In this document: one piece after another, positions 1 to 64,000 of the stretch
Numbering within the stretch: the stretch's first letter is position 1
Layout of the letters: each line of letters begins with the position of its first letter
NCBI GenBank assembly: GCA_951812575.1
Contig: OX638322.1
Coordinates: forward strand, 1,797,925-1,861,924
Source: Candidatus Binatia bacterium
Lineage (GTDB): Bacteria; Desulfobacterota; Binatia; Bin18
DNA length: 64,000 nt
Direction of reading: 5' to 3'
The notes under the pieces: generated by a model
What the model was told of the DNA's origin: nothing
The model's input: the letters and a program-made list of their open reading frames with translations, nothing else
Database searches by the model: none
Position numbers and translations under genes: made by a program

Positions 1-387
1 TTCCCATAACAGGCCAAGAGTGGGGTAGAGAAACACCTTCTCAATATTCTCGATGTCCAAACGTTGCAGCCGCTCTTTCGGGTCCATAGAGCCAAACGAG
101 GCGTTATCGACATAGCCAGACCCGGTCGGCTCGCGTGTATACTCAATACCCCCAAGCTGATCCATCACACCCAGTCCCGAAGGGGCGCCCTTGCGCGTCA
201 TTTTGGATGGTTGGCCGTTGACCTCAAGATATTCCAGGCCGTCGTCGTCTTTACGAATACGGACCGCGCGGTCACGATATTTGGGTTCCAAATATTTTTC
301 CCAGAGATCAGGCGCTTCGAGTATGTGACCGTCGGCATCGATTACACCTGACATGGGGAGACTCGGTAAGGCTTCAGGGCCGGGCAT
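1..387 (-). CDS. Amidohydrolase family protein (N-terminal part, runs off window)
   Basis: The minus-strand reading frame is open to the window edge and gives the first 129 residues of a metal-dependent hydrolase of the amidohydrolase-2 type. The start is the ATG at 387, with AGGAGG five bases upstream. Near the N-terminus the protein reads VIDADGHILEAPDLWEKYL, the Asp-x-Asp-x-His form of the first metal-binding strand of these TIM-barrel hydrolases (decarboxylases/hydrolases of the ACMSD-like group). The rest of the barrel and the other metal ligands lie outside the window. The substrate cannot be inferred. A Sel1-repeat gene on the same strand lies just upstream of it (its stop is at 472). 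Confidence 0.8.
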   Translation of the reverse strand, partial: MPGPEALPSLPMSGVIDADGHILEAPDLWEKYLEPKYRDRAVRIRKDDDGLEYLEVNGQPSKMTRKGAPSGLGVMDQLGGIEYTREPTGSGYVDNASFGSMDPKERLQRLDIENIEKVFLYPTLGLLWE

Positions 388-471
388 ACATTCCTCCTTT
401 ATTGAGCACGCAAGCCGATCATATTCCCTGGGCAGCGCAGACGAAGCGCCCGGCTCGGGAGAATGCTTCAG

Positions 472-1710
472 CTAGGTCCCGGAACTCGAACGTTGCCGCT
501 TACGAAAGAGTTCTTCTCCTTCCTCAATCTGCTCAGGTTCCATAAGCTCAACGATATACTCACGCACTTTGAGCACGCCATTCTTGTGCTCGCCCGAGGC
601 GTTTGTCTCCGCCAGACTGATCCACATATAGGCTTGGCCATAGTCCAGCGGTGTACCCTGGCCCCTGGCGTAGCGTAGTGCCAGATTATACTGCGCCTGG
701 GCATCATCCTGATTGGCCGCCCGGCGATACCAATTCGCCGCCTGGGTATCGTTCTGTTCGACCCCTTGCCCGGTTGCATACATGAATCCCAGATTGATCT
801 GGGCTTGGGCATGGCCCTGGTCGGCCGCTTGGCGATACCACTTGGCGGCCTCGGCCGCATCCTGTGCCACGCCCTGACCTGTGCGATACATGAGCCCCAA
901 ATTCCACTGTGCGTCGGCATGGCCCTGCTCGGCGGCTTGGCGATACCACTTGGCGGCCTCGGCCGCATCCTGTGCCACACCTTGGCCCGTGTAGTAGTGG
1001 AGCCCCATAAAATAGAGCGATTGCGGAGAGCCCTGTTCAGCAGCCTGGCGATGCCATTGCAGCGCTTGGGTCGCATCCTGGTCAACGCGTTGGCCCAGGC
1101 CGTAGAGCACACCTAGTTCCGCCTGGGCATGCATGATTCCCTGCTCGGCTGCTTGGGTGAGCTGGGCAATCGTCATCCGTGCAATCAGATTATCGCGGGC
1201 GCCCGCGTATTTCGCGGCGGTTGCTTTGGCGGCATTGAATGAATCACGGTCGCCTTTATAAACAGCCAGCTTGGCCGCGCTATCGGCCGCCTGGTTGATC
1301 AAGAGCAAGGCCTGGACGTCATCTTGCTCAATTCCCTTACCTGATGAGTATAGAATGCCCAGATCGTACTGGGCCGTCACATGGCCCTGCTCGGCGGCTT
1401 TGCGATACCACGCTATCGATGTGTCCATATCCGCTGCCACGCCCAGACCGTTGGCGTACATGACCCCCAGGTTCCACTGGGCCGTTGCATGGCCCTGCTC
1501 GGCGGCTTTGCGATACCATACCCCGGCTTCGGTGTAGTCCTGTGCGACGCCGTAGCCGTTATCGTACAGGAAGGCGAGGTCGTACTGCGCCTCAACGTCA
1601 CCGGCCTCGGCTCGCGCGCGCAGTTCAGCAGTTCTGTCTGTTTGCGCCAGGGTTACGCCGCAAATACATACTCCAACACTTACGAGTATCCAGCGTGCTA
1701 TTGTCTGCAT
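472..1710 (-). CDS. Secreted Sel1-like repeat (SLR/TPR) protein
   Basis: A 412-residue protein built from about eight Sel1-like repeats of 36 residues, with the recurring pattern AEQGHAxAQxNLGxMYxxGxGVxQD followed by AxxWYRxA. SLR proteins form alpha-solenoids used for protein-protein contacts, often in envelope or signalling complexes. The chosen ATG at 1710 starts a signal peptide (MQTIARWILVSVGVCICGVTLAQ with probable cleavage after LAQ), so the protein should be periplasmic or secreted. An upstream in-frame start at 1767 would bury the signal peptide. One divergent stretch of about 45 residues (rich in Ala/Lys) separates repeats 3 and 4. The repeats are more alike in the C-terminal half. 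A second SLR protein lies at 40771-41847. The specific partner is unknown. Confidence 0.85.
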   Translation of the reverse strand: MQTIARWILVSVGVCICGVTLAQTDRTAELRARAEAGDVEAQYDLAFLYDNGYGVAQDYTEAGVWYRKAAEQGHATAQWNLGVMYANGLGVAADMDTSIAWYRKAAEQGHVTAQYDLGILYSSGKGIEQDDVQALLLINQAADSAAKLAVYKGDRDSFNAAKATAAKYAGARDNLIARMTIAQLTQAAEQGIMHAQAELGVLYGLGQRVDQDATQALQWHRQAAEQGSPQSLYFMGLHYYTGQGVAQDAAEAAKWYRQAAEQGHADAQWNLGLMYRTGQGVAQDAAEAAKWYRQAADQGHAQAQINLGFMYATGQGVEQNDTQAANWYRRAANQDDAQAQYNLALRYARGQGTPLDYGQAYMWISLAETNASGEHKNGVLKVREYIVELMEPEQIEEGEELFRKRQRSSSGT

Positions 1711-1848
1711 ATTCGTTGTCCTACCGTACTCCTTCTCAAATGAGAAGAGCGGGCAGTGCCTCCCCACCTTCCTCCTCGGAGCAGGCGTTATTTGACAAGA
1801 GCAAGCAGAACCGCGCCGCGCGTGTCGCCAGTCCTGGACGCCGGGTTG

Positions 1849-2049
1849 CTAGCGGTCTTTCTGTCGTGCTGTGAACTGGTGACAACCGCATAGCCTGATG
1901 CGACAGCGGCCGGTCCAGGCGTGTTTATGTACCAAAGCCGGGTGGCCACAGGAACACCGGGAGAGACCCGTAATCGTCGGGTGCGACGGCCCTTCGAGTT
2001 TCGCCCACTGCCGCTCCAAATCCTGCCGAATCTCTTCATCCCGCGTCAT
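1849..2049 (-). CDS. Small Cys/His-rich hypothetical protein
   Basis: A 66-residue protein. The N-terminal half is charged and helical (TRDEEIRQDLERQWAKLEG). The C-terminal half carries CSCGHPALVHKH followed by CRIRLCGCHQF, that is two CxC groups and several His residues, which suggests a small zinc-binding fold. No strong ribosome binding site precedes the ATG. I do not recognise a named family. The Cys/His pattern and the lack of an equally good alternative frame are the only arguments for coding. Confidence 0.5.
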   Translation of the reverse strand: MTRDEEIRQDLERQWAKLEGPSHPTITGLSRCSCGHPALVHKHAWTGRCRIRLCGCHQFTARQKDR

Positions 2050-2151
2050 TATTGGGCGCTCTCTTTCTGGCGTGCGTCGAGACTCCCCGGTCGGACTGGC
2101 TGTTCAACGTGTCCTGTTTTTGCCCGCTGTAAAAGAATGGGAGGAGTCGTA

Positions 2152-2451
2152 TCATGTGTGCAGCGCATCGATCCAGTCGGGTAAGGGTTGATCTGGCACG
2201 TCAGCGCTCTCGGGTAAGAGTTCAAGCACGTCGAGCGACATGCGGTAGCGAATACGGCCGTGCCACAGATATGGTGTTCTCACTGAATTGCTCACCATGC
2301 CGCCGTGGAGGGCCGGGTGTGTACCCTGAGGGGGAGTAGCCTCCACCCATAACTCTGCCCCACGATGCTGACGAACCCAGGCGTGCGAGTCCGGGTGGAT
2401 ACTGTCCCAACTCTCCGGCTCTACAATCCGGGCTTTTTGGCAATACATCAT
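2152..2451 (-). CDS. Hypothetical protein, 99 aa
   Basis: A 99-residue soluble protein with no signal peptide or membrane segment. It is acidic, with many Trp and His residues. GGGGAAGA lies directly before the two adjacent ATG codons, which supports initiation at or next to 2451. It lies upstream of the small Cys/His protein on the same strand, with about 100 bases between them, so the two may be co-transcribed. No family is recognised. Confidence 0.5.
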   Translation of the reverse strand: MMYCQKARIVEPESWDSIHPDSHAWVRQHRGAELWVEATPPQGTHPALHGGMVSNSVRTPYLWHGRIRYRMSLDVLELLPESADVPDQPLPDWIDALHT

Positions 2452-2602
2452 TCTTCCCCATTTCCTTGTACCTCAAGAGGTATCCGTGAGAAAAGATTGT
2501 CCGGTGTTCTTGATTGGACGTGCACGTTCAGGTTACCCAGAGTGTCGTCGGACATCTCTTCGAGAGCGCAGGAAAAAATGCAACACAACGGGAGGAAGCG
2601 AT

Positions 2603-3364
2603 ATGGACACTTTTCAGTATGAAACCGTTCTGAGCACGCTGGGTGACAGTGGGGTCCGCACCATAGCCCTAAACCGGCCCGAGCGCCTGAACGCCATGAA
2701 CGGGCAGCTCATGGTCGATATCGCGCGCGCGTTTGACGAAGCCAATGTCGATCCGGAGACCCGGGCCATCATTTTTACCGGTCAGGGCCGCGCCTTTTGT
2801 GCCGGCGATGACCGGAAGGCACATCGCCAGCCTGAAAACGAAGGAGAGGCCAGGGATGCCGTGGACGCGGTCCAGCGGGCGACCCTGGCGATTGTCTTTG
2901 GGGGGAAGCCGGTTGTGGGAGCCATTAACGGTTGGGCAGTCGGAGGTGGGTTTGAGTTGGCGATCAATTGCGATTTCCCGATCTGGGCGGAAAGCGCCCG
3001 AGGGTTTTTCCCCGAAGTGTCGCTCAACGCTTTTGTGACCGGCGCCGTCTCATCGCTCCTGCCGGCCCTGGTCGGGCTGAACAAAGCCCGGGAAATGCTG
3101 TTTCTGGGCGAACAGTACGACGCCCGTACCCTGCTGGACCTGGGCGTGGCGTGGCGCGTCGTCGACGATGCTCGCCTGCTCGCCGAGGCGCACAGTGTGG
3201 CGGAGAAACTGAGTGGCCTGCCGCCGCTGGCCGTCCGTGCGATGAAGCGGGTGCTCAATCAGTGCGCGGCCAGCGATATCCACACCGCCCTTCGACTGGA
3301 AACAGAGGCGACCGTTGCCAGCTTTCTCGACCCGGAAACAACCCAACGCCTCTCGAATTTCTAG
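2603..3364 (+). CDS. Enoyl-CoA hydratase/isomerase family protein
   Basis: A 253-residue crotonase-fold enzyme, the usual length of the family. GGAGGAAG stands six bases before the ATG at 2603; a longer in-frame extension to 2486 has no such signal. NRPERLNAMN near residue 25 and GRAFCAGDD near residue 65 fit the CoA-binding and oxyanion-hole regions. Glu118 (FELAINCD) and Glu138 (FFPEVSLN) are 20 residues apart, as are the two catalytic glutamates of classical hydratases, so hydratase chemistry on an enoyl-CoA is plausible. The loop after the second Glu differs from the common PGAGG form, so the substrate may be unusual. The gene is convergent with the small membrane protein at 3394-3576. 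Confidence 0.85.
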   Translation: MDTFQYETVLSTLGDSGVRTIALNRPERLNAMNGQLMVDIARAFDEANVDPETRAIIFTGQGRAFCAGDDRKAHRQPENEGEARDAVDAVQRATLAIVFGGKPVVGAINGWAVGGGFELAINCDFPIWAESARGFFPEVSLNAFVTGAVSSLLPALVGLNKAREMLFLGEQYDARTLLDLGVAWRVVDDARLLAEAHSVAEKLSGLPPLAVRAMKRVLNQCAASDIHTALRLETEATVASFLDPETTQRLSNF

Positions 3365-3393
3365 CCAGAAATTTTTCATTAGCCTGAAACGCG

Positions 3394-3576
3394 TTAGGCC
3401 GCCGGCCGATTGACGGTGATGGCCTCGCGCAGGCCCTCCAAGAGACCCGCTAAGTGCGCCATCCGCTCCCGGAGTGCTACCAATTCGGTGCGGGTCGCCC
3501 GCTGACCCGTCAAGACCAAGCCACCCAAGGACACTCCGACGGCCACGATAGCGATGATAATCCGCGTCTCTTCCAT
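3394..3576 (-). CDS. Small single-pass membrane protein with coiled coil
   Basis: A 60-residue protein starting at ATG 3576 with AGGAGGG five bases upstream. Residues 5-23 (RIIIAIVAVGVSLGGLVLTG) form one membrane helix. The rest is a charged amphipathic helix with heptad-like Leu spacing (TELVALRERMAHLAGLLEGL), probably a cytoplasmic coiled coil. The function is unknown. Its TAA stop lies inside a sequence motif (TAACGCGTTTCA) that also overlaps the stop of the gene at 5348-6052. Confidence 0.7.
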   Translation of the reverse strand: MEETRIIIAIVAVGVSLGGLVLTGQRATRTELVALRERMAHLAGLLEGLREAITVNRPAA

Positions 3577-3680
3577 AAATACCCTCCTCTCTTGGGCAGA
3601 AACCTGGATCACCGAAGGGCCCACATGACCCTAACCTGTTCGCGCATTTCCCGCTAGGCTGTAGCCGTAGCGTTCCGCGC

Positions 3681-3760
3681 CCGTCATGCTGGACATGCTC
3701 CGGCCTCCAGAGGCCGGGGGGCGGGAGCCTGGATGCCGGCTTTCGCTGGAATGATGTTGG
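3681..3760. repeat. Dispersed palindromic repeat, copy 1
   Basis: Two inverted arms flank a GC-rich centre. The left arm begins CGTCATGCTGGACATG and the right arm reads GCCTGGATGCCGGC followed by TTTCGCTGGAATGATG. Related arms occur at 5211-5351 and 57049-57168. The remaining 3761-4096 shows no gene; it holds a short inverted pair (CTATCCG and CGGATAG near 3860 and 3890). Confidence 0.6.
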
Positions 3761-4096
3761 CGGTGGTGGCCCTTAGTCTCTTTCCCACTGATGGCTACAC
3801 GGCATCCGAAATTGTTCTAGCGAAGAAATTTTTATTGGGAATTATACCCTTCGTTCTCTATCCGACATAAAAACACTCGGCTGCGGATAGTGCAGACAGG
3901 TGGTCCTTCCTGATGTGAGGATAGAGGGATTAGCCTGCCGATTTCTCCTAACAGCGCCGCCGCTTCTTGGAAGATTTCTTCCTTTATACTACCCCTTCGT
4001 ATCTAGGCTTTACACGCCCTACAAGGATCACGCACAACAAACGCAGCCTACCGGCAACAATTGCATCAAGTCCGACTCTCCAGTGCACTCCTTTCC

Positions 4097-4225
4097 GTCA
4101 ACGTTTACATGAACCCGCTGAGTCGGGTTGCCTGCTGAATAAGATAGCCGTACAGAGCCGAGGAGTCGCGACCTGGGCTGTGGCGAATAGGTAGGACCTC
4201 ACTCTGTTCATGTAGTGACGTTGAC
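4097..4225. repeat. Imperfect inverted repeat pair bracketing 90 bp
   Basis: GTCAACGTTTACATGAAC at 4097-4114 is the near inverse complement of 4206-4225 (ending GTAGTGACGTTGAC), with a two-base difference in length. The 90-base interior has no gene. It ends about 50 bases before the secreted-protein gene at 4273, so it may be a small MITE-like element or a regulatory structure. Confidence 0.4.
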
Positions 4226-4272
4226 ACAGCCCGACACCGCAGCCGGGACCCCAGCAGCACGAGGAGGAAACG

Positions 4273-5100
4273 ATGCAGCATCAATGGACTATTGGAATCA
4301 TGGTGGCTTTCCTATTGACATCCAGCGTGGTCAATGCGGCCACACTGGATGTTCCCGCCCCGAACACAACCCTGTCCGGCGTTGGGGTAATCCATGGCTG
4401 GAAATGCGAAGCGAACAGCGAGCTGACAATCCGTTTCGATGGGGGCGACCCGCTTCCGTTGGCCTATGGCACTGTGCGTGCAGACACCGCCTCAGTCTGC
4501 GGGGATACGGACAACGGCTTTGTCTCTATCCTGAATTGGGGGAATCTCAGCGACGGAGAACACACCGCTATGGTCTACGATAACGGAGTGGAGTTCGACC
4601 GGAGCGTGTTTACGGTCAGACGGTTTCGGGACGTGTTTGTCACAGGCGCTTCCACTACTGTGTACGTACAAGACTTTCCACACCAAGGAGAAAAAGCGGC
4701 GTTTTCGTGGAATCAGGCGACCCAACACCTGGAACTGGCGGAGGCGGGGAGCCACGTCCGGCCTTCATCCTCAGGGACCTCGGTGGAAAAATGGGCGGAG
4801 GAGCAGGTGGATACCTGTTATCGGAAAACGGACGAGGCATTAGGCCCCAGCAGGACTTATTATCGCAGTACGCTTCATGATTGCCTCTCGGATATACAAG
4901 AGGTTGAGTACCGCCGGCTATGGCGAGACCGCTATGTCCGGGGCCTTGTTCAGGCCATCACCGAGGCGGGTGGCGTGGCAGCGTGGTTGCTGGAAGAGGG
5001 GCAAGGAGGAGGGTGCTACCCAGACGGAGACATTGATGATCCCGACCTTGACAACCGTAGTGGCTGTCGTGATTCCGTTTGGGGGTGGTGGTTAGAGTGA
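4273..5100 (+). CDS. Secreted hypothetical protein with beta-rich N-terminal domain
   Basis: A 275-residue protein with a clear signal peptide (about 22 residues, ending VVNAA) and GAGGAGGAAACG before the ATG. Residues 23-115 are beta-rich, with an opening LDVPAPNTTLSGVGVIHGW and the stretches WGNLSDGEHTAMVYDNG and FTVRRF. I recognise this as a recurring extracytoplasmic Ig-like module of unknown function. The C-terminal 120 residues are more helical and hold four Cys (CYRKT, CLSD, CYPD, CRDS) that could form disulfides. The protein is probably periplasmic or secreted. No catalytic motif is seen. Confidence 0.75.
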   Translation: MQHQWTIGIMVAFLLTSSVVNAATLDVPAPNTTLSGVGVIHGWKCEANSELTIRFDGGDPLPLAYGTVRADTASVCGDTDNGFVSILNWGNLSDGEHTAMVYDNGVEFDRSVFTVRRFRDVFVTGASTTVYVQDFPHQGEKAAFSWNQATQHLELAEAGSHVRPSSSGTSVEKWAEEQVDTCYRKTDEALGPSRTYYRSTLHDCLSDIQEVEYRRLWRDRYVRGLVQAITEAGGVAAWLLEEGQGGGCYPDGDIDDPDLDNRSGCRDSVWGWWLE

Positions 5101-5210
5101 CCCGGGAAGACGACTAGTTGTCGTCGGCACTGGCGAAAACGAACCGGCCCCATCTCTAGGTGATGCCAAGCCCGCCCCGAGCACCTCGCGGATAACGTAT
5201 TGTAGTCGCC

Positions 5211-5351
5211 CGTCATTCCTGCGAAGGCATCCAGGCTCCCAGCCCCCCGTTCGTCCTGAGCGTAGCAAGGCGAAGTCGAAGGACTGGATGCCGGATCAAG
5301 TCCGGCATGACGAGAACGGCACGGCTATTAACTAATCGTGAAATGCGTTAG
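5211..5351. repeat. Dispersed palindromic repeat, copy 2 (reaches into a stop codon)
   Basis: The arms are CGTCATTCCTGCGAAGGCAT (5211-5230) and CTGGATGCCGGATCAAGTCC followed by GGCATGACG (5284-5312). The centre holds a second common unit, CCTGAGCGTAGCAAGGCGAA. The element continues to CGTGAAATGCGTTAG (5337-5351), matching the layout of the copy at 57049-57168. The last bases contain the stop codon of the MBL-fold gene on the minus strand. Confidence 0.65.
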
Positions 5352-6052
5352 TCCTTTCCCCTCTCAGGGTTGGGCACCATCTTGCCGTGACCGGGGATAA
5401 TCCAGTCGGCGAGCTGTAAAACCTTTTCTCGACTCGCATTGAGTGCCTCTTGGTTCCAGGTCAGTGGGGCGTCCCCGGGCGTGATGTCTGGGAATGCCCA
5501 GGTATGGGTCAGGACATAGCTTCCCTGTGCCGTCTCGACGACCAGCGACGCGTCTTCTTCGGTATGTCCTGGGGTTTGTATCACACGTATGCCGGGCGCA
5601 ATGGCATACTCATCTCCATGATCTTCCCACAGATCGCCGGTATACGTCGCCCAAAAATCGACCAGTCGAGCGTTGGGGAAGAGGGCAATATTTACGGTAT
5701 GGTCGGGATGGTGATGGCTGATAAAGACATGAGTGACATCCTCAGCCGAGACGTCTTCTTCTTTCAGCGCGTCAAGAATGAGCTCCCGTTCTGCAACCAT
5801 GCCGGGATCGGCGACCAGCGTGACTCCCTCGCCCCGGACCAGGGTAACCGTCCCCGCCACATGTCTGGCTCCGTCATCAGCCACGCCGGGCATGGGCTGT
5901 CGCCCTTCTATCGGCCTGACATAGCCTTCAAGCAGAATGGTGACGGTGTTCATGTTTTGCGCTTCTTGTCCCTGTACTCCGAGGGGCGTACAAACAAACA
6001 CCGCCCCCATGAGTCCACCCACGGCGACGAATCTGCATCTTTTGGTCTGCAT
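5348..6052 (-). CDS. Exported metallo-beta-lactamase-fold hydrolase
   Basis: A 234-residue protein starting at ATG 6052 with AGGAGGG seven bases upstream. It begins with a signal peptide (about 28 residues, GVQGQ), so it should act in the periplasm. Residues 113-118 read HHHPDH, the HxHxDH zinc motif of the MBL fold. His163 (TPGHT) and His222 (PGHGK) supply later ligands. At the position where most family members have the bridging Asp (TGD) the sequence reads THTWAF, so that ligand is missing or replaced by a nearby His/Asp. The overall size resembles MBLAC1-type or small lactonase-like hydrolases. The substrate is unknown. The gene is divergent from the aminotransferase at 6205, with a shared 150-bp promoter region. 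Confidence 0.8.
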   Translation of the reverse strand: MQTKRCRFVAVGGLMGAVFVCTPLGVQGQEAQNMNTVTILLEGYVRPIEGRQPMPGVADDGARHVAGTVTLVRGEGVTLVADPGMVAERELILDALKEEDVSAEDVTHVFISHHHPDHTVNIALFPNARLVDFWATYTGDLWEDHGDEYAIAPGIRVIQTPGHTEEDASLVVETAQGSYVLTHTWAFPDITPGDAPLTWNQEALNASREKVLQLADWIIPGHGKMVPNPERGKD

Positions 6053-6204
6053 CGTATTTCCCTCCTGTATGATCCCTGCCATAGCATTCCGGTCCGTGGG
6101 AGACCAGGCGTCTTGTTTCTCGCTTTTTTTGTTCGGTATGGCTATTATCACTGGCAGCGGGATGACGACGAATGTCGCGCGACGAGTAGAAACAGGAGAC
6201 GCAT

Positions 6205-7545
6205 ATGAGCGACCTCTCCTCTGCCGAGATCTTACGCCTGACTCGGGAGTACGGCCTGTACGAATGGGCGGCGCAGAAGGCGGTGAAGCCGCTCAGTGTT
6301 GACCATGCTCAGGGCGTCTACTTCTGGACGACCGACGGTAAACGCTTTCTCGACTTCAACTCCCAGCTGATGTGCGTCAATATCGGCCACGGTGATGAGC
6401 GTGTTCTGACCGCTATTCGGGAGCAATCCGAGAAGCTGACCTATGTAATGCCGCATCTCGTGACCGAGCCGCGGGCCAGGCTGCACCAACTCCTGGCCGA
6501 GGTCAGCCCCGGTGCCCTCAAACGATCTTTTCTGACGCTGAGCGGAGCGGAGGCGAATGAGCATGCCGTACGGATTGCTCGCTTGGCCACTCGACGGCAG
6601 AAAATTCTTGTCCGCTATCGTTCCTACCACGGCGCGACAGCTGGGGCCGTCAGCCTGACCGGAGAGCCGCGCCGCTGGGGAGCTGAACCCGGTATCCCCG
6701 GTGTTGTACGGGCCATGGACCCCTACCGCTATCGGTGCCGTTGGTGTCAGGAGCAGCCGGCCTGCAACCTCGACTGCTTGAATCATGTTGAAGACGTCAT
6801 CCAGTTTGAGGGGGCGCACACGATTGCTGCCGTACTGATTGAGACCGTGACCGGCACGAACGGCATCATCATTCCACCCGACGGCTATCTGCCGGGGCTG
6901 CGCACCTTGTGTGATAAATATGGCATCCTGTTGATCGCCGATGAGGTCATGAGCGGCTTTGGTCGGACGGGTGAGTGGTTTGCGGTCGATCACTGGGACG
7001 TCGTGCCTGACATCATGACGCTGGCAAAGGGCTTAACGAGCGCCTACCTGCCGCTTGGGGCCATTATGGTCAACGACGAGATCGCGGCCCATTTTGAAGA
7101 CAACTTCCTGTATTCCGGGTTGACCTATGGGGCGCATCCGGTCTCCTGTGCCGCTGCGGTTGCCACCATCAAGGTCTACCAGGAAGACGGCCTGATCGAG
7201 CATGCCAGAAAGATGGGAACAGTTCTGGCGCGCGAGATGGAACGCTTACGGAATACGCATCCCTCGGTTGGAGAGACCCGCTCCATCGGCCTGTTTGGCC
7301 TGTTCGAACTGGTCAAAAACCGTCAGACGCGCGAGCCGCTGGCCCCCTTTAATGCGACGGCTGCCGAGATGGGGCCCATGGCTCAGCTCGGTGCGTTTTT
7401 TCGAGAGAACGGGCTTTTCACCCTTGTTCGCTGGAACACTTTTTTTGTGAATCCGCCTCTGTGTATCAGCGAAGAACAACTCCGCGAGGGACTGGCGATT
7501 ATTGACCGGGCGCTCGATATTACCGACGCGGCTGTCTCGGTCTGA
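6205..7545 (+). CDS. Class III PLP-dependent aminotransferase (taurine:pyruvate-like)
   Basis: A 446-residue fold-type I aminotransferase of normal length, with CAGGAGAC before the ATG. The PLP site is complete: GAEAN near residue 116, the DEVMSGFGRTG stretch near residue 250 and the Schiff-base lysine Lys275 in LAKGLTSAYLPLGA. An insertion with Cys residues (RCRWCQEQPACNLDC) lies near residue 180. The closest functional types I can name are taurine-pyruvate and beta-alanine-pyruvate aminotransferases. The gene leads a plus-strand group with a binding protein, a sensor and an MFS carrier, which suggests uptake and transamination of an amino compound. Confidence 0.85.
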   Translation: MSDLSSAEILRLTREYGLYEWAAQKAVKPLSVDHAQGVYFWTTDGKRFLDFNSQLMCVNIGHGDERVLTAIREQSEKLTYVMPHLVTEPRARLHQLLAEVSPGALKRSFLTLSGAEANEHAVRIARLATRRQKILVRYRSYHGATAGAVSLTGEPRRWGAEPGIPGVVRAMDPYRYRCRWCQEQPACNLDCLNHVEDVIQFEGAHTIAAVLIETVTGTNGIIIPPDGYLPGLRTLCDKYGILLIADEVMSGFGRTGEWFAVDHWDVVPDIMTLAKGLTSAYLPLGAIMVNDEIAAHFEDNFLYSGLTYGAHPVSCAAAVATIKVYQEDGLIEHARKMGTVLAREMERLRNTHPSVGETRSIGLFGLFELVKNRQTREPLAPFNATAAEMGPMAQLGAFFRENGLFTLVRWNTFFVNPPLCISEEQLREGLAIIDRALDITDAAVSV

Positions 7546-7621
7546 TGGCTCTTCTTGAGAGCGGGCGCGCATGCCCAAATCCTCTGTACCGATTATAACC
7601 TGAGCGAAAGACGAGGATAGC

Positions 7622-8935
7622 ATGAGAACAATAACGAGGAGAGCGCTACTCCGTTCCGGTCTTGCCTGGTGCGCGGCGACCCCTTGGTTGAAGCCGCTGA
7701 GGGCGGCCGCTGACGCAGACGCCGGTCAGCCTGCCCCGCAGATGGCACCCGGCGTGACCGATACCGAGATTGTTCTGGGCATGTCCGCGGCCTTCTCGGG
7801 ACCTTCCCGGGGTTTGGGGATCGAACTGTATCGTGGCGCCACGGCCTACTTCGACCATGTGAATGAGCAGGGAGGAATCGCCGGCCGCAACGTGATGCTC
7901 AAGACGTATGACGATGGCTACCAACCCGCCCCTTCTGTTCGGAATACCCTGAAGCTGATGCTGCAAGACCAGGTGTTTCTGCTCTTCGGCTATGTTGGCA
8001 CCCCAACGGTCACGCGCGTCCTGCCCATGCTCAAGAAGTTCCAGGACCGGAATTTCTTTTTGTTTTTTCCCTTCACCGGTGCCCAGCCGCAGCGGGAACC
8101 TCCCTATGGCGACTTTGCGTTCAATCTGCGCTCCTCCTATCGCCAGGAAACCGCCGGTCTGGTCGATAATTTCGTGCGCATCAACCGAAAACGCCTCGCT
8201 GTGTTCTATCAAGCCGATGCGTATGGGCGTAGCGGCTGGGCCGGTGTCAGGCGCGCCCTGAAGCACTACGGAAGACAGATTGCGGGTGAGGCGACCTACC
8301 GCCGCGGCACAAAGTTCACCGCCAGCCTGCGCAGGCAGGTCGAAATCCTCAAGGCGTCACAGCCCGAAGCAGTGATCTGTATCGGTTCCTACGCGGCCTG
8401 TGCGGCCTTTGTCCGCGATGCCGTTGACCTCGGTTTACAAGTCCCGATTGCCAACCTGTCCTTTGTTGGCAGCGAGAATCTCTTGAAACTCCTCACTCAC
8501 TGGGCGCTGACTGAGGAGCGCGGCGATAGCGAGCAGTATACGCGACTGCTCGTCAACTCCCAAGTGGTCCCGAGTTACGAAGAAGCCTCCATGCCCGCCG
8601 TCAAAGAGTATCGTGACTTGATGCGCCGCTATAACCCGCAGCCACCCCTGGAACTGCTGAAAGAACCCTACCTGCCCTCTGAGCATAGCTTCGTCAGCCT
8701 CGAAGGATTTATCGACGCCAAGTTGATGGTTGAAATTCTGCGCCGGCTTGGCGACAGGCTGGAACGGAGTCAGCTCCAGCAGGCAGTCTTCACTGTTCAG
8801 GATTTCGATTTGGGCATTGACGAGCGGGCCTCCTTCGGTCCCGACCGTCGCCAGGGGCTCCAGCAAGTCTACTACACCGTTGTTGACGAAGGCCGTTTTG
8901 TCATGCTGGACAATTGGGAAGACAGGTTTGCCTGA
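7622..8935 (+). CDS. ABC-type periplasmic substrate-binding protein (Leu/Ile/Val type)
   Basis: A 437-residue type I periplasmic binding protein. The N-terminus (TRRALLRSGLAWCAATPWLKPLRAA, read as two parts) resembles a twin-arginine signal. The mature protein starts with the family pattern VTDTEIVLGMSAAFSGPSRG, followed by YFDHVNEQGGIAGR and a C-terminal lobe from about residue 210. No cognate permease or ATPase gene is nearby. The stop is one base before the start of a membrane sensor gene, so this protein may serve as the periplasmic ligand-binding partner of that sensor rather than of a transporter. Confidence 0.85.
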   Translation: MRTITRRALLRSGLAWCAATPWLKPLRAAADADAGQPAPQMAPGVTDTEIVLGMSAAFSGPSRGLGIELYRGATAYFDHVNEQGGIAGRNVMLKTYDDGYQPAPSVRNTLKLMLQDQVFLLFGYVGTPTVTRVLPMLKKFQDRNFFLFFPFTGAQPQREPPYGDFAFNLRSSYRQETAGLVDNFVRINRKRLAVFYQADAYGRSGWAGVRRALKHYGRQIAGEATYRRGTKFTASLRRQVEILKASQPEAVICIGSYAACAAFVRDAVDLGLQVPIANLSFVGSENLLKLLTHWALTEERGDSEQYTRLLVNSQVVPSYEEASMPAVKEYRDLMRRYNPQPPLELLKEPYLPSEHSFVSLEGFIDAKLMVEILRRLGDRLERSQLQQAVFTVQDFDLGIDERASFGPDRRQGLQQVYYTVVDEGRFVMLDNWEDRFA

Positions 8936-8936
8936 C

Positions 8937-9674
8937 ATGAAAATCCAAAAGCTCTTTCAGAAAACATTGTTCGGCGTTTTCTCTCTATTTGGTTTGATTA
9001 GCCTGTCCACCTCCGTACTGTGTATTTATACCGTCGATACACACTTGTCCGAGGAATACGAGAGCAATAGCAAAGACATCGCCAAGACCATTGCCGATTC
9101 CAGTGTGGACATTCTCTTGAATCGTGACCTGGCGGCGCTGCAATCGCTCATTGATCAATTTATCGAAATCCAGAGCATCCGCTATATCTATATTACGGAC
9201 GAAGAGGGCGAGTTCCTCGCCCATACGTTTGTCCCCGGTGTGCCCGAAGAAATTCGAACCGGAGACCGGAATAATACGGCGACTGTGGAGCGCAGTCTGC
9301 CGGGGATGGGTGATTTTGTGGAAGTGGGTAGTCCGATTCTGGCCGGCGTTGCCGGCACTGTTCATGTCGGCATGGATACCGATCTGATCGCGCTCAAGAT
9401 TCAGAGAGCCATCGGTCGTCAAGTCTACCTCATCTCCATTATCCTTGTTGTTGGCGTCCTGGCCGCCATCTGGTTCGTCAACCTGGCGGCGAAGCCCCTG
9501 GGCGACCTCCTCGCCTATGCTGTTACCCTCGCGCGTGACCGGGACAACGGAGCGGACGACACGCTACTGGAACGCGACGATGAGGCTGGACAACTCGCCC
9601 GCCTCTTCCTCTATTTTTCAGAGGGGGTGCAGGCCGAAGAGGGGCAGCGCGTATCGTCTGGAAACGATGGGTAG
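8937..9674 (+). CDS. Two-TM sensor protein ending in a HAMP domain
   Basis: A 245-residue protein. The first membrane helix lies at residues 8-30, a periplasmic domain at about 31-155 and a second helix at about 160-184 (YLISIILVVGVLAAIWFVNL). It is followed by a HAMP-like segment (AAKPLGDLLAYAVTLARDRD, ending with DDEAGQLARLFLYF) and a stop. There is no kinase, cyclase or chemoreceptor output domain, and none follows in any frame before the MFS gene. The start at 8937 is one base after the binding-protein stop, which implies translational coupling and a shared pathway. It is either a natural truncated regulator that signals in trans or a degenerate histidine kinase. Confidence 0.75.
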   Translation: MKIQKLFQKTLFGVFSLFGLISLSTSVLCIYTVDTHLSEEYESNSKDIAKTIADSSVDILLNRDLAALQSLIDQFIEIQSIRYIYITDEEGEFLAHTFVPGVPEEIRTGDRNNTATVERSLPGMGDFVEVGSPILAGVAGTVHVGMDTDLIALKIQRAIGRQVYLISIILVVGVLAAIWFVNLAAKPLGDLLAYAVTLARDRDNGADDTLLERDDEAGQLARLFLYFSEGVQAEEGQRVSSGNDG

Positions 9675-9756
9675 GATTTGACCTCGGAGGGGCTTCGAAC
9701 AGTGTCTGGGCCGCACGCTTTATCTCGCTAGTGGTTGCGGTTGAGGGTTCTTGGAA

Positions 9757-11070
9757 ATGGTGAAACAGAAACAGATGCCGCGGGCGATGATCGCCCTGCT
9801 GTGTACGCTCCTGCAGACCTGCTTCGGGACCGTATATGCGTGGAGTTTCTTTCAGACATTGCTGGTCAGGCAGCTCGGCTGGTCATTTACGGAGACGGCC
9901 TGGGCCTTCAGCCTCGCGATTTTTTCCCTGGGTATCGCGGCGGCCTGGGCCGGCACAATGCTGCCGCGGTTCGGTCCGCGCAAATTGGCCGTGGCCGGCA
10001 GCCTCATGTTTTCGGGCGGTTATGTGCTCGCCAGCCTTGCCCTGCACCTGGATGTTATCGAGCTCTTTTATCTCGGCTACGGGGTGATCGGCGGTGCGGG
10101 TATCGGGTTTGGCTACGTGACGCCGGTCGCCACCGTGGCGAAATGGTTTCCGGATCACAAGGGCCTCGTGACCGGGATCGTTGTGATGGGTTTTGGTGTG
10201 GGCGCGTTTCTTTTGAGTAAGGTGTTGGCCCCGCTGCTCGTGCTGCAAGCGGAGGGCGACTTGGCGCTCGTTTTCTTGTGGCTCGGGGTTGTCTTTGCCT
10301 GTATCCTGTTGCCTTCCAGCTTTGCCCTGAGCGATCCCCCGACCGCCGTGGCCACCGTGGCCGCTGTGGCAGACGGTCAGCGGAGCGACGAACCCGACTC
10401 TGCGGCCCCCTACCTCCGGTCTTCGGCGTTCATCTTCATGTGGGTTGTCTTTTTCTTCAACATTGCCGCGGGCATCTCCGTTATCAGTTTTCAGTCGGAA
10501 CTCCTGCAGGAAGTGTGGGGATTCGCCGACCCGTCCCTGGAGCCGGCAACGCTGGTCGAATACGGGGCGACATTGATCGCCGTCAGTTCACTGTGTAACG
10601 GTGTCGGGCGGTTGTTCTGGGGGCTTCTCTCGGACCGCATCGGTCGCGTCCGGGTCTTCAGAATTCTGCTCGCCAGCCAGATGATCGTCTTCGGTATCTT
10701 GATGACGGAACGCAACCCCTGGATATTTGCGGCCCTGGTTTGTTACGTCCTCCTATGCTTCGGTGGCGGCTTTGCCACTATGCCTTCTTTCGTGCTCGAC
10801 GTTTTCGGGACGAAGAAGATGTCCACGATTTACGGAACAATTCTGACCGCGTGGGCCGCAGCAGGGATCTGCGGTCCGCTCTATGTGGGACATTTGAAAG
10901 ACCAATATCCCGACCGGGCTGTCATGTATTGCTTTTTGATCGGGATTCTGATGCTGGGCATTGGGTATGTCTTCTCGTATTTGCTGAACGATGATCGCAT
11001 TCGCCTGCATCGTCCGACCCTGGAAGGGACGCTGCGGCAGTATGGCATTGCGTATCCTCGGCGCGCCTAG
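9757..11070 (+). CDS. MFS transporter, oxalate:formate antiporter (OFA) family-like
   Basis: A 437-residue, 12-helix major facilitator. Early features fit OFA proteins: CFGTVYAWSFF in helix 1, the GYGVIGGAGIGFGYVTPVA stretch in helix 4 and the loop PDHKGLVTGIVVMGFGVGA. An acidic/Ala-rich loop (about residues 195-225) separates the two halves. The ATG at 9757 is preferred to the TTG two codons upstream because of spacing to GAGGG. OFA members exchange small organic anions. Here the aminotransferase and binding protein upstream suggest a carboxylate or sulfonate product, which is an inference. Confidence 0.8.
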   Translation: MVKQKQMPRAMIALLCTLLQTCFGTVYAWSFFQTLLVRQLGWSFTETAWAFSLAIFSLGIAAAWAGTMLPRFGPRKLAVAGSLMFSGGYVLASLALHLDVIELFYLGYGVIGGAGIGFGYVTPVATVAKWFPDHKGLVTGIVVMGFGVGAFLLSKVLAPLLVLQAEGDLALVFLWLGVVFACILLPSSFALSDPPTAVATVAAVADGQRSDEPDSAAPYLRSSAFIFMWVVFFFNIAAGISVISFQSELLQEVWGFADPSLEPATLVEYGATLIAVSSLCNGVGRLFWGLLSDRIGRVRVFRILLASQMIVFGILMTERNPWIFAALVCYVLLCFGGGFATMPSFVLDVFGTKKMSTIYGTILTAWAAAGICGPLYVGHLKDQYPDRAVMYCFLIGILMLGIGYVFSYLLNDDRIRLHRPTLEGTLRQYGIAYPRRA

Positions 11071-11101
11071 AACCCGTTCCCCAATACGGCCAGGAGGGAA
11101 G

Positions 11102-11131
11102 TGGACAGCGCTGCCGTCCGTCCAGTACACT
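11102..11131 (+). promoter_or_regulatory. Candidate sigma70-type promoter
   Basis: TGGACA (11102-11107) and TACACT (11126-11131) are 18 bases apart. A transcript would start near 11138, which is the A of a small ATG open frame, so a leaderless message is possible. It could equally drive the hydrolase gene at 11406. Confidence 0.3.
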
Positions 11132-11137
11132 AGACGT

Positions 11138-11263
11138 ATGGTATATGCCTGTTCGCCCGACGACGGTTTCGACGATGAGGATGATGAGGACGAACGCTGC
11201 CCGTGCGTCATTCACATTCGATGGCCACGGCCGCCCGTCGTGAAGTCATTCCGACCAAAATGA
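11138..11263 (+). CDS. Possible 41-aa acidic small protein
   Basis: A short frame between the MFS and hydrolase genes. It has a very acidic stretch (DDGFDDEDDEDE), a CPC group and a basic, Pro-rich tail. No ribosome binding site precedes it, but a promoter-like pair places the likely transcript start on its ATG. The evidence is weak. Otherwise 11071-11405 shows no gene. Confidence 0.25.
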   Translation: MVYACSPDDGFDDEDDEDERCPCVIHIRWPRPPVVKSFRPK

Positions 11264-11405
11264 TCAAGAGTCCGGCCCACCCGACCCTGGCATAAATCAC
11301 ATGTCAGGCTTGCCTTCCGGGCCTGTTCTCTCTATAGAAAGGCGAGGGAAATGGCCCATGTGGCCAGATCGTATAGACGTGTCGTGCAAATAAAGGAGAG
11401 ACGCT

Positions 11406-13139
11406 ATGGCTGAGTTTGACGTGCATATTAAAGGGGGAACGGTTGTTGACGGGACACGCGTCCCGCGCTTTCGGGCTGATGTCTGGATCAAAGATGGAAA
11501 GATCGCTCAAATTGGCGGTCGAGCGGCTGGCGGAGCGAAAAAAGTCATTGATGCGGACGGACTGATCGTTGCCCCCGGGTTTGTTGACCTGCATACCCAT
11601 TATGACGCGCAGATTCGCTGGGACCCCTGGTGTACGATTTCCGGCTGGCACGGCGTGACCTCCGTGGTTCTGGGTAACTGTGGCTTTGGTTTTGCCCCGG
11701 TCAAACCTGATTTCCAGGAACGATCCATGCTCACCATGACGCGCACGGAAGCCATCCCGTACGATTCCATGAAGGAGGGCATGACTTGGGACTGGGAAAC
11801 CATTCCTGAATATCTGGATTCGCTGGATCGCTCAGCTAAAGGCGTCAACTGTATTCAGTATATGCCCACTGCGTCGCTTATGACCTATGTGATGGGGCTG
11901 GAGGCGGCCAAGTCCCGTGCGGCCACACCCGCCGAAAAAGAGGAGATGCAGCGGCTCTTGCATGAAGGCATGGAGGCCGGGCTGTGCGGCTTCTCCATTC
12001 AGCGGCTTGGCCCCGACTCAACGCAAGCCGATTATGACGGCTCCCCTATGGTGACGGACATCATGGCGGACGAGGACATTCTGAACCTGGCCACAGTCCT
12101 GCGGGAGCGAGACGAAGGGTTTATCCAGATCACCCAATCAACCGGACAGATTAAGGCTGACCTGGCCTTTTTGGAAAAGCTGGCGGAAACCGCCCGCCGG
12201 CCCATTCTGCACAACGTCATTGTCGCGGCCCGTAAGGACCCGAAAGTCCATCGTCGGAGCTTGGACTGGCTGGAGCGCTGCCGGGAGAGAAACCTGCCGA
12301 TCTATGGTCAGACCGGAACGCATCGGACGGGTTTTGCGTTTACATTGGAACACTGGAATCTGTACGATGCCAGTCCGGCCTGGCGTGAGCTGACGACCGG
12401 AACCAAAGGCGACAAGCTGGCCAAGATGAAAAATCCGGCTCTGCGCGCCGCAGTCAAACGCGAGACCGAAGAAGCGGACCGGAAGCTGCAAGTCATCCAG
12501 GCCGGTGTTGGCGGCCCGATTCCCAGACTGATCGTTCAGACGGCCAACAATCAAGCCGAACTGGAACCCTATGTGGGCAAATCCGTTGGTCAGATTGCAG
12601 AAGAAGAAGGCAAAGACCCCATCGACGTCATGCTCGACCTGTCGCTGGCCGGTGACCTGAATGTCGAATTCCTTGGACCTGACCGGGGTTTTAATGCCGA
12701 GCATACGGCGGAGATGATCAACGCCTCGTATTTCACCGTTCCGGGAGCCTCGGACGGTGGCGCACACACCAAGTTCTTCACGGGTGGCGCGTTTACGACC
12801 GACTTCCTGCGCTGGCTGGTTCGGGATGAACAACTGGTGAGCTTGGAAGAAGCACACTACCGGCTCTCCGCGCTACCGGCTCATGCGGCCGGCTTCCATG
12901 ATCGTGGTGTGTTACGTGAGGGCGCGGCGGCCGATGTGGTGGTCTATAACCTGGACGAGTTGGACATTGAGCCGAATTGGATTGGCGAGATCGTGCATGA
13001 TTTCCCAGGGAATGAATGGCGCCGGATTCAGCGGGCCAAAGGCTATCATTCGATCCTGGTGAACGGAGTCCAGACGTTTGAAGATGGCGAGTGTACCGGG
13101 GAAACACCGGGCCAGTTGCTCCGCAACGGGAGGGGCTAA
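11406..13139 (+). CDS. Amidohydrolase, D-aminoacylase/N-acyl-D-amino-acid deacylase family
   Basis: A 577-residue enzyme with AAAGGAGAG before the ATG. The N-terminal beta domain (DVHIKGGTVVDG) leads to GFVDLHTHYDAQ, the HxH metal motif with the YDAQ sequence typical of D-aminoacylase relatives. Further barrel elements include VVLGNCGFGFAPV near residue 90 and GASDGGAHTKFF near residue 450 with the metal Asp. The C-terminal part (GVLREGAAADVVVYNLDEL) closes the beta domain. It should hydrolyse a C-N bond in the cytoplasm. Family members act on N-acyl-D-amino acids or cyclic amides, and the true substrate is unknown. The length is slightly above D-aminoacylase. Confidence 0.85.
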   Translation: MAEFDVHIKGGTVVDGTRVPRFRADVWIKDGKIAQIGGRAAGGAKKVIDADGLIVAPGFVDLHTHYDAQIRWDPWCTISGWHGVTSVVLGNCGFGFAPVKPDFQERSMLTMTRTEAIPYDSMKEGMTWDWETIPEYLDSLDRSAKGVNCIQYMPTASLMTYVMGLEAAKSRAATPAEKEEMQRLLHEGMEAGLCGFSIQRLGPDSTQADYDGSPMVTDIMADEDILNLATVLRERDEGFIQITQSTGQIKADLAFLEKLAETARRPILHNVIVAARKDPKVHRRSLDWLERCRERNLPIYGQTGTHRTGFAFTLEHWNLYDASPAWRELTTGTKGDKLAKMKNPALRAAVKRETEEADRKLQVIQAGVGGPIPRLIVQTANNQAELEPYVGKSVGQIAEEEGKDPIDVMLDLSLAGDLNVEFLGPDRGFNAEHTAEMINASYFTVPGASDGGAHTKFFTGGAFTTDFLRWLVRDEQLVSLEEAHYRLSALPAHAAGFHDRGVLREGAAADVVVYNLDELDIEPNWIGEIVHDFPGNEWRRIQRAKGYHSILVNGVQTFEDGECTGETPGQLLRNGRG

Positions 13140-13207
13140 GCGTCGTTGTCCCCCTTGGTTGTCTCAGAGCGGCGCCCTGGTCACCCATTGTATTCCTGTG
13201 ATTCATA

Positions 13208-13246
13208 CAGAGGTCGGGGCGGGATTCACACCCGCCCCGACCTCTG
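13208..13246. terminator. Perfect 16-bp hairpin after hydrolase gene
   Basis: CAGAGGTCGGGGCGGG (13208-13223) pairs perfectly with 13231-13246 around the loop ATTCACA. It lies 70 bases after the hydrolase stop. There is no T-run on the plus strand, so it is either a weak intrinsic terminator or an mRNA-stabilising structure. Confidence 0.55.
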
Positions 13247-13321
13247 TTCAGCCCGCGCCCTGCCTGGTATACTTGAGTTGCCTTCATAAAAAACCCATCC
13301 ACGCGAAGGAGGTGGAGAGCA

Positions 13322-13834
13322 TTGAGAGATGAGGCGATGAGTTCGCTTCCCGCAGTTGCTCGACCGAGGGTGAAGCGACTAACCCCCGCCCCTGCCAACC
13401 TCCTGTGTCCGGCCTGTTTCTGGAGCGGTCTGCCGCAGCCTCGTCTGCGTGGTTCTCTCGTCGTTGAAAGCCTCTTGTGGGCACTTGGCGTGACAAGTAT
13501 GGGACTGATGCTGTTGGCCGGACAGCTCGTTCAGCTCCTCGTTGCGCTGTCATGTCTGCCTGGTTTGGGATACTCAGTCTGGAGACGGTATCGCCGTTCT
13601 GCCGTATGCCCTCAGTGCGGCAGCGGACCGCTGCTCCCTGAAGATGCCGTGTATCCCCCAGCCTGCTCTCATTTTCTTTTTAGTACGGAGCCGAGGCGTG
13701 TGCCGGATGAAAATCGTGGGTGGTCGGCCACCGGCAAAGACCCGGCCCATTCTCCAATGCCGGTTCTTGAGTCAGTACCAAAAAGCAGACGGGTGCCAAA
13801 ACAAGAGTCAGCGTCATGCGCCCGGAGAAGGTGA
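13322..13834 (+). CDS. Two-TM protein flanked by CxxC zinc-ribbon halves
   Basis: A 170-residue protein. CPACFWSG (about residue 34) precedes a hydrophobic hairpin of two helices (VVESLLWALGVTSMGLMLLA, then VQLLVALSCLPGLGYSVW). CPQCGSGPLLP follows at about residue 98. The two CxxC pairs could join across the membrane hairpin into one zinc ribbon on the cytoplasmic side. The TTG at 13322 is chosen because AAGGAGG lies nine bases before it; ATG at 13337 is the alternative. The C-terminal 60 residues are polar and low-complexity. No family is recognised. Confidence 0.6.
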   Translation: MRDEAMSSLPAVARPRVKRLTPAPANLLCPACFWSGLPQPRLRGSLVVESLLWALGVTSMGLMLLAGQLVQLLVALSCLPGLGYSVWRRYRRSAVCPQCGSGPLLPEDAVYPPACSHFLFSTEPRRVPDENRGWSATGKDPAHSPMPVLESVPKSRRVPKQESASCARRR

Positions 13835-13955
13835 GTAGCCACTCCAAAAGGGGCCATCCCGTGCTCGCCGTCCGGTGTTCGGGAGAGCGTAGCATGCGGG
13901 AACCCCATTGCTGTGCGCGACCTCTGCTCCCTCCCCTCAACGAAAAGAGGCTCTG

Positions 13956-15806
13956 ATGTGGACCAACGCGACACACGCAACGAAGAACGTGACCGATTAT
14001 CAGTTCCGACGGCTCATTGTCGACCTCGGACACGAGCACATTCAGCAGGCGGTCGTTCCCTGCCGCGACCTGGACGACTTCCTGGGCGGTATGGGGCGCG
14101 CGTTTCGCGTGCTCGAACACTATGACGTTGAGGACGCTTATGCCCCGGACGCACCGCTGGTGATGAACCTGGGAGTGTTCTCCGGTACGCCGCTGATGAC
14201 GGGCTTGCGCGTGTTCTTCTCCGCCTACAGTCCGCTGAAAGTCGCCAATAACGGCAAGCCCTTTGCCATGTGGGCGACGGCGTCCGGAAAATTCGCCACA
14301 AAAGTTCTGGCTGCCACTGTTGACGAAGTCATTTTTCTAGGACGGGCGACGCGTCCAGTATTGCTGTTGATGCGCAATACCAACGACGCTGGCCTGTCCC
14401 TCTCGCTCGAAGATGCGCGCAGCATCACCGGCCTGACCACCCATGATAAAATTCTCTCCCTGACCGATCGGTACCAGGATGCGCACGTTGCCGTCATTGG
14501 ACCCGCCGGAGAACAGTGGCAACAGAACCGCTACGCGTCTATTGCCTGCAGTACGGTGAATCAAATCCACTCCCGTGAATGTAAGCCACGATTTGCCGGT
14601 CGAGGTGGCATGGGCAGTATCATGGGATCTAAAAACCTGATCGCGATTGTCGCCCAGGCTCCCGACCGGACACGCGGCAAGCTCTCTCCCGCCCTGCTCG
14701 CAGCGAATAAAGAGATCAGTCGAGGCCCGGGATCAGTCAACTATCGCGATGCCAGGAAGGGCGGTAACGGTGGGACCTGGCGTAATGTCGCTGGCCTGCA
14801 TCCGGTCGGAGCGTTACCCGAGAAGAATTTTTGGCCGCAAGGCACCGAGCAGCCTGTGCCCCTGTATCGGGACTCGATGGAAGACGCCTACTGTATTAAA
14901 GACGAGTCGTGTTTTCAGTGCGGCATTGCCTGTCATAAAAATATTTACTCCGTGCACGAAGAGAACGGACGGCGCAAGCCTGGAAAATTTTATACGAAGT
15001 TTGATTATGAGCCCCTGGACCTGCTGACGGTGAACCTCGGCATATATGATCCGGAGCAGTCTCTCGAACTTGTTGAGCTGGTCGATCAGGTTGGCTTTGA
15101 TGCGATTAGTCTGGGCGTCACCTTAGGGTATATTATGGACTATAACGCCCGTCATCCTGAGCAGCCGATTGTGGGTGGCCTCTCGTTTGGCGATTTCGCA
15201 GCCACACGGCAGGTGATTGTTCAGGCCGCGGCCGGTGGGCTGCCTGAGATCGGACGCGGAGTGAAACGCCTGTCCGAGCAGTTGGGCGAACCTGCCTACG
15301 CCATGCACTGCAAGGGCCTGGAGCTGCCGGCCTATCTGCCAGAAACAAACCCGGGCTATCCGTTCGCTATTGCGGGCGGCCATATGGGGATGCGGACCTT
15401 CCTCCTGCTCGTGACCGAAGGGAAGACCGACCTCGATTACTGGGTCGATGCCATTGTGAGGCGTGGCATTTATTACACCCGGGATGATGTCATTGGACTG
15501 TGTAAATTTGCCGGAACGCCAGATGAGACAATTGAACCCGTTTTCCAGGAGCTATACGGAGTGACGGTCACGCGTGAGGATATGCAGCATACAACCCAGC
15601 GTGCCTATCTGCGGGGGCTCTTATTAGAACGGAAGCAGGGCGCAACGCTGGACGATTATGTGTTGCCCGCTCGGGTCTATGAGCAGAATCCGCACGTCCA
15701 GTTACCACATTTTCTGACGCCAGACTTTTGGGACCAATTACGCGCGCGCGTTCTCCAGGCGTTTGATGAACAAATTGTCTCCTATGGTCTGCGCCCGGCC
15801 GCCTGA
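13956..15806 (+). CDS. Aldehyde:ferredoxin oxidoreductase family (tungsten/molybdenum pterin enzyme)
   Basis: A 616-residue AOR-type enzyme, the normal family length. AGAGG stands five bases before ATG 13956. The cofactor-binding N-terminal domain contains the GRGGMGSIMGSKNLIAI stretch near residue 210. The [4Fe-4S] ligands are C319, C322 and C326 (CFQCGIACH) plus C516 (GLCKF), matching the CxxCxxxC...C pattern of characterised AORs. It should oxidise an aldehyde or related compound to the acid with ferredoxin as acceptor, using a bis-pterin W or Mo centre. The assigned members act in the cytoplasm. No cofactor-synthesis or ferredoxin gene is in the window. Confidence 0.9.
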   Translation: MWTNATHATKNVTDYQFRRLIVDLGHEHIQQAVVPCRDLDDFLGGMGRAFRVLEHYDVEDAYAPDAPLVMNLGVFSGTPLMTGLRVFFSAYSPLKVANNGKPFAMWATASGKFATKVLAATVDEVIFLGRATRPVLLLMRNTNDAGLSLSLEDARSITGLTTHDKILSLTDRYQDAHVAVIGPAGEQWQQNRYASIACSTVNQIHSRECKPRFAGRGGMGSIMGSKNLIAIVAQAPDRTRGKLSPALLAANKEISRGPGSVNYRDARKGGNGGTWRNVAGLHPVGALPEKNFWPQGTEQPVPLYRDSMEDAYCIKDESCFQCGIACHKNIYSVHEENGRRKPGKFYTKFDYEPLDLLTVNLGIYDPEQSLELVELVDQVGFDAISLGVTLGYIMDYNARHPEQPIVGGLSFGDFAATRQVIVQAAAGGLPEIGRGVKRLSEQLGEPAYAMHCKGLELPAYLPETNPGYPFAIAGGHMGMRTFLLLVTEGKTDLDYWVDAIVRRGIYYTRDDVIGLCKFAGTPDETIEPVFQELYGVTVTREDMQHTTQRAYLRGLLLERKQGATLDDYVLPARVYEQNPHVQLPHFLTPDFWDQLRARVLQAFDEQIVSYGLRPAA

Positions 15807-15816
15807 ATATGATGTT

Positions 15817-16434
15817 GTGACGTACTTTATCCGGCTGTCCAAGTCGCATACGGACCGTCGTCCTGTGCGGGCTATTGCCTTTGATCTCGACAGCACACTC
15901 ACGCGGCCCTATCTGGACTTCACACGGCTCAGAGCCCAACTCGGCCTGCCCGAGGGCGATATCCTCCACTGGGCCGACTCCCTTCCGCCGCGCCAACGGG
16001 CCGAAGCCTTTGCCGCCATTGAGGCATTCGAACAAGACGGGGTTGAGCATGTCGCCTGGAACGACGGGGCTCAGGAAACGTTAGCGGCGCTCCAGGCCCG
16101 TGGTCTGCCGGTCGCCATTATTACCCGCAACAGCCGGACCTCGCTCACTGCCGTATGCGCGCAGTTGGATATACGTGCCGACGTGCTCGTCGCCCGAGAG
16201 GACGCCACTCCCAAGCCGGACCCGGCCTGTATCCGGCTGGCAAGCGCCCGCCTGGGTGTTCGCGTGGAGACGCTGCTCATGGTCGGAGACTTTCGGCACG
16301 ATACCGAGGCCGGACGGGCGGCCGGCGCCATGACGGTCCTCCTGACCAACGGCAAAACGCCGACCTGGACGGTTGAGGCCGACCTGGTGATTCACCGCCT
16401 GCCCGAACTCTTGGCCTATGTGGAAAAAGAGTAA
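15817..16434 (+). CDS. HAD-superfamily hydrolase (phosphatase-like)
   Basis: A HAD enzyme of about 205 residues. Motif I is DLDSTLT, with the nucleophile and acid Asp. Motif II is the Thr in IITRNSR, motif III the Lys in ATPKPDP and motif IV GDFRHD. The cap between motifs I and II is short and helical (C1 type), like phosphoglycolate phosphatases. The start is uncertain: GTG 15817 just follows the AOR stop, whereas ATG 15784 or 15766 would overlap it; none has a good ribosome binding site. The stop codon is part of a 16-bp hairpin repeat. It is probably co-transcribed with the AOR gene. Confidence 0.8.
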   Translation: MTYFIRLSKSHTDRRPVRAIAFDLDSTLTRPYLDFTRLRAQLGLPEGDILHWADSLPPRQRAEAFAAIEAFEQDGVEHVAWNDGAQETLAALQARGLPVAIITRNSRTSLTAVCAQLDIRADVLVAREDATPKPDPACIRLASARLGVRVETLLMVGDFRHDTEAGRAAGAMTVLLTNGKTPTWTVEADLVIHRLPELLAYVEKE

Positions 16435-16479
16435 ACGTGTCCACCGGTAGACAGGCAGATGTTGACACGTTTACTCTTT
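16426..16479. terminator. Hairpin repeat overlapping a stop codon, copy 1
   Basis: AAAGAGTAAACGTGTC (16426-16441) pairs perfectly with 16464-16479 across a 22-base loop. The left arm contains the TAA of the HAD gene (Glu-Lys-Glu-stop). The same 18 bases, AAAGAGTAAACGTGTCCA, recur at 26762-26779 in an equivalent hairpin that overlaps another stop codon. Confidence 0.65.
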
Positions 16480-16511
16480 CTGTAACCTCAGCAGCATGAA
16501 GGAGGACACCC

Positions 16512-17585
16512 ATGGAATTTGCCATTGCCTACCCGGCGAAACCAGATGCGTGGAAAGACCTTGTTGTGGCTGAAGACAACGGCTTCAGCCACGCCTGGCT
16601 GTACGACTCACAGATGATCTATAGCGATGTGTATGCGTGTATGGCGCTTGCCGCGGAGCATACCACTACGATTGTTTTGGGGACTGGCGTCGCCATCCCG
16701 AGTAATCGTATCGCTCCGGTGACCGCCCACTCTATTGCTACCACCAACCAACTCGCGCCCGGCCGGGTCATCCTCGGTCTGGGAACCGGATTTACCGGAC
16801 GCAATACCATGGGTCTCCCGCCGGTCTCGCTCACAAGCACACGTCACTATATCGAGCAGTGCCGCAGCCTGCTCAAGGGAGAAGCGGTTCTCTTTCAAGA
16901 CAACGAAGGCGATGGGTCTCGCCAACGCTGGATTCGTTTCCTGCATCAAGACCACGGCTATATTAACCTGAAAGACCCGATTCCGATTCATTTTGCGGCC
17001 AACGGGCCGAAAGCCCTGGAACTGACCGGAGAGGTTGCAGACGGTTGGATTACGACTATCTCCTCCCCAGATACCTTACGCAAAAACCTGGCGGTGGTCG
17101 AAAAGGGCGCGGCTCGGGTTGGACGCTCAGCCCACGACCTGCCCAATGTCGCCCTGACGACAGCCTGTGTGCTGCAACCGGGTGAGTCGGCAACCGCGCA
17201 GCGCGTCATGGACCGAGTTGGTCCGTTTGCCATTGTGGCTCTCCACGCCTTGTGGGAACAGTCCGCGGTCACGGCCAATATGCCGCCGGCTATGGAGCCT
17301 CTCTATCAGGGCTTTGCCGACTATGTCGCGCAGATGCGCACGCCTGAGGATCGTCGCTATCTCGAAGTCCACGAGGGCCATTTGATCTACCTCAAGCCGG
17401 GGGAGGAACGCTACTGCAATGAAGACCTGATTCGCGGGATGACGTTGACGGGGACAAGCGAAGAGATCATTGCCCGGCTCAAGGCGCTCGAGGCGGCCGG
17501 TCTCAAGCAGGTGGCGGTTCAGGTGGTGAACAATGGACGCGAAATGATCGAAGAATTCAGCCGCGAGGTCATTGCGAAATACTAG
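16512..17585 (+). CDS. LLM-class flavin-dependent oxidoreductase (luciferase-like, F420 or FMN)
   Basis: A 357-residue TIM-barrel protein of the bacterial luciferase/F420-dependent superfamily, preceded by AAGGAGGACACCC. Family signatures include an early Trp-Leu-Tyr-Asp segment (HAWLYDSQM), GTGVAIPSNRIAPVTAHSIAT and APGRVILGLGTGFTG, which lines the flavin phosphate, and IHFAANGPKALELTGEVADGW split over the later barrel. The cofactor cannot be told apart from sequence by eye; the pattern is close to F420-dependent methylene-H4MPT reductase-like proteins. The binding-protein gene begins seven bases after its stop, so the two should be functionally linked. Confidence 0.85.
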   Translation: MEFAIAYPAKPDAWKDLVVAEDNGFSHAWLYDSQMIYSDVYACMALAAEHTTTIVLGTGVAIPSNRIAPVTAHSIATTNQLAPGRVILGLGTGFTGRNTMGLPPVSLTSTRHYIEQCRSLLKGEAVLFQDNEGDGSRQRWIRFLHQDHGYINLKDPIPIHFAANGPKALELTGEVADGWITTISSPDTLRKNLAVVEKGAARVGRSAHDLPNVALTTACVLQPGESATAQRVMDRVGPFAIVALHALWEQSAVTANMPPAMEPLYQGFADYVAQMRTPEDRRYLEVHEGHLIYLKPGEERYCNEDLIRGMTLTGTSEEIIARLKALEAAGLKQVAVQVVNNGREMIEEFSREVIAKY

Positions 17586-17592
17586 GTAGACT

Positions 17593-18735
17593 ATGACACC
17601 AGACTCCATCACGCTTGGTATCACCGTTTCTCTGAGTGGCCGCTATGCCCTGCTCGGGCGCCAGGTCCTTGAAGGGCTGGAGTGCTATATCCGTGACGTG
17701 AACGCCGCCGGTGGGATACGGCTCGGGGCCGAGAATCGAAAACTTCCCGTCTCCCTGATTGTCGAAGACGACGCAAGCGACGAGGCCAAAGTCCGTAGCC
17801 TGACCGAGAAGTTGATCGCCGACGATAAGGTTGATCTGCTGATGGGACCCTACGGCAGCGGGCTGACCCTGGCCGCCGCAGAGACGGCCGAGGCCGCCCA
17901 GCAGGTGCTGTGGAATCATAGTGGATCGGCCGACGAAATCTTCGAGTGCAACCTCTCCTGGGTCGTGGGTCTGTTGAGTCCGGCATCCCAATACTTATGC
18001 GCCATTCTGGAACTGCTGCGTACGCTCGACCCTGAGGCCAAACGGGTGGCCTTATTGAGCGCCAAAACTGGCTTTGCCACCGATATGGCCAGTGGCGCCT
18101 TGGCCTGGATTCAACGCCACGACCTGACGCTCGCCAGCCACCAACTGTACCGGTCCGGTCTCGACGATTTCAGCCCGTTGCTCAACCCGCTCAAGGACGA
18201 CCCTCCGGATTGGCTGCTCAGCGTTGGCCGTGTAGAGGACGACCTGCGGCTGGGCCGACAGGTGTGTGACCTGCGGCCTCGGCTCAAAGCTGCTGGGCTG
18301 GTCGTCGCGGCCATCAGTCGCTTTAAGGCCGAGCTGGGTGAGCAGGCAGACGGGTTTCTTGCGCCGAGCCAGTGGGAGCCGCAAGTGGAGTACGGGGTGG
18401 ACTGTGGCCCGTCAGAAAACGAGTTTTTGACCCATTATCTCAAAGGTGCAACCGTACCTATCGACTATCCGGCCGCCCAAGGCTATACCGCCGGTGTCAT
18501 TGCCCAGCGCTGCGTCGAAGAAGTCGGCAGTGTGGACCAACACGCCCTGCGCACGGCTGCGAGTCGTCTGCGGTGTACGACCTTCTACGGCCCGTATGCC
18601 ATTGAAGCACAGACCGGCCGCCAGACCGCTCATCCCATGCTGGTCACCCAGTGGCAGAAGGGCCGTAAGGAAATCGTGTGGCCCCGCACGGTGGCCGAAG
18701 CCCAACCGGTCTACCCAGGACCGTTGTGGGAGTAG
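17593..18735 (+). CDS. Type I periplasmic-binding-protein fold protein without signal peptide
   Basis: A 380-residue Leu/Ile/Val-binding-type protein. It begins directly with the first strand of the mature fold (SITLGITVSLSGRYALLGRQ) and continues with DVNAAGGI and a normal two-lobe layout. No signal peptide is present and no upstream start would supply one before the LLM stop codon. Either it is a cytoplasmic ligand sensor, as AmiC is in amidase regulation, or it is exported in an unrecognised way. It follows the LLM oxidoreductase by seven bases. No permease genes are nearby. Confidence 0.8.
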   Translation: MTPDSITLGITVSLSGRYALLGRQVLEGLECYIRDVNAAGGIRLGAENRKLPVSLIVEDDASDEAKVRSLTEKLIADDKVDLLMGPYGSGLTLAAAETAEAAQQVLWNHSGSADEIFECNLSWVVGLLSPASQYLCAILELLRTLDPEAKRVALLSAKTGFATDMASGALAWIQRHDLTLASHQLYRSGLDDFSPLLNPLKDDPPDWLLSVGRVEDDLRLGRQVCDLRPRLKAAGLVVAAISRFKAELGEQADGFLAPSQWEPQVEYGVDCGPSENEFLTHYLKGATVPIDYPAAQGYTAGVIAQRCVEEVGSVDQHALRTAASRLRCTTFYGPYAIEAQTGRQTAHPMLVTQWQKGRKEIVWPRTVAEAQPVYPGPLWE

Positions 18736-18779
18736 ATGGATAAAGGAGCCGCTCTATAGGCTGTGAACCCGTCCAACAA

Positions 18780-18808
18780 TTGAACTTGCGCTCCACCCTG
18801 GCTACACT
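18780..18808 (+). promoter_or_regulatory. Candidate sigma70-type promoter of the glutamine synthetase gene
   Basis: TTGAAC (18780-18785) and TACACT (18803-18808) are 17 bases apart, about 80 bases before the GSII start. No sigma54-type GG-N10-GC pair was obvious. Confidence 0.35.
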
Positions 18809-18890
18809 CCAGCGGAGTTGGGATAGGAAATGCGTCTAACCTTCAGTTCCCTGTTTCAGCGAGGATATCTTTCAGAAAGGAGAAAGGGAA

Positions 18891-19901
18891 ATGAGTCACA
18901 TCAGAGCCGAGTATATCTGGATAGACGGCAACAAGCCGACTGCTACATTACGCTCAAAAACGAAAATACTTGATGGACCCATTCGCAGCCTTGAAGACGT
19001 TCCTCTATGGGGATTCGACGGTTCAAGCACCATGCAGGCCGTCGGGCATGACAGCGATCGCCTGCTCCGCCCTATTTACTATGCACCCGACCCCATCCGC
19101 CGCGGCGACAATATCCTGGTCATGAACGAGGTGCGGCTCCCGGATGGGTCCGTGCATGAATCCAACACGCGGGCTCACTTGGTCAAGCTGCAAGAAAAGT
19201 ATAAAGACCACGAACCCTGGTTCGGCATTGAGCAGGAGTATACGTTTTTCCGAGGACGGTCGCCCCTGGGTTGGCCGGAGGGTGGCTATCCCGCGCCCCA
19301 GGGACCGTTCTATTGCGGTGTTGGTGCCGATGAGGTCTTTGGCCGAGAAATTGTTGAGGCTCATATGAACGCCTGTCTGGAAGCCGGGCTGGCCCTCTCC
19401 GGTATCAATGCCGAGGTCATGCCCGGACAGTGGGAATTTCAGATCGGCCCCCTGGGCCTTCCTGAGGTAGCGGATCAATTATGGATCGCCCGCTGGCTGC
19501 TGTATCGCATCGCCGAGGATTCTGGCGTCAATGCCACGCTGCATCCAAAACCGATCAAAGGCGATTGGAACGGCGCTGGTGCCCACACAAATTTCAGCAC
19601 CAAAGCCATGCGTGAGGAGGGGGGCTTACGGGTGGTGAGAGCCGCCTGCGAGGCGTTGGAGAAAAGGCACGAGGAACATATTGCCGTGTACGGTGCCCAC
19701 AACGAAGAACGCCTCACCGGCCTGCATGAGACGTGCAGCATCCACGAATTCCGCTACGGCATCAGTGACCGCGGAGCCTCGGTCCGTATTCCAATGGCCA
19801 CGGCCAACGAGGGACGCGGCTATCTGGAAGATCGCCGCCCGGCCGCCAATATGGACCCTTATCAGGTGTGTGCCGCGCTGCTCGAAACCACCTGCGGCTG
19901 A
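18891..19901 (+). CDS. glnII: Glutamine synthetase, type II (eukaryote-like)
   Basis: A 336-residue GSII enzyme with AAAGGAGAAAGGGAA before the ATG. It makes glutamine from glutamate, ammonia and ATP in the cytoplasm. The length and motifs are those of GSII rather than the longer GSI: LWGFDGSST at 39-47, FGIEQEYTFF near 105 with the metal/glutamate residues, NGAGAHTNFST near 225, and RIPMATANEGRGYLEDRRPA before ANMDPY near the C-terminus. There is no adenylylation Tyr loop, as expected. GSII is known from rhizobia and actinobacteria, so its presence outside those groups suggests old lateral transfer. The nitronate monooxygenase-like gene follows after 36 bases. Confidence 0.93.
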   Translation: MSHIRAEYIWIDGNKPTATLRSKTKILDGPIRSLEDVPLWGFDGSSTMQAVGHDSDRLLRPIYYAPDPIRRGDNILVMNEVRLPDGSVHESNTRAHLVKLQEKYKDHEPWFGIEQEYTFFRGRSPLGWPEGGYPAPQGPFYCGVGADEVFGREIVEAHMNACLEAGLALSGINAEVMPGQWEFQIGPLGLPEVADQLWIARWLLYRIAEDSGVNATLHPKPIKGDWNGAGAHTNFSTKAMREEGGLRVVRAACEALEKRHEEHIAVYGAHNEERLTGLHETCSIHEFRYGISDRGASVRIPMATANEGRGYLEDRRPAANMDPYQVCAALLETTCG

Positions 19902-19937
19902 GCCCGGCGCGCCCCGCCTCTCGCTCGGAGGATCGCT

Positions 19938-20939
19938 ATGCTACACACGCCACTCTGCCAGGACCTTGGAATCACCTATCCAATTTTCTCCGTGGGTATG
20001 GGTGGTGGGATGGCCGGACCACACCTCACGGCCGCGGTATCCAACGCCGGCGGGTGCGGCGTCTTGGGCATGGGCGGCCTGCCCGCGCCTTCTATTCAGG
20101 AGCAAATCCAGCAGGTCCGCACGCTGACCACGCAACCCTTTGGGGTCAATATCATTCTCCCCCTGCTGCAAGAGGGACAGATTGAAACCTGCTTCGCCGA
20201 AGCCGTTCCCCTGCTCGTTCTCTTCTGGGGTGACCCTGAACCCTACATTAAAGAAGCCCATCGTGTCGGGACCAAGGTCTTTCTCCAGGCTGGCTCAGTT
20301 GAAGAAGCCTTGACCGCGCTGAACGCCGGGGTTGACGGCATTATCGCCCAAGGTATTGAAGCGGGCGGGCATGTCAAAAGCACGACCTCACTCTCAACCA
20401 TCGTCCCGGCCATGGTCGAAGCCGTTGGACCCGTGCCGGTTATTGCCGCGGGCGGCATTGCCACCGGACGCGGGGTTGTGGCGGCCCTGACCCTGGGCGC
20501 TCAGGCCGTGTCCATGGGCACGCGCTTTGTGGCCAGCGAAGAAGTTCAGGTTGTCCAGGCATACAAACAGCGCATTGTTGACAGCACGGCCGAAGATACG
20601 GTCTACACCACCCTCTTCGACGTGGGCTGGCCGGATGCCGCTCACCGGGTGTTGCGTAATACAGCGATGGACGAATGGGAAGCCGCAGGTTGTCCGGCCA
20701 GCGGCCAGCGGCCCGGAGAAGGCCGCGCCATCGGCACGATGCCCATGGCCGGCACGTCTGTGGAACTGCCCAAATACGGCATCTTCCCGCCTATGCCCGG
20801 TTTTGCGGGCGACCTGGAACAAACCGCCTTGTACGCGGGTGAATCGTGTCGGTTGATCCATGACATCAAGCCCGCCGGCCACATCGTGCGCGACATCATG
20901 GCCGAAGCCGAAGAGATCGTACAAGGTCTGCGCGCCTGA
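19938..20939 (+). CDS. Nitronate monooxygenase / FabK-like flavoprotein
   Basis: A 333-residue FMN TIM-barrel protein preceded by CGGAGGATCGCT. Typical elements are PIFSVGMGGGMAGPHLTAAV at the N-terminus, GVDGIIAQGIEAGGH near 145 and PVIAAGGIATGRGVVAALTLGA near 178, the FMN-phosphate loops. Characterised relatives oxidise nitronates or act as enoyl-ACP reductase. It lies 36 bases after GSII, so an involvement in nitrogen recovery is possible but inferred. Confidence 0.85.
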   Translation: MLHTPLCQDLGITYPIFSVGMGGGMAGPHLTAAVSNAGGCGVLGMGGLPAPSIQEQIQQVRTLTTQPFGVNIILPLLQEGQIETCFAEAVPLLVLFWGDPEPYIKEAHRVGTKVFLQAGSVEEALTALNAGVDGIIAQGIEAGGHVKSTTSLSTIVPAMVEAVGPVPVIAAGGIATGRGVVAALTLGAQAVSMGTRFVASEEVQVVQAYKQRIVDSTAEDTVYTTLFDVGWPDAAHRVLRNTAMDEWEAAGCPASGQRPGEGRAIGTMPMAGTSVELPKYGIFPPMPGFAGDLEQTALYAGESCRLIHDIKPAGHIVRDIMAEAEEIVQGLRA

Positions 20940-21073
20940 GAACTGCACCATAGACACCCCACGATCCGGCCCTCACCCCGGCAGTTCCGGCCTGGGGGTA
21001 CGCCGCCGGTCTGCGGCGGGCCATCCGGCCTTCATTATTGACGGGAGATAGACGGCACGCTAGTGGAGACGGC

Positions 21074-21766
21074 ATGAAAGAATCGTTTATCCTCCTGCTG
21101 TGGTGGATACTGTTCGGTGGCTCACACATGCTCATGTCCGCGCCGAGTTGGCGCCCGAAACTGGTTGCCCGGCTTGGGGAGCGGGGCTTCTTCGGAGCCT
21201 ATTCGCTGATTGCCATTGTGACCATCGTGCCGTTGTGCGTGTACTACGGCGAGCACAAGCACACCGGCCCGCAGCTCTGGGTCACGCTGCTCCCCTACCT
21301 GATAGCGCGGGACGTGAACGTCCTGCTCATGGGGCTGGCCTTTGTCCTCTTGGCCAGCGGCCTGACGGCCCTGGCGCCCAGCTCCATGCTGGCCAGCGGC
21401 GAGCCCCAGGCGTACGGCATCACCCGGATTACCCGCCACCCGGTGTTTGCCTCGTTCTTTTTGTTTGGTGTGGCCCATTGCCTGATGAACGGTGCCCTGA
21501 GCGATATCGTCTTCTTTGGCGGTTTTGTTGTCTACGCCTGGCTTGGCGCGCGGCGTCAGGACCAACGCAAAACAGTCGAGCTGCCCGGCTATGAGGAATT
21601 TCGACTGTCCACCTCGTTCCTGCCCTTTGGGGCCATTGTCAGCCAACGGCAGCCGTTTCCTCTTGGAGAGCTGCGTTGGGGGGAGATCATTCTGGGTGTA
21701 GTTGTGTTCTACCTCGTGCGCACCTTTCACCCTAATATATTTGGCGGGATTCTGATGACGCTCTAG
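21074..21766 (+). CDS. NnrU-like integral membrane protein
   Basis: A 230-residue protein with about six membrane helices. It starts at ATG 21074 behind GTGGAGACGGC. The order of features, LLLWWILFGGSHMLMSA, then ITRITRHPVFASFFLFGVAHCLMNG and VYAWLGARRQDQR, matches the NnrU/isoprenylcysteine methyltransferase-like group, in which an RHP motif sits before a helix. Family members were described beside nitric-oxide reduction genes, but none of those are here. The small membrane protein at 21779 follows within 13 bases. Confidence 0.75.
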   Translation: MKESFILLLWWILFGGSHMLMSAPSWRPKLVARLGERGFFGAYSLIAIVTIVPLCVYYGEHKHTGPQLWVTLLPYLIARDVNVLLMGLAFVLLASGLTALAPSSMLASGEPQAYGITRITRHPVFASFFLFGVAHCLMNGALSDIVFFGGFVVYAWLGARRQDQRKTVELPGYEEFRLSTSFLPFGAIVSQRQPFPLGELRWGEIILGVVVFYLVRTFHPNIFGGILMTL

Positions 21767-21778
21767 GATATTCATATC

Positions 21779-22021
21779 ATGATTCCAGAGGTATTTACCG
21801 AGACCTGGAACTGGCTCCTCGGCCTGTCCAAGGTCCAATTGATTCTTTTGGGCGGCGGTATCGCCCTGCTGGTTGCGCTCAGCAAAGTGCTCCGCTTGCT
21901 GTTCCTGGTAATTGTTCTGCTCTTCTTTCTGGTCGTGATTCTGCCGCAACTGCTGACACGGTACGCCGAGTATCCGTTCCCAGAACTTGCACCGGACGAG
22001 CGCGTTATTCATCAAGACTGA
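21779..22021 (+). CDS. Small membrane protein, 80 aa
   Basis: Residues 19-58 are almost wholly hydrophobic (VQLILLGGGIALLVALSKVL continuing into LLFLVIVLLFFLVVILPQLL), forming one or two membrane helices. They are followed by an acidic tail. It is sandwiched between NnrU-like and RidA genes with gaps of 12 and 19 bases, which supports it being real and part of the operon. The function is unknown. Confidence 0.65.
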   Translation: MIPEVFTETWNWLLGLSKVQLILLGGGIALLVALSKVLRLLFLVIVLLFFLVVILPQLLTRYAEYPFPELAPDERVIHQD

Positions 22022-22040
22022 AGCGCGAAAGGAGACGATA

Positions 22041-22511
22041 ATGGAAGCTGAAAAGAAACTCGAAGAACTCGGGCTGAGCCTGCCGCCCATTCCCACTCCG
22101 GTGGCCAATTATCTGCCCCTGGTGCGAACTGGCAACCTCCTGTTTGTCTCCGGCCACGGACCGGGCATCCTCAAGGACGGTAGCGTGTCGTTTATCCAGG
22201 GCAAGCTCGGCAAAGACCTGGATGTTGAGCAAGGCTATGATGCGGCCAAACAGGTCATGCTCAATATCCTGCAATCCATGAAGCAAGAACTGGGGGATTT
22301 GGACAAAGTCCGCAAAGTGGTCAAGCTGCTGGGCTTTGTCAACTGCACGCCCGACTTCCCCGATCAACCTAAAGTGATTAACGGCGCGTCTGATCTGCTC
22401 GTCGCCCTGTTTGGTGAGCGTGGCCGTCATGCCCGCTCGGCCGTGGGGATGAACCAGCTCCCGTTTGGCATTGCCGTCGAGATTGAGATGGTCGTGGAAG
22501 TCGAGGACTGA
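22041..22511 (+). CDS. RidA/YjgF family protein
   Basis: A 156-residue protein of the RidA fold with AAAGGAGACGATA before ATG 22041. It contains NLLFVSGHGPG, NILQSMKQELGDLDKV and the terminal MNQLPFGIAVEIEMV typical of the longer RidA subgroup (imine/enamine deaminase-like). The conserved catalytic Arg of true RidA proteins, usually in the N-x-R or xRS region, may be the Arg of HARSAVGM. In context it could detoxify enamines made by PLP enzymes. Confidence 0.85.
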   Translation: MEAEKKLEELGLSLPPIPTPVANYLPLVRTGNLLFVSGHGPGILKDGSVSFIQGKLGKDLDVEQGYDAAKQVMLNILQSMKQELGDLDKVRKVVKLLGFVNCTPDFPDQPKVINGASDLLVALFGERGRHARSAVGMNQLPFGIAVEIEMVVEVED

Positions 22512-22554
22512 GGCCGGGACCCGCGCCGCTTCCTATGGATCTCCAGGCACGGGG

Positions 22555-23535
22555 TCAGACCGCTGCAAACTGTGCCACCAGCGCGGCGTTGGATTCCGCT
22601 TTCTCAAAGGCGGCTAACACTGCCTGGGTCGCCTCCACGGTCGGCATTGCGGCAACCTGACGGCGCAGCAAGCGAGCCATTTTGAGCGTATCGGTATCGA
22701 GCAGTTGTTCCTCTTTGCGGGTGCCTGAAGCCGCAATATCAATGGCCGGAAACAGCCGCCGGTCGGCCAAGCGCCGATCAAGCAGCAGCTCCATATTGCC
22801 CGTTCCCTTGAATTCCTGGGCAATGACCTCGTCCATGCGACTGCCCGTATCAACCAGACAGGTCGCGACGATGGTCAGTGAGCCACCCGCTTCAAGCTGC
22901 CGGGCGGCACCAAACAACCGTTTGGGAATTTCCAGCGCATTGGCGTCAATACCGCCGCTCATCGTTCGGCCGGTGGCCGTATTGAGATTATGAGCACGGC
23001 CCAGACGGGTCAGCGAGTCCAGGACAACGATCACATCCTTATCCTGCAAGGCGTTTTCCACCGCTCGCTCCAGGCACGCCGCGGCGGTCTCCAGGTGCTC
23101 TTCCAGCGAACGATCATTCGAGGACGCAAACACCTCAGCCGGGACGGCCCGGCGAAAGTCGGTCACCTCCTCAGGCCGTTCGTCAACCAGCAAGCTGTAC
23201 AAGATTGCTCGCGGAGCCCCGGTCGCAGCCGCCACGCACAAGTCTTTCAGGAAGGTCGTCTTACCGGTTTTAGGCGGTGCGAGGATAATGGCTCGCTGGC
23301 CAAATCCAATCGGACAGAACACGTCCAGAATACGAATCGTCAGGGGCGTATCCGGCCCAACAAGCTCAATCTTCCGGTCGGGTGCTATGGGGACCCGACT
23401 CTGAAATTCTTGCAGGGCGGCTGACGGCCTGGCTGGACCGTTCCGCCGTCCCCGCGGCCTGTTGTGGTCCTGATGATTCCTTCCCCCGGGCTGTGCCCTT
23501 CCGTCTCTCCCCCGCTGCCGCCTGTTCTTACGCAT
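22555..23535 (-). CDS. rho: Transcription termination factor Rho, short form without N-terminal RNA-binding module
   Basis: A 326-residue RecA-type hexameric helicase. The core matches Rho closely: APPKTGKT (86-93, Walker A), VIVVLDSLTRLGRAHN (Walker B region), the Q- and R-loop region LVDTGSRMDEVIAQEFKGTG and RLFPAIDIAASGTRKEEQLL. Canonical Rho carries about 92 more residues before Walker A, holding the Rho_N helices and the cold-shock RNA-binding fold. Here they are replaced by about 45 Arg/Gly/Asn/Pro-rich residues. The start ATG 23535 has a further in-frame extension upstream, but that adds no recognisable domain. The basic tail may bind RNA instead. It may be a paralogue of a full-length Rho. 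Confidence 0.85.
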   Translation of the reverse strand: MRKNRRQRGRDGRAQPGGRNHQDHNRPRGRRNGPARPSAALQEFQSRVPIAPDRKIELVGPDTPLTIRILDVFCPIGFGQRAIILAPPKTGKTTFLKDLCVAAATGAPRAILYSLLVDERPEEVTDFRRAVPAEVFASSNDRSLEEHLETAAACLERAVENALQDKDVIVVLDSLTRLGRAHNLNTATGRTMSGGIDANALEIPKRLFGAARQLEAGGSLTIVATCLVDTGSRMDEVIAQEFKGTGNMELLLDRRLADRRLFPAIDIAASGTRKEEQLLDTDTLKMARLLRRQVAAMPTVEATQAVLAAFEKAESNAALVAQFAAV

Positions 23536-23624
23536 GATGCTTCTATTGTTCCTGATCTCCCCGCGGTCTACAAGCTCGACCTGACCGCAAAACAGAGGCG
23601 GTAATCGGCTGACTGAGAGGCGGA

Positions 23625-24449
23625 CTAACGTGTCCCCGTCCGTCGGCGCAGCCATTCGACACTCAGCATGAAGAGCAGAGAGAAAACGATCAGCAGGGTC
23701 GCTACGGCCAGAATCGCCGGGCTGATCTGCTCACGGATACCGGTCCACATCTGACGCGGCACGGTGCGCTGTTCCAGACCGCCCATGAACAGCACGGTCA
23801 CCACTTCGTCGAACGAAGTGGCAAACGCAAACAAGGCTCCAGATACCACGCCTGGGGCGATCAGCGGTAGCACGACACGCCGGAAAGTCCGTAGCGGCCC
23901 GGCGCCCAGACTGGCCGCTGCGCGATACAGGTTGGGGTCGAAACCGGACAGCGTCGCGGTCACCGTGATAACGACAAACGGCGTGCCCAGCGTGGCGTGG
24001 GCCAGGATAAGCCCCAGGTGGGTCTGGGTCAGACCCAGGTTCGAGTAGAAGAAGAACATCCCCGCGGCCGAGATAATCACCGGGGTGATCATCGGCGAGA
24101 TCAGCAGGCCCATGATGGCCGAGCGGCCCGGCAGGGCGGGATGCGTCAGCCCCAGGGCCGCCAGCGTACCGAGCGTGGTCGCCAGCGCGGTGGCCGCCAG
24201 GCCGATGAATAGGCTGTTGAGCAGGGCGTGCCTCCATTCCGGGTCGCCCAGAACATTCTGGTACCAGCGGAGCGAATAGGCGGCGGGCTCCAGACGCAGC
24301 ATCCCTTCGGTAAAGGTAAAATAGGGTTCAGCGTTAAAACTGAGCGGTATGATGACCACAATCGGCGCAATCAGAAACACGAACACCGCAGTGCAGAAGG
24401 CCAGATAGGTGGTCCGGCCAACGATCCCCCAGGCTCCTCTCGGTGTCAT
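23625..24449 (-). CDS. ABC transporter permease, spermidine/putrescine type (PotC-like)
   Basis: A 274-residue inner-membrane permease with about six helices, the normal size for PotC/PotI. It has the EAA loop for contact with the ATPase (RAAASLGAGPLRTFRRVVLP). The start is one base beyond the stop of the upstream permease, so translation should be coupled. It forms the second half of the transmembrane dimer of this polyamine-type importer. The stop TAG lies in ACACGTTAGTCC. Confidence 0.88.
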   Translation of the reverse strand: MTPRGAWGIVGRTTYLAFCTAVFVFLIAPIVVIIPLSFNAEPYFTFTEGMLRLEPAAYSLRWYQNVLGDPEWRHALLNSLFIGLAATALATTLGTLAALGLTHPALPGRSAIMGLLISPMITPVIISAAGMFFFYSNLGLTQTHLGLILAHATLGTPFVVITVTATLSGFDPNLYRAAASLGAGPLRTFRRVVLPLIAPGVVSGALFAFATSFDEVVTVLFMGGLEQRTVPRQMWTGIREQISPAILAVATLLIVFSLLFMLSVEWLRRRTGTR

Positions 24450-24450
24450 C

Positions 24451-25647
24451 TCAACCCAACCTCATGCGTTCGATGCCCACCAGGCGGTCGTACACCAGAT
24501 ACAGCACGAGCACGAAGGCCAGCAGCAGGCCGCCGATCGCCGCGGCCAGTCCCCAGTTCAAGGAAGTCTGCATATGGTAGGCGATCATATTGGAGATGAG
24601 CTGGCCGCTCCGACCGCCGACCAGCGCGGGCGTGATGTAAAAGCCGATTGCCAGGATGAAGACCAGCAGCGCACCAGCGCCAACGCCCGGCAGGGTCTGG
24701 GGCCAGTAGACCCGCCAGAATGCCTGGAACGCACTCGCGCCCAGCGAAGCGGCTGCGCTCATGTGCAAGCGCGGAATGGTGCGCATGACCGCGTACAGCG
24801 GCAGCACCATGAAAGGCAGCAGAATATGGGTCATGGCCACCATCGTGCCGGTCATATTGTAGATCATGGCCAGTCGGCTGTCGTCGGCGATCAGGCCCAG
24901 CGCGACGAGCGCGGTATTGATCACCCCCTGCGTCTGGAGCAGCACGATCCAGGCCGTCGTGCGCACCAGCAAAGAGGTCCAGAACGGCACCAGCACCAGC
25001 AGCAGCAAGAGACTCGCCCGCTGCGGTGGGGCATGGACGATCAGATACGCGACCGGATAGCCGAGGAGCAGGCACAGCCCGGTCAGACTCAGACTCACGA
25101 TCAGGGTGCGCCACAGGAGGGGCAGATAGATGCGATACTCGTCCGGTCGCGGGGCGATGTGGCCGTCGCTGCGGCGTTCCAGGTCCAGGGCGTGTAGATA
25201 GTGGCGCGCGGTAAAGCGCTGACCGGCTTGGCGAATCGCGTGCCAGGTTTGCACATCGTCCCACGCGGCGTGGATGCCGATCAGCGTGTCACGCCACGAA
25301 TTGCCCTCCGCCCCGCGCAGTCGCCGCGCCGTGCGGACGATGATGCTGCGCAGTCCGCCCTGCACGCGGTTGATACGGGCTGCGATCCGCCCCAGGGTGC
25401 GTTCCTGGTGGGCTCTGAGCAGTTCGTTTGCGAGCGTCTCAAACACCGGCTCCGGCGGGGTGCGTTTGCCCTCCCAGCCCTGCAACAAGCCCAGGGTGCG
25501 GGGCAAGGCATCGGCGACCACCGGGTCATAGACGCTGCGCGACAGCATCGTCATCAGCGGAGTAACAAAGGTCAGCCCGATAAAGGCCACCAGGGGCAGC
25601 ACCAGCCCCACGGCGCGGAGCTTGGGAGCGATCAGCGAGCCAGCCAT
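24451..25647 (-). CDS. ABC transporter permease, spermidine/putrescine type (PotB-like)
   Basis: A 398-residue permease, longer than usual PotB proteins because of a large soluble insertion (about residues 55-180, rich in Arg/Ala/Glu) between helix 1 and the remaining five helices. The EAA loop reads SAAASLGASAFQAFWRVYWP. The ATG at 25647 overlaps the end of the binding-protein gene by 16 bases. The insertion probably lies in the periplasm and may contact the binding protein; it is an unusual feature for this family. Confidence 0.85.
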   Translation of the reverse strand: MAGSLIAPKLRAVGLVLPLVAFIGLTFVTPLMTMLSRSVYDPVVADALPRTLGLLQGWEGKRTPPEPVFETLANELLRAHQERTLGRIAARINRVQGGLRSIIVRTARRLRGAEGNSWRDTLIGIHAAWDDVQTWHAIRQAGQRFTARHYLHALDLERRSDGHIAPRPDEYRIYLPLLWRTLIVSLSLTGLCLLLGYPVAYLIVHAPPQRASLLLLLVLVPFWTSLLVRTTAWIVLLQTQGVINTALVALGLIADDSRLAMIYNMTGTMVAMTHILLPFMVLPLYAVMRTIPRLHMSAAASLGASAFQAFWRVYWPQTLPGVGAGALLVFILAIGFYITPALVGGRSGQLISNMIAYHMQTSLNWGLAAAIGGLLLAFVLVLYLVYDRLVGIERMRLG

Positions 25648-26747
25648 GCGCTGAAGCGTTCGTTCATCTCGTCGCCGTGATCTCTCCACCATTCCCAGTC
25701 GTACTGCAGGGCGTGGGCGACGTGTTCGGGGCTGTTCGGCATATGCGGTTTCATGTCCACACCGGTTTCGAGATGAGTGGTAATCAGGCCTGCCCCCGAC
25801 CGCCGGGCGGGACTGTAGGCAATATAGCGACTGACTGCGACCATGGACTCGGTCCGAGTGGCGAAGGCGAGAAACTTCCGGGCCGCTTCCAGATTCGGCG
25901 TTCCGGCAACAATGCCGAGGATGCCATGGTCCAGCACCTGGCCGTCCCAGACAATCACAAAGGGCTGGTTTTCCAGGACCTGCGCGTTGAAGATACGGCC
26001 GTTATAGGCCGTGCTCATCACGACCTCGCCGTCGGCCAACATCTGCGGCGGCTGTGCGCCGGCCTCCCACCAGACGACCTGGTCCTTGATCGTGTCGAGC
26101 TTACGGAAGGCCCGGTCCACACCCTCCGGCGTATTCAGCGTCGCATACACCTGATCCCTGGGCACCCCATCAGCCAGCAGCGCGAACTCCAGATTCACCA
26201 CCGGACGGCGGCGCATGCCGCGGCGGCCGGGGAATTTCTCCAGGTCGAAAAAATCGCCGATCGTGGCCGGTTTGGAACCGGGTAGATGTTTGGGGTTATA
26301 GGCATACACCGTGGAGTAGAACAGGACGCCAACGCCGCATTCGGTCAGCATACCGGGGAAAAAATCCTCCACTGCGGGTGTCCCATCCGGCGCCGGGAGC
26401 AGGTCAGCGCTGGAGAGAGGCTCCAGCAGGCCCTCATCACAGCCCCGCACCGCGTCGGCCACTTCCAGGTCAATCAGGTCCCAGTACACCTTGCCAGTCT
26501 CCACCTGAGCGCGGACCTGGGCCAATCCGCCGTTATAGGCATCCAGGCGAATCGGGATGCCCGTCTCGGCGGTGAATGGCTCGTGATACGCCTTTTGGCA
26601 GGCGTGGGCGTAGGAGCCTCCCCAGGAGACCACGGTGAGCGATTCGCTACCAGCGGCCGGGCGGCTCCAACTCAGCCCGGCCAGCAAAACGATTGCCGCG
26701 GCGTGAATCACCGGGCGGATTCGGCTGCCATGTAGGCGGGGTGTCAT
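25632..26747 (-). CDS. Extracellular solute-binding protein, polyamine (PotD/PotF) type
   Basis: A 371-residue protein with AGGAGCAAACCGC before the ATG and a signal peptide (about 33 residues, ending PAAGSES). The mature part begins LTVVSWGGSYAHACQKAYHE, characteristic of spermidine/putrescine- and related ABC binding proteins. Later come WDLIDLEVADAVRGCDEGLL and LPGSKPATIGDFFDLEKFPG, which fit the same family. The ligand could be a polyamine, an opine or another small cation. It is encoded between the ATPase and permease genes. Confidence 0.88.
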   Translation of the reverse strand: MTPRLHGSRIRPVIHAAAIVLLAGLSWSRPAAGSESLTVVSWGGSYAHACQKAYHEPFTAETGIPIRLDAYNGGLAQVRAQVETGKVYWDLIDLEVADAVRGCDEGLLEPLSSADLLPAPDGTPAVEDFFPGMLTECGVGVLFYSTVYAYNPKHLPGSKPATIGDFFDLEKFPGRRGMRRRPVVNLEFALLADGVPRDQVYATLNTPEGVDRAFRKLDTIKDQVVWWEAGAQPPQMLADGEVVMSTAYNGRIFNAQVLENQPFVIVWDGQVLDHGILGIVAGTPNLEAARKFLAFATRTESMVAVSRYIAYSPARRSGAGLITTHLETGVDMKPHMPNSPEHVAHALQYDWEWWRDHGDEMNERFSAWLAR

Positions 26748-26761
26748 GCGGTTTGCTCCTT

Positions 26762-26815
26762 AAAGAGTAAACGTGTCCAGCATCTCATGTCTATTGGAGG
26801 ATGCGTTTACTCTTT
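26762..26815. terminator. Hairpin repeat overlapping a stop codon, copy 2
   Basis: AAAGAGTAAACG (26762-26773) pairs with CGTTTACTCTTT (26804-26815). The right arm includes the stop of the ATPase gene, again giving a Glu-Lys-Glu-stop ending. It lies between ATPase and binding-protein genes of one operon, so it is more likely an intra-operon attenuator or mRNA stabiliser than a full terminator. It shares 18 bases with 16426-16443. Confidence 0.6.
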
Positions 26816-27907
26816 CTCGTCCGGTATCAGGGCCCGGCAATCGATCGGCGTCCAGCCGATCTGGACCCGGTCGCCCTCCAGCACGGCGCCGTGACCCACG
26901 ATATTCGGAATCTTGACGATAAAGTCCGTGCTGCCACACACGGCCACCCGCAGGCGCAGGTGGTCGCCCAGAAAAGTAATGTCCTGAACATCGGCCTCAA
27001 ACCGATTGCTGTACAGCTCCGGCGTGGGCGCGAGGCAGACTCGTTCTGGACGGATGGCCAGGGTGACCGGGTCACCTGGTTTGCACGGCCCGACCTGGAA
27101 TGCCTGGACGATCTGACCACCGGCCTCCACCCGCGAGATCTCGTGCTCAACGCTGAGGACCCGCCCGTGCAACAGGTTGTTTTCGCCAATAAAACTGGCA
27201 ACGAACGGGCGTTCCGGTTCTTCGTACAGCGTTTCCGGCAGGGCGACCTGCTCAATACGGCCGCGGCGAAAGACGGCAACCCGATCCGATAGCACCATCG
27301 CCTCCTGCTGGTCATGAGTGACGTAGACGACTGTGACCCCCAGGCTGCGCTGAATCCGCCGAATCTCATACTGCATCTCCTCGCGTAAACGGCGATCAAG
27401 GGCGCCGAGCGGCTCATCCATCAGCACCAGAGTAGGCTCAAACACCAGCGCGCGGGCAATGGCCACGCGCTGTTGCTGGCCGCCGGACAGCTCGGTGGGC
27501 CGCCGGTCCTCAAGGCCCTCCAGGCGCACGAGTTGCAGCGCCCGCCGGACGCGCTCCCGGCGTTGCTGTGAGTCAATCCCGCGCACTTCGAGCGGAAACG
27601 CTAGATTGTCGCCAACCGTCATATGCGGAAACAGCGCGTAGTTCTGAAAGACCACGCCAATACCGCGCCTGCGCGGCGGCAGATCGTGCACCGAGCGCCC
27701 ACGGATACGGATGGTGCCCGAGGTGGGCGCTTCAAAGCCGGCCAGCATCATCAGGCAGGTGGTCTTGCCCGAGCCCGAGGCCCCCAGCAGGGTCAGAAAC
27801 TCCCCTTCGTGCACGGTCAGGTCCAGATCGCGCACGACTTGAACCCGTCCGTCATAGCTCTTACACACGCGCTCGAATTCGACGTGGGCATTATGGGTTG
27901 AAACCAT
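26807..27907 (-). CDS. ABC transporter ATP-binding protein, spermidine/putrescine type (PotA-like)
   Basis: A 366-residue ATPase. Walker A is GASGSGKT (42-49), the Q-loop VFQNYALFPHMT, the signature LSGGQQQRVAIARA (from 140), Walker B LVLMDEP (160-166) and the H-loop VTHDQQEAM. The C-terminal 110 residues form a TOBE domain. It powers the importer formed by the two permeases and binding protein downstream. The gene order ATPase, binding protein, permease, permease differs from the E. coli potABCD order. It is first in the operon, so the promoter should lie in 27908-28200, where I see no clear match. Confidence 0.9.
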   Translation of the reverse strand: MVSTHNAHVEFERVCKSYDGRVQVVRDLDLTVHEGEFLTLLGASGSGKTTCLMMLAGFEAPTSGTIRIRGRSVHDLPPRRRGIGVVFQNYALFPHMTVGDNLAFPLEVRGIDSQQRRERVRRALQLVRLEGLEDRRPTELSGGQQQRVAIARALVFEPTLVLMDEPLGALDRRLREEMQYEIRRIQRSLGVTVVYVTHDQQEAMVLSDRVAVFRRGRIEQVALPETLYEEPERPFVASFIGENNLLHGRVLSVEHEISRVEAGGQIVQAFQVGPCKPGDPVTLAIRPERVCLAPTPELYSNRFEADVQDITFLGDHLRLRVAVCGSTDFIVKIPNIVGHGAVLEGDRVQIGWTPIDCRALIPDEKE

Positions 27908-28101
27908 GGTGATCCTGTGCGGCTGTCCGGACCTGCGAATATGGGCGACCTGTACCCTTCAAATGGCAGGTATCCTGACCTATTTGAGCGAGTGGTGTCA
28001 AGTTCGGTTGTGCCCCGGTGCCTTCTGGCCGCCGCTCTTTTGAGAGCGACTGGAAGAAAATGCCACCGCCCGATTGCCCCCCTCCGTCCCTGGCGGGAGC
28101 G

Positions 28102-28157
28102 GGCTAAGGTGCCCCTCCGGAGCGGGCCATCAGACGCCCTGGCCTGGCTTTTGCCTG
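28102..28157. repeat. Dispersed repeat, copy 1 (CCATCAGACGCCCTG unit)
   Basis: It contains CTCCGGAG followed by CGGGCCATCAGACGCCCTGG and CCTGGCTTTTGCC. A related unit is at 32362-32431. Both have a small palindrome (CTCCGGAG or GCTCCTCAGGAGC) just before the shared core. The rest of 27908-28200 shows no gene. Confidence 0.5.
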
Positions 28158-28200
28158 ACATCAAAATCTTCTCGTTGCTATTAAAATGACTCAATTCCTA

Positions 28201-28674
28201 GGGTCTGTCATCAGTTAAGGAGGACAACCGAAGCGGCCAGGTAGAGGGCTCCGAGAAAGCGGACGGCGCGTTTGTCGTAGTGGGTGGCGAGAGCGCGGTA
28301 TTGCTTGAGTTTAGCGCAGAAGTTTTCAATCAGATGGCGCGCTTGATAGAGGTGCTTATCATACGTGCGAGGCTGGAGCCGATTGGCTTTCGGGGGAATG
28401 CCCACCGTCACCTCCGCCTTCTCCAAGGGTTCAATAACGCACTCTTGGGTATCATAGGCTTTATCGGCGAGCAAAAGATTGGACAAGAGGGCCGCCGCTC
28501 CGGCAAGGTCGGCGGCTTGGCCGGGCGTGAGATGGAAGCCCGTCCCACTGGTCCTCACGTCACGCATCCCGTCTCATCATTGTGGCCTCTCTCCTCTCTC
28601 TTGCTGACCAGGGAAGTATACCGAGGCGGGACAGGAAAGCCGACCAGGGTTGCGCGCTAACTGATGACAGATCC
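28201..28674. mobile_element. IS5-family (IS427-like) insertion sequence remnant
   Basis: A 474-bp element bounded by terminal inverted repeats of 17 bases: GGGTCTGTCATCAGTTA at 28201-28217 and its inverse at 28658-28674, with 16 of 17 matching. It contains only the 3' part of a transposase frame, so it cannot move by itself but might be mobilised in trans. No clear target duplication is seen. Confidence 0.7.
28211..28567 (-). pseudogene. IS5/IS427-family transposase, C-terminal fragment
   Basis: A 118-residue frame corresponding to the C-terminal half of a DDE transposase. It holds HLTPGQAADLAGA, the second catalytic Asp in LLADKAYDTQE and the catalytic Glu in ARHLIENFCAKLKQYRALAT, which also shows the following Lys/Arg. 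The first catalytic Asp and the N-terminal helix-turn-helix region are missing. It is an internal-deletion derivative of an IS copy. Confidence 0.75.
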
Positions 28675-28783
28675 TGGTAATTTTACTAGACACACGGTCG
28701 CCAGGGAGGTATAGATGGCTGGTTCGCGTCAGCGGCACGGCTGGGAGCCGATGACAGATCCTGGTAATTTTACTAGACACACG
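28607..28783. repeat. Imperfect tandem duplication of about 87 bp at the IS edge
   Basis: The 34-base block at 28663-28696 (GATGACAGATCCTGGTAATT and onward to CACACG) is repeated exactly at 28750-28783. The preceding 50 bases of each unit are only loosely alike (CCAGGGAAGTATACC versus CCAGGGAGGTATAGA). The first block contains the right IS terminus, so the duplication arose together with or after the insertion. It directly precedes the ribosome binding site of the RCC1 gene. Confidence 0.65.
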
Positions 28784-28816
28784 TCGGATTATTTTTCACT
28801 GATAAAGGAGCCGTTT

Positions 28817-31800
28817 ATGCGTTCTACTCTCCAGACCGTCCTCAGTCTTGTGGGTGCCATCGTTGCCCTGAGTGGGTGGGTCGTGTCGGCCGGGGCTCAA
28901 ACCAACACCGCACCCGTTATCGCGGCCGTCGAGGATGTGGAGCTGTACGGAGGCAACACGACCGAGGTCGCCGTCACCGTCACCGACGCCGATGGGGACC
29001 AGCCCACGCTCACGGCCAGCTCGTTGGATCCCGTCATCGCCACGGTGAGCGTGAATGCGCTGACCCTCACCGTCACGGGAGGGATACAGGGAGAGACGAC
29101 GATCACGGTGACGGCGGATGACGGGACCGGCGCGAGCAATGGCACGGCCACGAGGACCTTCACCGTGTTCACCGGGGTGCCCTATTGGGAGGCGTTCACC
29201 ATGGTGAGCGAGGGAGTATTGCATAGCTGCGGGCTACGGGACGATGGCACGGTAGTCTGCTGGGGCGACGACTCCGAGGGCCAGGCCACTGTCCCCGCCG
29301 GCACCTTTCTCACGGTAAGTGCGGGGGCGTGGCACACCTGCGGGCTGAAGGACGATGACACCGTGGCCTGCTGGGGCCGCGACCAACATGGCCAGGCCAC
29401 TGTGCCCGCCGGCACCTTTCTCACGGTGAGTGCGGGGGCTCATCACACCTGCGGGCTGAAGGACGATGACACCGTGGCCTGCTGGGGCTGGGACGAATAT
29501 GGGCAGGTCACCACTGTGCCCGCCGCCACTACCTTTCGCACGGTGAGTGCGGGGTATTATCACACCTGCGGGCTGAAGGACGATGACACCGTGGCCTGCT
29601 GGGGCCGCAACGCCGATGGTCAGGCCACTGCCCCCTCCGGCACCTTTCTCACGGTGAGCGCAGGGACGAATCACACCTGCGGGCTGAAGGACGATGACAC
29701 GCTGGCCTGCTGGGGCGACCAGGGCTGGGACTCCCAGGGGGGCACCACGCCCGCTGGCACCTTTCGCACGGTGAATGCGGGGCATCGGCGCAGCTGTGGA
29801 GTGCAGGACGATGACACGCTGGTCTGCTGGGGCTTCGACTACTATGGCAGCAACTTCTATAGCCAGAACACTCCCCCCGCCGGCACCTTTCGCACGGTGA
29901 GCGTGGGGTATTATCACAGCTGTGGAGTGCTGACCGCTGGCGCGGCGGTCTGCTGGGGCTCAAACACCGAGGGCCAGTCCAGTCCACCCCCCTCCGACAC
30001 CTCTCGGACGGTAAGTGCCGGGCATTGGCATAGCTGCAAGCTGGAAGGGGATGGCGCGGCGGTCTGCTGGGGTGACGACTCCGAGAACCAAGTCAGCGAT
30101 ACGCCCGCCGACTCCTTTTTCATGGTGGATGCGGGGGGGAAGCAGACCTGCGGGCTGAAGACCAATAACACCGTGGTCTGCTGGGGTCGCAACGGAGATG
30201 GCGAGTCCAGTCCACCCACTGACAACGACTTCCAAGCGGTGAGTGCGGGATGGAAGCACAGCTGCGGGTTGAAGACCAATGGTGAGGTGACCTGTTGGGG
30301 CTGGAATCACTATGGCCAGCGAAACCCGCCCGCCGGCACCTTTCGCATGGTGAGTGCGGGGTTGCATCACACCTGCGGGGTACGGGAGGATAGCACGGTG
30401 GCCTGCTGGGGCCGCGACCAACATGGCCAAGCCACTGTGCCCGCCGCCCTCACCACCGCTCCCTTTCACTCGGTGAGTGCGGGGTATGATCACACCTGCG
30501 GGCTGAAGGACGATGACACCGTGGCCTGCTGGGGCCGCGACCAACATGGCCAGGCCACTGTGCCCACCGCCCTCACCACCGCTCCCTTTCACTCGGTGAG
30601 TGCGGGGAGGGATCACACCTGCGGGGTGCAGGCCGATGGCACGGTGGCCTGCTGGGGCTCGGACGCCGATGACCAGCTCATTCAGTCCGACGAGGCCTTT
30701 CGCCTGGTGAGTGCGGGGAGGGATCACAGCTGCGGAGTGTATGCCGATGGCACGGTGGACTGCTGGGGTGACAACGCCAAGGGTCAGATCGACGGGCTCA
30801 ACGAGCCGCCGGTCATCACGGCCATCGCGGATGTGGCCGTCAAGGTGGGCGCGACGAGCGAGGTCGAGGTCACGGTCAGCGACGCGGATGAGGACGACAT
30901 CACGCTGACGGTCGACTCGTTTAATACGGCCGCCGCTACGGTGAGTGTGAGTGGGCAGACCCTCACGCTCACGGGGGTAGCCGCAGGGACGGCGACAATC
31001 ACGGTGACGGCGGATGACGGGACAATCTACACGAATGCCACGGCAACGGCGAGTTTCACGGTGACGGTCAGTGAGAACACGACGCCGGTCATCACGGCCA
31101 TCGCGGATGTGGCCGTCAAGGTGGGCGCGACGAGCGAGGTCGGGGTCACGGTCAGCGACGCGGATGGGGACGACATCACGCTGACGGCCAGCTCGGAGGA
31201 TACGGACGTGGCCACGGTGAGTGTGAGTGGGCACATCCTCACGATCACGGGGGTGGCAGCAGGGACGACGACGCTCACGGTGACGGCGAATGACGGGACC
31301 GGCTTGGAGAATGCCACGGCAACGACGAGCTTTGCGGTGACGGTCAGTAACACGGCGCCGGTCATTGCGGCCATTGCGAATGTGGAGCTGTACGAGGGCA
31401 ACACGCTTGGGGTCGAGGTCACGGTCAGCGACGCGAATGGGGACACGATCACACTGACGGCCAGCTCGGAGGATACGAGCGTGGCCACGGTGAGCCTGAG
31501 TGAACAGACCCTCACGATCACGGGGGTGGCAACGGGAGAGACGACGATTACGGTGACGGCGGATGACGGGACTGGCGAGGATAATGCCACAAGCACGACG
31601 AGTTTCACGGTGGCCATCGTTGACAACGAGCCGCCGGTCTTCACAGTCCCCCCAGTGTGGGGGACGACCGTCGATGTGGGCGACACGACCACGGTCGCCG
31701 TTACGGTCAGCGACGCGGATAATGACACGGTCACGCTGACGGCCAGTTCGTCGGCTCCGACCGTCGCTACGGTGAGTGTGAGTGAACACACCCTCACGAT

Positions 31801-32182
31801 TACGGGGGTGAGCCTAGGGGTAGCGATAATCACGGTGACAGCGGATGACGGGACCGGTGCGCCCAATGCCACGGCTACGGCGACCCTCGCGGTGGTCACC
31901 ACCAACACGGCGCCGGTCATCACGGCCATCGCGGATAAGACCGTCGAGGTGGGCGGCACGACCACGGTCGCCGTTACGGTCAGCGATGCGAATGGGCACA
32001 CGGTCACGTTGACGGCCAGTTCGTCGGCTCCGACCGTCGCTACGGTGAGTGTGAGTGAGCACACCCTCACGATCACGGGGGTAGCAGTGGGGACGACGAC
32101 GATCACGGTGACGGCGCATGACGGGACCGGCGCGGGTAATGCCACGGCCACGACAACCTTCACGGTGTACGTGGCCTCCTAG
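28817..32182 (+). CDS. Giant secreted RCC1-repeat / Ig-like repeat protein
   Basis: A 1121-residue protein with a signal peptide (about 27 residues, ending VVSAGAQ) and AAAGGAGCCGTTT before ATG 28817. The order is one Ig-like module (about 30-120), then 14 RCC1-type blades of about 37 residues (about 126-660), then five Ig/cadherin-like modules of about 90 residues (about 660-1121). The blade consensus is VSAGxxHTCGLKDDDTVACWG, then xxxxGQ. Two Cys are kept in almost every blade. RCC1 blades fold into seven-bladed propellers, so 14 would make two. The protein should be extracellular or surface-bound; no enzyme domain is present. Blades share long identical DNA runs, a sign of recent expansion. 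Paralogues lie at 54027 and 58253. Confidence 0.88.
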   Translation: MRSTLQTVLSLVGAIVALSGWVVSAGAQTNTAPVIAAVEDVELYGGNTTEVAVTVTDADGDQPTLTASSLDPVIATVSVNALTLTVTGGIQGETTITVTADDGTGASNGTATRTFTVFTGVPYWEAFTMVSEGVLHSCGLRDDGTVVCWGDDSEGQATVPAGTFLTVSAGAWHTCGLKDDDTVACWGRDQHGQATVPAGTFLTVSAGAHHTCGLKDDDTVACWGWDEYGQVTTVPAATTFRTVSAGYYHTCGLKDDDTVACWGRNADGQATAPSGTFLTVSAGTNHTCGLKDDDTLACWGDQGWDSQGGTTPAGTFRTVNAGHRRSCGVQDDDTLVCWGFDYYGSNFYSQNTPPAGTFRTVSVGYYHSCGVLTAGAAVCWGSNTEGQSSPPPSDTSRTVSAGHWHSCKLEGDGAAVCWGDDSENQVSDTPADSFFMVDAGGKQTCGLKTNNTVVCWGRNGDGESSPPTDNDFQAVSAGWKHSCGLKTNGEVTCWGWNHYGQRNPPAGTFRMVSAGLHHTCGVREDSTVACWGRDQHGQATVPAALTTAPFHSVSAGYDHTCGLKDDDTVACWGRDQHGQATVPTALTTAPFHSVSAGRDHTCGVQADGTVACWGSDADDQLIQSDEAFRLVSAGRDHSCGVYADGTVDCWGDNAKGQIDGLNEPPVITAIADVAVKVGATSEVEVTVSDADEDDITLTVDSFNTAAATVSVSGQTLTLTGVAAGTATITVTADDGTIYTNATATASFTVTVSENTTPVITAIADVAVKVGATSEVGVTVSDADGDDITLTASSEDTDVATVSVSGHILTITGVAAGTTTLTVTANDGTGLENATATTSFAVTVSNTAPVIAAIANVELYEGNTLGVEVTVSDANGDTITLTASSEDTSVATVSLSEQTLTITGVATGETTITVTADDGTGEDNATSTTSFTVAIVDNEPPVFTVPPVWGTTVDVGDTTTVAVTVSDADNDTVTLTASSSAPTVATVSVSEHTLTITGVSLGVAIITVTADDGTGAPNATATATLAVVTTNTAPVITAIADKTVEVGGTTTVAVTVSDANGHTVTLTASSSAPTVATVSVSEHTLTITGVAVGTTTITVTAHDGTGAGNATATTTFTVYVAS

Positions 32183-32361
32183 TCCGCTCTCTGGAGGAGA
32201 CCTTTGCATAAGTCGGGGAGAGGGGGCAGAATAGTCCGAAGCCGAGCAGAGAGGCAGGGTAGGTATACACCGACGCGTGGGGAGGCAGTCCTTCACCCTA
32301 GTCCTCGCCCGCCAGGGGCGAGGGGACGGATTGGGGTCCAGTCCAGCCTCCTTCTCACTAA

Positions 32362-32431
32362 AGCGGGGGCTGAACGCCAGGGGCTCCTCAGGAGCAGACC
32401 ATCAGACGCCCTGACCTGGTTTTTACTTGGA
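32362..32431. repeat. Dispersed repeat, copy 2 (CCATCAGACGCCCTG unit)
   Basis: It contains GGCTCCTCAGGAGCAGACCA followed by TCAGACGCCCTGACCTGG, related to 28102-28157. Immediately upstream (32285-32345) is a CCCGCCAGGGGCGAGGGG-type hairpin. There is no gene in 32183-32422. Confidence 0.5.
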
Positions 32432-33736
32432 TGCCGCGTCGCCGGGCGGCTCTGTCTGCTGAGCCGTTCTGATGCCGCGGCGTTCGCTCACCGTCAGCAG
32501 CAGTAAGCCGCCAACGACAAAAAATCCGACCACCGTGGCCATGCCCAGGCGTTGGCTACCTGTTGCCTCGGTTACTATGCCCAGTAATAGAGGACCGGCA
32601 AAGGTAGTAATCTTACCGGAAAAGGCGAACAGGCCGAAAAAGGCGGCAGAGTGCTGCTCTGGTATGAAACGGGACATCAGCGTGCGGCTGGCCGACTGAT
32701 TCGGCCCCACAAACAGCCCCAGGCTCAGGCCGGCCAGCCACAGCCAGCCGACGCTGGGCGCCCATACCGCCAGCAGGCTGAACACTGTCAGCGCTATCAG
32801 CGTCACCAGGATGGTACGCTTGCCGCCCAGCCGGTCATCCACAAAGCCAAACAGGCCGGCGCCGATACCGGCCGTCACGTTGAGTGCAATGCCAAACTGA
32901 ATGACCTCCGGCAGGTTCATCCCGAACGTGCCGGCCGCGTAGATACCGCCGAAGGCGAAAATGGTGACCAGCCCGTCGTTATACAACAGCCGGGCGGCCA
33001 GCAGCCGGGCAATGTCCGGATAACGACGCAGCCGCCCGAACGCGCGACTCAGCTCACGGTAGGCCCCCATACGGGGAGAGGCCGGACCGCTCCCGGACGG
33101 CTGGCGCGGGGCGAACACGAACAGCGGCAGGCTGAACAGCGCGAACCAGCCGGCCGCCAGCAGGCAGACCGCCCGGTAGTTGAAACCGGCCTCGGTGCTG
33201 ATGCCGAACAAGGGCTGCTCGCGCGCCAGCACGGCCAGGGCCAGGACGAGGCTCAGCAGGCCGCCGGCATAGCCCAACCCCCAGGCCCAGCCCGACAGCC
33301 GGCCGACCCGTTCGGCCGGGACCAATTCGGGCAGAAAAGCGTTGTAGAATACGGTGCTCAACTCGAATGCGACATTGGCGACCACGAACAGAGACAAAGC
33401 CGCCAGTCCGGCCCAGACCCAGTCCGGGTGCACGCCGGTCAGCCCTGCACTGGCGACGCAGCACACCAGGGTGCACACCCCCAGACAGGTCAGCCGCCGG
33501 CCGCTACGGTCGGCCAGCGCGCCGAGCGGTGGGGCCAGCACCGCTATCAGTATGCCGCTCAGGCTGACCGCGCGCGACCACTGCGCCGTACCGGTCACCT
33601 CGTCCGCGGCAATGGCGGTTGTGAAATAGGTGGAATAAACAAAAGTCACCACCAGGGTGGCGAATGCCGAGTTGGCCCAGTCGAACATCGCCCAGGCGGC
33701 CAATGTCCTGCGGGGCTGGGCGATAGTGGCTCGCAT
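32423..33736 (-). CDS. MFS transporter of the UMF1 (Atg22-like) family
   Basis: A 437-residue integral membrane protein with about 12 helices. The N-terminal signature AAWAMFDWANSAFATLVVTF (starting at residue 13) and YSTYFTTAIA is diagnostic of UMF1 proteins. Another family segment is FELSTVFYNAFLPELVPAER near residue 125, and SASRTLMSRFIPEQHSAAFFG lies near the C-terminus. Fungal Atg22 exports amino acids from the vacuole; the bacterial substrates are not known. Monocistronic on the minus strand. Confidence 0.88.
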   Translation of the reverse strand: MRATIAQPRRTLAAWAMFDWANSAFATLVVTFVYSTYFTTAIAADEVTGTAQWSRAVSLSGILIAVLAPPLGALADRSGRRLTCLGVCTLVCCVASAGLTGVHPDWVWAGLAALSLFVVANVAFELSTVFYNAFLPELVPAERVGRLSGWAWGLGYAGGLLSLVLALAVLAREQPLFGISTEAGFNYRAVCLLAAGWFALFSLPLFVFAPRQPSGSGPASPRMGAYRELSRAFGRLRRYPDIARLLAARLLYNDGLVTIFAFGGIYAAGTFGMNLPEVIQFGIALNVTAGIGAGLFGFVDDRLGGKRTILVTLIALTVFSLLAVWAPSVGWLWLAGLSLGLFVGPNQSASRTLMSRFIPEQHSAAFFGLFAFSGKITTFAGPLLLGIVTEATGSQRLGMATVVGFFVVGGLLLLTVSERRGIRTAQQTEPPGDAASK

Positions 33737-33848
33737 GACCGGTCACATAGCAGGGAGCCAGCACTGTGACGAGAGGCGACGATACAGGGTCAGCATCTTA
33801 ATCCTCACCGGCCCGTTACGGCCGATAGCTATCGATGAATGGCTTGCC

Positions 33849-33989
33849 TTAGTAGCCCCAATCCTCATGCGTGAGCGGGCTCGTGTTGAGCATTTCCCGA
33901 TACGCTCGCCACTGCGGCATGAATTGATCCATCAGCGCGGTAAAGCGGTCGTTTGGTTTCTTACCAAGCTGTGTCCTTGAGATCACCAT
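33849..33989 (-). pseudogene. C-terminal remnant of a YgjP-like (DUF45/M48-type) metallopeptidase
   Basis: Forty-six residues end in NDRFTALMDQFMPQWRAY, then REMLNTSPLTHEDWGY and a stop. This closely resembles the C-terminal end of YgjP/SprT-like predicted metallopeptidases, which follows their HExxH...H site. The catalytic part is absent and not found upstream, so this is a decayed fragment. The recognition rests on remembered family patterns only. Confidence 0.5.
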
Positions 33990-34026
33990 CCTATGGATTA
34001 ACCCGTCCGATTTGGGAGAAGTCCCT

Positions 34027-34135
34027 ATGAGCGCAGCCCCCTACCCATTCAACAGATTTGACCGCTGAGCAATGGCCAAGCGATCAGCCCGTTTTTACCC
34101 GAGCGAAACCGGCATCCAACGACAACTATCTGTAG
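34027..34135 (+). pseudogene. Degenerate IS transposase N-terminus
   Basis: After ATG 34027 the frame reads PYPFN. With a one-base shift at about 34054 it continues DLTAEQWPSDQPVFTRAKPA and stops at 34133. The DLTAEQW...P...AKP pattern is the usual start of IS5-group transposases. It is a short remnant with at least one frameshift. Confidence 0.45.
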
Positions 34136-34285
34136 TGATGGTAACGAGTTCCTCCGGGATTTTTGGACTAATCCACCAAAATGCCTGATACCGGACGACG
34201 TAGGGGTTGATGCGAAAAGGAACCCGCCCCGCCGCCGACGCGGCACCCCTCCCAAGAGGGGATAGAAAAGCTCCCCGCCTGGAAC

Positions 34286-34467
34286 GTGTGATGCAGATTA
34301 CATTATTCGGCGACCCTCAACTCCCCTGCGCCGTGCCTGTCTGCGCCAGGGGGCCAGGAGTGCGGGCTTCCAGCCCGCAAGCGGCCAAGATGGCCGCGCT
34401 CCCAGGAATCGGGCGGGCGAGCGGCCCGAGGCGGGGGCCGCCGGACCGGTCCCGGGAGGCTCACGCC
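34286..34467. repeat. Dispersed repeat, copy 1 (GTGTG...GGGAGGCTCACG)
   Basis: It starts GTGTGATGCAGATTACATTA and ends GGTCCCGGGAGGCTCACGCC. A shortened relative is at 49510-49621. It includes GCGGGCTTCCAGCCCGC and GCGGCCAAGATGGCCGC palindromes. The whole stretch 33990-34688 has no intact gene; it holds this repeat, a transposase remnant and the unit at 34507-34543. Confidence 0.6.
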
Positions 34468-34506
34468 ACAATATGCATTACACATTCCAAGAGGGGATAA
34501 AAAAGC

Positions 34507-34543
34507 TCCCCTCCTCGGAGGGGTGGCCGTAGGCCGGGGTGGG
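34507..34543. repeat. CTCCTCGGAGGGG unit, copy 1
   Basis: CTCCTCGGAGGGGTGGCCGT followed by AGGCCGGGGTGGG. Close relatives occur at 39898-39933 and 42569-42605, all in intergenic DNA. The two halves are inverted with respect to each other, so each can fold. Confidence 0.6.
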
Positions 34544-34688
34544 TTTGCCCCGGCCCGGCGGCCTTTCACGTCTGGCGAGCGCCCGTTCCTGGGAATGTGC
34601 ATCACACGTCTCCAGGGAGAGGGGATATTCAGGACAGGGGAGAATATAAACGGCGGACGGACAGTTGGCCGCCCCGGCCGTCGGCAGA

Positions 34689-35009
34689 TCAGGCTCCCGG
34701 GGGTCGGTAGGGCACGCTTTTGCCTATGGCCTCGTCCACGGTTTCGGGTGTCACGAGTACGGTGATGCCGATATTGAGGGCGCCGGCGGCGCCGATCGTC
34801 AAGGACACGGCCGATGCCGTGGCGTCGTCGGGAAGGTCGGCAATGATGTACAGGTCGGGCTCCCCGAAGGCGTAGTACAGCACCTCCACGCTCCCACCCA
34901 TGCCCTCAATGGTCTGGGTTAATGCCTCCCGCCGCCGCGTGCCGCCTTCCTTCAGCAACCCGGTCAATCCCGACTGCGTGTACGTTGCGTGAAACATGTA
35001 TTTGCCCAC
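34689..35009 (-). CDS. GYD-domain protein
   Basis: A 106-residue protein. The start is taken as GTG 35009 because GGGAGG stands seven bases upstream and the family begins with GKYMFHATYTQSG. Other GYD features present are RREALTQTIEGMGGSVEVLY, YAFGEPDLYIIADLPDD and a terminal ALNIGITVLVTPETVDEA. GYD proteins are small ferredoxin-like-fold proteins of unknown biochemical role. Divergent from the amidase gene. Confidence 0.85.
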   Translation of the reverse strand: MGKYMFHATYTQSGLTGLLKEGGTRRREALTQTIEGMGGSVEVLYYAFGEPDLYIIADLPDDATASAVSLTIGAAGALNIGITVLVTPETVDEAIGKSVPYRPPGA

Positions 35010-35190
35010 TGGATTCCCTCCCAATGTTGTGGCTTCGATCGTTGCGTTCCCGTCGTCCGAATGCAAGCGTCGGAACGATATTCCGCCTCATGCGGCTTAG
35101 CCGTCGTCATCGAGGTCTGTTGGAGTTGCGTCTCATTTGCATTCGCGGGATGGGGTGCCGTATGATCCCGAAAAAAGAAGGAGGCTATCC

Positions 35191-36702
35191 ATGCCTGTGC
35201 GTATGCCCACCCCTCAGGATTTGCGCGACGCCGGTCGGCGCTTCGGTTTTGACGTGCATGACGAAGAGGTTGACGGCTTCTCGCAGTATATCCGCGAGAT
35301 GCTGCCGGCCTACCGGCGTCTTGACGAGCTGGTTGCTCCCACCGTTCCGGTCAAGTATCCACGGCGGGATTTCGGGGCGCGCCCGGCGACCGATGACAAC
35401 CGGGACAACGGCTGGGCGTGGCGCTGCTCCATCCCCGGCGCGCCCAATGGCCCGCTGACCGGTAAAACGGTCGGGCTGAAGGATCATGTGCGCGTGGCGG
35501 GCATTCCGATGATGAACAGCTCCAGCCTTATGGAAGGCTATGTGCCGACCGAAGACGCGACGATTGTCACCCGCCTGCTCGACGCCGGCGCCGAGATCAT
35601 CGGCAAGGTCGTGAATGGCTCGCACTGTTTTGATGCGATCGGGCTCAGTATCTATCCTGGACCGCAACCCATTAATCCGTCCGGGCCGGCCACGGGCCGC
35701 TACTGTGCCGGCGGGTCGTCAAACGGCAGTGCGGTCGTGGTCGCCAACGGCGATGCGGATATCACCATGGGCGGTGACCAGGGCGGCTCGATACGCATTC
35801 CGGCGGCCTGGTGCGGCATCGTGGGCCTCAAGCCGACCTTCGGCCTGATTCCGCATACCGGATTGGCCGGTCTCGACCCGACGGTCGATCATACCGGACC
35901 GATGACGAAAACCGTGCGCGACTGCGCGCTGGCGTTGCAGGCCGTGGCCGGTGCGGACGGTCTGGACCCGCGCCAGAAAGATGTCCAGGTCAAAGATTAC
36001 ACCGCCCAGCTCGAAGCGGGTGTCGGCGGCCTGCGGATAGGCATACTCACTCAGGGTTTCGGCCATGCTCAATCGATGCCTGAGGTGGACGCGGCCGTGC
36101 GCGAGGCCGCGCGGGTGCTGGAGCGGGTGGGGGCGACGCTGGCTGACGTTTCGGTCCCGATGCACCTGGACGGCAACGCGATTCTGTGGCCGCTCATGAT
36201 TCAGGGCGGGAACGAGACCAATAAGCAGGATGGCTGGGGACACGGCTGGTCGGGCCACTACGCCCTGGATCATGTGAACTTCATGCACCGGGCCATCAAG
36301 GCGCGCGCGAACGATCTGCCGCTGGGCCTGAAGCTCGTGCTGCTGCTCGGTGAATACACCTACCAGCGCTACGGGATGCACTACTATGCCAAGGCGCAAA
36401 ACCTCACCCGCGCACTGCGGGCCGCCTACGAGCGGATATTTGAGGACGTCGATGTGCTGCTCATGCCGACGATCCCGTTTACCGCGCCGCCCATGCCCGA
36501 AGAGGAACTCTCGCCGTACGAGTTTCTGTCGATTTTTGCCAACATGATCCACAATACCGGGTCGTTCAACGCGACGGGTCATCCGGCGCTCACTGTTCCC
36601 TGCGGCGAGCACGAGGGGCTGCCGATCGGCCTGCAACTGGTCGGCCGGCACTTTGAAGACGACGTGCTGCTGCGGGCCGCGTATGCCTATGAGCAGAGCT
36701 GA
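35191..36702 (+). CDS. Amidase signature family hydrolase
   Basis: A 503-residue enzyme of the Ser-Ser-Lys amidase family, with AAGAAGGAGGCTATCC before the ATG. The triad is Lys97 (GLKDH), Ser176 (YCAGGSSNGSA) and nucleophile Ser200 (GGDQGGSIRIPAA), with the family spacing of 24 residues between the serines. It hydrolyses a carboxamide to acid and ammonia in the cytoplasm. The substrate range of the family is wide and this one is not identified. It may act in the same degradative route as the oxygenase encoded convergently at 36718. Confidence 0.9.
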   Translation: MPVRMPTPQDLRDAGRRFGFDVHDEEVDGFSQYIREMLPAYRRLDELVAPTVPVKYPRRDFGARPATDDNRDNGWAWRCSIPGAPNGPLTGKTVGLKDHVRVAGIPMMNSSSLMEGYVPTEDATIVTRLLDAGAEIIGKVVNGSHCFDAIGLSIYPGPQPINPSGPATGRYCAGGSSNGSAVVVANGDADITMGGDQGGSIRIPAAWCGIVGLKPTFGLIPHTGLAGLDPTVDHTGPMTKTVRDCALALQAVAGADGLDPRQKDVQVKDYTAQLEAGVGGLRIGILTQGFGHAQSMPEVDAAVREAARVLERVGATLADVSVPMHLDGNAILWPLMIQGGNETNKQDGWGHGWSGHYALDHVNFMHRAIKARANDLPLGLKLVLLLGEYTYQRYGMHYYAKAQNLTRALRAAYERIFEDVDVLLMPTIPFTAPPMPEEELSPYEFLSIFANMIHNTGSFNATGHPALTVPCGEHEGLPIGLQLVGRHFEDDVLLRAAYAYEQS

Positions 36703-36717
36703 GACTCCGGCGGCGAA

Positions 36718-37884
36718 TCAGGCGGCTCCTGGCTGGCCGACCAGTTCCCGGGCGAGCCAGCGGTAGAACTGGGCAATGGTCTGCTCGAACGGGCTCAGCG
36801 GCCCGCGCGCCGCCTTGCTCGAATGCATTGCCTTGGCGAGTTCGGTGGTCGCCAGCTTGTCCTGTTCGTTGACACGTTCCATGACTCCGCGCCGCTGCTC
36901 GCCGATATCCGGGGCGACTTCGAGCAGGTCCGGCGATGCCAGATAGCCGCCCAGAATCCCGGTGCGCTCGGGTGCCTGCGGGTGGAAGCTCAACCAGTTG
37001 TTGCCGTTGGGCCGCATGGCCATGGTAAACGCCGGCCAGATATAGACCAGATACCCGGTGGTGAGGTCTTCTGCGGTGAAGGTGTCCAGGCGTCCTCTGG
37101 GTGACATGGTGTGGCCGCCGGATTTGAACGCCGCGTTCATACCGCAGCGCATATGGGTGAAGGACAAATCCGCGGGCGGCGGCGGGGTATACGAATTCTG
37201 GCCCGGCATATAGTCCTGCACCGTGTCGCTGTGCAGCCCCATGTGGTGATAGTACTCCATCGAGTTCTCGGCCGAGAGCTTCCAGTTGCCGTCCCAGACG
37301 GATTCGTAATGAAAAATCTCTTTTTGCTCGGCCACGCGATAGTTGGCGATGTAGCCTTCGAGGGTGCGCATTTGGGCGGCGAGTGGGGGTGCGTCTTCAT
37401 TCAGATTGACAAACAAGAAGCCGAACCATTCTTCGAGCCGGTAGCGCGGCAGGCTGCACTGCTCGCGGTCGAAGCGACCCGCGCCTTCCATATGTGGCGC
37501 GGACAGCAGGCGGCCATCGGTCGCATACGTCCAGGCATGATAGGGACAGACGAAACGGCGCGTGCTGCCCGAGTCCTGCACCAGCGGCATGAAACGGTGC
37601 CGGCAGATGTTTGACAACGCGCGAATCTGGCCGTCATCGCCGCGTACGATGATGAGCATGTCACCCAGGACCTCGCAGGCGTAATAGTCGCCCGGATTGG
37701 GGATATATTCCGCGCGCCCGACACACATCCAGGCGTGCTTGAAAATTTTCTCGATCTCCAATGCGTACAGCTCGGACGACCGGTAGGCTGCGGGCGGCAG
37801 GCTGAGGCAGTTGGTGTCGTCGAGTGCGAGATACTCGCCGAGCACCGCGAGCAGTTGGGCCAGCGTCGGCTGGGGCGAGACCAT
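36718..37884 (-). CDS. Rieske non-heme iron oxygenase, alpha subunit
   Basis: A 388-residue aromatic-ring-hydroxylating-dioxygenase-type protein. The Rieske cluster ligands are C94/H96 (NICRHRF) and C113/H116 (CPYHAW). The catalytic iron motif is in AENSMEYYHHMGLH, giving His213 and His218 with Glu210 in place of or before the bridging Asp, plus a later acidic ligand not picked out. ATG 37884 is chosen over a TTG four codons upstream. It needs a reductase, which is not in the window. Related proteins demethylate or hydroxylate quaternary amines and aromatics. Confidence 0.87.
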   Translation of the reverse strand: MVSPQPTLAQLLAVLGEYLALDDTNCLSLPPAAYRSSELYALEIEKIFKHAWMCVGRAEYIPNPGDYYACEVLGDMLIIVRGDDGQIRALSNICRHRFMPLVQDSGSTRRFVCPYHAWTYATDGRLLSAPHMEGAGRFDREQCSLPRYRLEEWFGFLFVNLNEDAPPLAAQMRTLEGYIANYRVAEQKEIFHYESVWDGNWKLSAENSMEYYHHMGLHSDTVQDYMPGQNSYTPPPPADLSFTHMRCGMNAAFKSGGHTMSPRGRLDTFTAEDLTTGYLVYIWPAFTMAMRPNGNNWLSFHPQAPERTGILGGYLASPDLLEVAPDIGEQRRGVMERVNEQDKLATTELAKAMHSSKAARGPLSPFEQTIAQFYRWLARELVGQPGAA

Positions 37885-37937
37885 ATGGATATTCAATCAC
37901 GAAACCGGACCCAGGAGAAGTCTTGGGGCGCGGCGTG

Positions 37938-39770
37938 TCACCGACTGCGTTGATAGAAAAACAGCAGCGCGACCAGCACGGCCACAAGACTCAGCCCGGT
38001 TTGCAGTCCGTCCGGCAGGCCAAGCTCAAGGCGGCTGAAGCCCAGGCTGGCGGCCAGCGCAATGCCCACGCCGGTCAGGGCCTCGCCGGCAATGGCCCCC
38101 GAGGCCAGCAGCACGCCGGGCTGAGAGGCGGCAGTTTCCGAGGTGGTGGGTCGCTTGCGGTGCAGGAGGGCGGACAGCAGGCCGCCCAGAAAAATCGGAA
38201 CGCTCAGCCCGAACGGCAGATACATGCCGACCGCAACCGGCATGAGGTGGAGCCGGAAAGCCACCCCCCGTCGGGCGAGCAACCGGTCCACCCCAACCAG
38301 CACGAGGCCGATCATGGCTCCAATCCCGACCAGATGCCACGGCAGCTGACCGTCACCAAAAAAACCGCGCGCCAGGCTGGCAAACAGTTGCGCCTGGGGC
38401 GCGGCGAGCTCCTTGCCGCCAATGCCGCCGGGCGTATAATCGTGCAGCAGTTGCAGGACAGGCGCCATAATCAGCGCGGCCACGGCCACGCCGCCGATCT
38501 GCATGATTTGCTGGCGACGGGGCGAGGCGCCGACCAACTGGCCGGTCTTGAGGTCGTTGCACACATCGCCGGCTGTGCAGGCCGTGCAGCACACCACCGC
38601 GGCCACACCCAGGATGGCCAGCATGCCGGTCGTGCCCGTAAAGCCAAACAGGACGAGCATCAGCCCGGTAGCCAGTACGGTCGTGATGGTCATGCCCGAG
38701 ACCGGGCTGTTGGAGTTGCCGACCAAGCCAACGATATAACTGGCCACCGCAGTAAAAAAGAGCGCCATGACGAACATGATCGTGGTGGCCGTCAGGGTCA
38801 CGTCCAGCCGTCCGGTAAACAGAAAATACACACTGCCGGTCAGGACCAGGCAGCCCAGAGCCAGGGCGCCGATCCAGGGCAGCGGCATATCCTGAGACAC
38901 GTCCCGAGCTCCTGTCCGGGCAGCCGGCAGCAGCGCCCGCACGGCTTCCCCCAAGCCGCTCCACACCTGCCCGATGGTCACCACGCCACCCACGACCATG
39001 GCGCCGACCCCGATATAGCGCACCTGCTGTGACCACACCGCGTAGGCGCGTTCAACCGGATTTTCGGGGCTGGAGATGTCGGCACTTAAAATGGGCAGGG
39101 TCAGCAGCCAACCCAGCCCGCCTCCCAGAAAGACGAGGGCCGCGATATTGAGCCGGACGATCAGGCCCACGCCCAAGAGGGCAACGGACAGATCGCTGCC
39201 CAGATAGACCACGCTCTTGCCCACCAGCCAGGCTCCTTCGAGCGTGCCCTTGAGCACGCCGACAAAACTTACCAGCGCCTTGAACACAAAGCCAAACAGA
39301 GCTCCCTGAATGACCTGGCGGGCGTCCCGGTCACCGGCTTTTTGACCGGTTTGCAGCACCGCGGCACACGCCACGCCTTCGGGAAAGGGCAGGGTGTCGG
39401 CGGTGACAAACACCCTACGCATCGGGATCATGAGCACAATCCCCAGCAGGCCGCCGGCCAGGGCAACCAGCGTGGTCAAGACCATATCAAACTCGTGCCA
39501 GACGCCGACCAGGACCAGGGCCGGCACGGTAAAAATAATGCCGGCGGCCAAAGACTCACCCGCGGACGCCGCAGTCTGGGCCTGGTTGGCTTCAAGCACC
39601 GACTGTCTGCCCAGCAGAACGCGCAAGAGCAGCATGGAGACTACCGCGGCCGGAATGGAGGCCGACACTGTCATGCCGACCTTGAGGCCCAGATAGACGT
39701 TTGCCGCACCCATGATCACGGCCAAGGCGAGCCCTACGGAGATGGAGTAGACCGTCAGTTCTTGCCGCAT
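37938..39770 (-). CDS. OPT-family oligopeptide/metal-chelate transporter
   Basis: A 610-residue protein with about 14-16 membrane helices. The N-terminus carries GAANVYLGLKVGMTVSASIP, followed by SVLEANQAQTAASAGESLAA, both typical of bacterial OPT transporters. DTLPFPEGVACAAVLQTG near residue 125 and the VCNDLKTGQLVGASPRRQQI segment near 405 also fit. OPT members import peptides or metal chelates by proton symport. No ATPase is needed. It follows the start region of the Rieske gene on the same strand, with about 50 bases between. Confidence 0.9.
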   Translation of the reverse strand: MRQELTVYSISVGLALAVIMGAANVYLGLKVGMTVSASIPAAVVSMLLLRVLLGRQSVLEANQAQTAASAGESLAAGIIFTVPALVLVGVWHEFDMVLTTLVALAGGLLGIVLMIPMRRVFVTADTLPFPEGVACAAVLQTGQKAGDRDARQVIQGALFGFVFKALVSFVGVLKGTLEGAWLVGKSVVYLGSDLSVALLGVGLIVRLNIAALVFLGGGLGWLLTLPILSADISSPENPVERAYAVWSQQVRYIGVGAMVVGGVVTIGQVWSGLGEAVRALLPAARTGARDVSQDMPLPWIGALALGCLVLTGSVYFLFTGRLDVTLTATTIMFVMALFFTAVASYIVGLVGNSNSPVSGMTITTVLATGLMLVLFGFTGTTGMLAILGVAAVVCCTACTAGDVCNDLKTGQLVGASPRRQQIMQIGGVAVAALIMAPVLQLLHDYTPGGIGGKELAAPQAQLFASLARGFFGDGQLPWHLVGIGAMIGLVLVGVDRLLARRGVAFRLHLMPVAVGMYLPFGLSVPIFLGGLLSALLHRKRPTTSETAASQPGVLLASGAIAGEALTGVGIALAASLGFSRLELGLPDGLQTGLSLVAVLVALLFFYQRSR

Positions 39771-39897
39771 ACGCTGTCACTTAGCCTGTTCTTGGCAATG
39801 TCGAAAGACTGGCCGTGTCCTCCTCCCTCGCCCCTGAGGGCTCCCGGCGCGACAGTTGTGGAGATGGGAAATGAGGAACTGAGGGCGGACCTCGTCC

Positions 39898-39933
39898 CCT
39901 CCTCGGAGGGGTGGCCCGTAGGGCCGGGGTGAG
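39898..39933. repeat. CTCCTCGGAGGGG unit, copy 2
   Basis: CCTCCTCGGAGGGGTGGCCC, then GTAGGGCCGGGGTGAG. It lies in the intergenic region upstream of the OPT gene. Confidence 0.6.
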
Positions 39934-39960
39934 GGGTGAGACACCACCGTCCTGTCGGAC

Positions 39961-40008
39961 GGCCTCAGTCGGCCCATGCCCCAGGGTCTTGGGGCATGGG
40001 CCGAGGCC
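39961..40008. terminator. Strong hairpin downstream of the AT-richer operon
   Basis: GGCCCATGCCCCA (39971-39983) pairs perfectly with 39990-40002 around a six-base loop. After a four-base bulge GGCCTC (39961-39966) pairs with GAGGCC (40003-40008). It follows the last gene of the minus-strand operon ending at 40064. No T-run follows, so termination would need Rho or the hairpin alone. Confidence 0.55.
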
Positions 40009-40063
40009 ATGTTCCGGTATGAGGATAAGCGGATGTTTGGGGCCGGGGGAAGAAGGGGGAGGT

Positions 40064-40774
40064 TTAGATTTCTTCAATCCTCTTCTCAATAATATCGTAG
40101 CCCCGATGTCCTTCTATGAAAGAGAACCCTTTGTAAACTTTTCCGATAAAGTCAGTCAGATATTTTGTCTGGTCATAACCAGGCGTGCTAGATTCTAAGT
40201 TCGTGAGTACCGCTTCCAAGTGAGTGAAAAAATTGAACGTTTCAGCGTTGGTTATCGGGTAGTTGTGAAGGACATAACTTATCTGCTTGGCCAAAATACG
40301 AAGATTTAAGATTATCTCTTGATATTGATCCCCACCTTTCGAGACTTGGTTCATAAATGCGTATATCCCTGTATCAGCTTCATCGCCACCCTCGAATGCG
40401 GCCTGAAAACCATCGATTGTCAAAAGCCGCTCCACTGTTTCGCTGTCGGCTTGAAGGTCTTTTCTACCACCTTCCTGACTGGCAAAGATGATTTGATATA
40501 AAATCTCCTTCTTCACATCTAAATAACACTGTCTAAAATTATCTTTCATGATTCGACACTTATTCCTCTTCGGAAGGTGGACGACAAGGAAATAGAACAG
40601 AAACGAGATCAATCCTCCAGTCAGAAAGGAAGACGATATGTGGTAGAAATCGTCCCACCATATTTTTTCAGTGCAGAAAAGGAAATTATTGGAAAGGAGA
40701 TAGATATAAAAGAGCAGGGTTATCAGAAACCAAAACAGAACACTTGAGAATACCCGCCGTACACGACTGGTCAT
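40064..40774 (-). CDS. Two-TM hypothetical protein with helical cytoplasmic domain
   Basis: A 236-residue protein. Two N-terminal helices (about 8-28 and 45-68, FLTGGLISFLFYFLVVHL) are followed by a soluble, mostly helical domain of about 165 residues. Its base composition is clearly richer in A+T than genes on either side. Its ATG overlaps the stop of the SLR gene (ATGA), so it is translationally coupled. No family is recognised. It resembles membrane-anchored effectors or regulators found in variable operons, but nothing more can be said. Confidence 0.7.
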   Translation of the reverse strand: MTSRVRRVFSSVLFWFLITLLFYIYLLSNNFLFCTEKIWWDDFYHISSSFLTGGLISFLFYFLVVHLPKRNKCRIMKDNFRQCYLDVKKEILYQIIFASQEGGRKDLQADSETVERLLTIDGFQAAFEGGDEADTGIYAFMNQVSKGGDQYQEIILNLRILAKQISYVLHNYPITNAETFNFFTHLEAVLTNLESSTPGYDQTKYLTDFIGKVYKGFSFIEGHRGYDIIEKRIEEI

Positions 40775-41847
40775 TTAATCGCGCCATGCTCCTTCCGCCA
40801 CTCCTGCGCTAGATGTTGAGCTTCGGCGATCTGAACTGGGGTCATCTTCTTTGCAACACTGTCACGGGCTTCAGGCGATTTTTTATTTCCATTTCCTCCT
40901 GCAAGATTGAACCACATATGAGCTTGAATATAATCCTGTGGCACGCCTTCACCTCGAAAATACATGACTCCAATATTATGTTGTGCCGATGCTCGCGTAT
41001 TCTGTGATGTTTTGTATCGAGGCTCATCCACTATCCGACGATACCACCGCATCGCCTCTGTGTGATCTTGTAAGACGCCCTGACCGTCGTGGTACATGAG
41101 GGCTAGATTGAACTGCGCAGAAGCTTTCAAAAATGAACTTTCAGCATGTTCGGCAACACGCTCAAGCCATCTCGCTGCCTCTCCATAGTCTTGCGGAACA
41201 CCCAGGCCCTCATCATGCATGAGGGCTAGATTGAACTGCGCACGAGCATCACCCTGTTCAGCAGAAAGGCGATACCATTTTGCTGCTTCAGCATAATCTT
41301 GTGACACGCCATTACCCAAACTGTACTTAAGACCCAACTCGTATTGTGCCTCATGATCCCCTAGATCAGCCGCACGACGAAACCATGCGATTGCCTTAGC
41401 ATCATCTTCTTTCACTGCGCCGTGACCATTGTCATACATGTAGCCGAGATAATACGCCGCCTCCCTGTGTCCTTTCTCTGCTGCATTCCGCAGTAACATC
41501 AGTGCCTTAGAACTATCCCCCTCGATACCCCATCCGCCAAAATACATGATACCAAGGTTGCCCTGTGCGCCCGTATGTCCTTGCTCGGCCGCACGCCGAT
41601 ACCATTTCACTGCCTCCTCAAAGTCTAGAGGTACATCCTGGGCTTCGTCGTACATGACGCCGAGATTATATTGCGCCTCTGCATGCCCAGCTTCGGCGGC
41701 TTCCAAACATATAGCGAACCGCGTTGTGGGTCCCAGTTCCCTATTAAAACAATCAGCAACGCTATAGCCTTGACCAATGAAAGAGCGTGGGTCTACACAG
41801 GCCCAGGCTAGCGAGACACAAAGGGGAAGCCAAAGGGAAGGTTTCAT
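40771..41847 (-). CDS. Exported Sel1-like repeat protein
   Basis: A 358-residue protein with about seven Sel1-like repeats (for example AEAGHAEAQYNLGVMYDEAQ and AADLGDHEAQYELGLKYSLG). The N-terminal hydrophobic stretch LWLPLCVSLAWAC could be a signal peptide, possibly a weak lipobox. ATG 41847 is used; the frame extends to a TTG at 41868. It is the middle gene of a three-gene operon coupled to the downstream membrane protein by a 4-base overlap. It probably scaffolds the two membrane proteins. Confidence 0.8.
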   Translation of the reverse strand: MKPSLWLPLCVSLAWACVDPRSFIGQGYSVADCFNRELGPTTRFAICLEAAEAGHAEAQYNLGVMYDEAQDVPLDFEEAVKWYRRAAEQGHTGAQGNLGIMYFGGWGIEGDSSKALMLLRNAAEKGHREAAYYLGYMYDNGHGAVKEDDAKAIAWFRRAADLGDHEAQYELGLKYSLGNGVSQDYAEAAKWYRLSAEQGDARAQFNLALMHDEGLGVPQDYGEAARWLERVAEHAESSFLKASAQFNLALMYHDGQGVLQDHTEAMRWYRRIVDEPRYKTSQNTRASAQHNIGVMYFRGEGVPQDYIQAHMWFNLAGGNGNKKSPEARDSVAKKMTPVQIAEAQHLAQEWRKEHGAIK

Positions 41848-41864
41848 CTTTGAATAGAAAGGGA

Positions 41865-42536
41865 TCAATCAGGAAAGTCAGAACTATCGCTATAAATCTG
41901 AAAAAACTTATATACGTCAAGATCAGACAACCGGGCCGACACAATCTCAGACATACGGATGACCACACGAAAATCTGTGCTTTTATTCCACTTTCCTGCC
42001 CCTGCAAAACTGATCAAGACCGGCACATAATTCGTCGTAATTTCCAATTGCTGTGTGTCCTCTTTTCTATATCCGCTCGCTAGAGGAATCACTGAGATAT
42101 CAAGCTGGCCTGGCCCGACTATTTCAGCTACATAACCGATATAAGACTTTCTGCTCTTAAGTGAAACCTCAATAGGTTTTGTATGCTGCATAGACTCAAT
42201 AAGAAGCGGCTCTATCATTCGACCCATATTGCGTGCCGCTCTTACGGCCATCTCATTTTTATCAAAGAAAGGATTGAGCACGTGTGGTACAAAGAGACCA
42301 ATCGAAATACTAAAAATAGCCGGTCCAGTATCGCTGAATGATGAAAAGCCTTCTAAAGTTGGACAGAACTGTGGACATAGGCGGTTGATAACCAAAATGG
42401 CACCATAATATCCGCCAAGCGCAAAAAGGACCCCAATGCTTACAGACTCAAATACGAGACGGTAGCCAGACACTGCTCCTCGGTCCCAAACTCCTGCCCC
42501 AGTTGTTTTAACGTCAGCATCCTCCTCCTTCAGCAC
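41865..42536 (-). CDS. Two-TM hypothetical protein
   Basis: A 223-residue protein. Two membrane helices (about 28-50, YRLVFESVSIGVLFALGGYY, and 70-95, TGPAIFSISIGLFVPHVLNP) precede a beta-rich C-terminal domain of about 130 residues. It begins the AT-richer operon. No family is recognised. With the gene at 40064 it gives two membrane proteins of similar plan around a Sel1 scaffold. Confidence 0.7.
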   Translation of the reverse strand: MLKEEDADVKTTGAGVWDRGAVSGYRLVFESVSIGVLFALGGYYGAILVINRLCPQFCPTLEGFSSFSDTGPAIFSISIGLFVPHVLNPFFDKNEMAVRAARNMGRMIEPLLIESMQHTKPIEVSLKSRKSYIGYVAEIVGPGQLDISVIPLASGYRKEDTQQLEITTNYVPVLISFAGAGKWNKSTDFRVVIRMSEIVSARLSDLDVYKFFQIYSDSSDFPD

Positions 42537-42568
42537 AATCCGCCTACGGTGTCTTAAAGTGCATAATT

Positions 42569-42605
42569 CCCTCCTCGGAGGGGTGGCGCGTAGCGCCGGG
42601 GTGGG
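42569..42605. repeat. CTCCTCGGAGGGG unit, copy 3
   Basis: CCCTCCTCGGAGGGGTGGCG, then CGTAGCGCCGGGGTGGG. The remaining intergenic DNA to 42779 has no gene and includes a CCTGAGCGGAGTCGAGGGG unit near 42740. Confidence 0.6.
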
Positions 42606-42779
42606 TTCCTTTCCGCGTCACACATTGGAGGGAGGGGGCCGGGATGAGGGGGTAAGCCCCTCGTCCTGTCGGATGTCTTGTCAGCGCAGGGCAAAGCTTC
42701 TACAAGCATTGTCAGGGAGCACCGGCCCGTTATGGCCTGTCCTGAGCGGAGTCGAGGGGCTGGTGAGAATTGAAACCTG

Positions 42780-44834
42780 ATGTCCTACCGGCTTGGCGTA
42801 GACGTGGGCGGTACGTTTACCGACTGCCTGCTGATTGACGAAGAACGCGGCAGTGCCGTCACGGCCAAGGTACTGTCAACACCGGCCGACCCGTCTGTGG
42901 GCGTGCTCAACGGGATTGCGCTGGTGTGCGAACGGGCCGGGGCGGACGCTCGCGATATCGCCCACGTGCTGCACGGCACGACCGTTGCGACCAATGCGAT
43001 CCTAACCGGCAGCGGCGCCCGGGTCGGCCTGGTGACAACCCAGGGTTACCGCCAGGTGTTACAGATTGCGCGCTCCTTTGTACCTGGCGCGCTGAGCGGC
43101 TGGGTGCTGTATAACAAAAGCGAACCCCTGGCCGCGCTGGAATGTACGGTTGAGGTGTCCGAACGCATCAGTGCCACGGGCGAGATCGTGGACCCCCTGG
43201 ACGAAGCCCAGGCCCGCCAAGCCCTGCGCAGCCTGCGTGCCCGGCAGATCGAATCCCTGACCATTTCTCTTATCAATGCCTATGCCAACGGCAGGCACGA
43301 ACAACGCCTGCGTACCCTGGCGGCGGAAGAGCTGCCCGGCCTGCCGGTTTCCCTGTCGTCCGAAGTTATTCCGGAAATGCAGGAGTATGAGCGGACCATT
43401 ACCACGGTGGCCAATTCCTATGTCCGGCCCGTGGTCGAAACCTATGTGCGCAACATCAAGACCGAACTGGCCAAAACCATGCGGGAGCCCAAGCTCCACA
43501 TCCTGCGCTCGGACGGCGGGCTGGCCTCGGCCCAGGCTGCCGGCCACTATCCCGTCAACTTGTTGATGAGCGGACCCGCCGGCGGGGTCTCGGGAGCCAT
43601 CTGGGTGGCCGGCCAGGCCGGATATCAGAACCTGCTGACGTTTGACATGGGTGGCACCTCGACCGACGTGGCCCTGGTTCAAGACGGCAAAGCCCAGCTG
43701 CGGCGGGAGACCACGGTCGGAGATGTGACGGTCCGGGCGTCCTCGGTTGATGTGCGTTCGGTTGGGGCGGGCGGTGGCTCGATTGCCCACGTACCGGAAC
43801 TGACCGCGGCGCTGCGAGTTGGCCCGCATAGTGCCGGTGCCGACCCCGGCCCGGCCTGCTACGGCAAGGGCGGCGCTGAGCCCACCGTCACGGATGCCAA
43901 CCTCGTGCTGGGCTATTTGCCGGCGGCGACCCGGCTGGGCGGAGAAATGGTTCTTGATCTCACCGCGGCCGAGCAGGCCGTTGGAACAGTCGCACGCGGT
44001 CTGGGCATGTCGGTCAAACAGGCCGCGGCCGGTATTATTGATATTGTGAATGAAAAAATGTTCAGCGCCCTGCGGCTGATCTCGGTCCAGCAGGGTATTG
44101 ATCCGCGCGACTACGCGCTGACCGCCTTTGGCGGGGCGGGTCCTTTGCACGCCAACGCCCTGGCCAGGCTGCTCGGGGCCTGGCCGATGATTATTCCCAG
44201 AGGGCCGGGCGTGCTGTGCGCCTATGGGGACGCCACAACCCGCTTGCGAAACGAAACCTCCCGCACGCTGCTGCGCCCGTTCTCGCAGCTTGAGACGGCC
44301 GAGGTGATGACGGTATGCGACGAGCTGGCTCAAGCTGCGGCCCGCGCCCTTGACGCCGAAAACGTGCCGCGCGCAGACCAGACGACCAGCTTTGAGATCG
44401 ACGTCCGCTACCACGGCCAGGGCACGCTGCTCACCCTGGAACTGGAGCGGCAGGAGTTGCAGCACGGGGGTTTGGCGGCAGTCGGAGAGCGGTTTGACCG
44501 CCTGCACGAGCAGTTGTACACCTTTGCGCTCGACTCCGACCGCGAACTGGTCAATATCCGGGCCGTTGTGCAGGGTACGGCTACCACGGTGACGCCCTAT
44601 CGCGCCGAGCCGGGAGACGGTAATCCGGCCCGCGCGGCAATGGGGGAACAGCCGGTGTTTCTCAACAATACGGACCGGCCGGCCGTGATCTATGACCGGG
44701 CGCGGTTGTGTGCCCAGGACGTTATCCGCGGTCCGGCCATTGTCATGGAAATGGACTCGACCAGCCTGATTCTGTCCGAGCATATCGGTCGGGTCGATGC
44801 GCATGGCAATATTCTGATCACACCAGAGGCCTGA
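42780..44834 (+). CDS. hyuA: Hydantoinase/oxoprolinase subunit A
   Basis: A 684-residue ATPase-fold subunit. LGVDVGGTFTDCLLIDEERG at the N-terminus and GTTVATNAIL near residue 65 are the nucleotide-binding signatures. FDMGGTSTDVALV near residue 288 and GGGSIAHV near 335 form the second phosphate region. Together with subunit B it hydrolyses hydantoins, 5-oxoproline or related cyclic amides with ATP, or carboxylates ketones in related enzymes. The B gene starts 38 bases downstream behind AAGGAGCAGCGACT. Confidence 0.9.
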   Translation: MSYRLGVDVGGTFTDCLLIDEERGSAVTAKVLSTPADPSVGVLNGIALVCERAGADARDIAHVLHGTTVATNAILTGSGARVGLVTTQGYRQVLQIARSFVPGALSGWVLYNKSEPLAALECTVEVSERISATGEIVDPLDEAQARQALRSLRARQIESLTISLINAYANGRHEQRLRTLAAEELPGLPVSLSSEVIPEMQEYERTITTVANSYVRPVVETYVRNIKTELAKTMREPKLHILRSDGGLASAQAAGHYPVNLLMSGPAGGVSGAIWVAGQAGYQNLLTFDMGGTSTDVALVQDGKAQLRRETTVGDVTVRASSVDVRSVGAGGGSIAHVPELTAALRVGPHSAGADPGPACYGKGGAEPTVTDANLVLGYLPAATRLGGEMVLDLTAAEQAVGTVARGLGMSVKQAAAGIIDIVNEKMFSALRLISVQQGIDPRDYALTAFGGAGPLHANALARLLGAWPMIIPRGPGVLCAYGDATTRLRNETSRTLLRPFSQLETAEVMTVCDELAQAAARALDAENVPRADQTTSFEIDVRYHGQGTLLTLELERQELQHGGLAAVGERFDRLHEQLYTFALDSDRELVNIRAVVQGTATTVTPYRAEPGDGNPARAAMGEQPVFLNNTDRPAVIYDRARLCAQDVIRGPAIVMEMDSTSLILSEHIGRVDAHGNILITPEA

Positions 44835-44872
44835 ACGCCTGAGGGTACAAGCTAAAAGAAGGAGCAGCGACT

Positions 44873-46978
44873 ATGCCGGCCACGATTATTGAGACTCATC
44901 CGCAAGCGCATACCCCCCTCCCGCGCGTTTCGGTCGATCCGATTACGCTCGACCTGATTGAAAACGGCCTAGTCGCCGCGCGGGAACAGATGGACGCCCT
45001 GCTGTTTCGGACCGCCATGTCGCCCATTATCCGCGATCAGCGCGACGGCTTTCCGGTCATTACCAGCCGGGACGGCAAACTGTTGGCTGGGCAGTTTGGC
45101 TCGCCCGTGCACGGCTTTACCCAGCAATATGACGGCACGATTGAAGAGGGCGATATCTTCCTGACCTCAGACCCGTATTCATGTGACGGCGCCATCAGCC
45201 ACGCCAACGACTGGCTGGTGTGCATGCCCATATTCAAGAATGGCCGGCTGATCAACTGGTCCGCCATGTTCGGGCATATGGCCGACATCGGTGGCAAGGT
45301 GCCGGGCAGCATGCCGACCGATTCCGAACAGATATTCGAGGAGGGGATTTGTATCCCGCCGGTCAAAATTTTCAGCAAAGGTGTCCTCCAGGAAGAAATC
45401 CTGCGCGTTATCCTGCATAACTGCCGCATTCCGGAATGGAACCGGGGGGATTTTCATTCCATTGTGGCGGCCTGCCGGATGGCCGCCAGCCGCTGTGTTG
45501 AAATGGCCGAGCGGTTTGGCGAAGCGGTGTATGTCTCGGCCCTGCACGACCTTCTGGAGCGTAACCGGCGCGCCATGCAGAAGCTCATCAGCGAGACTAT
45601 TACCGAAGAGAAGCGCTACTTCGAGGACTATATCTGCGATGACGGCATGGGCATGGGACCGTACAAAATCGCCTGTAGCCTGTGGCGTGAAGGCGAGCGG
45701 ATCGTTTTTGACTTCAGCGGCACCGACCCGCAGTCGGTCGGTTCGATTAATTTTCTGCTGAGCGAGCAGATGTTTCGGATGTTCTGCGGCCAGTTCATGA
45801 TCAATTTTTTCGATCCCCAGATCCTCCTCAACGATGGGTTTTTTGACCTGGTTGACGTCCGTATTCCCGAAGGCTGTTTGCTCAAGCCGCTCAAGCCCGC
45901 GGCCCTGACGAGTCGTACTCACGCCCTGGCCCGCATCTTTGATGTGCTGAGTGGTTTGTTAGGCCAGTCCAACCCCGACTATATGTGTGCGGCCGGCTTC
46001 TCGGACAGCCCGCATCTGATGTATTCGGGCTACGACCGGGACGGGGACTGGTTCCTGCTCTTCCAGATCGGCTTTGGCGGGATACCCGGCAAGCCGGGCG
46101 GCGACGGGCCGGACGGCCACTCCTTATGGCCGAAGTTCATGAACGTCCCGAACGAGTTTATCGAGAGCTATTTCCCGGTACGGATCGAGTGTTATGAGAC
46201 CATCCCGGACAGCGGCGGTCCGGGCCTGCACCGGGGCGGTAATGCCATGAATGTGGGCTACCGCTTCCTGGCCCCCGGTGTGCTTTCCGTACACGATGAC
46301 CGCTGGCTGACCTGTCCCTGGGGAGTGCGGGGCGGCCTGCCGGGCGGTCGGAGTACGAAAATCATAGAACGCACGGACGGACGGCGCGAGCTGCTGCCGT
46401 CCAAATGTGACCGGGTGCGGGTCGAGGTCGGGGACAAGCTGCTGTTCAAGACCTGGGGCGGTGGTGGCTGGGGCAATCCGCTGGAGCGGCCAGCCCACAC
46501 AGTCGCGGCCGATGTGGACCGGGGGCTGGTGACGCGGGAAGGGGCCAAACGCTACGGCGTGGTCCTGCGGGACGACCTGAGTGTGGATGAGCCGGCCACA
46601 ACCGCGCTGCGCGCCGAGCTGGCGCGGCAACGCGGCCCGGCCCAGCTGTTCGATTTCGGTGGCAATATTGCCGAACTGAAAGCGCGCTGCAAAGCGGAGA
46701 CCGGCTTCGACCCCCCCCCAGCCGCCGACCTTTGCTGCCTGGGTCCGAGCGCGGCAAGGGCAGACTCAGGTTGTGAGTCACGCCAACGGCAGGCAACCTG
46801 TCTCCGCATCAACAACGGAGACGAAATATACGGGCGAGATTCCTTTGTCGGAGCCGCGCGCGAAGTAGCGAGAGTTTCCGGCTTTCCGGACCCTGATGAA
46901 AGGGTGTCGATTACGGGAGATAATCTCGGGGAAAGGGGTCAAGACGATGGCAACAACAACAGTCGAAATACCCGATGA
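44873..46978 (+). CDS. hyuB: Hydantoinase/oxoprolinase subunit B with frameshifted C-terminus
   Basis: The conserved B-subunit body spans about residues 17-610: DPITLDLIENGLVAAREQMD, SPIIRDQRDGFPVI, then FLTSDPYSCDGAISHANDW and the Gly-rich WGGGGWGNPLERP. At a run of nine C (46711-46719) the natural ending seems displaced. The alternative frame continues QPPTFAAWVRARQGQTQVVS and stops at 46868, which looks like a normal B-subunit tail. The frame as read runs on for about 90 unrelated residues to 46978 and overlaps the antitoxin gene start. Either a real frameshift or a sequencing slip in the homopolymer. Function should be little affected. Confidence 0.85.
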   Translation: MPATIIETHPQAHTPLPRVSVDPITLDLIENGLVAAREQMDALLFRTAMSPIIRDQRDGFPVITSRDGKLLAGQFGSPVHGFTQQYDGTIEEGDIFLTSDPYSCDGAISHANDWLVCMPIFKNGRLINWSAMFGHMADIGGKVPGSMPTDSEQIFEEGICIPPVKIFSKGVLQEEILRVILHNCRIPEWNRGDFHSIVAACRMAASRCVEMAERFGEAVYVSALHDLLERNRRAMQKLISETITEEKRYFEDYICDDGMGMGPYKIACSLWREGERIVFDFSGTDPQSVGSINFLLSEQMFRMFCGQFMINFFDPQILLNDGFFDLVDVRIPEGCLLKPLKPAALTSRTHALARIFDVLSGLLGQSNPDYMCAAGFSDSPHLMYSGYDRDGDWFLLFQIGFGGIPGKPGGDGPDGHSLWPKFMNVPNEFIESYFPVRIECYETIPDSGGPGLHRGGNAMNVGYRFLAPGVLSVHDDRWLTCPWGVRGGLPGGRSTKIIERTDGRRELLPSKCDRVRVEVGDKLLFKTWGGGGWGNPLERPAHTVAADVDRGLVTREGAKRYGVVLRDDLSVDEPATTALRAELARQRGPAQLFDFGGNIAELKARCKAETGFDPPPAADLCCLGPSAARADSGCESRQRQATCLRINNGDEIYGRDSFVGAAREVARVSGFPDPDERVSITGDNLGERGQDDGNNNSRNTR

Positions 46979-47210
46979 GCGTATGCCGGACCTGGAGGCG
47001 TATAAAGATAGGTTAGGGGAACTGCTTTTACTCGGTCTGTCGCAGATGAAGATTCAGGAAGCACTCATGCTGTATCAGCGCGGACTTGTCTCATTTGGAC
47101 GAGCGGCAGAACTCGCAGGCTTGTCCCAGCACGAGATGCAACAACAGACCCAGGCGTTCGGAGTATCCCCGCGCTGGACGGAAAAGATGGTGGAAGAAGA
47201 ACTCGGGTGA
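46947..47210 (+). CDS. UPF0175 family protein (antitoxin-like)
   Basis: An 87-residue protein. ATG 46947 follows GAAAGGGGTC. It contains LGELLLLGLSQMKIQEALML and the UPF0175 helix-turn-helix-like core YQRGLVSFGRAAELAGLS. UPF0175 members are usually antitoxins paired with a PIN-type (DUF3368) toxin. Here the stop overlaps the GTG start of a toxin-like frame by four bases, the standard arrangement, but that toxin is truncated. Confidence 0.85.
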   Translation: MATTTVEIPDERMPDLEAYKDRLGELLLLGLSQMKIQEALMLYQRGLVSFGRAAELAGLSQHEMQQQTQAFGVSPRWTEKMVEEELG

Positions 47211-47284
47211 AGGTTGTTACGAACTCCGGACCGCTGATAGCGCTTGGGAAGCTCGGACTCCTCGACGTATTATTTGGGACTTAT
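47207..47284 (+). pseudogene. PIN-domain (DUF3368-like) toxin, N-terminal remnant
   Basis: From GTG 47207 the frame reads KVVTNSGPLIALGKLGLLDV, then LFGTY. This is the first strand and helix of a PIN nuclease with its first catalytic Asp position occupied by Asn-Ser (usual form SNTSPLI or DTSPLI). After about 26 residues similarity ends, where DNA carrying an opposite-strand secreted-protein gene begins. The toxin is therefore inactive and the antitoxin orphaned. Confidence 0.7.
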
Positions 47285-47292
47285 ATACTATC

Positions 47293-47586
47293 TTACCCGC
47301 CCTTAATACAGACATCCCGTGCGGCTCGGTACAGCACCATACGCTGTGCCCGCTTTTTTCCGCGTACCAGGGGAAGCAACCGCTCTTTCGTTTCATCTAG
47401 GGCCGACATCACGAATGTCTCCAGCAAGGCGTGCAAATCAGAAGAGCGACCGCCCGGCGCGTGCATCCGTGCCTGCAAGCAGGGCGTGACTACATACCGC
47501 TCGATTTCTTCGATATACATACTGCTCTGCGCAAACACCCACGTCGGTAGGAGTACTCCCATAATACACAGCACCTTACTTATCAT
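47293..47586 (-). CDS. Small exported hypothetical protein
   Basis: A 97-residue protein with a clear signal peptide (MISKVLCIMGVLLPTWVFAQ). The mature part has two Cys (TPCLQARMHAPG and RDVCIKGG), giving a compact 77-residue helical domain. A G-rich stretch precedes the ATG. It was probably brought in by the event that cut the PIN toxin gene. The function is unknown. Confidence 0.6.
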   Translation of the reverse strand: MISKVLCIMGVLLPTWVFAQSSMYIEEIERYVVTPCLQARMHAPGGRSSDLHALLETFVMSALDETKERLLPLVRGKKRAQRMVLYRAARDVCIKGG

Positions 47587-47629
47587 GAGCCCCCCCCCGA
47601 ACTATTTGGACGCTAAGCCCCGCGCAGCA

Positions 47630-47848
47630 CTAGTCACCAGGACATCGCTGCGTCGGGAAACATGTTGGTGTATGCTCCTCACAAAACGCCCCTGACCCGA
47701 CATCGTACCGACCAAAACCAACGAGGAATACGGCCTCCTTCTCACAATGGAGACATCGGATAGATTTCCCCTTCAACGGCCCTTTGGAGAGTGGCTCTAT
47801 GGTGATGGTTACCTCCTGCACCGTGTCGGTCTTATCTCTCAGTGTCAT
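47630..47848 (-). CDS. Small Cys-rich hypothetical protein
   Basis: A 72-residue protein with CLHCEKEA and C-EEHTPTC groups, consistent with a small zinc-binding site. It has no clear ribosome binding site. It sits on the same strand as the exported protein at 47293. Moderate likelihood of being real. 47849-48067 holds nothing recognisable. Confidence 0.45.
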   Translation of the reverse strand: MTLRDKTDTVQEVTITIEPLSKGPLKGKSIRCLHCEKEAVFLVGFGRYDVGSGAFCEEHTPTCFPTQRCPGD

Positions 47849-48067
47849 ACGCGGATTCTAATTTCTCTTATATTTCCCTGTATCGGCTTTCTTCTTCCCG
47901 CCATACCACTGCCAGTAGGATATAGGGCTGTCAAGAGAACGGCTGGACTCCATAGCGTGGGCGTAGGATGGGCCCCGTGCGTGGGCCATTCGGAGTTGAT
48001 ACAAGGAAGAACAACGAGGGAGATATTCCCTTTTCGAGTTTAGAATTAGAAACAAGAGGACAAAAAC

Positions 48068-48262
48068 ATGCAGGTTATTTGGGAACAAGGTTGTTTACGT
48101 CTGCAATCCGAAACCGAAGAGGATCACAACCCACGGTATGCGCTCCAACGGATGATTGACGCCATGGAACGTGAGGTCGAGAGAATAAAGGCGGAAGGTC
48201 CCCTTTCTGAGTCGGACAGTGCCAATGAAGAACAATCAGCCACTGTCGGACTTAATCGGTAG
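48068..48262 (+). CDS. Hypothetical protein, 64 aa
   Basis: A charged, soluble 64-residue protein with a helical segment (RYALQRMIDAMEREVERIKA). GAGGACAAAAAC precedes the ATG. No family is recognised. It overlaps a second small frame at 48225 by 38 bases. Confidence 0.45.
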   Translation: MQVIWEQGCLRLQSETEEDHNPRYALQRMIDAMEREVERIKAEGPLSESDSANEEQSATVGLNR

Positions 48263-48377
48263 ATTCCCTGCCCCCTCGCTTCAAATTGGCAAAGATATCG
48301 AACAAGTCTCTTTGGCGCTGCGTCAACGGCAGCGGGTCCTGGATAAACTGAAAACGCGGAGGACTGAAGAATCATGA
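48225..48377 (+). CDS. Possible 50-aa coiled-coil protein
   Basis: The frame reads KNNQPLSDLIGRFPAPSLQI, then GKDIEQVSLALRQRQRVLDK and a short basic tail. The regular helical pattern and the overlap with the preceding small gene suggest a coupled pair. There is no good ribosome binding site. Weak evidence. Confidence 0.35.
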   Translation: MKNNQPLSDLIGRFPAPSLQIGKDIEQVSLALRQRQRVLDKLKTRRTEES

Positions 48378-48387
48378 AGCACAGCTA

Positions 48388-49269
48388 TCACTCATGCACG
48401 TATGAAGGCTGGTTGAGATTCCAGTCATATTCGTAGTCTACCGATCCGGCAAAGTCCTTGAGCCGAGCCGCGAGTCCTGCCTCGGCGTACTGTATGAGGT
48501 GGGCCAGCACGGTCTCTTGGCTGTTGCCGAAATCCTCCACATACCAGTTATAGATGCTCGAAATCATCAGGAAATCGTCGTCCACGAAATCCACTCCGCG
48601 CGGATGATTGATATAGGCGCGCGCGCTAGCGTCGAGCAGTTCCTCGGTGTTGGCCGCGGTAAAGACCGCTGGCGACTGATTCGGGCAGCCGTAGCTGGCG
48701 CAGTTCACCGCGTAGTGAATCCGGTTGTCGCGCCAGATGGGCCGCAGGATGCCGTGTTCGATATTGTTGAGCGTCAGCTCCTGGCCGGCGACGGTAGCGT
48801 GCACGTCGTCCCAGGGGCCGGATAAGGGGATCCAGCTCTCGTGGATGTCGCGGATGGAATCCACGGGATAGGCGTTGACGACCACCTGTACGGTGAGTGC
48901 GTTGTAGAAGTTGATCCAGTAGGCTTTCTGTTCGACCCTGGCGTAGGTTCGCGGATCGTGGGCCTGTAAATGGGCTAAATAGTCGGCCAGCTTGGTCCTG
49001 TCCTCGTCGCTGGCCTTGAGCGCGGCATAGTCGAAGCGGTTGACACCCGACGGGTGGGAGCTGAGGTAGGCGGTCAGGAGGTTCTGCCAGGCGCTGTGAT
49101 CGATGGTTTCGGCATTGGTTTCGTCACTCGCATTCCAGAACTCGAGCAGGGCCGATGAGGGTGCGGCCAGGGCGAAGCTGGGAGTGACGACGAGCAGGGC
49201 CGCTGCGACCAGACCCGGTACCAGCAGACTACCATACCTCGCCCATTGAGTAAGTTGCTTCATAGTCAT
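48388..49269 (-). CDS. DUF547 domain protein, exported
   Basis: A 293-residue protein with AAGGAGAGAA just before the ATG and a signal peptide of about 35 residues (VVTPSFALAAP). DUF547 elements are present: EQKAYWINFYNALTVQVVVN near 115, LNNIEHGILRPIWRDNRIHY near 165 and FAVNCASYGCPNQSP-like AVNCASYGCPNQSP near 187. DUF547 proteins resemble papain/transglutaminase-like folds; the Cys and His of the CASYGCP region are candidate catalytic residues. The activity is not known. Probably periplasmic. Confidence 0.88.
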   Translation of the reverse strand: MTMKQLTQWARYGSLLVPGLVAAALLVVTPSFALAAPSSALLEFWNASDETNAETIDHSAWQNLLTAYLSSHPSGVNRFDYAALKASDEDRTKLADYLAHLQAHDPRTYARVEQKAYWINFYNALTVQVVVNAYPVDSIRDIHESWIPLSGPWDDVHATVAGQELTLNNIEHGILRPIWRDNRIHYAVNCASYGCPNQSPAVFTAANTEELLDASARAYINHPRGVDFVDDDFLMISSIYNWYVEDFGNSQETVLAHLIQYAEAGLAARLKDFAGSVDYEYDWNLNQPSYVHE

Positions 49270-49509
49270 TTCTCTCCTTCATATCCATGAACTATCTGAT
49301 TCCTTGCAGAACGAAAGGCCCGTGACCAGGGCCGGTGGGCCGACTGGAATCCTATCACTCCGCACGCGTCTGCCCATACCGACAAGGGGGGCTTGCGCTC
49401 TCTCGGACTCACATTATACATACTATGAAATTGTTGAATAATGCAATCTGCTTGTATGTTTTAATGTTAAGCGAGTCGAGAGCGTCTCACTGCGAGCTCC
49501 CACCTGGAC

Positions 49510-49621
49510 GTGTGCAAATGACATTACTCGGCGGCCCCTCGTTCCCCTGCGCAGTTCCGGTCTGTGACCGGGGGCCAGGAGTGCGGGCAGCGGGCGGGCG
49601 AGCGGCCCCGGGAGGCTCACG
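49510..49621. repeat. Dispersed repeat, copy 2 (shortened)
   Basis: Related to 34286-34467 but missing about 60 bases of its centre: it begins GTGTGCAAATGACATTACTC and ends CCCCGGGAGGCTCACGGC. The flanking 49270-49509 and 49622-49853 show no gene. Confidence 0.6.
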
Positions 49622-49853
49622 GCACACGCCCCTGGAGAGGCGAGAACTGTAGCAAGGCAGGCGTGGTGGCGCCCAACCCCTTAATTTTACTGGTGATAAA
49701 CGGCCGGCAGTCGTGTAGAGAGGGTCAATGGATACACGTTTTCCGGTTCACATGCTGGCCGTCAAAAGAATTTGGATTGTACTCTGATTTTACGAAGCCT
49801 GCCCTGTCTCTCGGGTCTATGGAAATGCGTAATAACTCCTAGGAGGAAATTCT

Positions 49854-50222
49854 ATGAAAACGGGAATCGGTGTATTGGCCCTCGTTGTTCTCGGAGCCCT
49901 GTGGCAGGTGTCCGCGTCCGCCTCGGGCTCCATTTCGATAGGCGGAGGCATCAGCCCCCGAGACGCGTACACGCAGGGCAAGAAGCTCACCTTCAAGAAG
50001 CTGGTGTGCTCCTCCTGCCCAATCCAGCGGGGCGAGTTGGACCAGACCCGGGCTCAGAGCCTGAAGAACAGCCTTGAGGCGCATGATGCGGAAACCAAGC
50101 CGGGCACGCCGGACGACGAACATATCCAGGTGCTGTGTCCGGGCAGCCAGGGGACCGATTGCGGCAGCGTGGACGAACAGGAACTCGTCCATTATTACCT
50201 GACCCGCCGCTACAAGCTGTAA
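49854..50222 (+). CDS. Small exported Cys protein
   Basis: A 122-residue protein with AGGAGGAAATTCT before the ATG and a signal peptide (about 23 residues, ending VSASAS). The mature part has VCSSCPIQ (CxxC) and VLCPGSQGTDCGS, four Cys in all. The CxxC could be redox-active or hold a metal. It leads a group with an outer-membrane barrel and an FAD oxidoreductase, so a role in envelope thiol or metal chemistry is possible. No family is recognised. Confidence 0.7.
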   Translation: MKTGIGVLALVVLGALWQVSASASGSISIGGGISPRDAYTQGKKLTFKKLVCSSCPIQRGELDQTRAQSLKNSLEAHDAETKPGTPDDEHIQVLCPGSQGTDCGSVDEQELVHYYLTRRYKL

Positions 50223-50278
50223 CGGTTTGCTCCTGCGGCCACCAGCCGCCTTACCGACGAAGTAGAGAGGTCTGTATT

Positions 50279-51187
50279 ATGCGACTATCCTGTGTTCCGG
50301 CCTGTGTTATCGCAACTTTGGCCGTTTTCCTTTTCACCGCCGCACCAGCACGCGCGGGTTCGCCCTGGCTCCCGGCACCGGGAGCTGGAGACGTCAACCT
50401 GTCTTACACCTACCAGACTGCGGACGAATTTTATCGCAATACCACAAAAGTCCCGACGCCGGGGAACGTCGACGAAGACCTCGTCCAGCACACGACCTAT
50501 GTGGAGGCGCGCTACGGATTGTTGGATAACCTCGCCATAGACGGGCGTATCGGCTATGCCCAAGGCCACTATGGTTTTGACCCCTCACGCGGCGCAGGCG
50601 CGATCAGTGAGAAGAGTCCCGACGGTTTGGCCGATGTGAACCTGGGCATCACCTATCGTCTCCTTGACGAGACGATCACCGAGAGTCCGTTCCTGCCCAG
50701 TCTCGCCCTACGCTTCGGCGGGATCATTGCCGGGGACTACGAGAGCGGCGACATCAATTCGATTGGGGATGGTGGTGACGGCTTTGAGGTCTCAGGCATG
50801 GCCGGCAAGTTTATCGGCGATATGTTCGTTCTGTCTTCGGAGTTCGGATACCGCAACCGCACCAACGACATCCCGGACAATCTCTTTTTGAACCTGTCCG
50901 GCGGAGTCCTCCTTTTCAATCGTGTCAGTTTGAATATCAGCTACTATCGCGTGGATACCCCGTGGTCGAGCTTCGACATTGGCGACCCCGGCTTCTCGCC
51001 GGTCGGTAACGTTTTTCCTGAACTGAAAGAAGAGATGGAACTTATCGGTGGTGGGTTCAACGTTGCGGTAACGGACAGCATCAACCTCGGGTTTCAGTAC
51101 GCGTCGGTTATTGAAGGCCGGAATACCGCGGCGTCCGACGTTTTCAGTGTGTCGCTCGGCTACTCGTTTGATACTTATGCGTTCTGA
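50279..51187 (+). CDS. Outer-membrane beta-barrel protein
   Basis: A 302-residue protein starting at ATG 50279. A signal peptide (ending AAPARAG) is followed by alternating hydrophobic/polar strands rich in Tyr and Gly, for example VNLSYTYQTADEFYRNTTK and INLGFQYASVIEGRN. The chain ends with Phe (SYSFDTYAF), the usual outer-membrane sorting signal. Probably 10-14 strands. It may be a channel or transporter. It lies between the secreted Cys protein and the TVP38-FAD fusion, with gaps of about 57 and 91 bases. Confidence 0.8.
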   Translation: MRLSCVPACVIATLAVFLFTAAPARAGSPWLPAPGAGDVNLSYTYQTADEFYRNTTKVPTPGNVDEDLVQHTTYVEARYGLLDNLAIDGRIGYAQGHYGFDPSRGAGAISEKSPDGLADVNLGITYRLLDETITESPFLPSLALRFGGIIAGDYESGDINSIGDGGDGFEVSGMAGKFIGDMFVLSSEFGYRNRTNDIPDNLFLNLSGGVLLFNRVSLNISYYRVDTPWSSFDIGDPGFSPVGNVFPELKEEMELIGGGFNVAVTDSINLGFQYASVIEGRNTAASDVFSVSLGYSFDTYAF

Positions 51188-51278
51188 ATTCTTCTCAACC
51201 TGTTGATGTCCGCGTCCCGGCCCTGCTTCCGCAAGCGGTCGGGACGATATTCAGTCACCGCACGGCCGGGAGGTAGAG

Positions 51279-53411
51279 ATGAAAGCCAAGCAGGTTGTCA
51301 CGTTGATTGCGCTCGCAGTGTTGATCGTCCTGTTCTTTGTGTTCGATTTGAACCGGCTTCTGACCTTCGAGTATATGGAGTCGCAACGCCATGCCATCTC
51401 TACCTTCCAGCAACAGCATCCCCTCATAACCGCGGGAGCGTTTTTTGCGCTCTACGTGGTGGTCACCGGTCTTTCTCTGCCCGGCGCAGCGGTGCTGACG
51501 CTCACCGCCGGGGCCGTTTTCGGCCTGCTGGCGGGGGTGCTCCTGGTCTCGTTCGCCAGCTCGCTGGGCGCGACAGTGGCGTTCTCTCTTGCCCGCTATC
51601 TGTTCCGCGACACCGTGCGGGCGCGGTTTGCGCGCCCGCTGGCCGCCATTGACCGAGGTGTCAAAAAAGACGGCGCCTTTTATCTGTTTGCCCTGCGGCT
51701 GGTGCCGGCCTTTCCGTTCTTTGCGATCAATCTGGCGATGTCGGTCACACCGCTGTCGACCTGGACCTTCTATTGGGTCAGCCAGGTCGGCATGTTGGCC
51801 GGGACCGTGGTCTACGTCAACGCCGGGGCTCAGTTGGGCCAGCTTACCTCGCTGAGCGGCATCCTGTCCCCCACGCTGATCTTTTCCTTTGTCCTGCTCG
51901 GCCTGTTTCCGCTGCTAGCGAAAAAAGGGCTGGACTCTGCCAAGTCACGCGCAGCCTTACGTCGGTTCAAGAAACCCAAGCATTTCGACATGAATCTCGT
52001 CGTCATTGGGGCGGGTTCCGGTGGCCTGGTCGCAGCCCTGATTGCCGCCACCGTCAAGGCCAAGGTGACCTTGATCGAGCGACACCGCATGGGCGGCGAC
52101 TGCCTGAATACCGGCTGTGTGCCGAGCAAAGCCTTACTGCGCTCGGCAAAGATGCTGAGCTATATGGGGCGCGCCAAAGAATTCGGGTTCAAGCGCGCGA
52201 GCGTGGAGTTCGAATTTGCCGACGTTATGGAGCGGGTCCAGCGCGTCATCAAGACCATTGAGCCCAACGACTCGGTGGAGCGGTACACCGGCCTGGGTGT
52301 AGAGTGCGTCCTGGGCGATGCCACGATAGTCTCGCCCTACAAGGTCCGGGTGAACGGCCGAGAGATCACCACCCGCAACATCATCCTTGCCACGGGCGGG
52401 GTGCCCTTTGTGCCGCCTATCCCCGGTCTGGCGGAAGTCGGCTATTACACCTCGGATACGGCCTGGGAGCTGCGCGCCCTGCCGCGCCGGCTCGTCGTCC
52501 TCGGTGGTGGCCCCATCGGCTGTGAGCTGGCCCAGGCGTTTTCGCGCCTGGGCGCGTCGGTGACGATGGTGGAGCGGAACCCGCATGTACTGATGCGCGA
52601 AGACCTCGACGCGGTCGAGTTGATGCAGGCCCAGTTTGCAGCGGAAGGCATCCGCATATTGACTGACCACAGCGCGCTTCGAGTCGAGACACAGGGCCAG
52701 GACAGGCGGCTGGTCTGCGAACACGCCGGGGACGAAGTGGTTGTACCGTTCGACGCTGTGCTGGTGGCTGTGGGACGAAAACCGACTACTGACGGCCTCG
52801 GCCTTGAGCAGCTGGGGGTTGCCCTGAGCGAGCGCGGCACTGTTGAAGTGGATGAATATCTGCGGACCAGCATCCCGACAATTTATGCGTGTGGCGATGT
52901 TATCGCTCCGTATCAATTCACGCATACCGCCTCGCATGAGGCCTGGTATGCGTCCGTGAACGCCTTATTCGGCCCCTTCAAGCGGTTCAAGGCCGACTAT
53001 TCGGTCATCCCGTGGACGACCTTCACAGACCCCGAGGTGGCGCGCGTCGGCTTGAATGAACAGGAAGCCGAACGACAGGGTATCCCGGTCGAGGTGACGC
53101 GCTACCATCTTGAAGACCTCGACCGCGCCCTGGCCGACGAAGAAGGACGGGGTTTTGTCAAAGTGCTGACCCCACCGGGCAAGGATCGTATCCTCGGCGT
53201 GACCATTGTCGGCCATCACGCCGGCGAACTCCTGACCGAGTTCATCCTCGCCATGAAGTGGAGATTGGGGTTGAACAAGATCATGAGCACCATCCACGTC
53301 TACCCGACGCTGACCGAAGCGAACAAATACGCGGCCAGCACGTGGCGCAAGAACAACGCTCCGCAGGGCGTGCTGAGGTGGGTGGGGAAATTCCACAGCC
53401 TGTGGCGGTAA
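51279..53411 (+). CDS. TVP38/DedA-type membrane domain fused to mercuric-reductase-like FAD disulfide oxidoreductase
   Basis: A 710-residue fusion. Residues 1-225 form a TVP38/TMEM64-type domain with five to six helices and LRLVPAFPFFAINLAMSV. From about 238 a pyridine-nucleotide disulfide oxidoreductase follows: VVIGAGSGGL (FAD), redox pair C275/C280 in GGDCLNTGCVPSK, the NAD-site VVLGGGPIGCELAQAFSRLG and the second FAD motif TIYACGDV. Near the C-terminus IHVYPTLTE has Tyr where dihydrolipoamide dehydrogenase has the active-site His, as in mercuric-reductase relatives. It probably passes electrons from NAD(P)H to a membrane thiol or metal substrate. The last 43 codons are duplicated at 56822-56948. 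Confidence 0.9.
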   Translation: MKAKQVVTLIALAVLIVLFFVFDLNRLLTFEYMESQRHAISTFQQQHPLITAGAFFALYVVVTGLSLPGAAVLTLTAGAVFGLLAGVLLVSFASSLGATVAFSLARYLFRDTVRARFARPLAAIDRGVKKDGAFYLFALRLVPAFPFFAINLAMSVTPLSTWTFYWVSQVGMLAGTVVYVNAGAQLGQLTSLSGILSPTLIFSFVLLGLFPLLAKKGLDSAKSRAALRRFKKPKHFDMNLVVIGAGSGGLVAALIAATVKAKVTLIERHRMGGDCLNTGCVPSKALLRSAKMLSYMGRAKEFGFKRASVEFEFADVMERVQRVIKTIEPNDSVERYTGLGVECVLGDATIVSPYKVRVNGREITTRNIILATGGVPFVPPIPGLAEVGYYTSDTAWELRALPRRLVVLGGGPIGCELAQAFSRLGASVTMVERNPHVLMREDLDAVELMQAQFAAEGIRILTDHSALRVETQGQDRRLVCEHAGDEVVVPFDAVLVAVGRKPTTDGLGLEQLGVALSERGTVEVDEYLRTSIPTIYACGDVIAPYQFTHTASHEAWYASVNALFGPFKRFKADYSVIPWTTFTDPEVARVGLNEQEAERQGIPVEVTRYHLEDLDRALADEEGRGFVKVLTPPGKDRILGVTIVGHHAGELLTEFILAMKWRLGLNKIMSTIHVYPTLTEANKYAASTWRKNNAPQGVLRWVGKFHSLWR

Positions 53412-56400
53412 CCCCGCCGGCCGCACCGCCCGGGTCGCTCCCGCTACCTGGATTGATCCGGGACCAAATTCAACTAGCCTGGAATGAAGCTGCAGATTGG
53501 GAGGTTGATGCCATGTATGAAATCGGTGCCCTCGAGTCAAAGTCCCCCCGGCCGCCCCGGCTACGGCGCGTTCAGGCCGGGGCGGGTTTCCTCCGTCCCC
53601 AACAGCCTCGGCCCGTGGCCGCGTGGCGCCCTTGTCAGCCGTCGGATTCCGGCAAGGGGTGCGTAGCGGGGGCCAGGCGGCAGGAGTTTCAGCGCCCGCC
53701 CAGGCGGTCAGGCAAGTCGGGGCGCCCGATGATCGAGGCCAGGCGTCCGTTCGGGCGGCCGGAGTGGCCCAGGGTCCGGTCTGGGTGCCGCGCCCAGGGG
53801 CTCTGGGCCGTCCTGGCGGTCGTGGTGGGGGGAGGGCTGCTACTGCCGCGGCTGACCGGGGCGACCACGGTCCATGATCACGCCGGGCAGCCGGTCACCC
53901 GCTTCCCGGCCGAGGAAGGTCAGCTCCTCCACCATCGCGGCCGCCGCCCCTCGGCGCCGGCGGCGGCCGCGTCGGCGGCCATGTCGCTGCCCGCCTTTAC
54001 CCAACAGATTGAACAGGAGGTGGACAGTGGGCGGTAAGACTGGTCCGTTCTGCTCGTGGGGGGGGGTGTTGCTCGTCGTTCTGCCGCTGCTGCTCCTTCT
54101 GACGTGGGGGCTGCGGCACAGCCACGCCTTTAGCGGAGTGGGAGTGGGGGCGGAGCACAGTTGCGGGCTGCGGGTGGATGGCAGGGTGGAGTGCTGGGGT
54201 GCCGACGAGTATGGGCAGGTGAGCGCGACGCCGCCCGGCGCGGACTTTGTGGCGGTGAGTGGGGGGGGGAAGCAGGTCTGCGGGGTGCAGGCCGATGGGC
54301 GGGCAGTGTGCTGGGGGCGGGACGGGGATGGGGAGTCCAGTGTGCCGGTGCCGGAGAGCATGTTGAGTACGGGGGGGGAGCACAGTTGCGGGGTGCAGGC
54401 CGATGGGACGCTGGTCTGCTGGGGTGCGGACACCTATGACCAGGTGAGCGATACCCCCGCCGGCCGTTTTGTGGGGGTGAATGCGGGACTGTATCACAGT
54501 TGCGGGGTGCAGGCCGATAACACCCTGGCGTGCTGGGGTGCGGACTCTGCGGGGCAGGTGGGCGAGACGCCTGGCGGCGATTTTTTTCTGGCGGTGAGTG
54601 CGGGGGGGGAGCACAGTTGCGGGCGGGCGCGGGGGGACAGGCTGGTGTGCTGGGGGGACGACACCTTTGGGCAGGTGAGCGGGACGCCGTCCGAGGCCGC
54701 CTTTGTGGCGGTGAGTGCAGGGATGTGGCACAGCTGCGCGGTGCGGCGCGACGCCAGCCTGGCGTGCTGGGGGCTCGACAGCTATGGCGCGATCAGCGAT
54801 ACGCCCCCGGGCGCCTTTGTGGCGGTGAGTGTGGGGGTATCGTACAGCTGCGCGGTGCAGACCGACGGCCGCTTGGCGTGCTGGGGGCGCAACGACTATC
54901 GGCAAGTCAGCGATTGGCCCCCGGGTGCCTTTGTGGCGGTGAGTGCGGGCTATTTTCACAGTTGCGGGCTGCGGGCGGATGGGACGGTGGCGTGCTGGGG
55001 GCGGGACGACTCTGGGCAGGTGAGCGGGGCGCCGTCCGAGGCGACCTTTGTGTCGGTGAGTGCGGGGGGGAATCACAGTTGCGGGGAGAAGAGCGATGGG
55101 ACGGTGGTCTGCTGGGGCGCCGACACCGCCAAGCAGGTGAGCGCGACGCCCACCACCCCCCTGTTCGACACCCTCTTTCGCGCGGTGGATGCGGGGCGCA
55201 AGCACAGTTGCGGGGTGCAGAGCAGTGGCACGGTCACCTGTTGGGGCTGGCACCACTATGGGCAGACCCGGGTCCCGGCGGCTCTCCGGGACGCCGAGTT
55301 TGTGTCGGTGAGTGCGGGGGGGAATCACAGTTGCGGGGTGCGGGACGATCTCACCCTGGCGTGTTGGGGCCGTAACGACTTTAACCAAACGACCAATACG
55401 CCCGACGGGACGTTTAGCCAGGTGAGTGTGGGGATGTGGCACAGCTGCGGGGTCAAGCTCGATGGCAGCGTGGCGTGCTGGGGGCGCAACAACCATCAGC
55501 AGGTGAGCGATACGCCCACCGGCACCTTTAGCCGGGTGAGTGCGGGGTGGGATTTCAGCTGTGGGGTGCGGACGGAGGGGACGGTCGCGTGCTGGGGCCG
55601 GGACGCCTATCAGCAGGTGAGCGATCTGCCTGGCGGTACCTTTAGCCGGGTGAGTGTGGGGCAGTATCACGGCTGCGGGCTGCGGACCGATGGCGAGATC
55701 ATCTGTTGGGGCCGTAACAACCAGGGTCAGGCTCCAACCAACATCGCGCCGAAGCTGGCACCCCTGGCGCCGGTGGTCATCGGGGTAGACCGCCTGACCG
55801 AGGTGGCCGTCCTCGTCATCGACGCCGATGGGGACGTGCCCACGCTGACGGCGACCTCGTCCGCCCCGGCCATTGCCACCGTGGCGGTGGATGGGCACAC
55901 GCTGACCATGACCGGGGTGGCGCTGGGCGAGGCCACGATCACGCTGACGGCGGATGACGGAACCGGCGCGAGCAATGCCACGAGCACGACGACCTTCGGG
56001 GTCACGGTAGCGGCCGATACGGCGTGGCGGGCGGTGAGTGCAGGTTTTCTGCACACCTGCGGGCTGCGGGTGGATGGCAGCGTGGCCTGCTGGGGCTGGA
56101 ACGTCAATGAGCAGGCGCCCGATACCGACTTTATGGCAGTGAGTGCGGGGAGTTCTCACACCTGCGGGCTGCAGCGCGATGGCACGCTGGCCTGCTGGGG
56201 CAACAACCCGTATGGTCAGGCCACGCCGCCGCCCGGCGATTTTGTCGCGGTGAGTGCGGGGGGGTATCATAGCTGTGGGCTCAGGGCCGGCGGCACGCTG
56301 GCCTGCTGGGGCCGTGACACCGAGGGCCAGGCCACGGTACCCACCTCCCTCACCGAGACCCCCTTTGCCGCGGTGGGTGCGGGGTGGTATCACACCTGCG

Positions 56401-56821
56401 GGCTGCAGCGCGATGGCAGTGTGGCCTGCTGGGGCACCAACAACTTTGGCCAAGCCACGCCGCCGCCCGGCGATTTTGCCGCGGTGAGTGTGGGGTGGTA
56501 TCACAGTTGCGGGCTGCGGCGCGATGGCACGCTGGCCTGCTGGGGCACCAACAACTTTGGCCAGGCCACGCCGCCGCCCGGCGATTTTGTCGCGGTGAGT
56601 GCGGGGTGGGAGCACACCTGCGGGCTGCAGCGCGATGGCAGTGTGGCCTGCTGGGGCGCCAACAACTTTGGCCAAGCCACGCCGCCGCCTGGCGATTTTA
56701 TCGCGGTGAGTGCGGGGGGGGAGCACACCTGCGGGTTGCAGCGCGATGGCAGTGTGGCCTGCTGGGGCCGCAACAACTATGGCCAGGCCGGGGATGGGGA
56801 GTCCACGCCGCCGGTGCCGGA
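53285..56821. repeat. Tandem segmental duplication, copy A
   Basis: The unit starts within the oxidoreductase gene (GAGCACCATCCACG at 53285) and ends where the same 14 bases recur at 56822. It carries the oxidoreductase tail, the short partner gene and the RCC1 gene. Compared with copy B it lacks 331 bp of intergenic DNA, 357 bp of the partner gene and 798 bp of the RCC1 gene. Confidence 0.85.
53513..54037 (+). CDS. Partner protein of RCC1 gene, copy A (internally deleted)
   Basis: A 174-residue version of the protein at 57382-58263. GGGAGG stands eight bases before the ATG. Residues 1-90 are a Pro/Arg-rich stretch, then comes a membrane anchor or signal (LWAVLAVVVGGGLLLPRL). After GATTV it jumps straight to HDHAGQPVTRFPAEEG, having lost 119 codons that form the beta-rich domain in copy B. 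The deletion is in frame and lies between direct repeats CCACGGTCC. It likely has no independent function, but the C-terminus and the overlap with the next start are kept. Confidence 0.6.
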   Translation: MYEIGALESKSPRPPRLRRVQAGAGFLRPQQPRPVAAWRPCQPSDSGKGCVAGARRQEFQRPPRRSGKSGRPMIEARRPFGRPEWPRVRSGCRAQGLWAVLAVVVGGGLLLPRLTGATTVHDHAGQPVTRFPAEEGQLLHHRGRRPSAPAAAASAAMSLPAFTQQIEQEVDSGR

Positions 56822-56948
56822 GAGCACCATCCACGGCTACCCGACGCTGACCGAAGCGAACAAATACGCGGCCAGCACGTGGCGCAAGAACAACGCTCCG
56901 CAGGGCGTGCTGAGGTGGGTGGGGAAATTCCACAGCCTGTGGCGGTAA
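54027..56948 (+). CDS. Secreted RCC1-repeat protein, copy A, with oxidoreductase-derived tail
   Basis: A 973-residue protein starting at GTG 54027, six bases after AGGAGG and overlapping the partner gene by 11 bases. A signal/anchor helix (LLVVLPLLLLLTWGL) leads directly to blade 1 (AFSGVGVGAEHSCGL). There are 14 RCC1 blades (about 35-570), one Ig-like module (about 572-665) and seven more blades (665-930), 21 in all. The final 43 residues (from STIHGYPTLTEANKYAAS) are the duplicated C-terminus of the oxidoreductase, fused in frame. The matrixin domain of copy B is missing. Long opposite-strand open frames here are composition artefacts. Confidence 0.85.
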   Translation: MGGKTGPFCSWGGVLLVVLPLLLLLTWGLRHSHAFSGVGVGAEHSCGLRVDGRVECWGADEYGQVSATPPGADFVAVSGGGKQVCGVQADGRAVCWGRDGDGESSVPVPESMLSTGGEHSCGVQADGTLVCWGADTYDQVSDTPAGRFVGVNAGLYHSCGVQADNTLACWGADSAGQVGETPGGDFFLAVSAGGEHSCGRARGDRLVCWGDDTFGQVSGTPSEAAFVAVSAGMWHSCAVRRDASLACWGLDSYGAISDTPPGAFVAVSVGVSYSCAVQTDGRLACWGRNDYRQVSDWPPGAFVAVSAGYFHSCGLRADGTVACWGRDDSGQVSGAPSEATFVSVSAGGNHSCGEKSDGTVVCWGADTAKQVSATPTTPLFDTLFRAVDAGRKHSCGVQSSGTVTCWGWHHYGQTRVPAALRDAEFVSVSAGGNHSCGVRDDLTLACWGRNDFNQTTNTPDGTFSQVSVGMWHSCGVKLDGSVACWGRNNHQQVSDTPTGTFSRVSAGWDFSCGVRTEGTVACWGRDAYQQVSDLPGGTFSRVSVGQYHGCGLRTDGEIICWGRNNQGQAPTNIAPKLAPLAPVVIGVDRLTEVAVLVIDADGDVPTLTATSSAPAIATVAVDGHTLTMTGVALGEATITLTADDGTGASNATSTTTFGVTVAADTAWRAVSAGFLHTCGLRVDGSVACWGWNVNEQAPDTDFMAVSAGSSHTCGLQRDGTLACWGNNPYGQATPPPGDFVAVSAGGYHSCGLRAGGTLACWGRDTEGQATVPTSLTETPFAAVGAGWYHTCGLQRDGSVACWGTNNFGQATPPPGDFAAVSVGWYHSCGLRRDGTLACWGTNNFGQATPPPGDFVAVSAGWEHTCGLQRDGSVACWGANNFGQATPPPGDFIAVSAGGEHTCGLQRDGSVACWGRNNYGQAGDGESTPPVPESTIHGYPTLTEANKYAASTWRKNNAPQGVLRWVGKFHSLWR

Positions 56949-57048
56949 CCCCGCCGGCCGCACCGCCAGCCTCCCATGCGCGTCCGGGGTTTTGCCTGAG
57001 AGCGCCGGCCCGGTGTCCTAGGACACCTCACGATGCTGTGTAGCCGCT

Positions 57049-57168
57049 CGTCATTCCTGCGTAAGCAGGCATCCAGGCCTCCCGCCCCCCGGGCCTCTGG
57101 ATGCCGGATCACGTCCGGCATGACGAGAGGGCAACACCGTGGCTACACCCTAACGTAAAACGCGCTAG
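57049..57168. repeat. Dispersed palindromic repeat, copy 3
   Basis: The arms are CGTCATTCCTGCGTAAGCAG (57049-57068) and CTGGATGCCGGATCACGTCC followed by GGCATGACGAG. It ends with CGTAAAACGCGCTAG (57154-57168). Same plan as 5211-5351. It lies in the part of copy B that is absent from copy A. No gene is seen in 56949-57381. Confidence 0.65.
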
Positions 57169-57381
57169 GGGCTCACGCGTTGTCGAAGCTTGCCCCGGCG
57201 GCCAAGGTTGGGTGAGGCTGGGCGACAGAGACTTGCCTGACCGGTCACATCGCCGCCCGGCCGCGCTCTGACGAGAGGCCGTGACCCAAGAGGGCGAGCC
57301 GGGTCGCTCCCGCTACCTGGGTTGATCCGGGACCAAATTTAACTAGCCTGGAATGAAGCTGCAGATTAGGAGGCTGATGCC

Positions 57382-58263
57382 ATGCATGAAATCAGTGCCC
57401 TCGAGTCAAAGTCCCCCCGGCCGCCCCGGCTACGGCGCGTTCAGGCCGGGGCGGGTTTCCTCCGTCCCCAACAGACTCGGCCCGTGGCCGCGGGGCGCCC
57501 TTGTCAGCCGCCGGATTCCGGCAAGGGGTGCGTAGCGGGGGCCAGGCGGCCGGCGTTTCAGCGCCCGCCCAGGCGGTCAGGCAAGTCGGGGCGCCCGATG
57601 ATCGAGGCCGGGCGGCCGTTCGGGCGGCCGGAGTGGCCCAGGGTCCGGTCTGGGTGCCGCGCCCAGGGGCTCTGGGCCGTCCTGGCGGTCGTGGTGGGGG
57701 GAGGGCTGCTGCTGCCGCGGCTGACCGGGGCGACCACGGTCCTGGCGTACTCGTTTGCCAGCCTGGTGCAGGCGGCCGAGGTGATTGCCGTGGGCACCGT
57801 GACGGCCATTGAGAACCGGTGGGATGCCGAGAAGGAAGCGCCGTTTACCCTGGTGACGTTCTCGGACCTGGAGGTGTTGAAAGGCGAGGTGAGCCAGAGC
57901 ACCTGGACCTTGCATTTTCTGGGTGGCCCGACGCCGGACGGGCGCACCTTGCAGCTTGTCGGGGTGCCGCAGTTCCGGGTGGGCGAACGCTGTATTGTGT
58001 TTAGTGCCGGCAACGAGCATCAGGCGGTGCCGCTGGTCGGCCTGTGGCAGGGGGTGTACCGGGTGGAGTTTGATGCCCAGCGGGGGGTGGCCACGGTCCA
58101 TGATCACGCCGGGCAGCCGGTCACCCGCTTCCCGGCCGAGGAAGGTCAGCTCCTCCACCATCGCGGCCGCCGCCCCTCGGCGCCGGCGGCGGCCGCGTCG
58201 GCGGCCATGTCGCTGCCCGCCTTTACCCAACAGATTGAACAGGAGGTGGACAGTGGGCGGTAA
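57382..58263 (+). CDS. Partner protein of RCC1-protease gene, copy B (full length)
   Basis: A 293-residue protein; AGGAGG stands eight bases before ATG 57382. A later start at 57598 just before the hydrophobic segment is also possible, as residues 1-90 are Pro/Arg/Gly-rich. A signal or anchor (LWAVLAVVVGGGLLLPRL) precedes a beta-rich domain of about 120 residues: FASLVQAAEVIAVGTVTAIE, LEVLKGEVSQSTWTLHFLGG, FRVGERCIVFSAGNE and LVGLWQGVYRVEFD. I recall this type of protein next to matrixin-like protease genes in other bacteria, but without a known role. It overlaps the next start by 11 bases. Confidence 0.7.
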   Translation: MHEISALESKSPRPPRLRRVQAGAGFLRPQQTRPVAAGRPCQPPDSGKGCVAGARRPAFQRPPRRSGKSGRPMIEAGRPFGRPEWPRVRSGCRAQGLWAVLAVVVGGGLLLPRLTGATTVLAYSFASLVQAAEVIAVGTVTAIENRWDAEKEAPFTLVTFSDLEVLKGEVSQSTWTLHFLGGPTPDGRTLQLVGVPQFRVGERCIVFSAGNEHQAVPLVGLWQGVYRVEFDAQRGVATVHDHAGQPVTRFPAEEGQLLHHRGRRPSAPAAAASAAMSLPAFTQQIEQEVDSGR

Positions 58264-61200
58264 GACTGGTCCGTTCTGCTCGTGGGGGGGGGTGTTGCTC
58301 GTCGTTCTGCCGCTGCTGCTCCTTCTGACGTGGGGGCTGCGGCACAGCCACGCCTTTTCATTGCTTCCTTTTCCCCGGTGGGACTCCGAGGTCACGCTCA
58401 ACCTGCGCCTTGGGTGCCCTGACGAGCCGCTCCCCAAATGGGGGCCGTGCTGGGATGATGTGGCGGAACATGCGGCACAGGAGTGGAACACAGCGAGAGC
58501 CAATTTTCGGTTTCACATCCGGTCGCCCAGTCGGCCGGTTGGGTGTGACAATTCAAGAGATGGCCTCGTCACCGTCAGATGGTCGGCTGACTGCGGCACA
58601 TCCTTACCCAGCTTCGTGTTGGCTCTTACGCATCATTGGCACTCCGACGCAGGAATCGATAACGAAGTGGTTTTTAATAGCGACCGTCACTGGACAACCT
58701 ATTCGGGGCCATGGAGACCTACCGAGAAGGATTTCCACCGGATTGCGCTGCACGAATTCGGCCATGTCCTGGGTCTCGATCATCCGGACGGGGCTGGCCA
58801 GTCCGTGGATGCCATTATGAACGCTGCGGCAGACGATGCCGATCAACTCCAGGCCGACGATATCGCGGGGATTCGGGCCATCTACGGGCGCCTGATCGCG
58901 CCCCTGGCGCCGGTGGTCGTCGGGCTGGCCGGCCAGACCGAGCTGGACGTCATTATCGATGTCGAGGAGGCCGACGCTCTCACGCTGACGGCGGTCTCGT
59001 CTGACCCGGCCATCGCGACCGTGGCGGTAGATGAGCAGACGCTGACTGTCACCGGGGAGGCCCTGGGGCAGGCGACGATCACGCTGACGGTGGATGACGG
59101 GACGTCCACGACGACAACGACCTTCGGAGTCACAGTAGCGGTCGATAGGGCGTTTAGCGGAGTGGGAGTGGGGGCGGAGCACAGTTGTGGGCTGCGGGTG
59201 GATGGCAGGGTGGAGTGCTGGGGTGCCGACGACAAGGGGCAGGTGAGCGCGACGCCGCCCGGCGCGGACTTTGTGGCGGTGAGTGGGGGGGGGAAGCAGG
59301 TCTGCGGGGTGCAGGCCGATGGGCGGGCAGCGTGCTGGGGGCGGGACGGGGATGGGGAGTCCAGTGTGCCGGTGCCGGAGAGCATGTTGAGTACGGGGGG
59401 GGAGCACAGTTGCGGGGTGCAGGCCGATGGGACGCTGGTCTGCTGGGGTGCGGACACCTATGACCAGGTGAGCGATACCCCCGCCGGCCGTTTTGTGGGG
59501 GTGAATGCGGGCTTGTATCACAGTTGCGGGGTGCAGGCCGATAACACCCTGGCGTGCTGGGGTGCGGACTCTGCGGGGCAGGTGGGCGAGACGCCTGGCG
59601 GCGATTTTTTTCTGGCGGTGAGTGCGGGGGGGGAGCACAGTTGCGGGCGGGCGCGGGGGGACAGGCTGGCGTGCTGGGGGGACGACACCTTTGGGCAGGT
59701 GAGCGGGACGCCGTCCGAGGCCGCCTTTGTGGCGGTGAGTGCAGGGATGTGGCACAGCTGCGCGGTGCGGCGCGACGCCAGCCTGGCGTGCTGGGGGCTC
59801 GACAGCTATGACGCGATCAGCGATACGCCCCCGGGCGCCTTTCGTGCGGTGAGTGTGGGGGTATCGTACAGCTGCGCGGTGCAGACCGACGGCCGCCTGG
59901 CGTGCTGGGGGCGCAACAACTATCGGCAAGTCAGCGATTGGCCCCCGGGCGCCTTTGTGGCGGTGAGTGCGGGCTATTTTCACAGTTGCGGGCTGCGGGC
60001 GGATGGGACGGTGGCGTGCTGGGGGCGGGACGACTCTGGGCAGGTGAGCGGGGCGCCGTCCGAGGCGACCTTTGTGTCGGTGAGTGCGGGGGGGAATCAC
60101 AGTTGCGGGGAGAAGAGCGATGGGACGGTGGTCTGCTGGGGCGCCGACACCGCCAAGCAGGTGAGCGCGACGCCCACCACCCCCCTGTTCGACGCCACCT
60201 TTCGCGCGGTGGATGCGGGGCGCAAGCACAGTTGCGGGGTGCAGAGCAGTGGCACGGTCACCTGTTGGGGCTGGCACCACTATGGGCAGACCCGGGTCCC
60301 GGCGGCTCTCCGGGACGCCGAGTTTCTGTCGGTGAGTGCGGGGGGGAATCACAGTTGCGGGGTGCGGGACGATCTCACCCTGGCGTGTTGGGGCCGTAAC
60401 GACTTTAACCAAACGACCAATACGCCCGACGGGACGTTTAGCCAGGTGAGTGTGGGGATGTGGCACAGCTGCGGGGTCAAGCTCGATGGCAGCGTGGCGT
60501 GCTGGGGGCGCAACAACCATCAGCAGGTGAGCGATACGCCCACCGGCACCTTTAGCCGGGTGAGTGCGGGGTGGGATTTCAGCTGTGGGGTGCGGACGGA
60601 GGGGACGGTCGCGTGCTGGGGCCGGGACGCCTATCAGCAGGTGAGCGATCTGCCTGGCGGTACCTTTAGCCGGGTGAGTGTGGGGCAGTATCACGGCTGC
60701 GGGCTGCGGGTCGATGGCGAGATCATCTGTTGGGGCCGTGACAACCAGGGTCAGATCAGGAATGTAGCGCCGGAGCTGGCACCCCTGGCGCCGGTGGTCA
60801 TCGGGGTAGACCGCCTGACCGAGGTGGCCGTCCTCGTCATCGACGCCGATGGGGACGTGCCCACGCTGACGGCGACCTCGTCCGCCCCGGCCATTGCCAC
60901 CGTGGCGGTGGATGGGCACACGCTGACCATCACCGGGGTGGCGCTGGGCGAGGCCACGATCACGCTGACGGCGGATGACGGGACCGGCGCGAGCAATGCC
61001 ACGAGCACGACGACCTTCGGGGTCACGGTAGCGGCCGATACGGCGTGGCGGGCGGTGAGTGCAGGTTTTCTGTACACCTGCGGGCTGCGGGTGGATGGCA
61101 GCGTGACCTGCTGGGGCTGGGTCAATGAGCAGGCGCCCGATGCCGACTTTATGGCGGTCAGTGCGGGGAAGTATCATACCTGCGGGCTGCAGCGCGATGG

Positions 61201-61819
61201 CACGCTGGCCTGCTGGGGCACCAACTCGTATGGTCAGGCCACGCCGCCGCCCGGCGATTTTGTCGCGGTGAGTGCGGGGGGGAATCATAGCTGTGGGCTC
61301 AGGGCCGGCGGCACGCTGGCCTGCTGGGGCCGTGACACCGAGGGCCAGGCCACGGTACCCACCTCCCTCACCGAGACCCCCTTTGCTGCGGTGAGTGCGG
61401 GGTGGTATCACACCTGCGGGCTGCAGCGCGATGGCACGCTGGCCTGCTGGGGCTTCAACAACGATGGCCAAGCCACGCCGCCGCCCGGCGATTTTGCCGC
61501 GGTGAGTGTGGGGTGGTATCACACCTGCGGGCTGCAGCGCGATGGCACGCTGGCCTGCTGGGGCTTCAACAACGATGGCCAAGCCACGCCGCCGCCCGGC
61601 GATTTTGTCGCGGTCAGTGCGGGGAGGTATCACACCTGCGGGCTGCAGCGCGATGGCAGTGTGGCCTGCTGGGGCGCCAACAACGATGGCCAAGCCACGC
61701 CGCCGCCTGGCGATTTTATCGCGGTGAGTGCGGGGTGGGATCACACCTGCGGGTTGCAGCGCGATGGCAGTGTGGCCTGCTGGGGCGCCAACAACGATGG
61801 TCAGGCCACACCGCCGTAA
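58253..61819 (+). CDS. Secreted matrixin-type metalloprotease fused to RCC1 and Ig-like repeats (copy B)
   Basis: An 1188-residue protein; GTG 58253 lies six bases after AGGAGG. The order is a signal/anchor helix (about 10-27), a zinc protease domain (about 36-212), an Ig-like module (212-298), 14 RCC1 blades (299-838), an Ig-like module and seven more blades (930-1188). The protease has HEFGHVLGLDH at 167-177, the metzincin HExxHxxGxxH site, and a Met-turn (AIMNA, Met189), so it should be active outside the cell. The frame ends at an early TAA (61817-61819) with RCC1 sequence continuing behind it. The propellers may bind substrate or surface. Confidence 0.88.
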   Translation: MGGKTGPFCSWGGVLLVVLPLLLLLTWGLRHSHAFSLLPFPRWDSEVTLNLRLGCPDEPLPKWGPCWDDVAEHAAQEWNTARANFRFHIRSPSRPVGCDNSRDGLVTVRWSADCGTSLPSFVLALTHHWHSDAGIDNEVVFNSDRHWTTYSGPWRPTEKDFHRIALHEFGHVLGLDHPDGAGQSVDAIMNAAADDADQLQADDIAGIRAIYGRLIAPLAPVVVGLAGQTELDVIIDVEEADALTLTAVSSDPAIATVAVDEQTLTVTGEALGQATITLTVDDGTSTTTTTFGVTVAVDRAFSGVGVGAEHSCGLRVDGRVECWGADDKGQVSATPPGADFVAVSGGGKQVCGVQADGRAACWGRDGDGESSVPVPESMLSTGGEHSCGVQADGTLVCWGADTYDQVSDTPAGRFVGVNAGLYHSCGVQADNTLACWGADSAGQVGETPGGDFFLAVSAGGEHSCGRARGDRLACWGDDTFGQVSGTPSEAAFVAVSAGMWHSCAVRRDASLACWGLDSYDAISDTPPGAFRAVSVGVSYSCAVQTDGRLACWGRNNYRQVSDWPPGAFVAVSAGYFHSCGLRADGTVACWGRDDSGQVSGAPSEATFVSVSAGGNHSCGEKSDGTVVCWGADTAKQVSATPTTPLFDATFRAVDAGRKHSCGVQSSGTVTCWGWHHYGQTRVPAALRDAEFLSVSAGGNHSCGVRDDLTLACWGRNDFNQTTNTPDGTFSQVSVGMWHSCGVKLDGSVACWGRNNHQQVSDTPTGTFSRVSAGWDFSCGVRTEGTVACWGRDAYQQVSDLPGGTFSRVSVGQYHGCGLRVDGEIICWGRDNQGQIRNVAPELAPLAPVVIGVDRLTEVAVLVIDADGDVPTLTATSSAPAIATVAVDGHTLTITGVALGEATITLTADDGTGASNATSTTTFGVTVAADTAWRAVSAGFLYTCGLRVDGSVTCWGWVNEQAPDADFMAVSAGKYHTCGLQRDGTLACWGTNSYGQATPPPGDFVAVSAGGNHSCGLRAGGTLACWGRDTEGQATVPTSLTETPFAAVSAGWYHTCGLQRDGTLACWGFNNDGQATPPPGDFAAVSVGWYHTCGLQRDGTLACWGFNNDGQATPPPGDFVAVSAGRYHTCGLQRDGSVACWGANNDGQATPPPGDFIAVSAGWDHTCGLQRDGSVACWGANNDGQATPP

Positions 61820-62023
61820 CTCGCCGTCAGGGTGGTGCACAGTTGCGGGCTGAAGTCTGACAACACCCTGGCCTGCTGGGGCGCGGACTCCGATGGGCAG
61901 GTGAGCAAGAGGCCTGGCGGCATCTTGCTGGCGGTGAGTGCCGGCGGGTTGCACAGTTGCGGGCTACGGCGCAATGGAACGCTGACGTGCTGGGGCAACG
62001 ACGCCGATGAGCAGGTGAGCAAG
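61820..62023 (+). pseudogene. RCC1 blades separated from copy B by a stop codon
   Basis: The same reading frame continues after the TAA with LAVRVVHSCGLKSDNTLACW, then GADSDGQVSKRPGG and LAVSAGGLHSCGLRRNGTLT. That is almost two more blades, after which the frame enters the opposite-strand glycosyltransferase gene. The joint at the stop lacks part of a blade (PPGDF...SAG), so a small deletion created it. It might be read through or re-initiated at GTG 61832, but it lacks a proper end. Confidence 0.7.
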
Positions 62024-62026
62024 TGT

Positions 62027-63355
62027 CTATTGATCCCTGCGGCTGATACGCCCCAACACAGGCCAGGCCAGCGCCAGCCCAATCAGTCCGAACTCCAGCA
62101 GGCGGGCCCAGAGCGGCTGCTGATAGGCTTGCAGCGCGTAGTCATTCAGATGCAGCCCTGTGACGTACGAGAGCAGGACGGCCATGGAGGCCGTCCAGGC
62201 CCATATGCTGGGAAAGATCGCCGCAAAGGGCAGCAGCCAGAGCAGATACCAGGGATTGATGACCGGCGAGGCCGCCAGCAGCACACCGTAGACCCAGTCG
62301 CCGCGCGGAACGGACTGCCCCTCGTCCCGGCGATACCGCCGATAGCACCAGCCCCAGAACAGGGCGCCGGCCAGCCCCAAAACGAGCTTGGCCTCGAAGG
62401 CTGGCAGCGCCAGCGTCAACAGCCCATAGGCCGCAGAGTTAAACTCCCATTCCTGGGCGAAGACCAGCAGCGAGTACAGGTCCGTGCCGCCGCTCAGGGC
62501 GAACGGCGCGTAGAGGGCCGTCAGCGTAGCGCCGAACAGGACCCAGTGCCGGACTGAGGCACTGACCAGCACGAACGGCACCAGCACCAGGGCGAATATC
62601 TTGGCCCCACAGGCCAGACCCAGACATACCGCGGCGCTCCGCCAGCGGTAGTTCCGGGCCAGGACGAGCGCGGCCAGCAGCAGGCCGACGCCGATGCCGT
62701 CCGGGTGAGCGGTGAAGGCGATTTCCTTGATTACCAGCGGACACCAGGCGTAGAGCATGACGTTTCGCGCCGGTGCCAGGCGCAGCAGCAGGATTACAGT
62801 GGCAAGGTCAACGACAATCAGCAGACCCTGCAAGGCCGCGATGCTGCCCGGCCGCAGCCAGTAGCCGAGCAGGAAGACGAACTGTGTCGTCGGGCCGTAG
62901 ATGGTTGGCAACTCGGGATGATTGATCCCATCCAACACACTATGGAACGCGGTGGGAACAGTCGGGTCGGTGAAAAATGCTTCCGGGACGACGGCGTAGG
63001 GTGTGCCGGTGGTGGCAAAGCGATAGCCGTCCCACAGGTAGCGATAGAAGTCGTCTTCGAGCAGCGGTCCGCCAACCAGTCCGCAGATTCTGAAAGCTAT
63101 AGCCCAGAAGAGCAGACGGTCGAGCGGGACCGGTTCGTCACGCCGGTGGCAGTACAGGAAGAGGCCGAATACCGGCAGGCCGGTCCAGGCCATCAGGATG
63201 AAGAAGGCGACCAGGTCGGGTTCGCCAGGGGGCCGCGCCAAAAAGGCGAGGGCGGCGTAGCCCAGGGTACAGCTCAGACCGACCGCATCCACCAGCCGGC
63301 GCGCCGCCGCGCTCGGTTGCCCACCCCCGTTTGCGCCGACTCTCGACTCAAGCAT
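62027..63355 (-). CDS. GT-C type membrane glycosyltransferase (polyprenyl-phosphate sugar dependent)
   Basis: A 442-residue protein with about 11-13 membrane helices. LLEDDFYRYLWDGYRFATTG (near residue 98), followed by TPYAV, is the acidic first-loop motif of GT-C mannosyltransferase-like enzymes (DUF2029/GT87 group). SPVINPWYLLWLLPFAAI near 365 is also usual. It should transfer a sugar from a lipid-linked donor on the periplasmic side, to lipid or envelope glycan. The gene ends against the truncated RCC1 region. Confidence 0.8.
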   Translation of the reverse strand: MLESRVGANGGGQPSAAARRLVDAVGLSCTLGYAALAFLARPPGEPDLVAFFILMAWTGLPVFGLFLYCHRRDEPVPLDRLLFWAIAFRICGLVGGPLLEDDFYRYLWDGYRFATTGTPYAVVPEAFFTDPTVPTAFHSVLDGINHPELPTIYGPTTQFVFLLGYWLRPGSIAALQGLLIVVDLATVILLLRLAPARNVMLYAWCPLVIKEIAFTAHPDGIGVGLLLAALVLARNYRWRSAAVCLGLACGAKIFALVLVPFVLVSASVRHWVLFGATLTALYAPFALSGGTDLYSLLVFAQEWEFNSAAYGLLTLALPAFEAKLVLGLAGALFWGWCYRRYRRDEGQSVPRGDWVYGVLLAASPVINPWYLLWLLPFAAIFPSIWAWTASMAVLLSYVTGLHLNDYALQAYQQPLWARLLEFGLIGLALAWPVLGRISRRDQ

Positions 63356-63386
63356 ATCCCGCCCGGCCCGACCGACCGTTACTTGG

Positions 63387-64000
63387 TCATGACCCGTCGC
63401 GTTGCTGTCCCCAGGTGTCCCAGTGGGTCAGTTGGCTGGCCGGAATACGCCGGGCCGCCTTGAAATCCGTACCCGTATAGTAGGCCACGGGCAAAAGCAC
63501 ACACTGCGTCACAGTATCGGGAAGATTGAGCAGCTTGGCTGCTTCGTCTGCATGGGTGAGATGGACGGTGGTCCAACAGCAGCCCAGACCCCGCGCACGG
63601 GCGGCCAGCATAAATGACCAGGCCGCCGGCAGAATGGAGCCGTAGGCTGTGGCCTGGTCGAAAAGCGGCACGTCGCGGACCTGATCCTCGATGCAGAACA
63701 GCACATGGACCGGCACCTCGTGCAGATGATCGACCAGATAGACGGCGGAGTCGATCATGCGTTGGAGGCTGTTTCCCGGGAGAGGTTTCCCCCGAGCCCC
63801 CTCAAGGGTCGAGGCGGGTCCCGTGGTGCCATACGTCGCGTCATCGGCCTGCTCCCAGTAGGACTCAAAAGCCTGTTTATAGAGCCGGGCGATACCGGCC
63901 CGTTTTTCGGCATCGCGAATCACCACAAAGCGCCATTTCTGGGTATTGGTGGCTGAGGGGCTCTGCACCGCCACTTCCAGACATTCTTCGATCAGTTCCG
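63387..64000 (-). CDS. Nitroreductase family protein (C-terminal part, runs off window)
   Basis: The frame is open to the window edge, so the true start is beyond 64000. The visible 204 residues begin ELIEECLEVAVQSPSATNTQ and KWRFVVIRD, the FMN-binding entry of nitroreductases. SFMLAARARGLGCCWTTVHL and QCVLLPVAYYTG are the later conserved regions. FMN-dependent reduction of nitro compounds or quinones is known for the family; some members act in other reductions. It follows on the same strand before the glycosyltransferase (32 bases apart). Confidence 0.85.
   Translation of the reverse strand, partial: ELIEECLEVAVQSPSATNTQKWRFVVIRDAEKRAGIARLYKQAFESYWEQADDATYGTTGPASTLEGARGKPLPGNSLQRMIDSAVYLVDHLHEVPVHVLFCIEDQVRDVPLFDQATAYGSILPAAWSFMLAARARGLGCCWTTVHLTHADEAAKLLNLPDTVTQCVLLPVAYYTGTDFKAARRIPASQLTHWDTWGQQRDGS

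Follow-up and report, generated by a model that had tools for sequence, protein, structure and literature searches.

Metzincins are usually kept latent, and a secreted member of this group that carries no pro-domain raises the question of what holds it in check. We address this question for a locus in Candidatus Binatia bacterium, whose genome is a single 5.18-Mb contig, using a stretch of 64,000 nucleotides (the window) in which a matrixin is joined to a long array of RCC1 blades. A preliminary description of the same DNA centered on that fusion and passed over the small gene directly upstream, which in our view matters more.

A matrixin mounted on RCC1 propellers

The window carries a tandem duplication, whose members we call copy A and copy B; the protease lies in copy B (Table 1). 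Its ORF begins with a GTG at 58253 and ends with a TAA at 61817-61819. An AGGAGG ribosome-binding site six bases from the GTG supports this start, which overlaps the stop codon of the upstream, companion gene (58261-58263). Since the ribosome-binding site lies within the companion gene, translation of the protease is likely to be coupled to that of the companion.

Table 1. Features of the protease locus and its duplicate in the window
Feature	Coordinates	Strand	Basis
Copy A junction of the 357-bp companion-core deletion, repeat CCACGGTCC	53858..53873	+	Copy A-B comparison
Copy A: signal peptide and RCC1/Ig array without protease and Ig1	54027..56948	+	Copy A-B comparison
Copy A junction of the 798-bp deletion, repeat TTT	54126..54131	+	Copy A-B comparison
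3'-terminal 146 bp of the upstream oxidoreductase gene, repeated at 99.3% identity and joined to copy A	56822..56967	+	Comparison
Companion gene, NTR/TIMP-like secreted protein, directly upstream of protease	57382..58263	+	ORF read, profile A1
Companion conserved domain	57730..58260	+	(-3,-1) rule, AlphaFold2 model, TIMP/NTR rows
119-codon segment, the NTR/OB core, missing from copy A	57742..58098	+	Copy A-B comparison
AGGAGG ribosome-binding site of protease, within companion gene	58241..58246	+	Read from sequence
Secreted matrixin-Ig-RCC1x14-Ig-RCC1x7 protein, 1188 aa	58253..61819	+	ORF read, Pfam
Matrixin catalytic domain, directly after signal peptide, no pro-domain	58352..58894	+	Pfam, phmmer, alignment
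Zinc-binding motif HEFGHVLGLDH	58751..58783	+	Alignment with 17 relatives
Met-turn methionine (AIMN)	58817..58819	+	Alignment with 17 relatives
Ig-like Big_2 module 1	58931..59122	+	Pfam
RCC1 blades 1-14, two sets of seven	59150..60760	+	Pfam, blade count
Ig-like module 2	60794..61009	+	Pfam
RCC1 blades 15-21, third set of seven; closest solved structure BLIP-II	61028..61816	+	Pfam, sequence search
Two further RCC1 blades, in frame past the stop	61832..62026	+	ORF read, Pfam

The preliminary description had read this ORF as a complete HExxHxxGxxH and Met-turn protease fused to Ig-like modules and 21 RCC1 blades in one exported protein, and each element of that reading stands. The N-terminus resembles a signal peptide. 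Pfam detects Peptidase_M10 at residues 124-212 (E 9e-13; 48.9 bits against a curated cut-off of 24), Big_2 in two stretches (E 5e-14), and RCC1_2 in 20 stretches (E 1e-142), while a count of CWG motifs gives 21 blades arranged as 14, an Ig-like module, and 7, that is, three sets of seven. The three histidines and the glutamate of the zinc motif, as well as the methionine of the Met-turn, are invariant across 17 relatives, and phmmer matches the domain to MMP-1 and other MMPs in the PDB (E 4e-9). Neither a PRCGxPD cysteine switch nor a pro-peptide is present in the copy B matrixin, as evidenced by its sequence and the alignment of the 17 relatives.

BLIP-II (beta-lactamase inhibitory protein II), a secreted, protein-binding RCC1 propeller from Streptomyces, matches the last seven blades in a sequence search of the PDB (E 5e-40). 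Both are secreted propellers with short blades, although BLIP-II is a single propeller and carries no protease. By analogy, this likeness supports a binding function for the propellers, but not the preliminary suggestion that their targets are host or prey surfaces. The TAA comes exactly after blade 21, and the two blades that follow it lead into a convergent gene (62027-63355, minus strand); these blades are probably what is left of a fourth set. For these reasons, we considered but rejected programmed read-through of the stop.

The matrixin-RCC1 join is rare. Two ORFs contain it, both in this genome; searches for the combination, which were samples rather than exhaustive surveys, found it in no second genome, neither among the sampled loci of class genomes nor among 80 named loci of other phyla, and 20 RCC1-array stretches sampled from class genomes contained no matrixin. 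The literature searched likewise describes no protein with a matrixin-Ig-RCC1 architecture, in agreement with the earlier claim that no such secreted protease had been reported. Because the join turned up in this genome alone and is undescribed in that literature, the fusion, genuine though it is, appears to be a product of local domain shuffling and of no unusual kind.

Of 148 class genomes, 26 have RCC1 arrays; the six other genomes of the same genus have none. A third copy of the locus has 14 blades, and other arrays have 13-14 or 21. The window encodes a separate secreted protein of this sort at 28715-32182, with an Ig-like module, 14 RCC1 blades, and several more Ig-like modules but no protease, and another locus of the same array family (L201; G000:C1:2854000-2868500) has three tandem Ig-RCC1 genes of about 14, 21, and 21 blades, without protease or companion. 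The C-terminal tails of family matrixins include a GxLENP...SGWVC domain, and disulphide-rich, BACON-like, or adhesin-like repeats. Most family matrixins terminate in the first of these, a conserved GxLENPxxxSxxSGIGxISGWVC...YGTxRxDTxxVCGDxxNGF domain (e.g., L027, L028, L031, L034, L035, L036, and L043). Elsewhere in the window, G+C content falls to 0.468 at 40001-42000, compared with about 0.60 around it, which suggests an acquired segment.

A companion gene tied to metzincins

ATG 57598 is a likelier start for the companion than ATG 57382, as it yields a typical signal peptide. The conserved domain that follows has no match in Pfam, NCBIfam, or PHROG, and none of the 17 companions used to build a profile (A1) scores above the cut-off of any Pfam or NCBIfam family. 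No PDB sequence matches the profile, even at an E value of 10, and the window companion matches nothing in phage or plasmid collections at an E value of 0.1. Profile A1 finds relatives in 16 of 395 genomes of the phylum and 55 of 148 of the class, and such relatives directly precede almost every family matrixin. One genome of the family encodes a natural fusion of 800 aa that comprises a signal peptide, the companion, a matrixin, and BACON-like repeats.

A census by companion-only searches, which takes no account of the protease in finding its members, yielded 126 distinct domains. In 74 of these, the companion is fused N-terminally to a metzincin; in another 47, it directly precedes a metzincin gene on the same strand. 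Four are found just downstream of a metzincin, including one that was first scored as solitary until the neighboring ORF proved to hold a metzincin C-terminus, and the one remaining domain is at a contig end. Searching from the other side, with a matrixin profile, located the companion at about half of the named loci (39/80), which come from Acidobacteria, Verrucomicrobia, Gammaproteobacteria, Planctomycetota, and others.

This linkage bears on the plainest account of the locus, namely, that an ordinary secreted protease acquired a generic adhesive array by domain shuffling and that the upstream gene is a mere accessory. Such an account fits the many unrelated C-terminal tails of family matrixins and the RCC1 arrays without protease in this genome and class. 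Nevertheless, we regard it as very improbable, since the companion is linked to a metzincin in more than 95% of cases, whereas roughly 0.05% would be expected for a random neighbor by our own estimate from about two matrixins per genome.

Predicted fold and mature N-terminus of the companion

A TIMP-like pattern (ADxIxxGxV...LKG) was suspected while the sequence was being read, and an unbiased structure search was then made. An AlphaFold2 model of the companion from 17 aligned rows reached a pLDDT of 83.5 and a pTM of 0.80. Foldseek placed agrin NtA and TIMP-2 in its top rows, albeit with E values of only 0.02-0.09 (best, 0.024); agrin NtA is related to N-TIMP-1, according to its PDB description. 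VIA-align returned TIMP-1 (Z 8.3; 3.4 Å over 115 residues), TIMP-3 (8.2), and agrin NtA (8.2), scores of about 8 being near the range in which the tool warns of common arrangements. Its ranks 1-34, with Z from 8.3 to 5.2, are all NTR domains (TIMP, agrin NtA, complement C345C, and PCOLCE NTR), and the first row outside this class is another OB fold with a Z of 4.9. Based on this agreement of all top rows on one fold class, together with the gene linkage, the companion is predicted to have an NTR/TIMP-type OB fold. It falls outside the TIMP family proper, having no Cys1, no TIMP disulphides, and no recognizable TIMP/NTR sequence profile, so its N-terminus must be held in some other way.

In TIMPs, inhibition works through the first two residues: the free amino group and the carbonyl of the first sit on the catalytic zinc, and the second occupies the S1' pocket. 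In the window companion, the predicted signal-peptidase cut falls after Ala 57730-57732 and leaves a mature protein that begins TTVLAYSF at 57733. Among 160 companions with readable N-termini, the (-3,-1) rule is obeyed exactly before the conserved threonine in 151, compared with 75 for the next best site. The mature N-terminus reads T-T-V/F and follows an AxA signal-peptidase-I site, not a lipobox; residue 1 is threonine in 112 of the 160, and thus not invariant, while residue 2 is threonine, valine, or serine in 140. In the VIA-align superposition, residue 2 of the companion model, which is mature Thr1, aligns with TIMP residue 1, and the conserved Thr-Thr with TIMP Cys1-Thr2. Two unrelated lines of evidence, the processing pattern and the structural alignment, thus place a free N-terminus where the zinc-chelating residue of TIMPs lies.

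These data also weigh on the possibility that the companion assists folding or secretion as a chaperone, in the manner of a steric foldase, rather than acting as a zinc-directed inhibitor. Pro-domain foldases would fit the upstream position and the N-terminal fusions equally, and OB-fold secretion chaperones such as CsaA are among the weak Foldseek rows. Yet a signal-peptidase site so precisely coupled to a conserved N-terminus is unexpected for a chaperone, and CsaA is absent among the VIA-align matches listed, where the NTR domains fill the first 34 ranks. We therefore consider a chaperone unlikely.

Natural fusions as a view of the proposed complex

The fused homologues offer both domains in one chain. 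Seventy natural fusions were aligned over the part that runs from the mature N-terminus through the matrixin, and the resulting model of one of them (L088, 70 rows) had a pLDDT of 92.3 and a pTM of 0.89, values which indicate that AlphaFold2 is confident of how the two domains are arranged. Over the first ten residues, pLDDT rose to 92, versus 68 in the model of the companion alone, a gain that could partly reflect the deeper alignment. The protease part of the L088 model superimposes on MMP-1 (Z 12.1, 146 residues); for the window protein itself, the likeness to MMP-1 is at the level of sequence. In the second row, model residues 1-378 align with residues 24-197 of the karilysin zymogen (4r3v; Z 11.9, 161 residues). 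Judging from these alignment ranges, the free N-terminus of the fusion model appears to fall on the propeptide segment that blocks the karilysin cleft. Karilysin achieves latency through an aspartate switch (PMC9629494).

A proposed model for matrixin latency

Because the window matrixin has neither a pro-domain nor a cysteine switch and is coupled to the companion, the companion is the obvious candidate for keeping it latent. We propose, and think it reasonably probable, that the two genes form a secreted module of a TIMP-like latency factor or inhibitor and a propeller-borne matrixin. The first gene would supply a small secreted protein of NTR/TIMP fold, and the second, translationally coupled to it, a matrixin without a pro-domain on an Ig/RCC1 propeller array. 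The companion would hold the matrixin latent during and after export, as a TIMP supplied in cis. Signal peptidase, by cutting at the conserved Thr-Thr, would free an N-terminus that enters the active-site cleft, where its alpha-amino group would cap the catalytic zinc as Cys1 of TIMPs does. Proteolysis or dissociation would then release the companion, and the propellers would tether the freed protease to ligands, either proteins or glycans. Where the two are fused, as in 74 homologues, the companion domain may serve as a built-in N-terminal inhibitor in place of the usual pro-peptide.

Loss of protease and companion core in copy A

Copy A shares an array 97% identical to that of copy B but lacks exactly the protease and first Ig-like module, as the preliminary description had noticed, through an in-frame deletion of 798 bp (266 codons). 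A second, separate in-frame deletion of 357 bp (119 codons), which that description missed, removed the core of the companion; both signal peptides are still present. The label "binding-only version" suits copy A, which, lacking protease and inhibitor core, would be a ligand-binding array alone. The joint loss of both parts fits their proposed coupling.

A third locus in this genome (L003; C1:2233278-2236398) keeps the companion, the protease, the Ig-like module, and 14 blades, which makes copy A the derived form, produced by deletion. The opposite polarity, with copy A as ancestor, was rejected, given that protease and companion are both found in this third copy as well as in nearly every relative. 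The 146-bp repeat pair (56822-56967 and 53285-53430), whose source is the end of a VTT/pyridine-nucleotide oxidoreductase gene, is read as the breakpoint of the tandem duplication, and the oxidoreductase fragment gives the array of copy A a foreign C-terminal tail.

Copy B and the third copy have nearly identical arrays (dN 0.025, dS 0.046), whereas their proteases (dN 0.27, dS 0.17) and companions (dN 0.24, dS 0.39) have diverged. This contrast may reflect gene conversion of the array or a fast-evolving protease-inhibitor pair. The dN/dS ratios (0.85 for the array of A and B; 1.58 for the protease of B and the third copy) depend too strongly on the alignment and on gene conversion to be relied upon.

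Relation to known protease-inhibitor systems

The secreted metzincin Mtz of Listeria is encoded with a downstream TIMP-like lipoprotein, Tim, which it cleaves (Boichis et al. 2021, PMC8235301); the TIMP-likeness of Tim was predicted by threading (PMC8235301). The two systems share a secreted bacterial metzincin consistently paired with an adjacent, predicted TIMP-like gene. However, tim is downstream and encodes a lipoprotein, whereas the companion is mostly upstream or fused N-terminally and is processed by signal peptidase I; the two are set apart here by anchor and gene position. With Mtz-Tim as precedent, the companion might instead be a substrate or effector that the matrixin cleaves and releases. 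We find this distinctly unlikely, since a protein with an AxA site and no lipobox has no anchor from which to be released, and since 74 companions are fused to the protease itself.

Potempins of Tannerella forsythia are lipoproteins that inhibit proteases, and each is encoded just ahead of its target protease (PMC7296668). The ORF of potempin A (PotA) precedes that of its protease in the same order as in 47 of the companion loci, a likeness of gene order only; potempins are small lipoproteins, whereas the companion has no lipid anchor. Complexes of PotA with karilysin (8b2q) and MMP12 (8b2n) are in the PDB, and PotA is neither a sequence match to the companion profile there nor among the fold matches listed. 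PotA is an OB-fold barrel that blocks its targets by loops, and we know of no fused form of a potempin. Against these precedents, the companion family is marked by its lack of a lipid anchor, its upstream or N-terminal place, its predicted NTR-type fold, its processed N-terminus, and its spread.

Likeness to animal TIMP and NTR domains (TIMP-1/2/3, agrin NtA, and C345C) lies in the predicted fold and the position of the mature N-terminus; identity in the structural alignments is only 5-18%, and the companion has no C-terminal TIMP domain. As for karilysin and the vertebrate MMPs (MEROPS M10A), they share the zinc motif, the Met-turn, and, in the model of a fused homologue, the MMP fold, but the window matrixin lacks their cysteine switch or pro-peptide and carries other C-terminal modules.

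Implications

TIMPs are regarded as animal proteins. In the literature searched, Listeria Tim was the only bacterial TIMP-like partner found (PMC8235301). Our results suggest that widespread MMP/TIMP-like pairs probably exist in bacteria as well. More tentatively, and as a possibility that we would not yet call likely, the companions may be an unnamed bacterial family of NTR/TIMP fold, spread over several phyla, that inhibits matrixins by a signal-peptidase-made N-terminus on the zinc, either as an operon partner or as a built-in domain; it would then be the bacterial counterpart of the MMP-TIMP system of animals, which may even have arisen from it, and one protease of this kind would here have been mounted on a multi-propeller array.

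If this is true, a widespread, unannotated family of TIMP fold, tied to metzincins and often part of the same chain, would explain the latency of bacterial matrixins that lack a pro-domain. Structural studies would gain, in the fusions, MMP-TIMP-like proteins that occur naturally as a single chain, and ideas on how the MMP-TIMP pair arose could be tested. The RCC1 fusion, for its part, forms with the paralogue that has no protease a clear example of how a protease is mounted on a BLIP-II-like array and lost from it.
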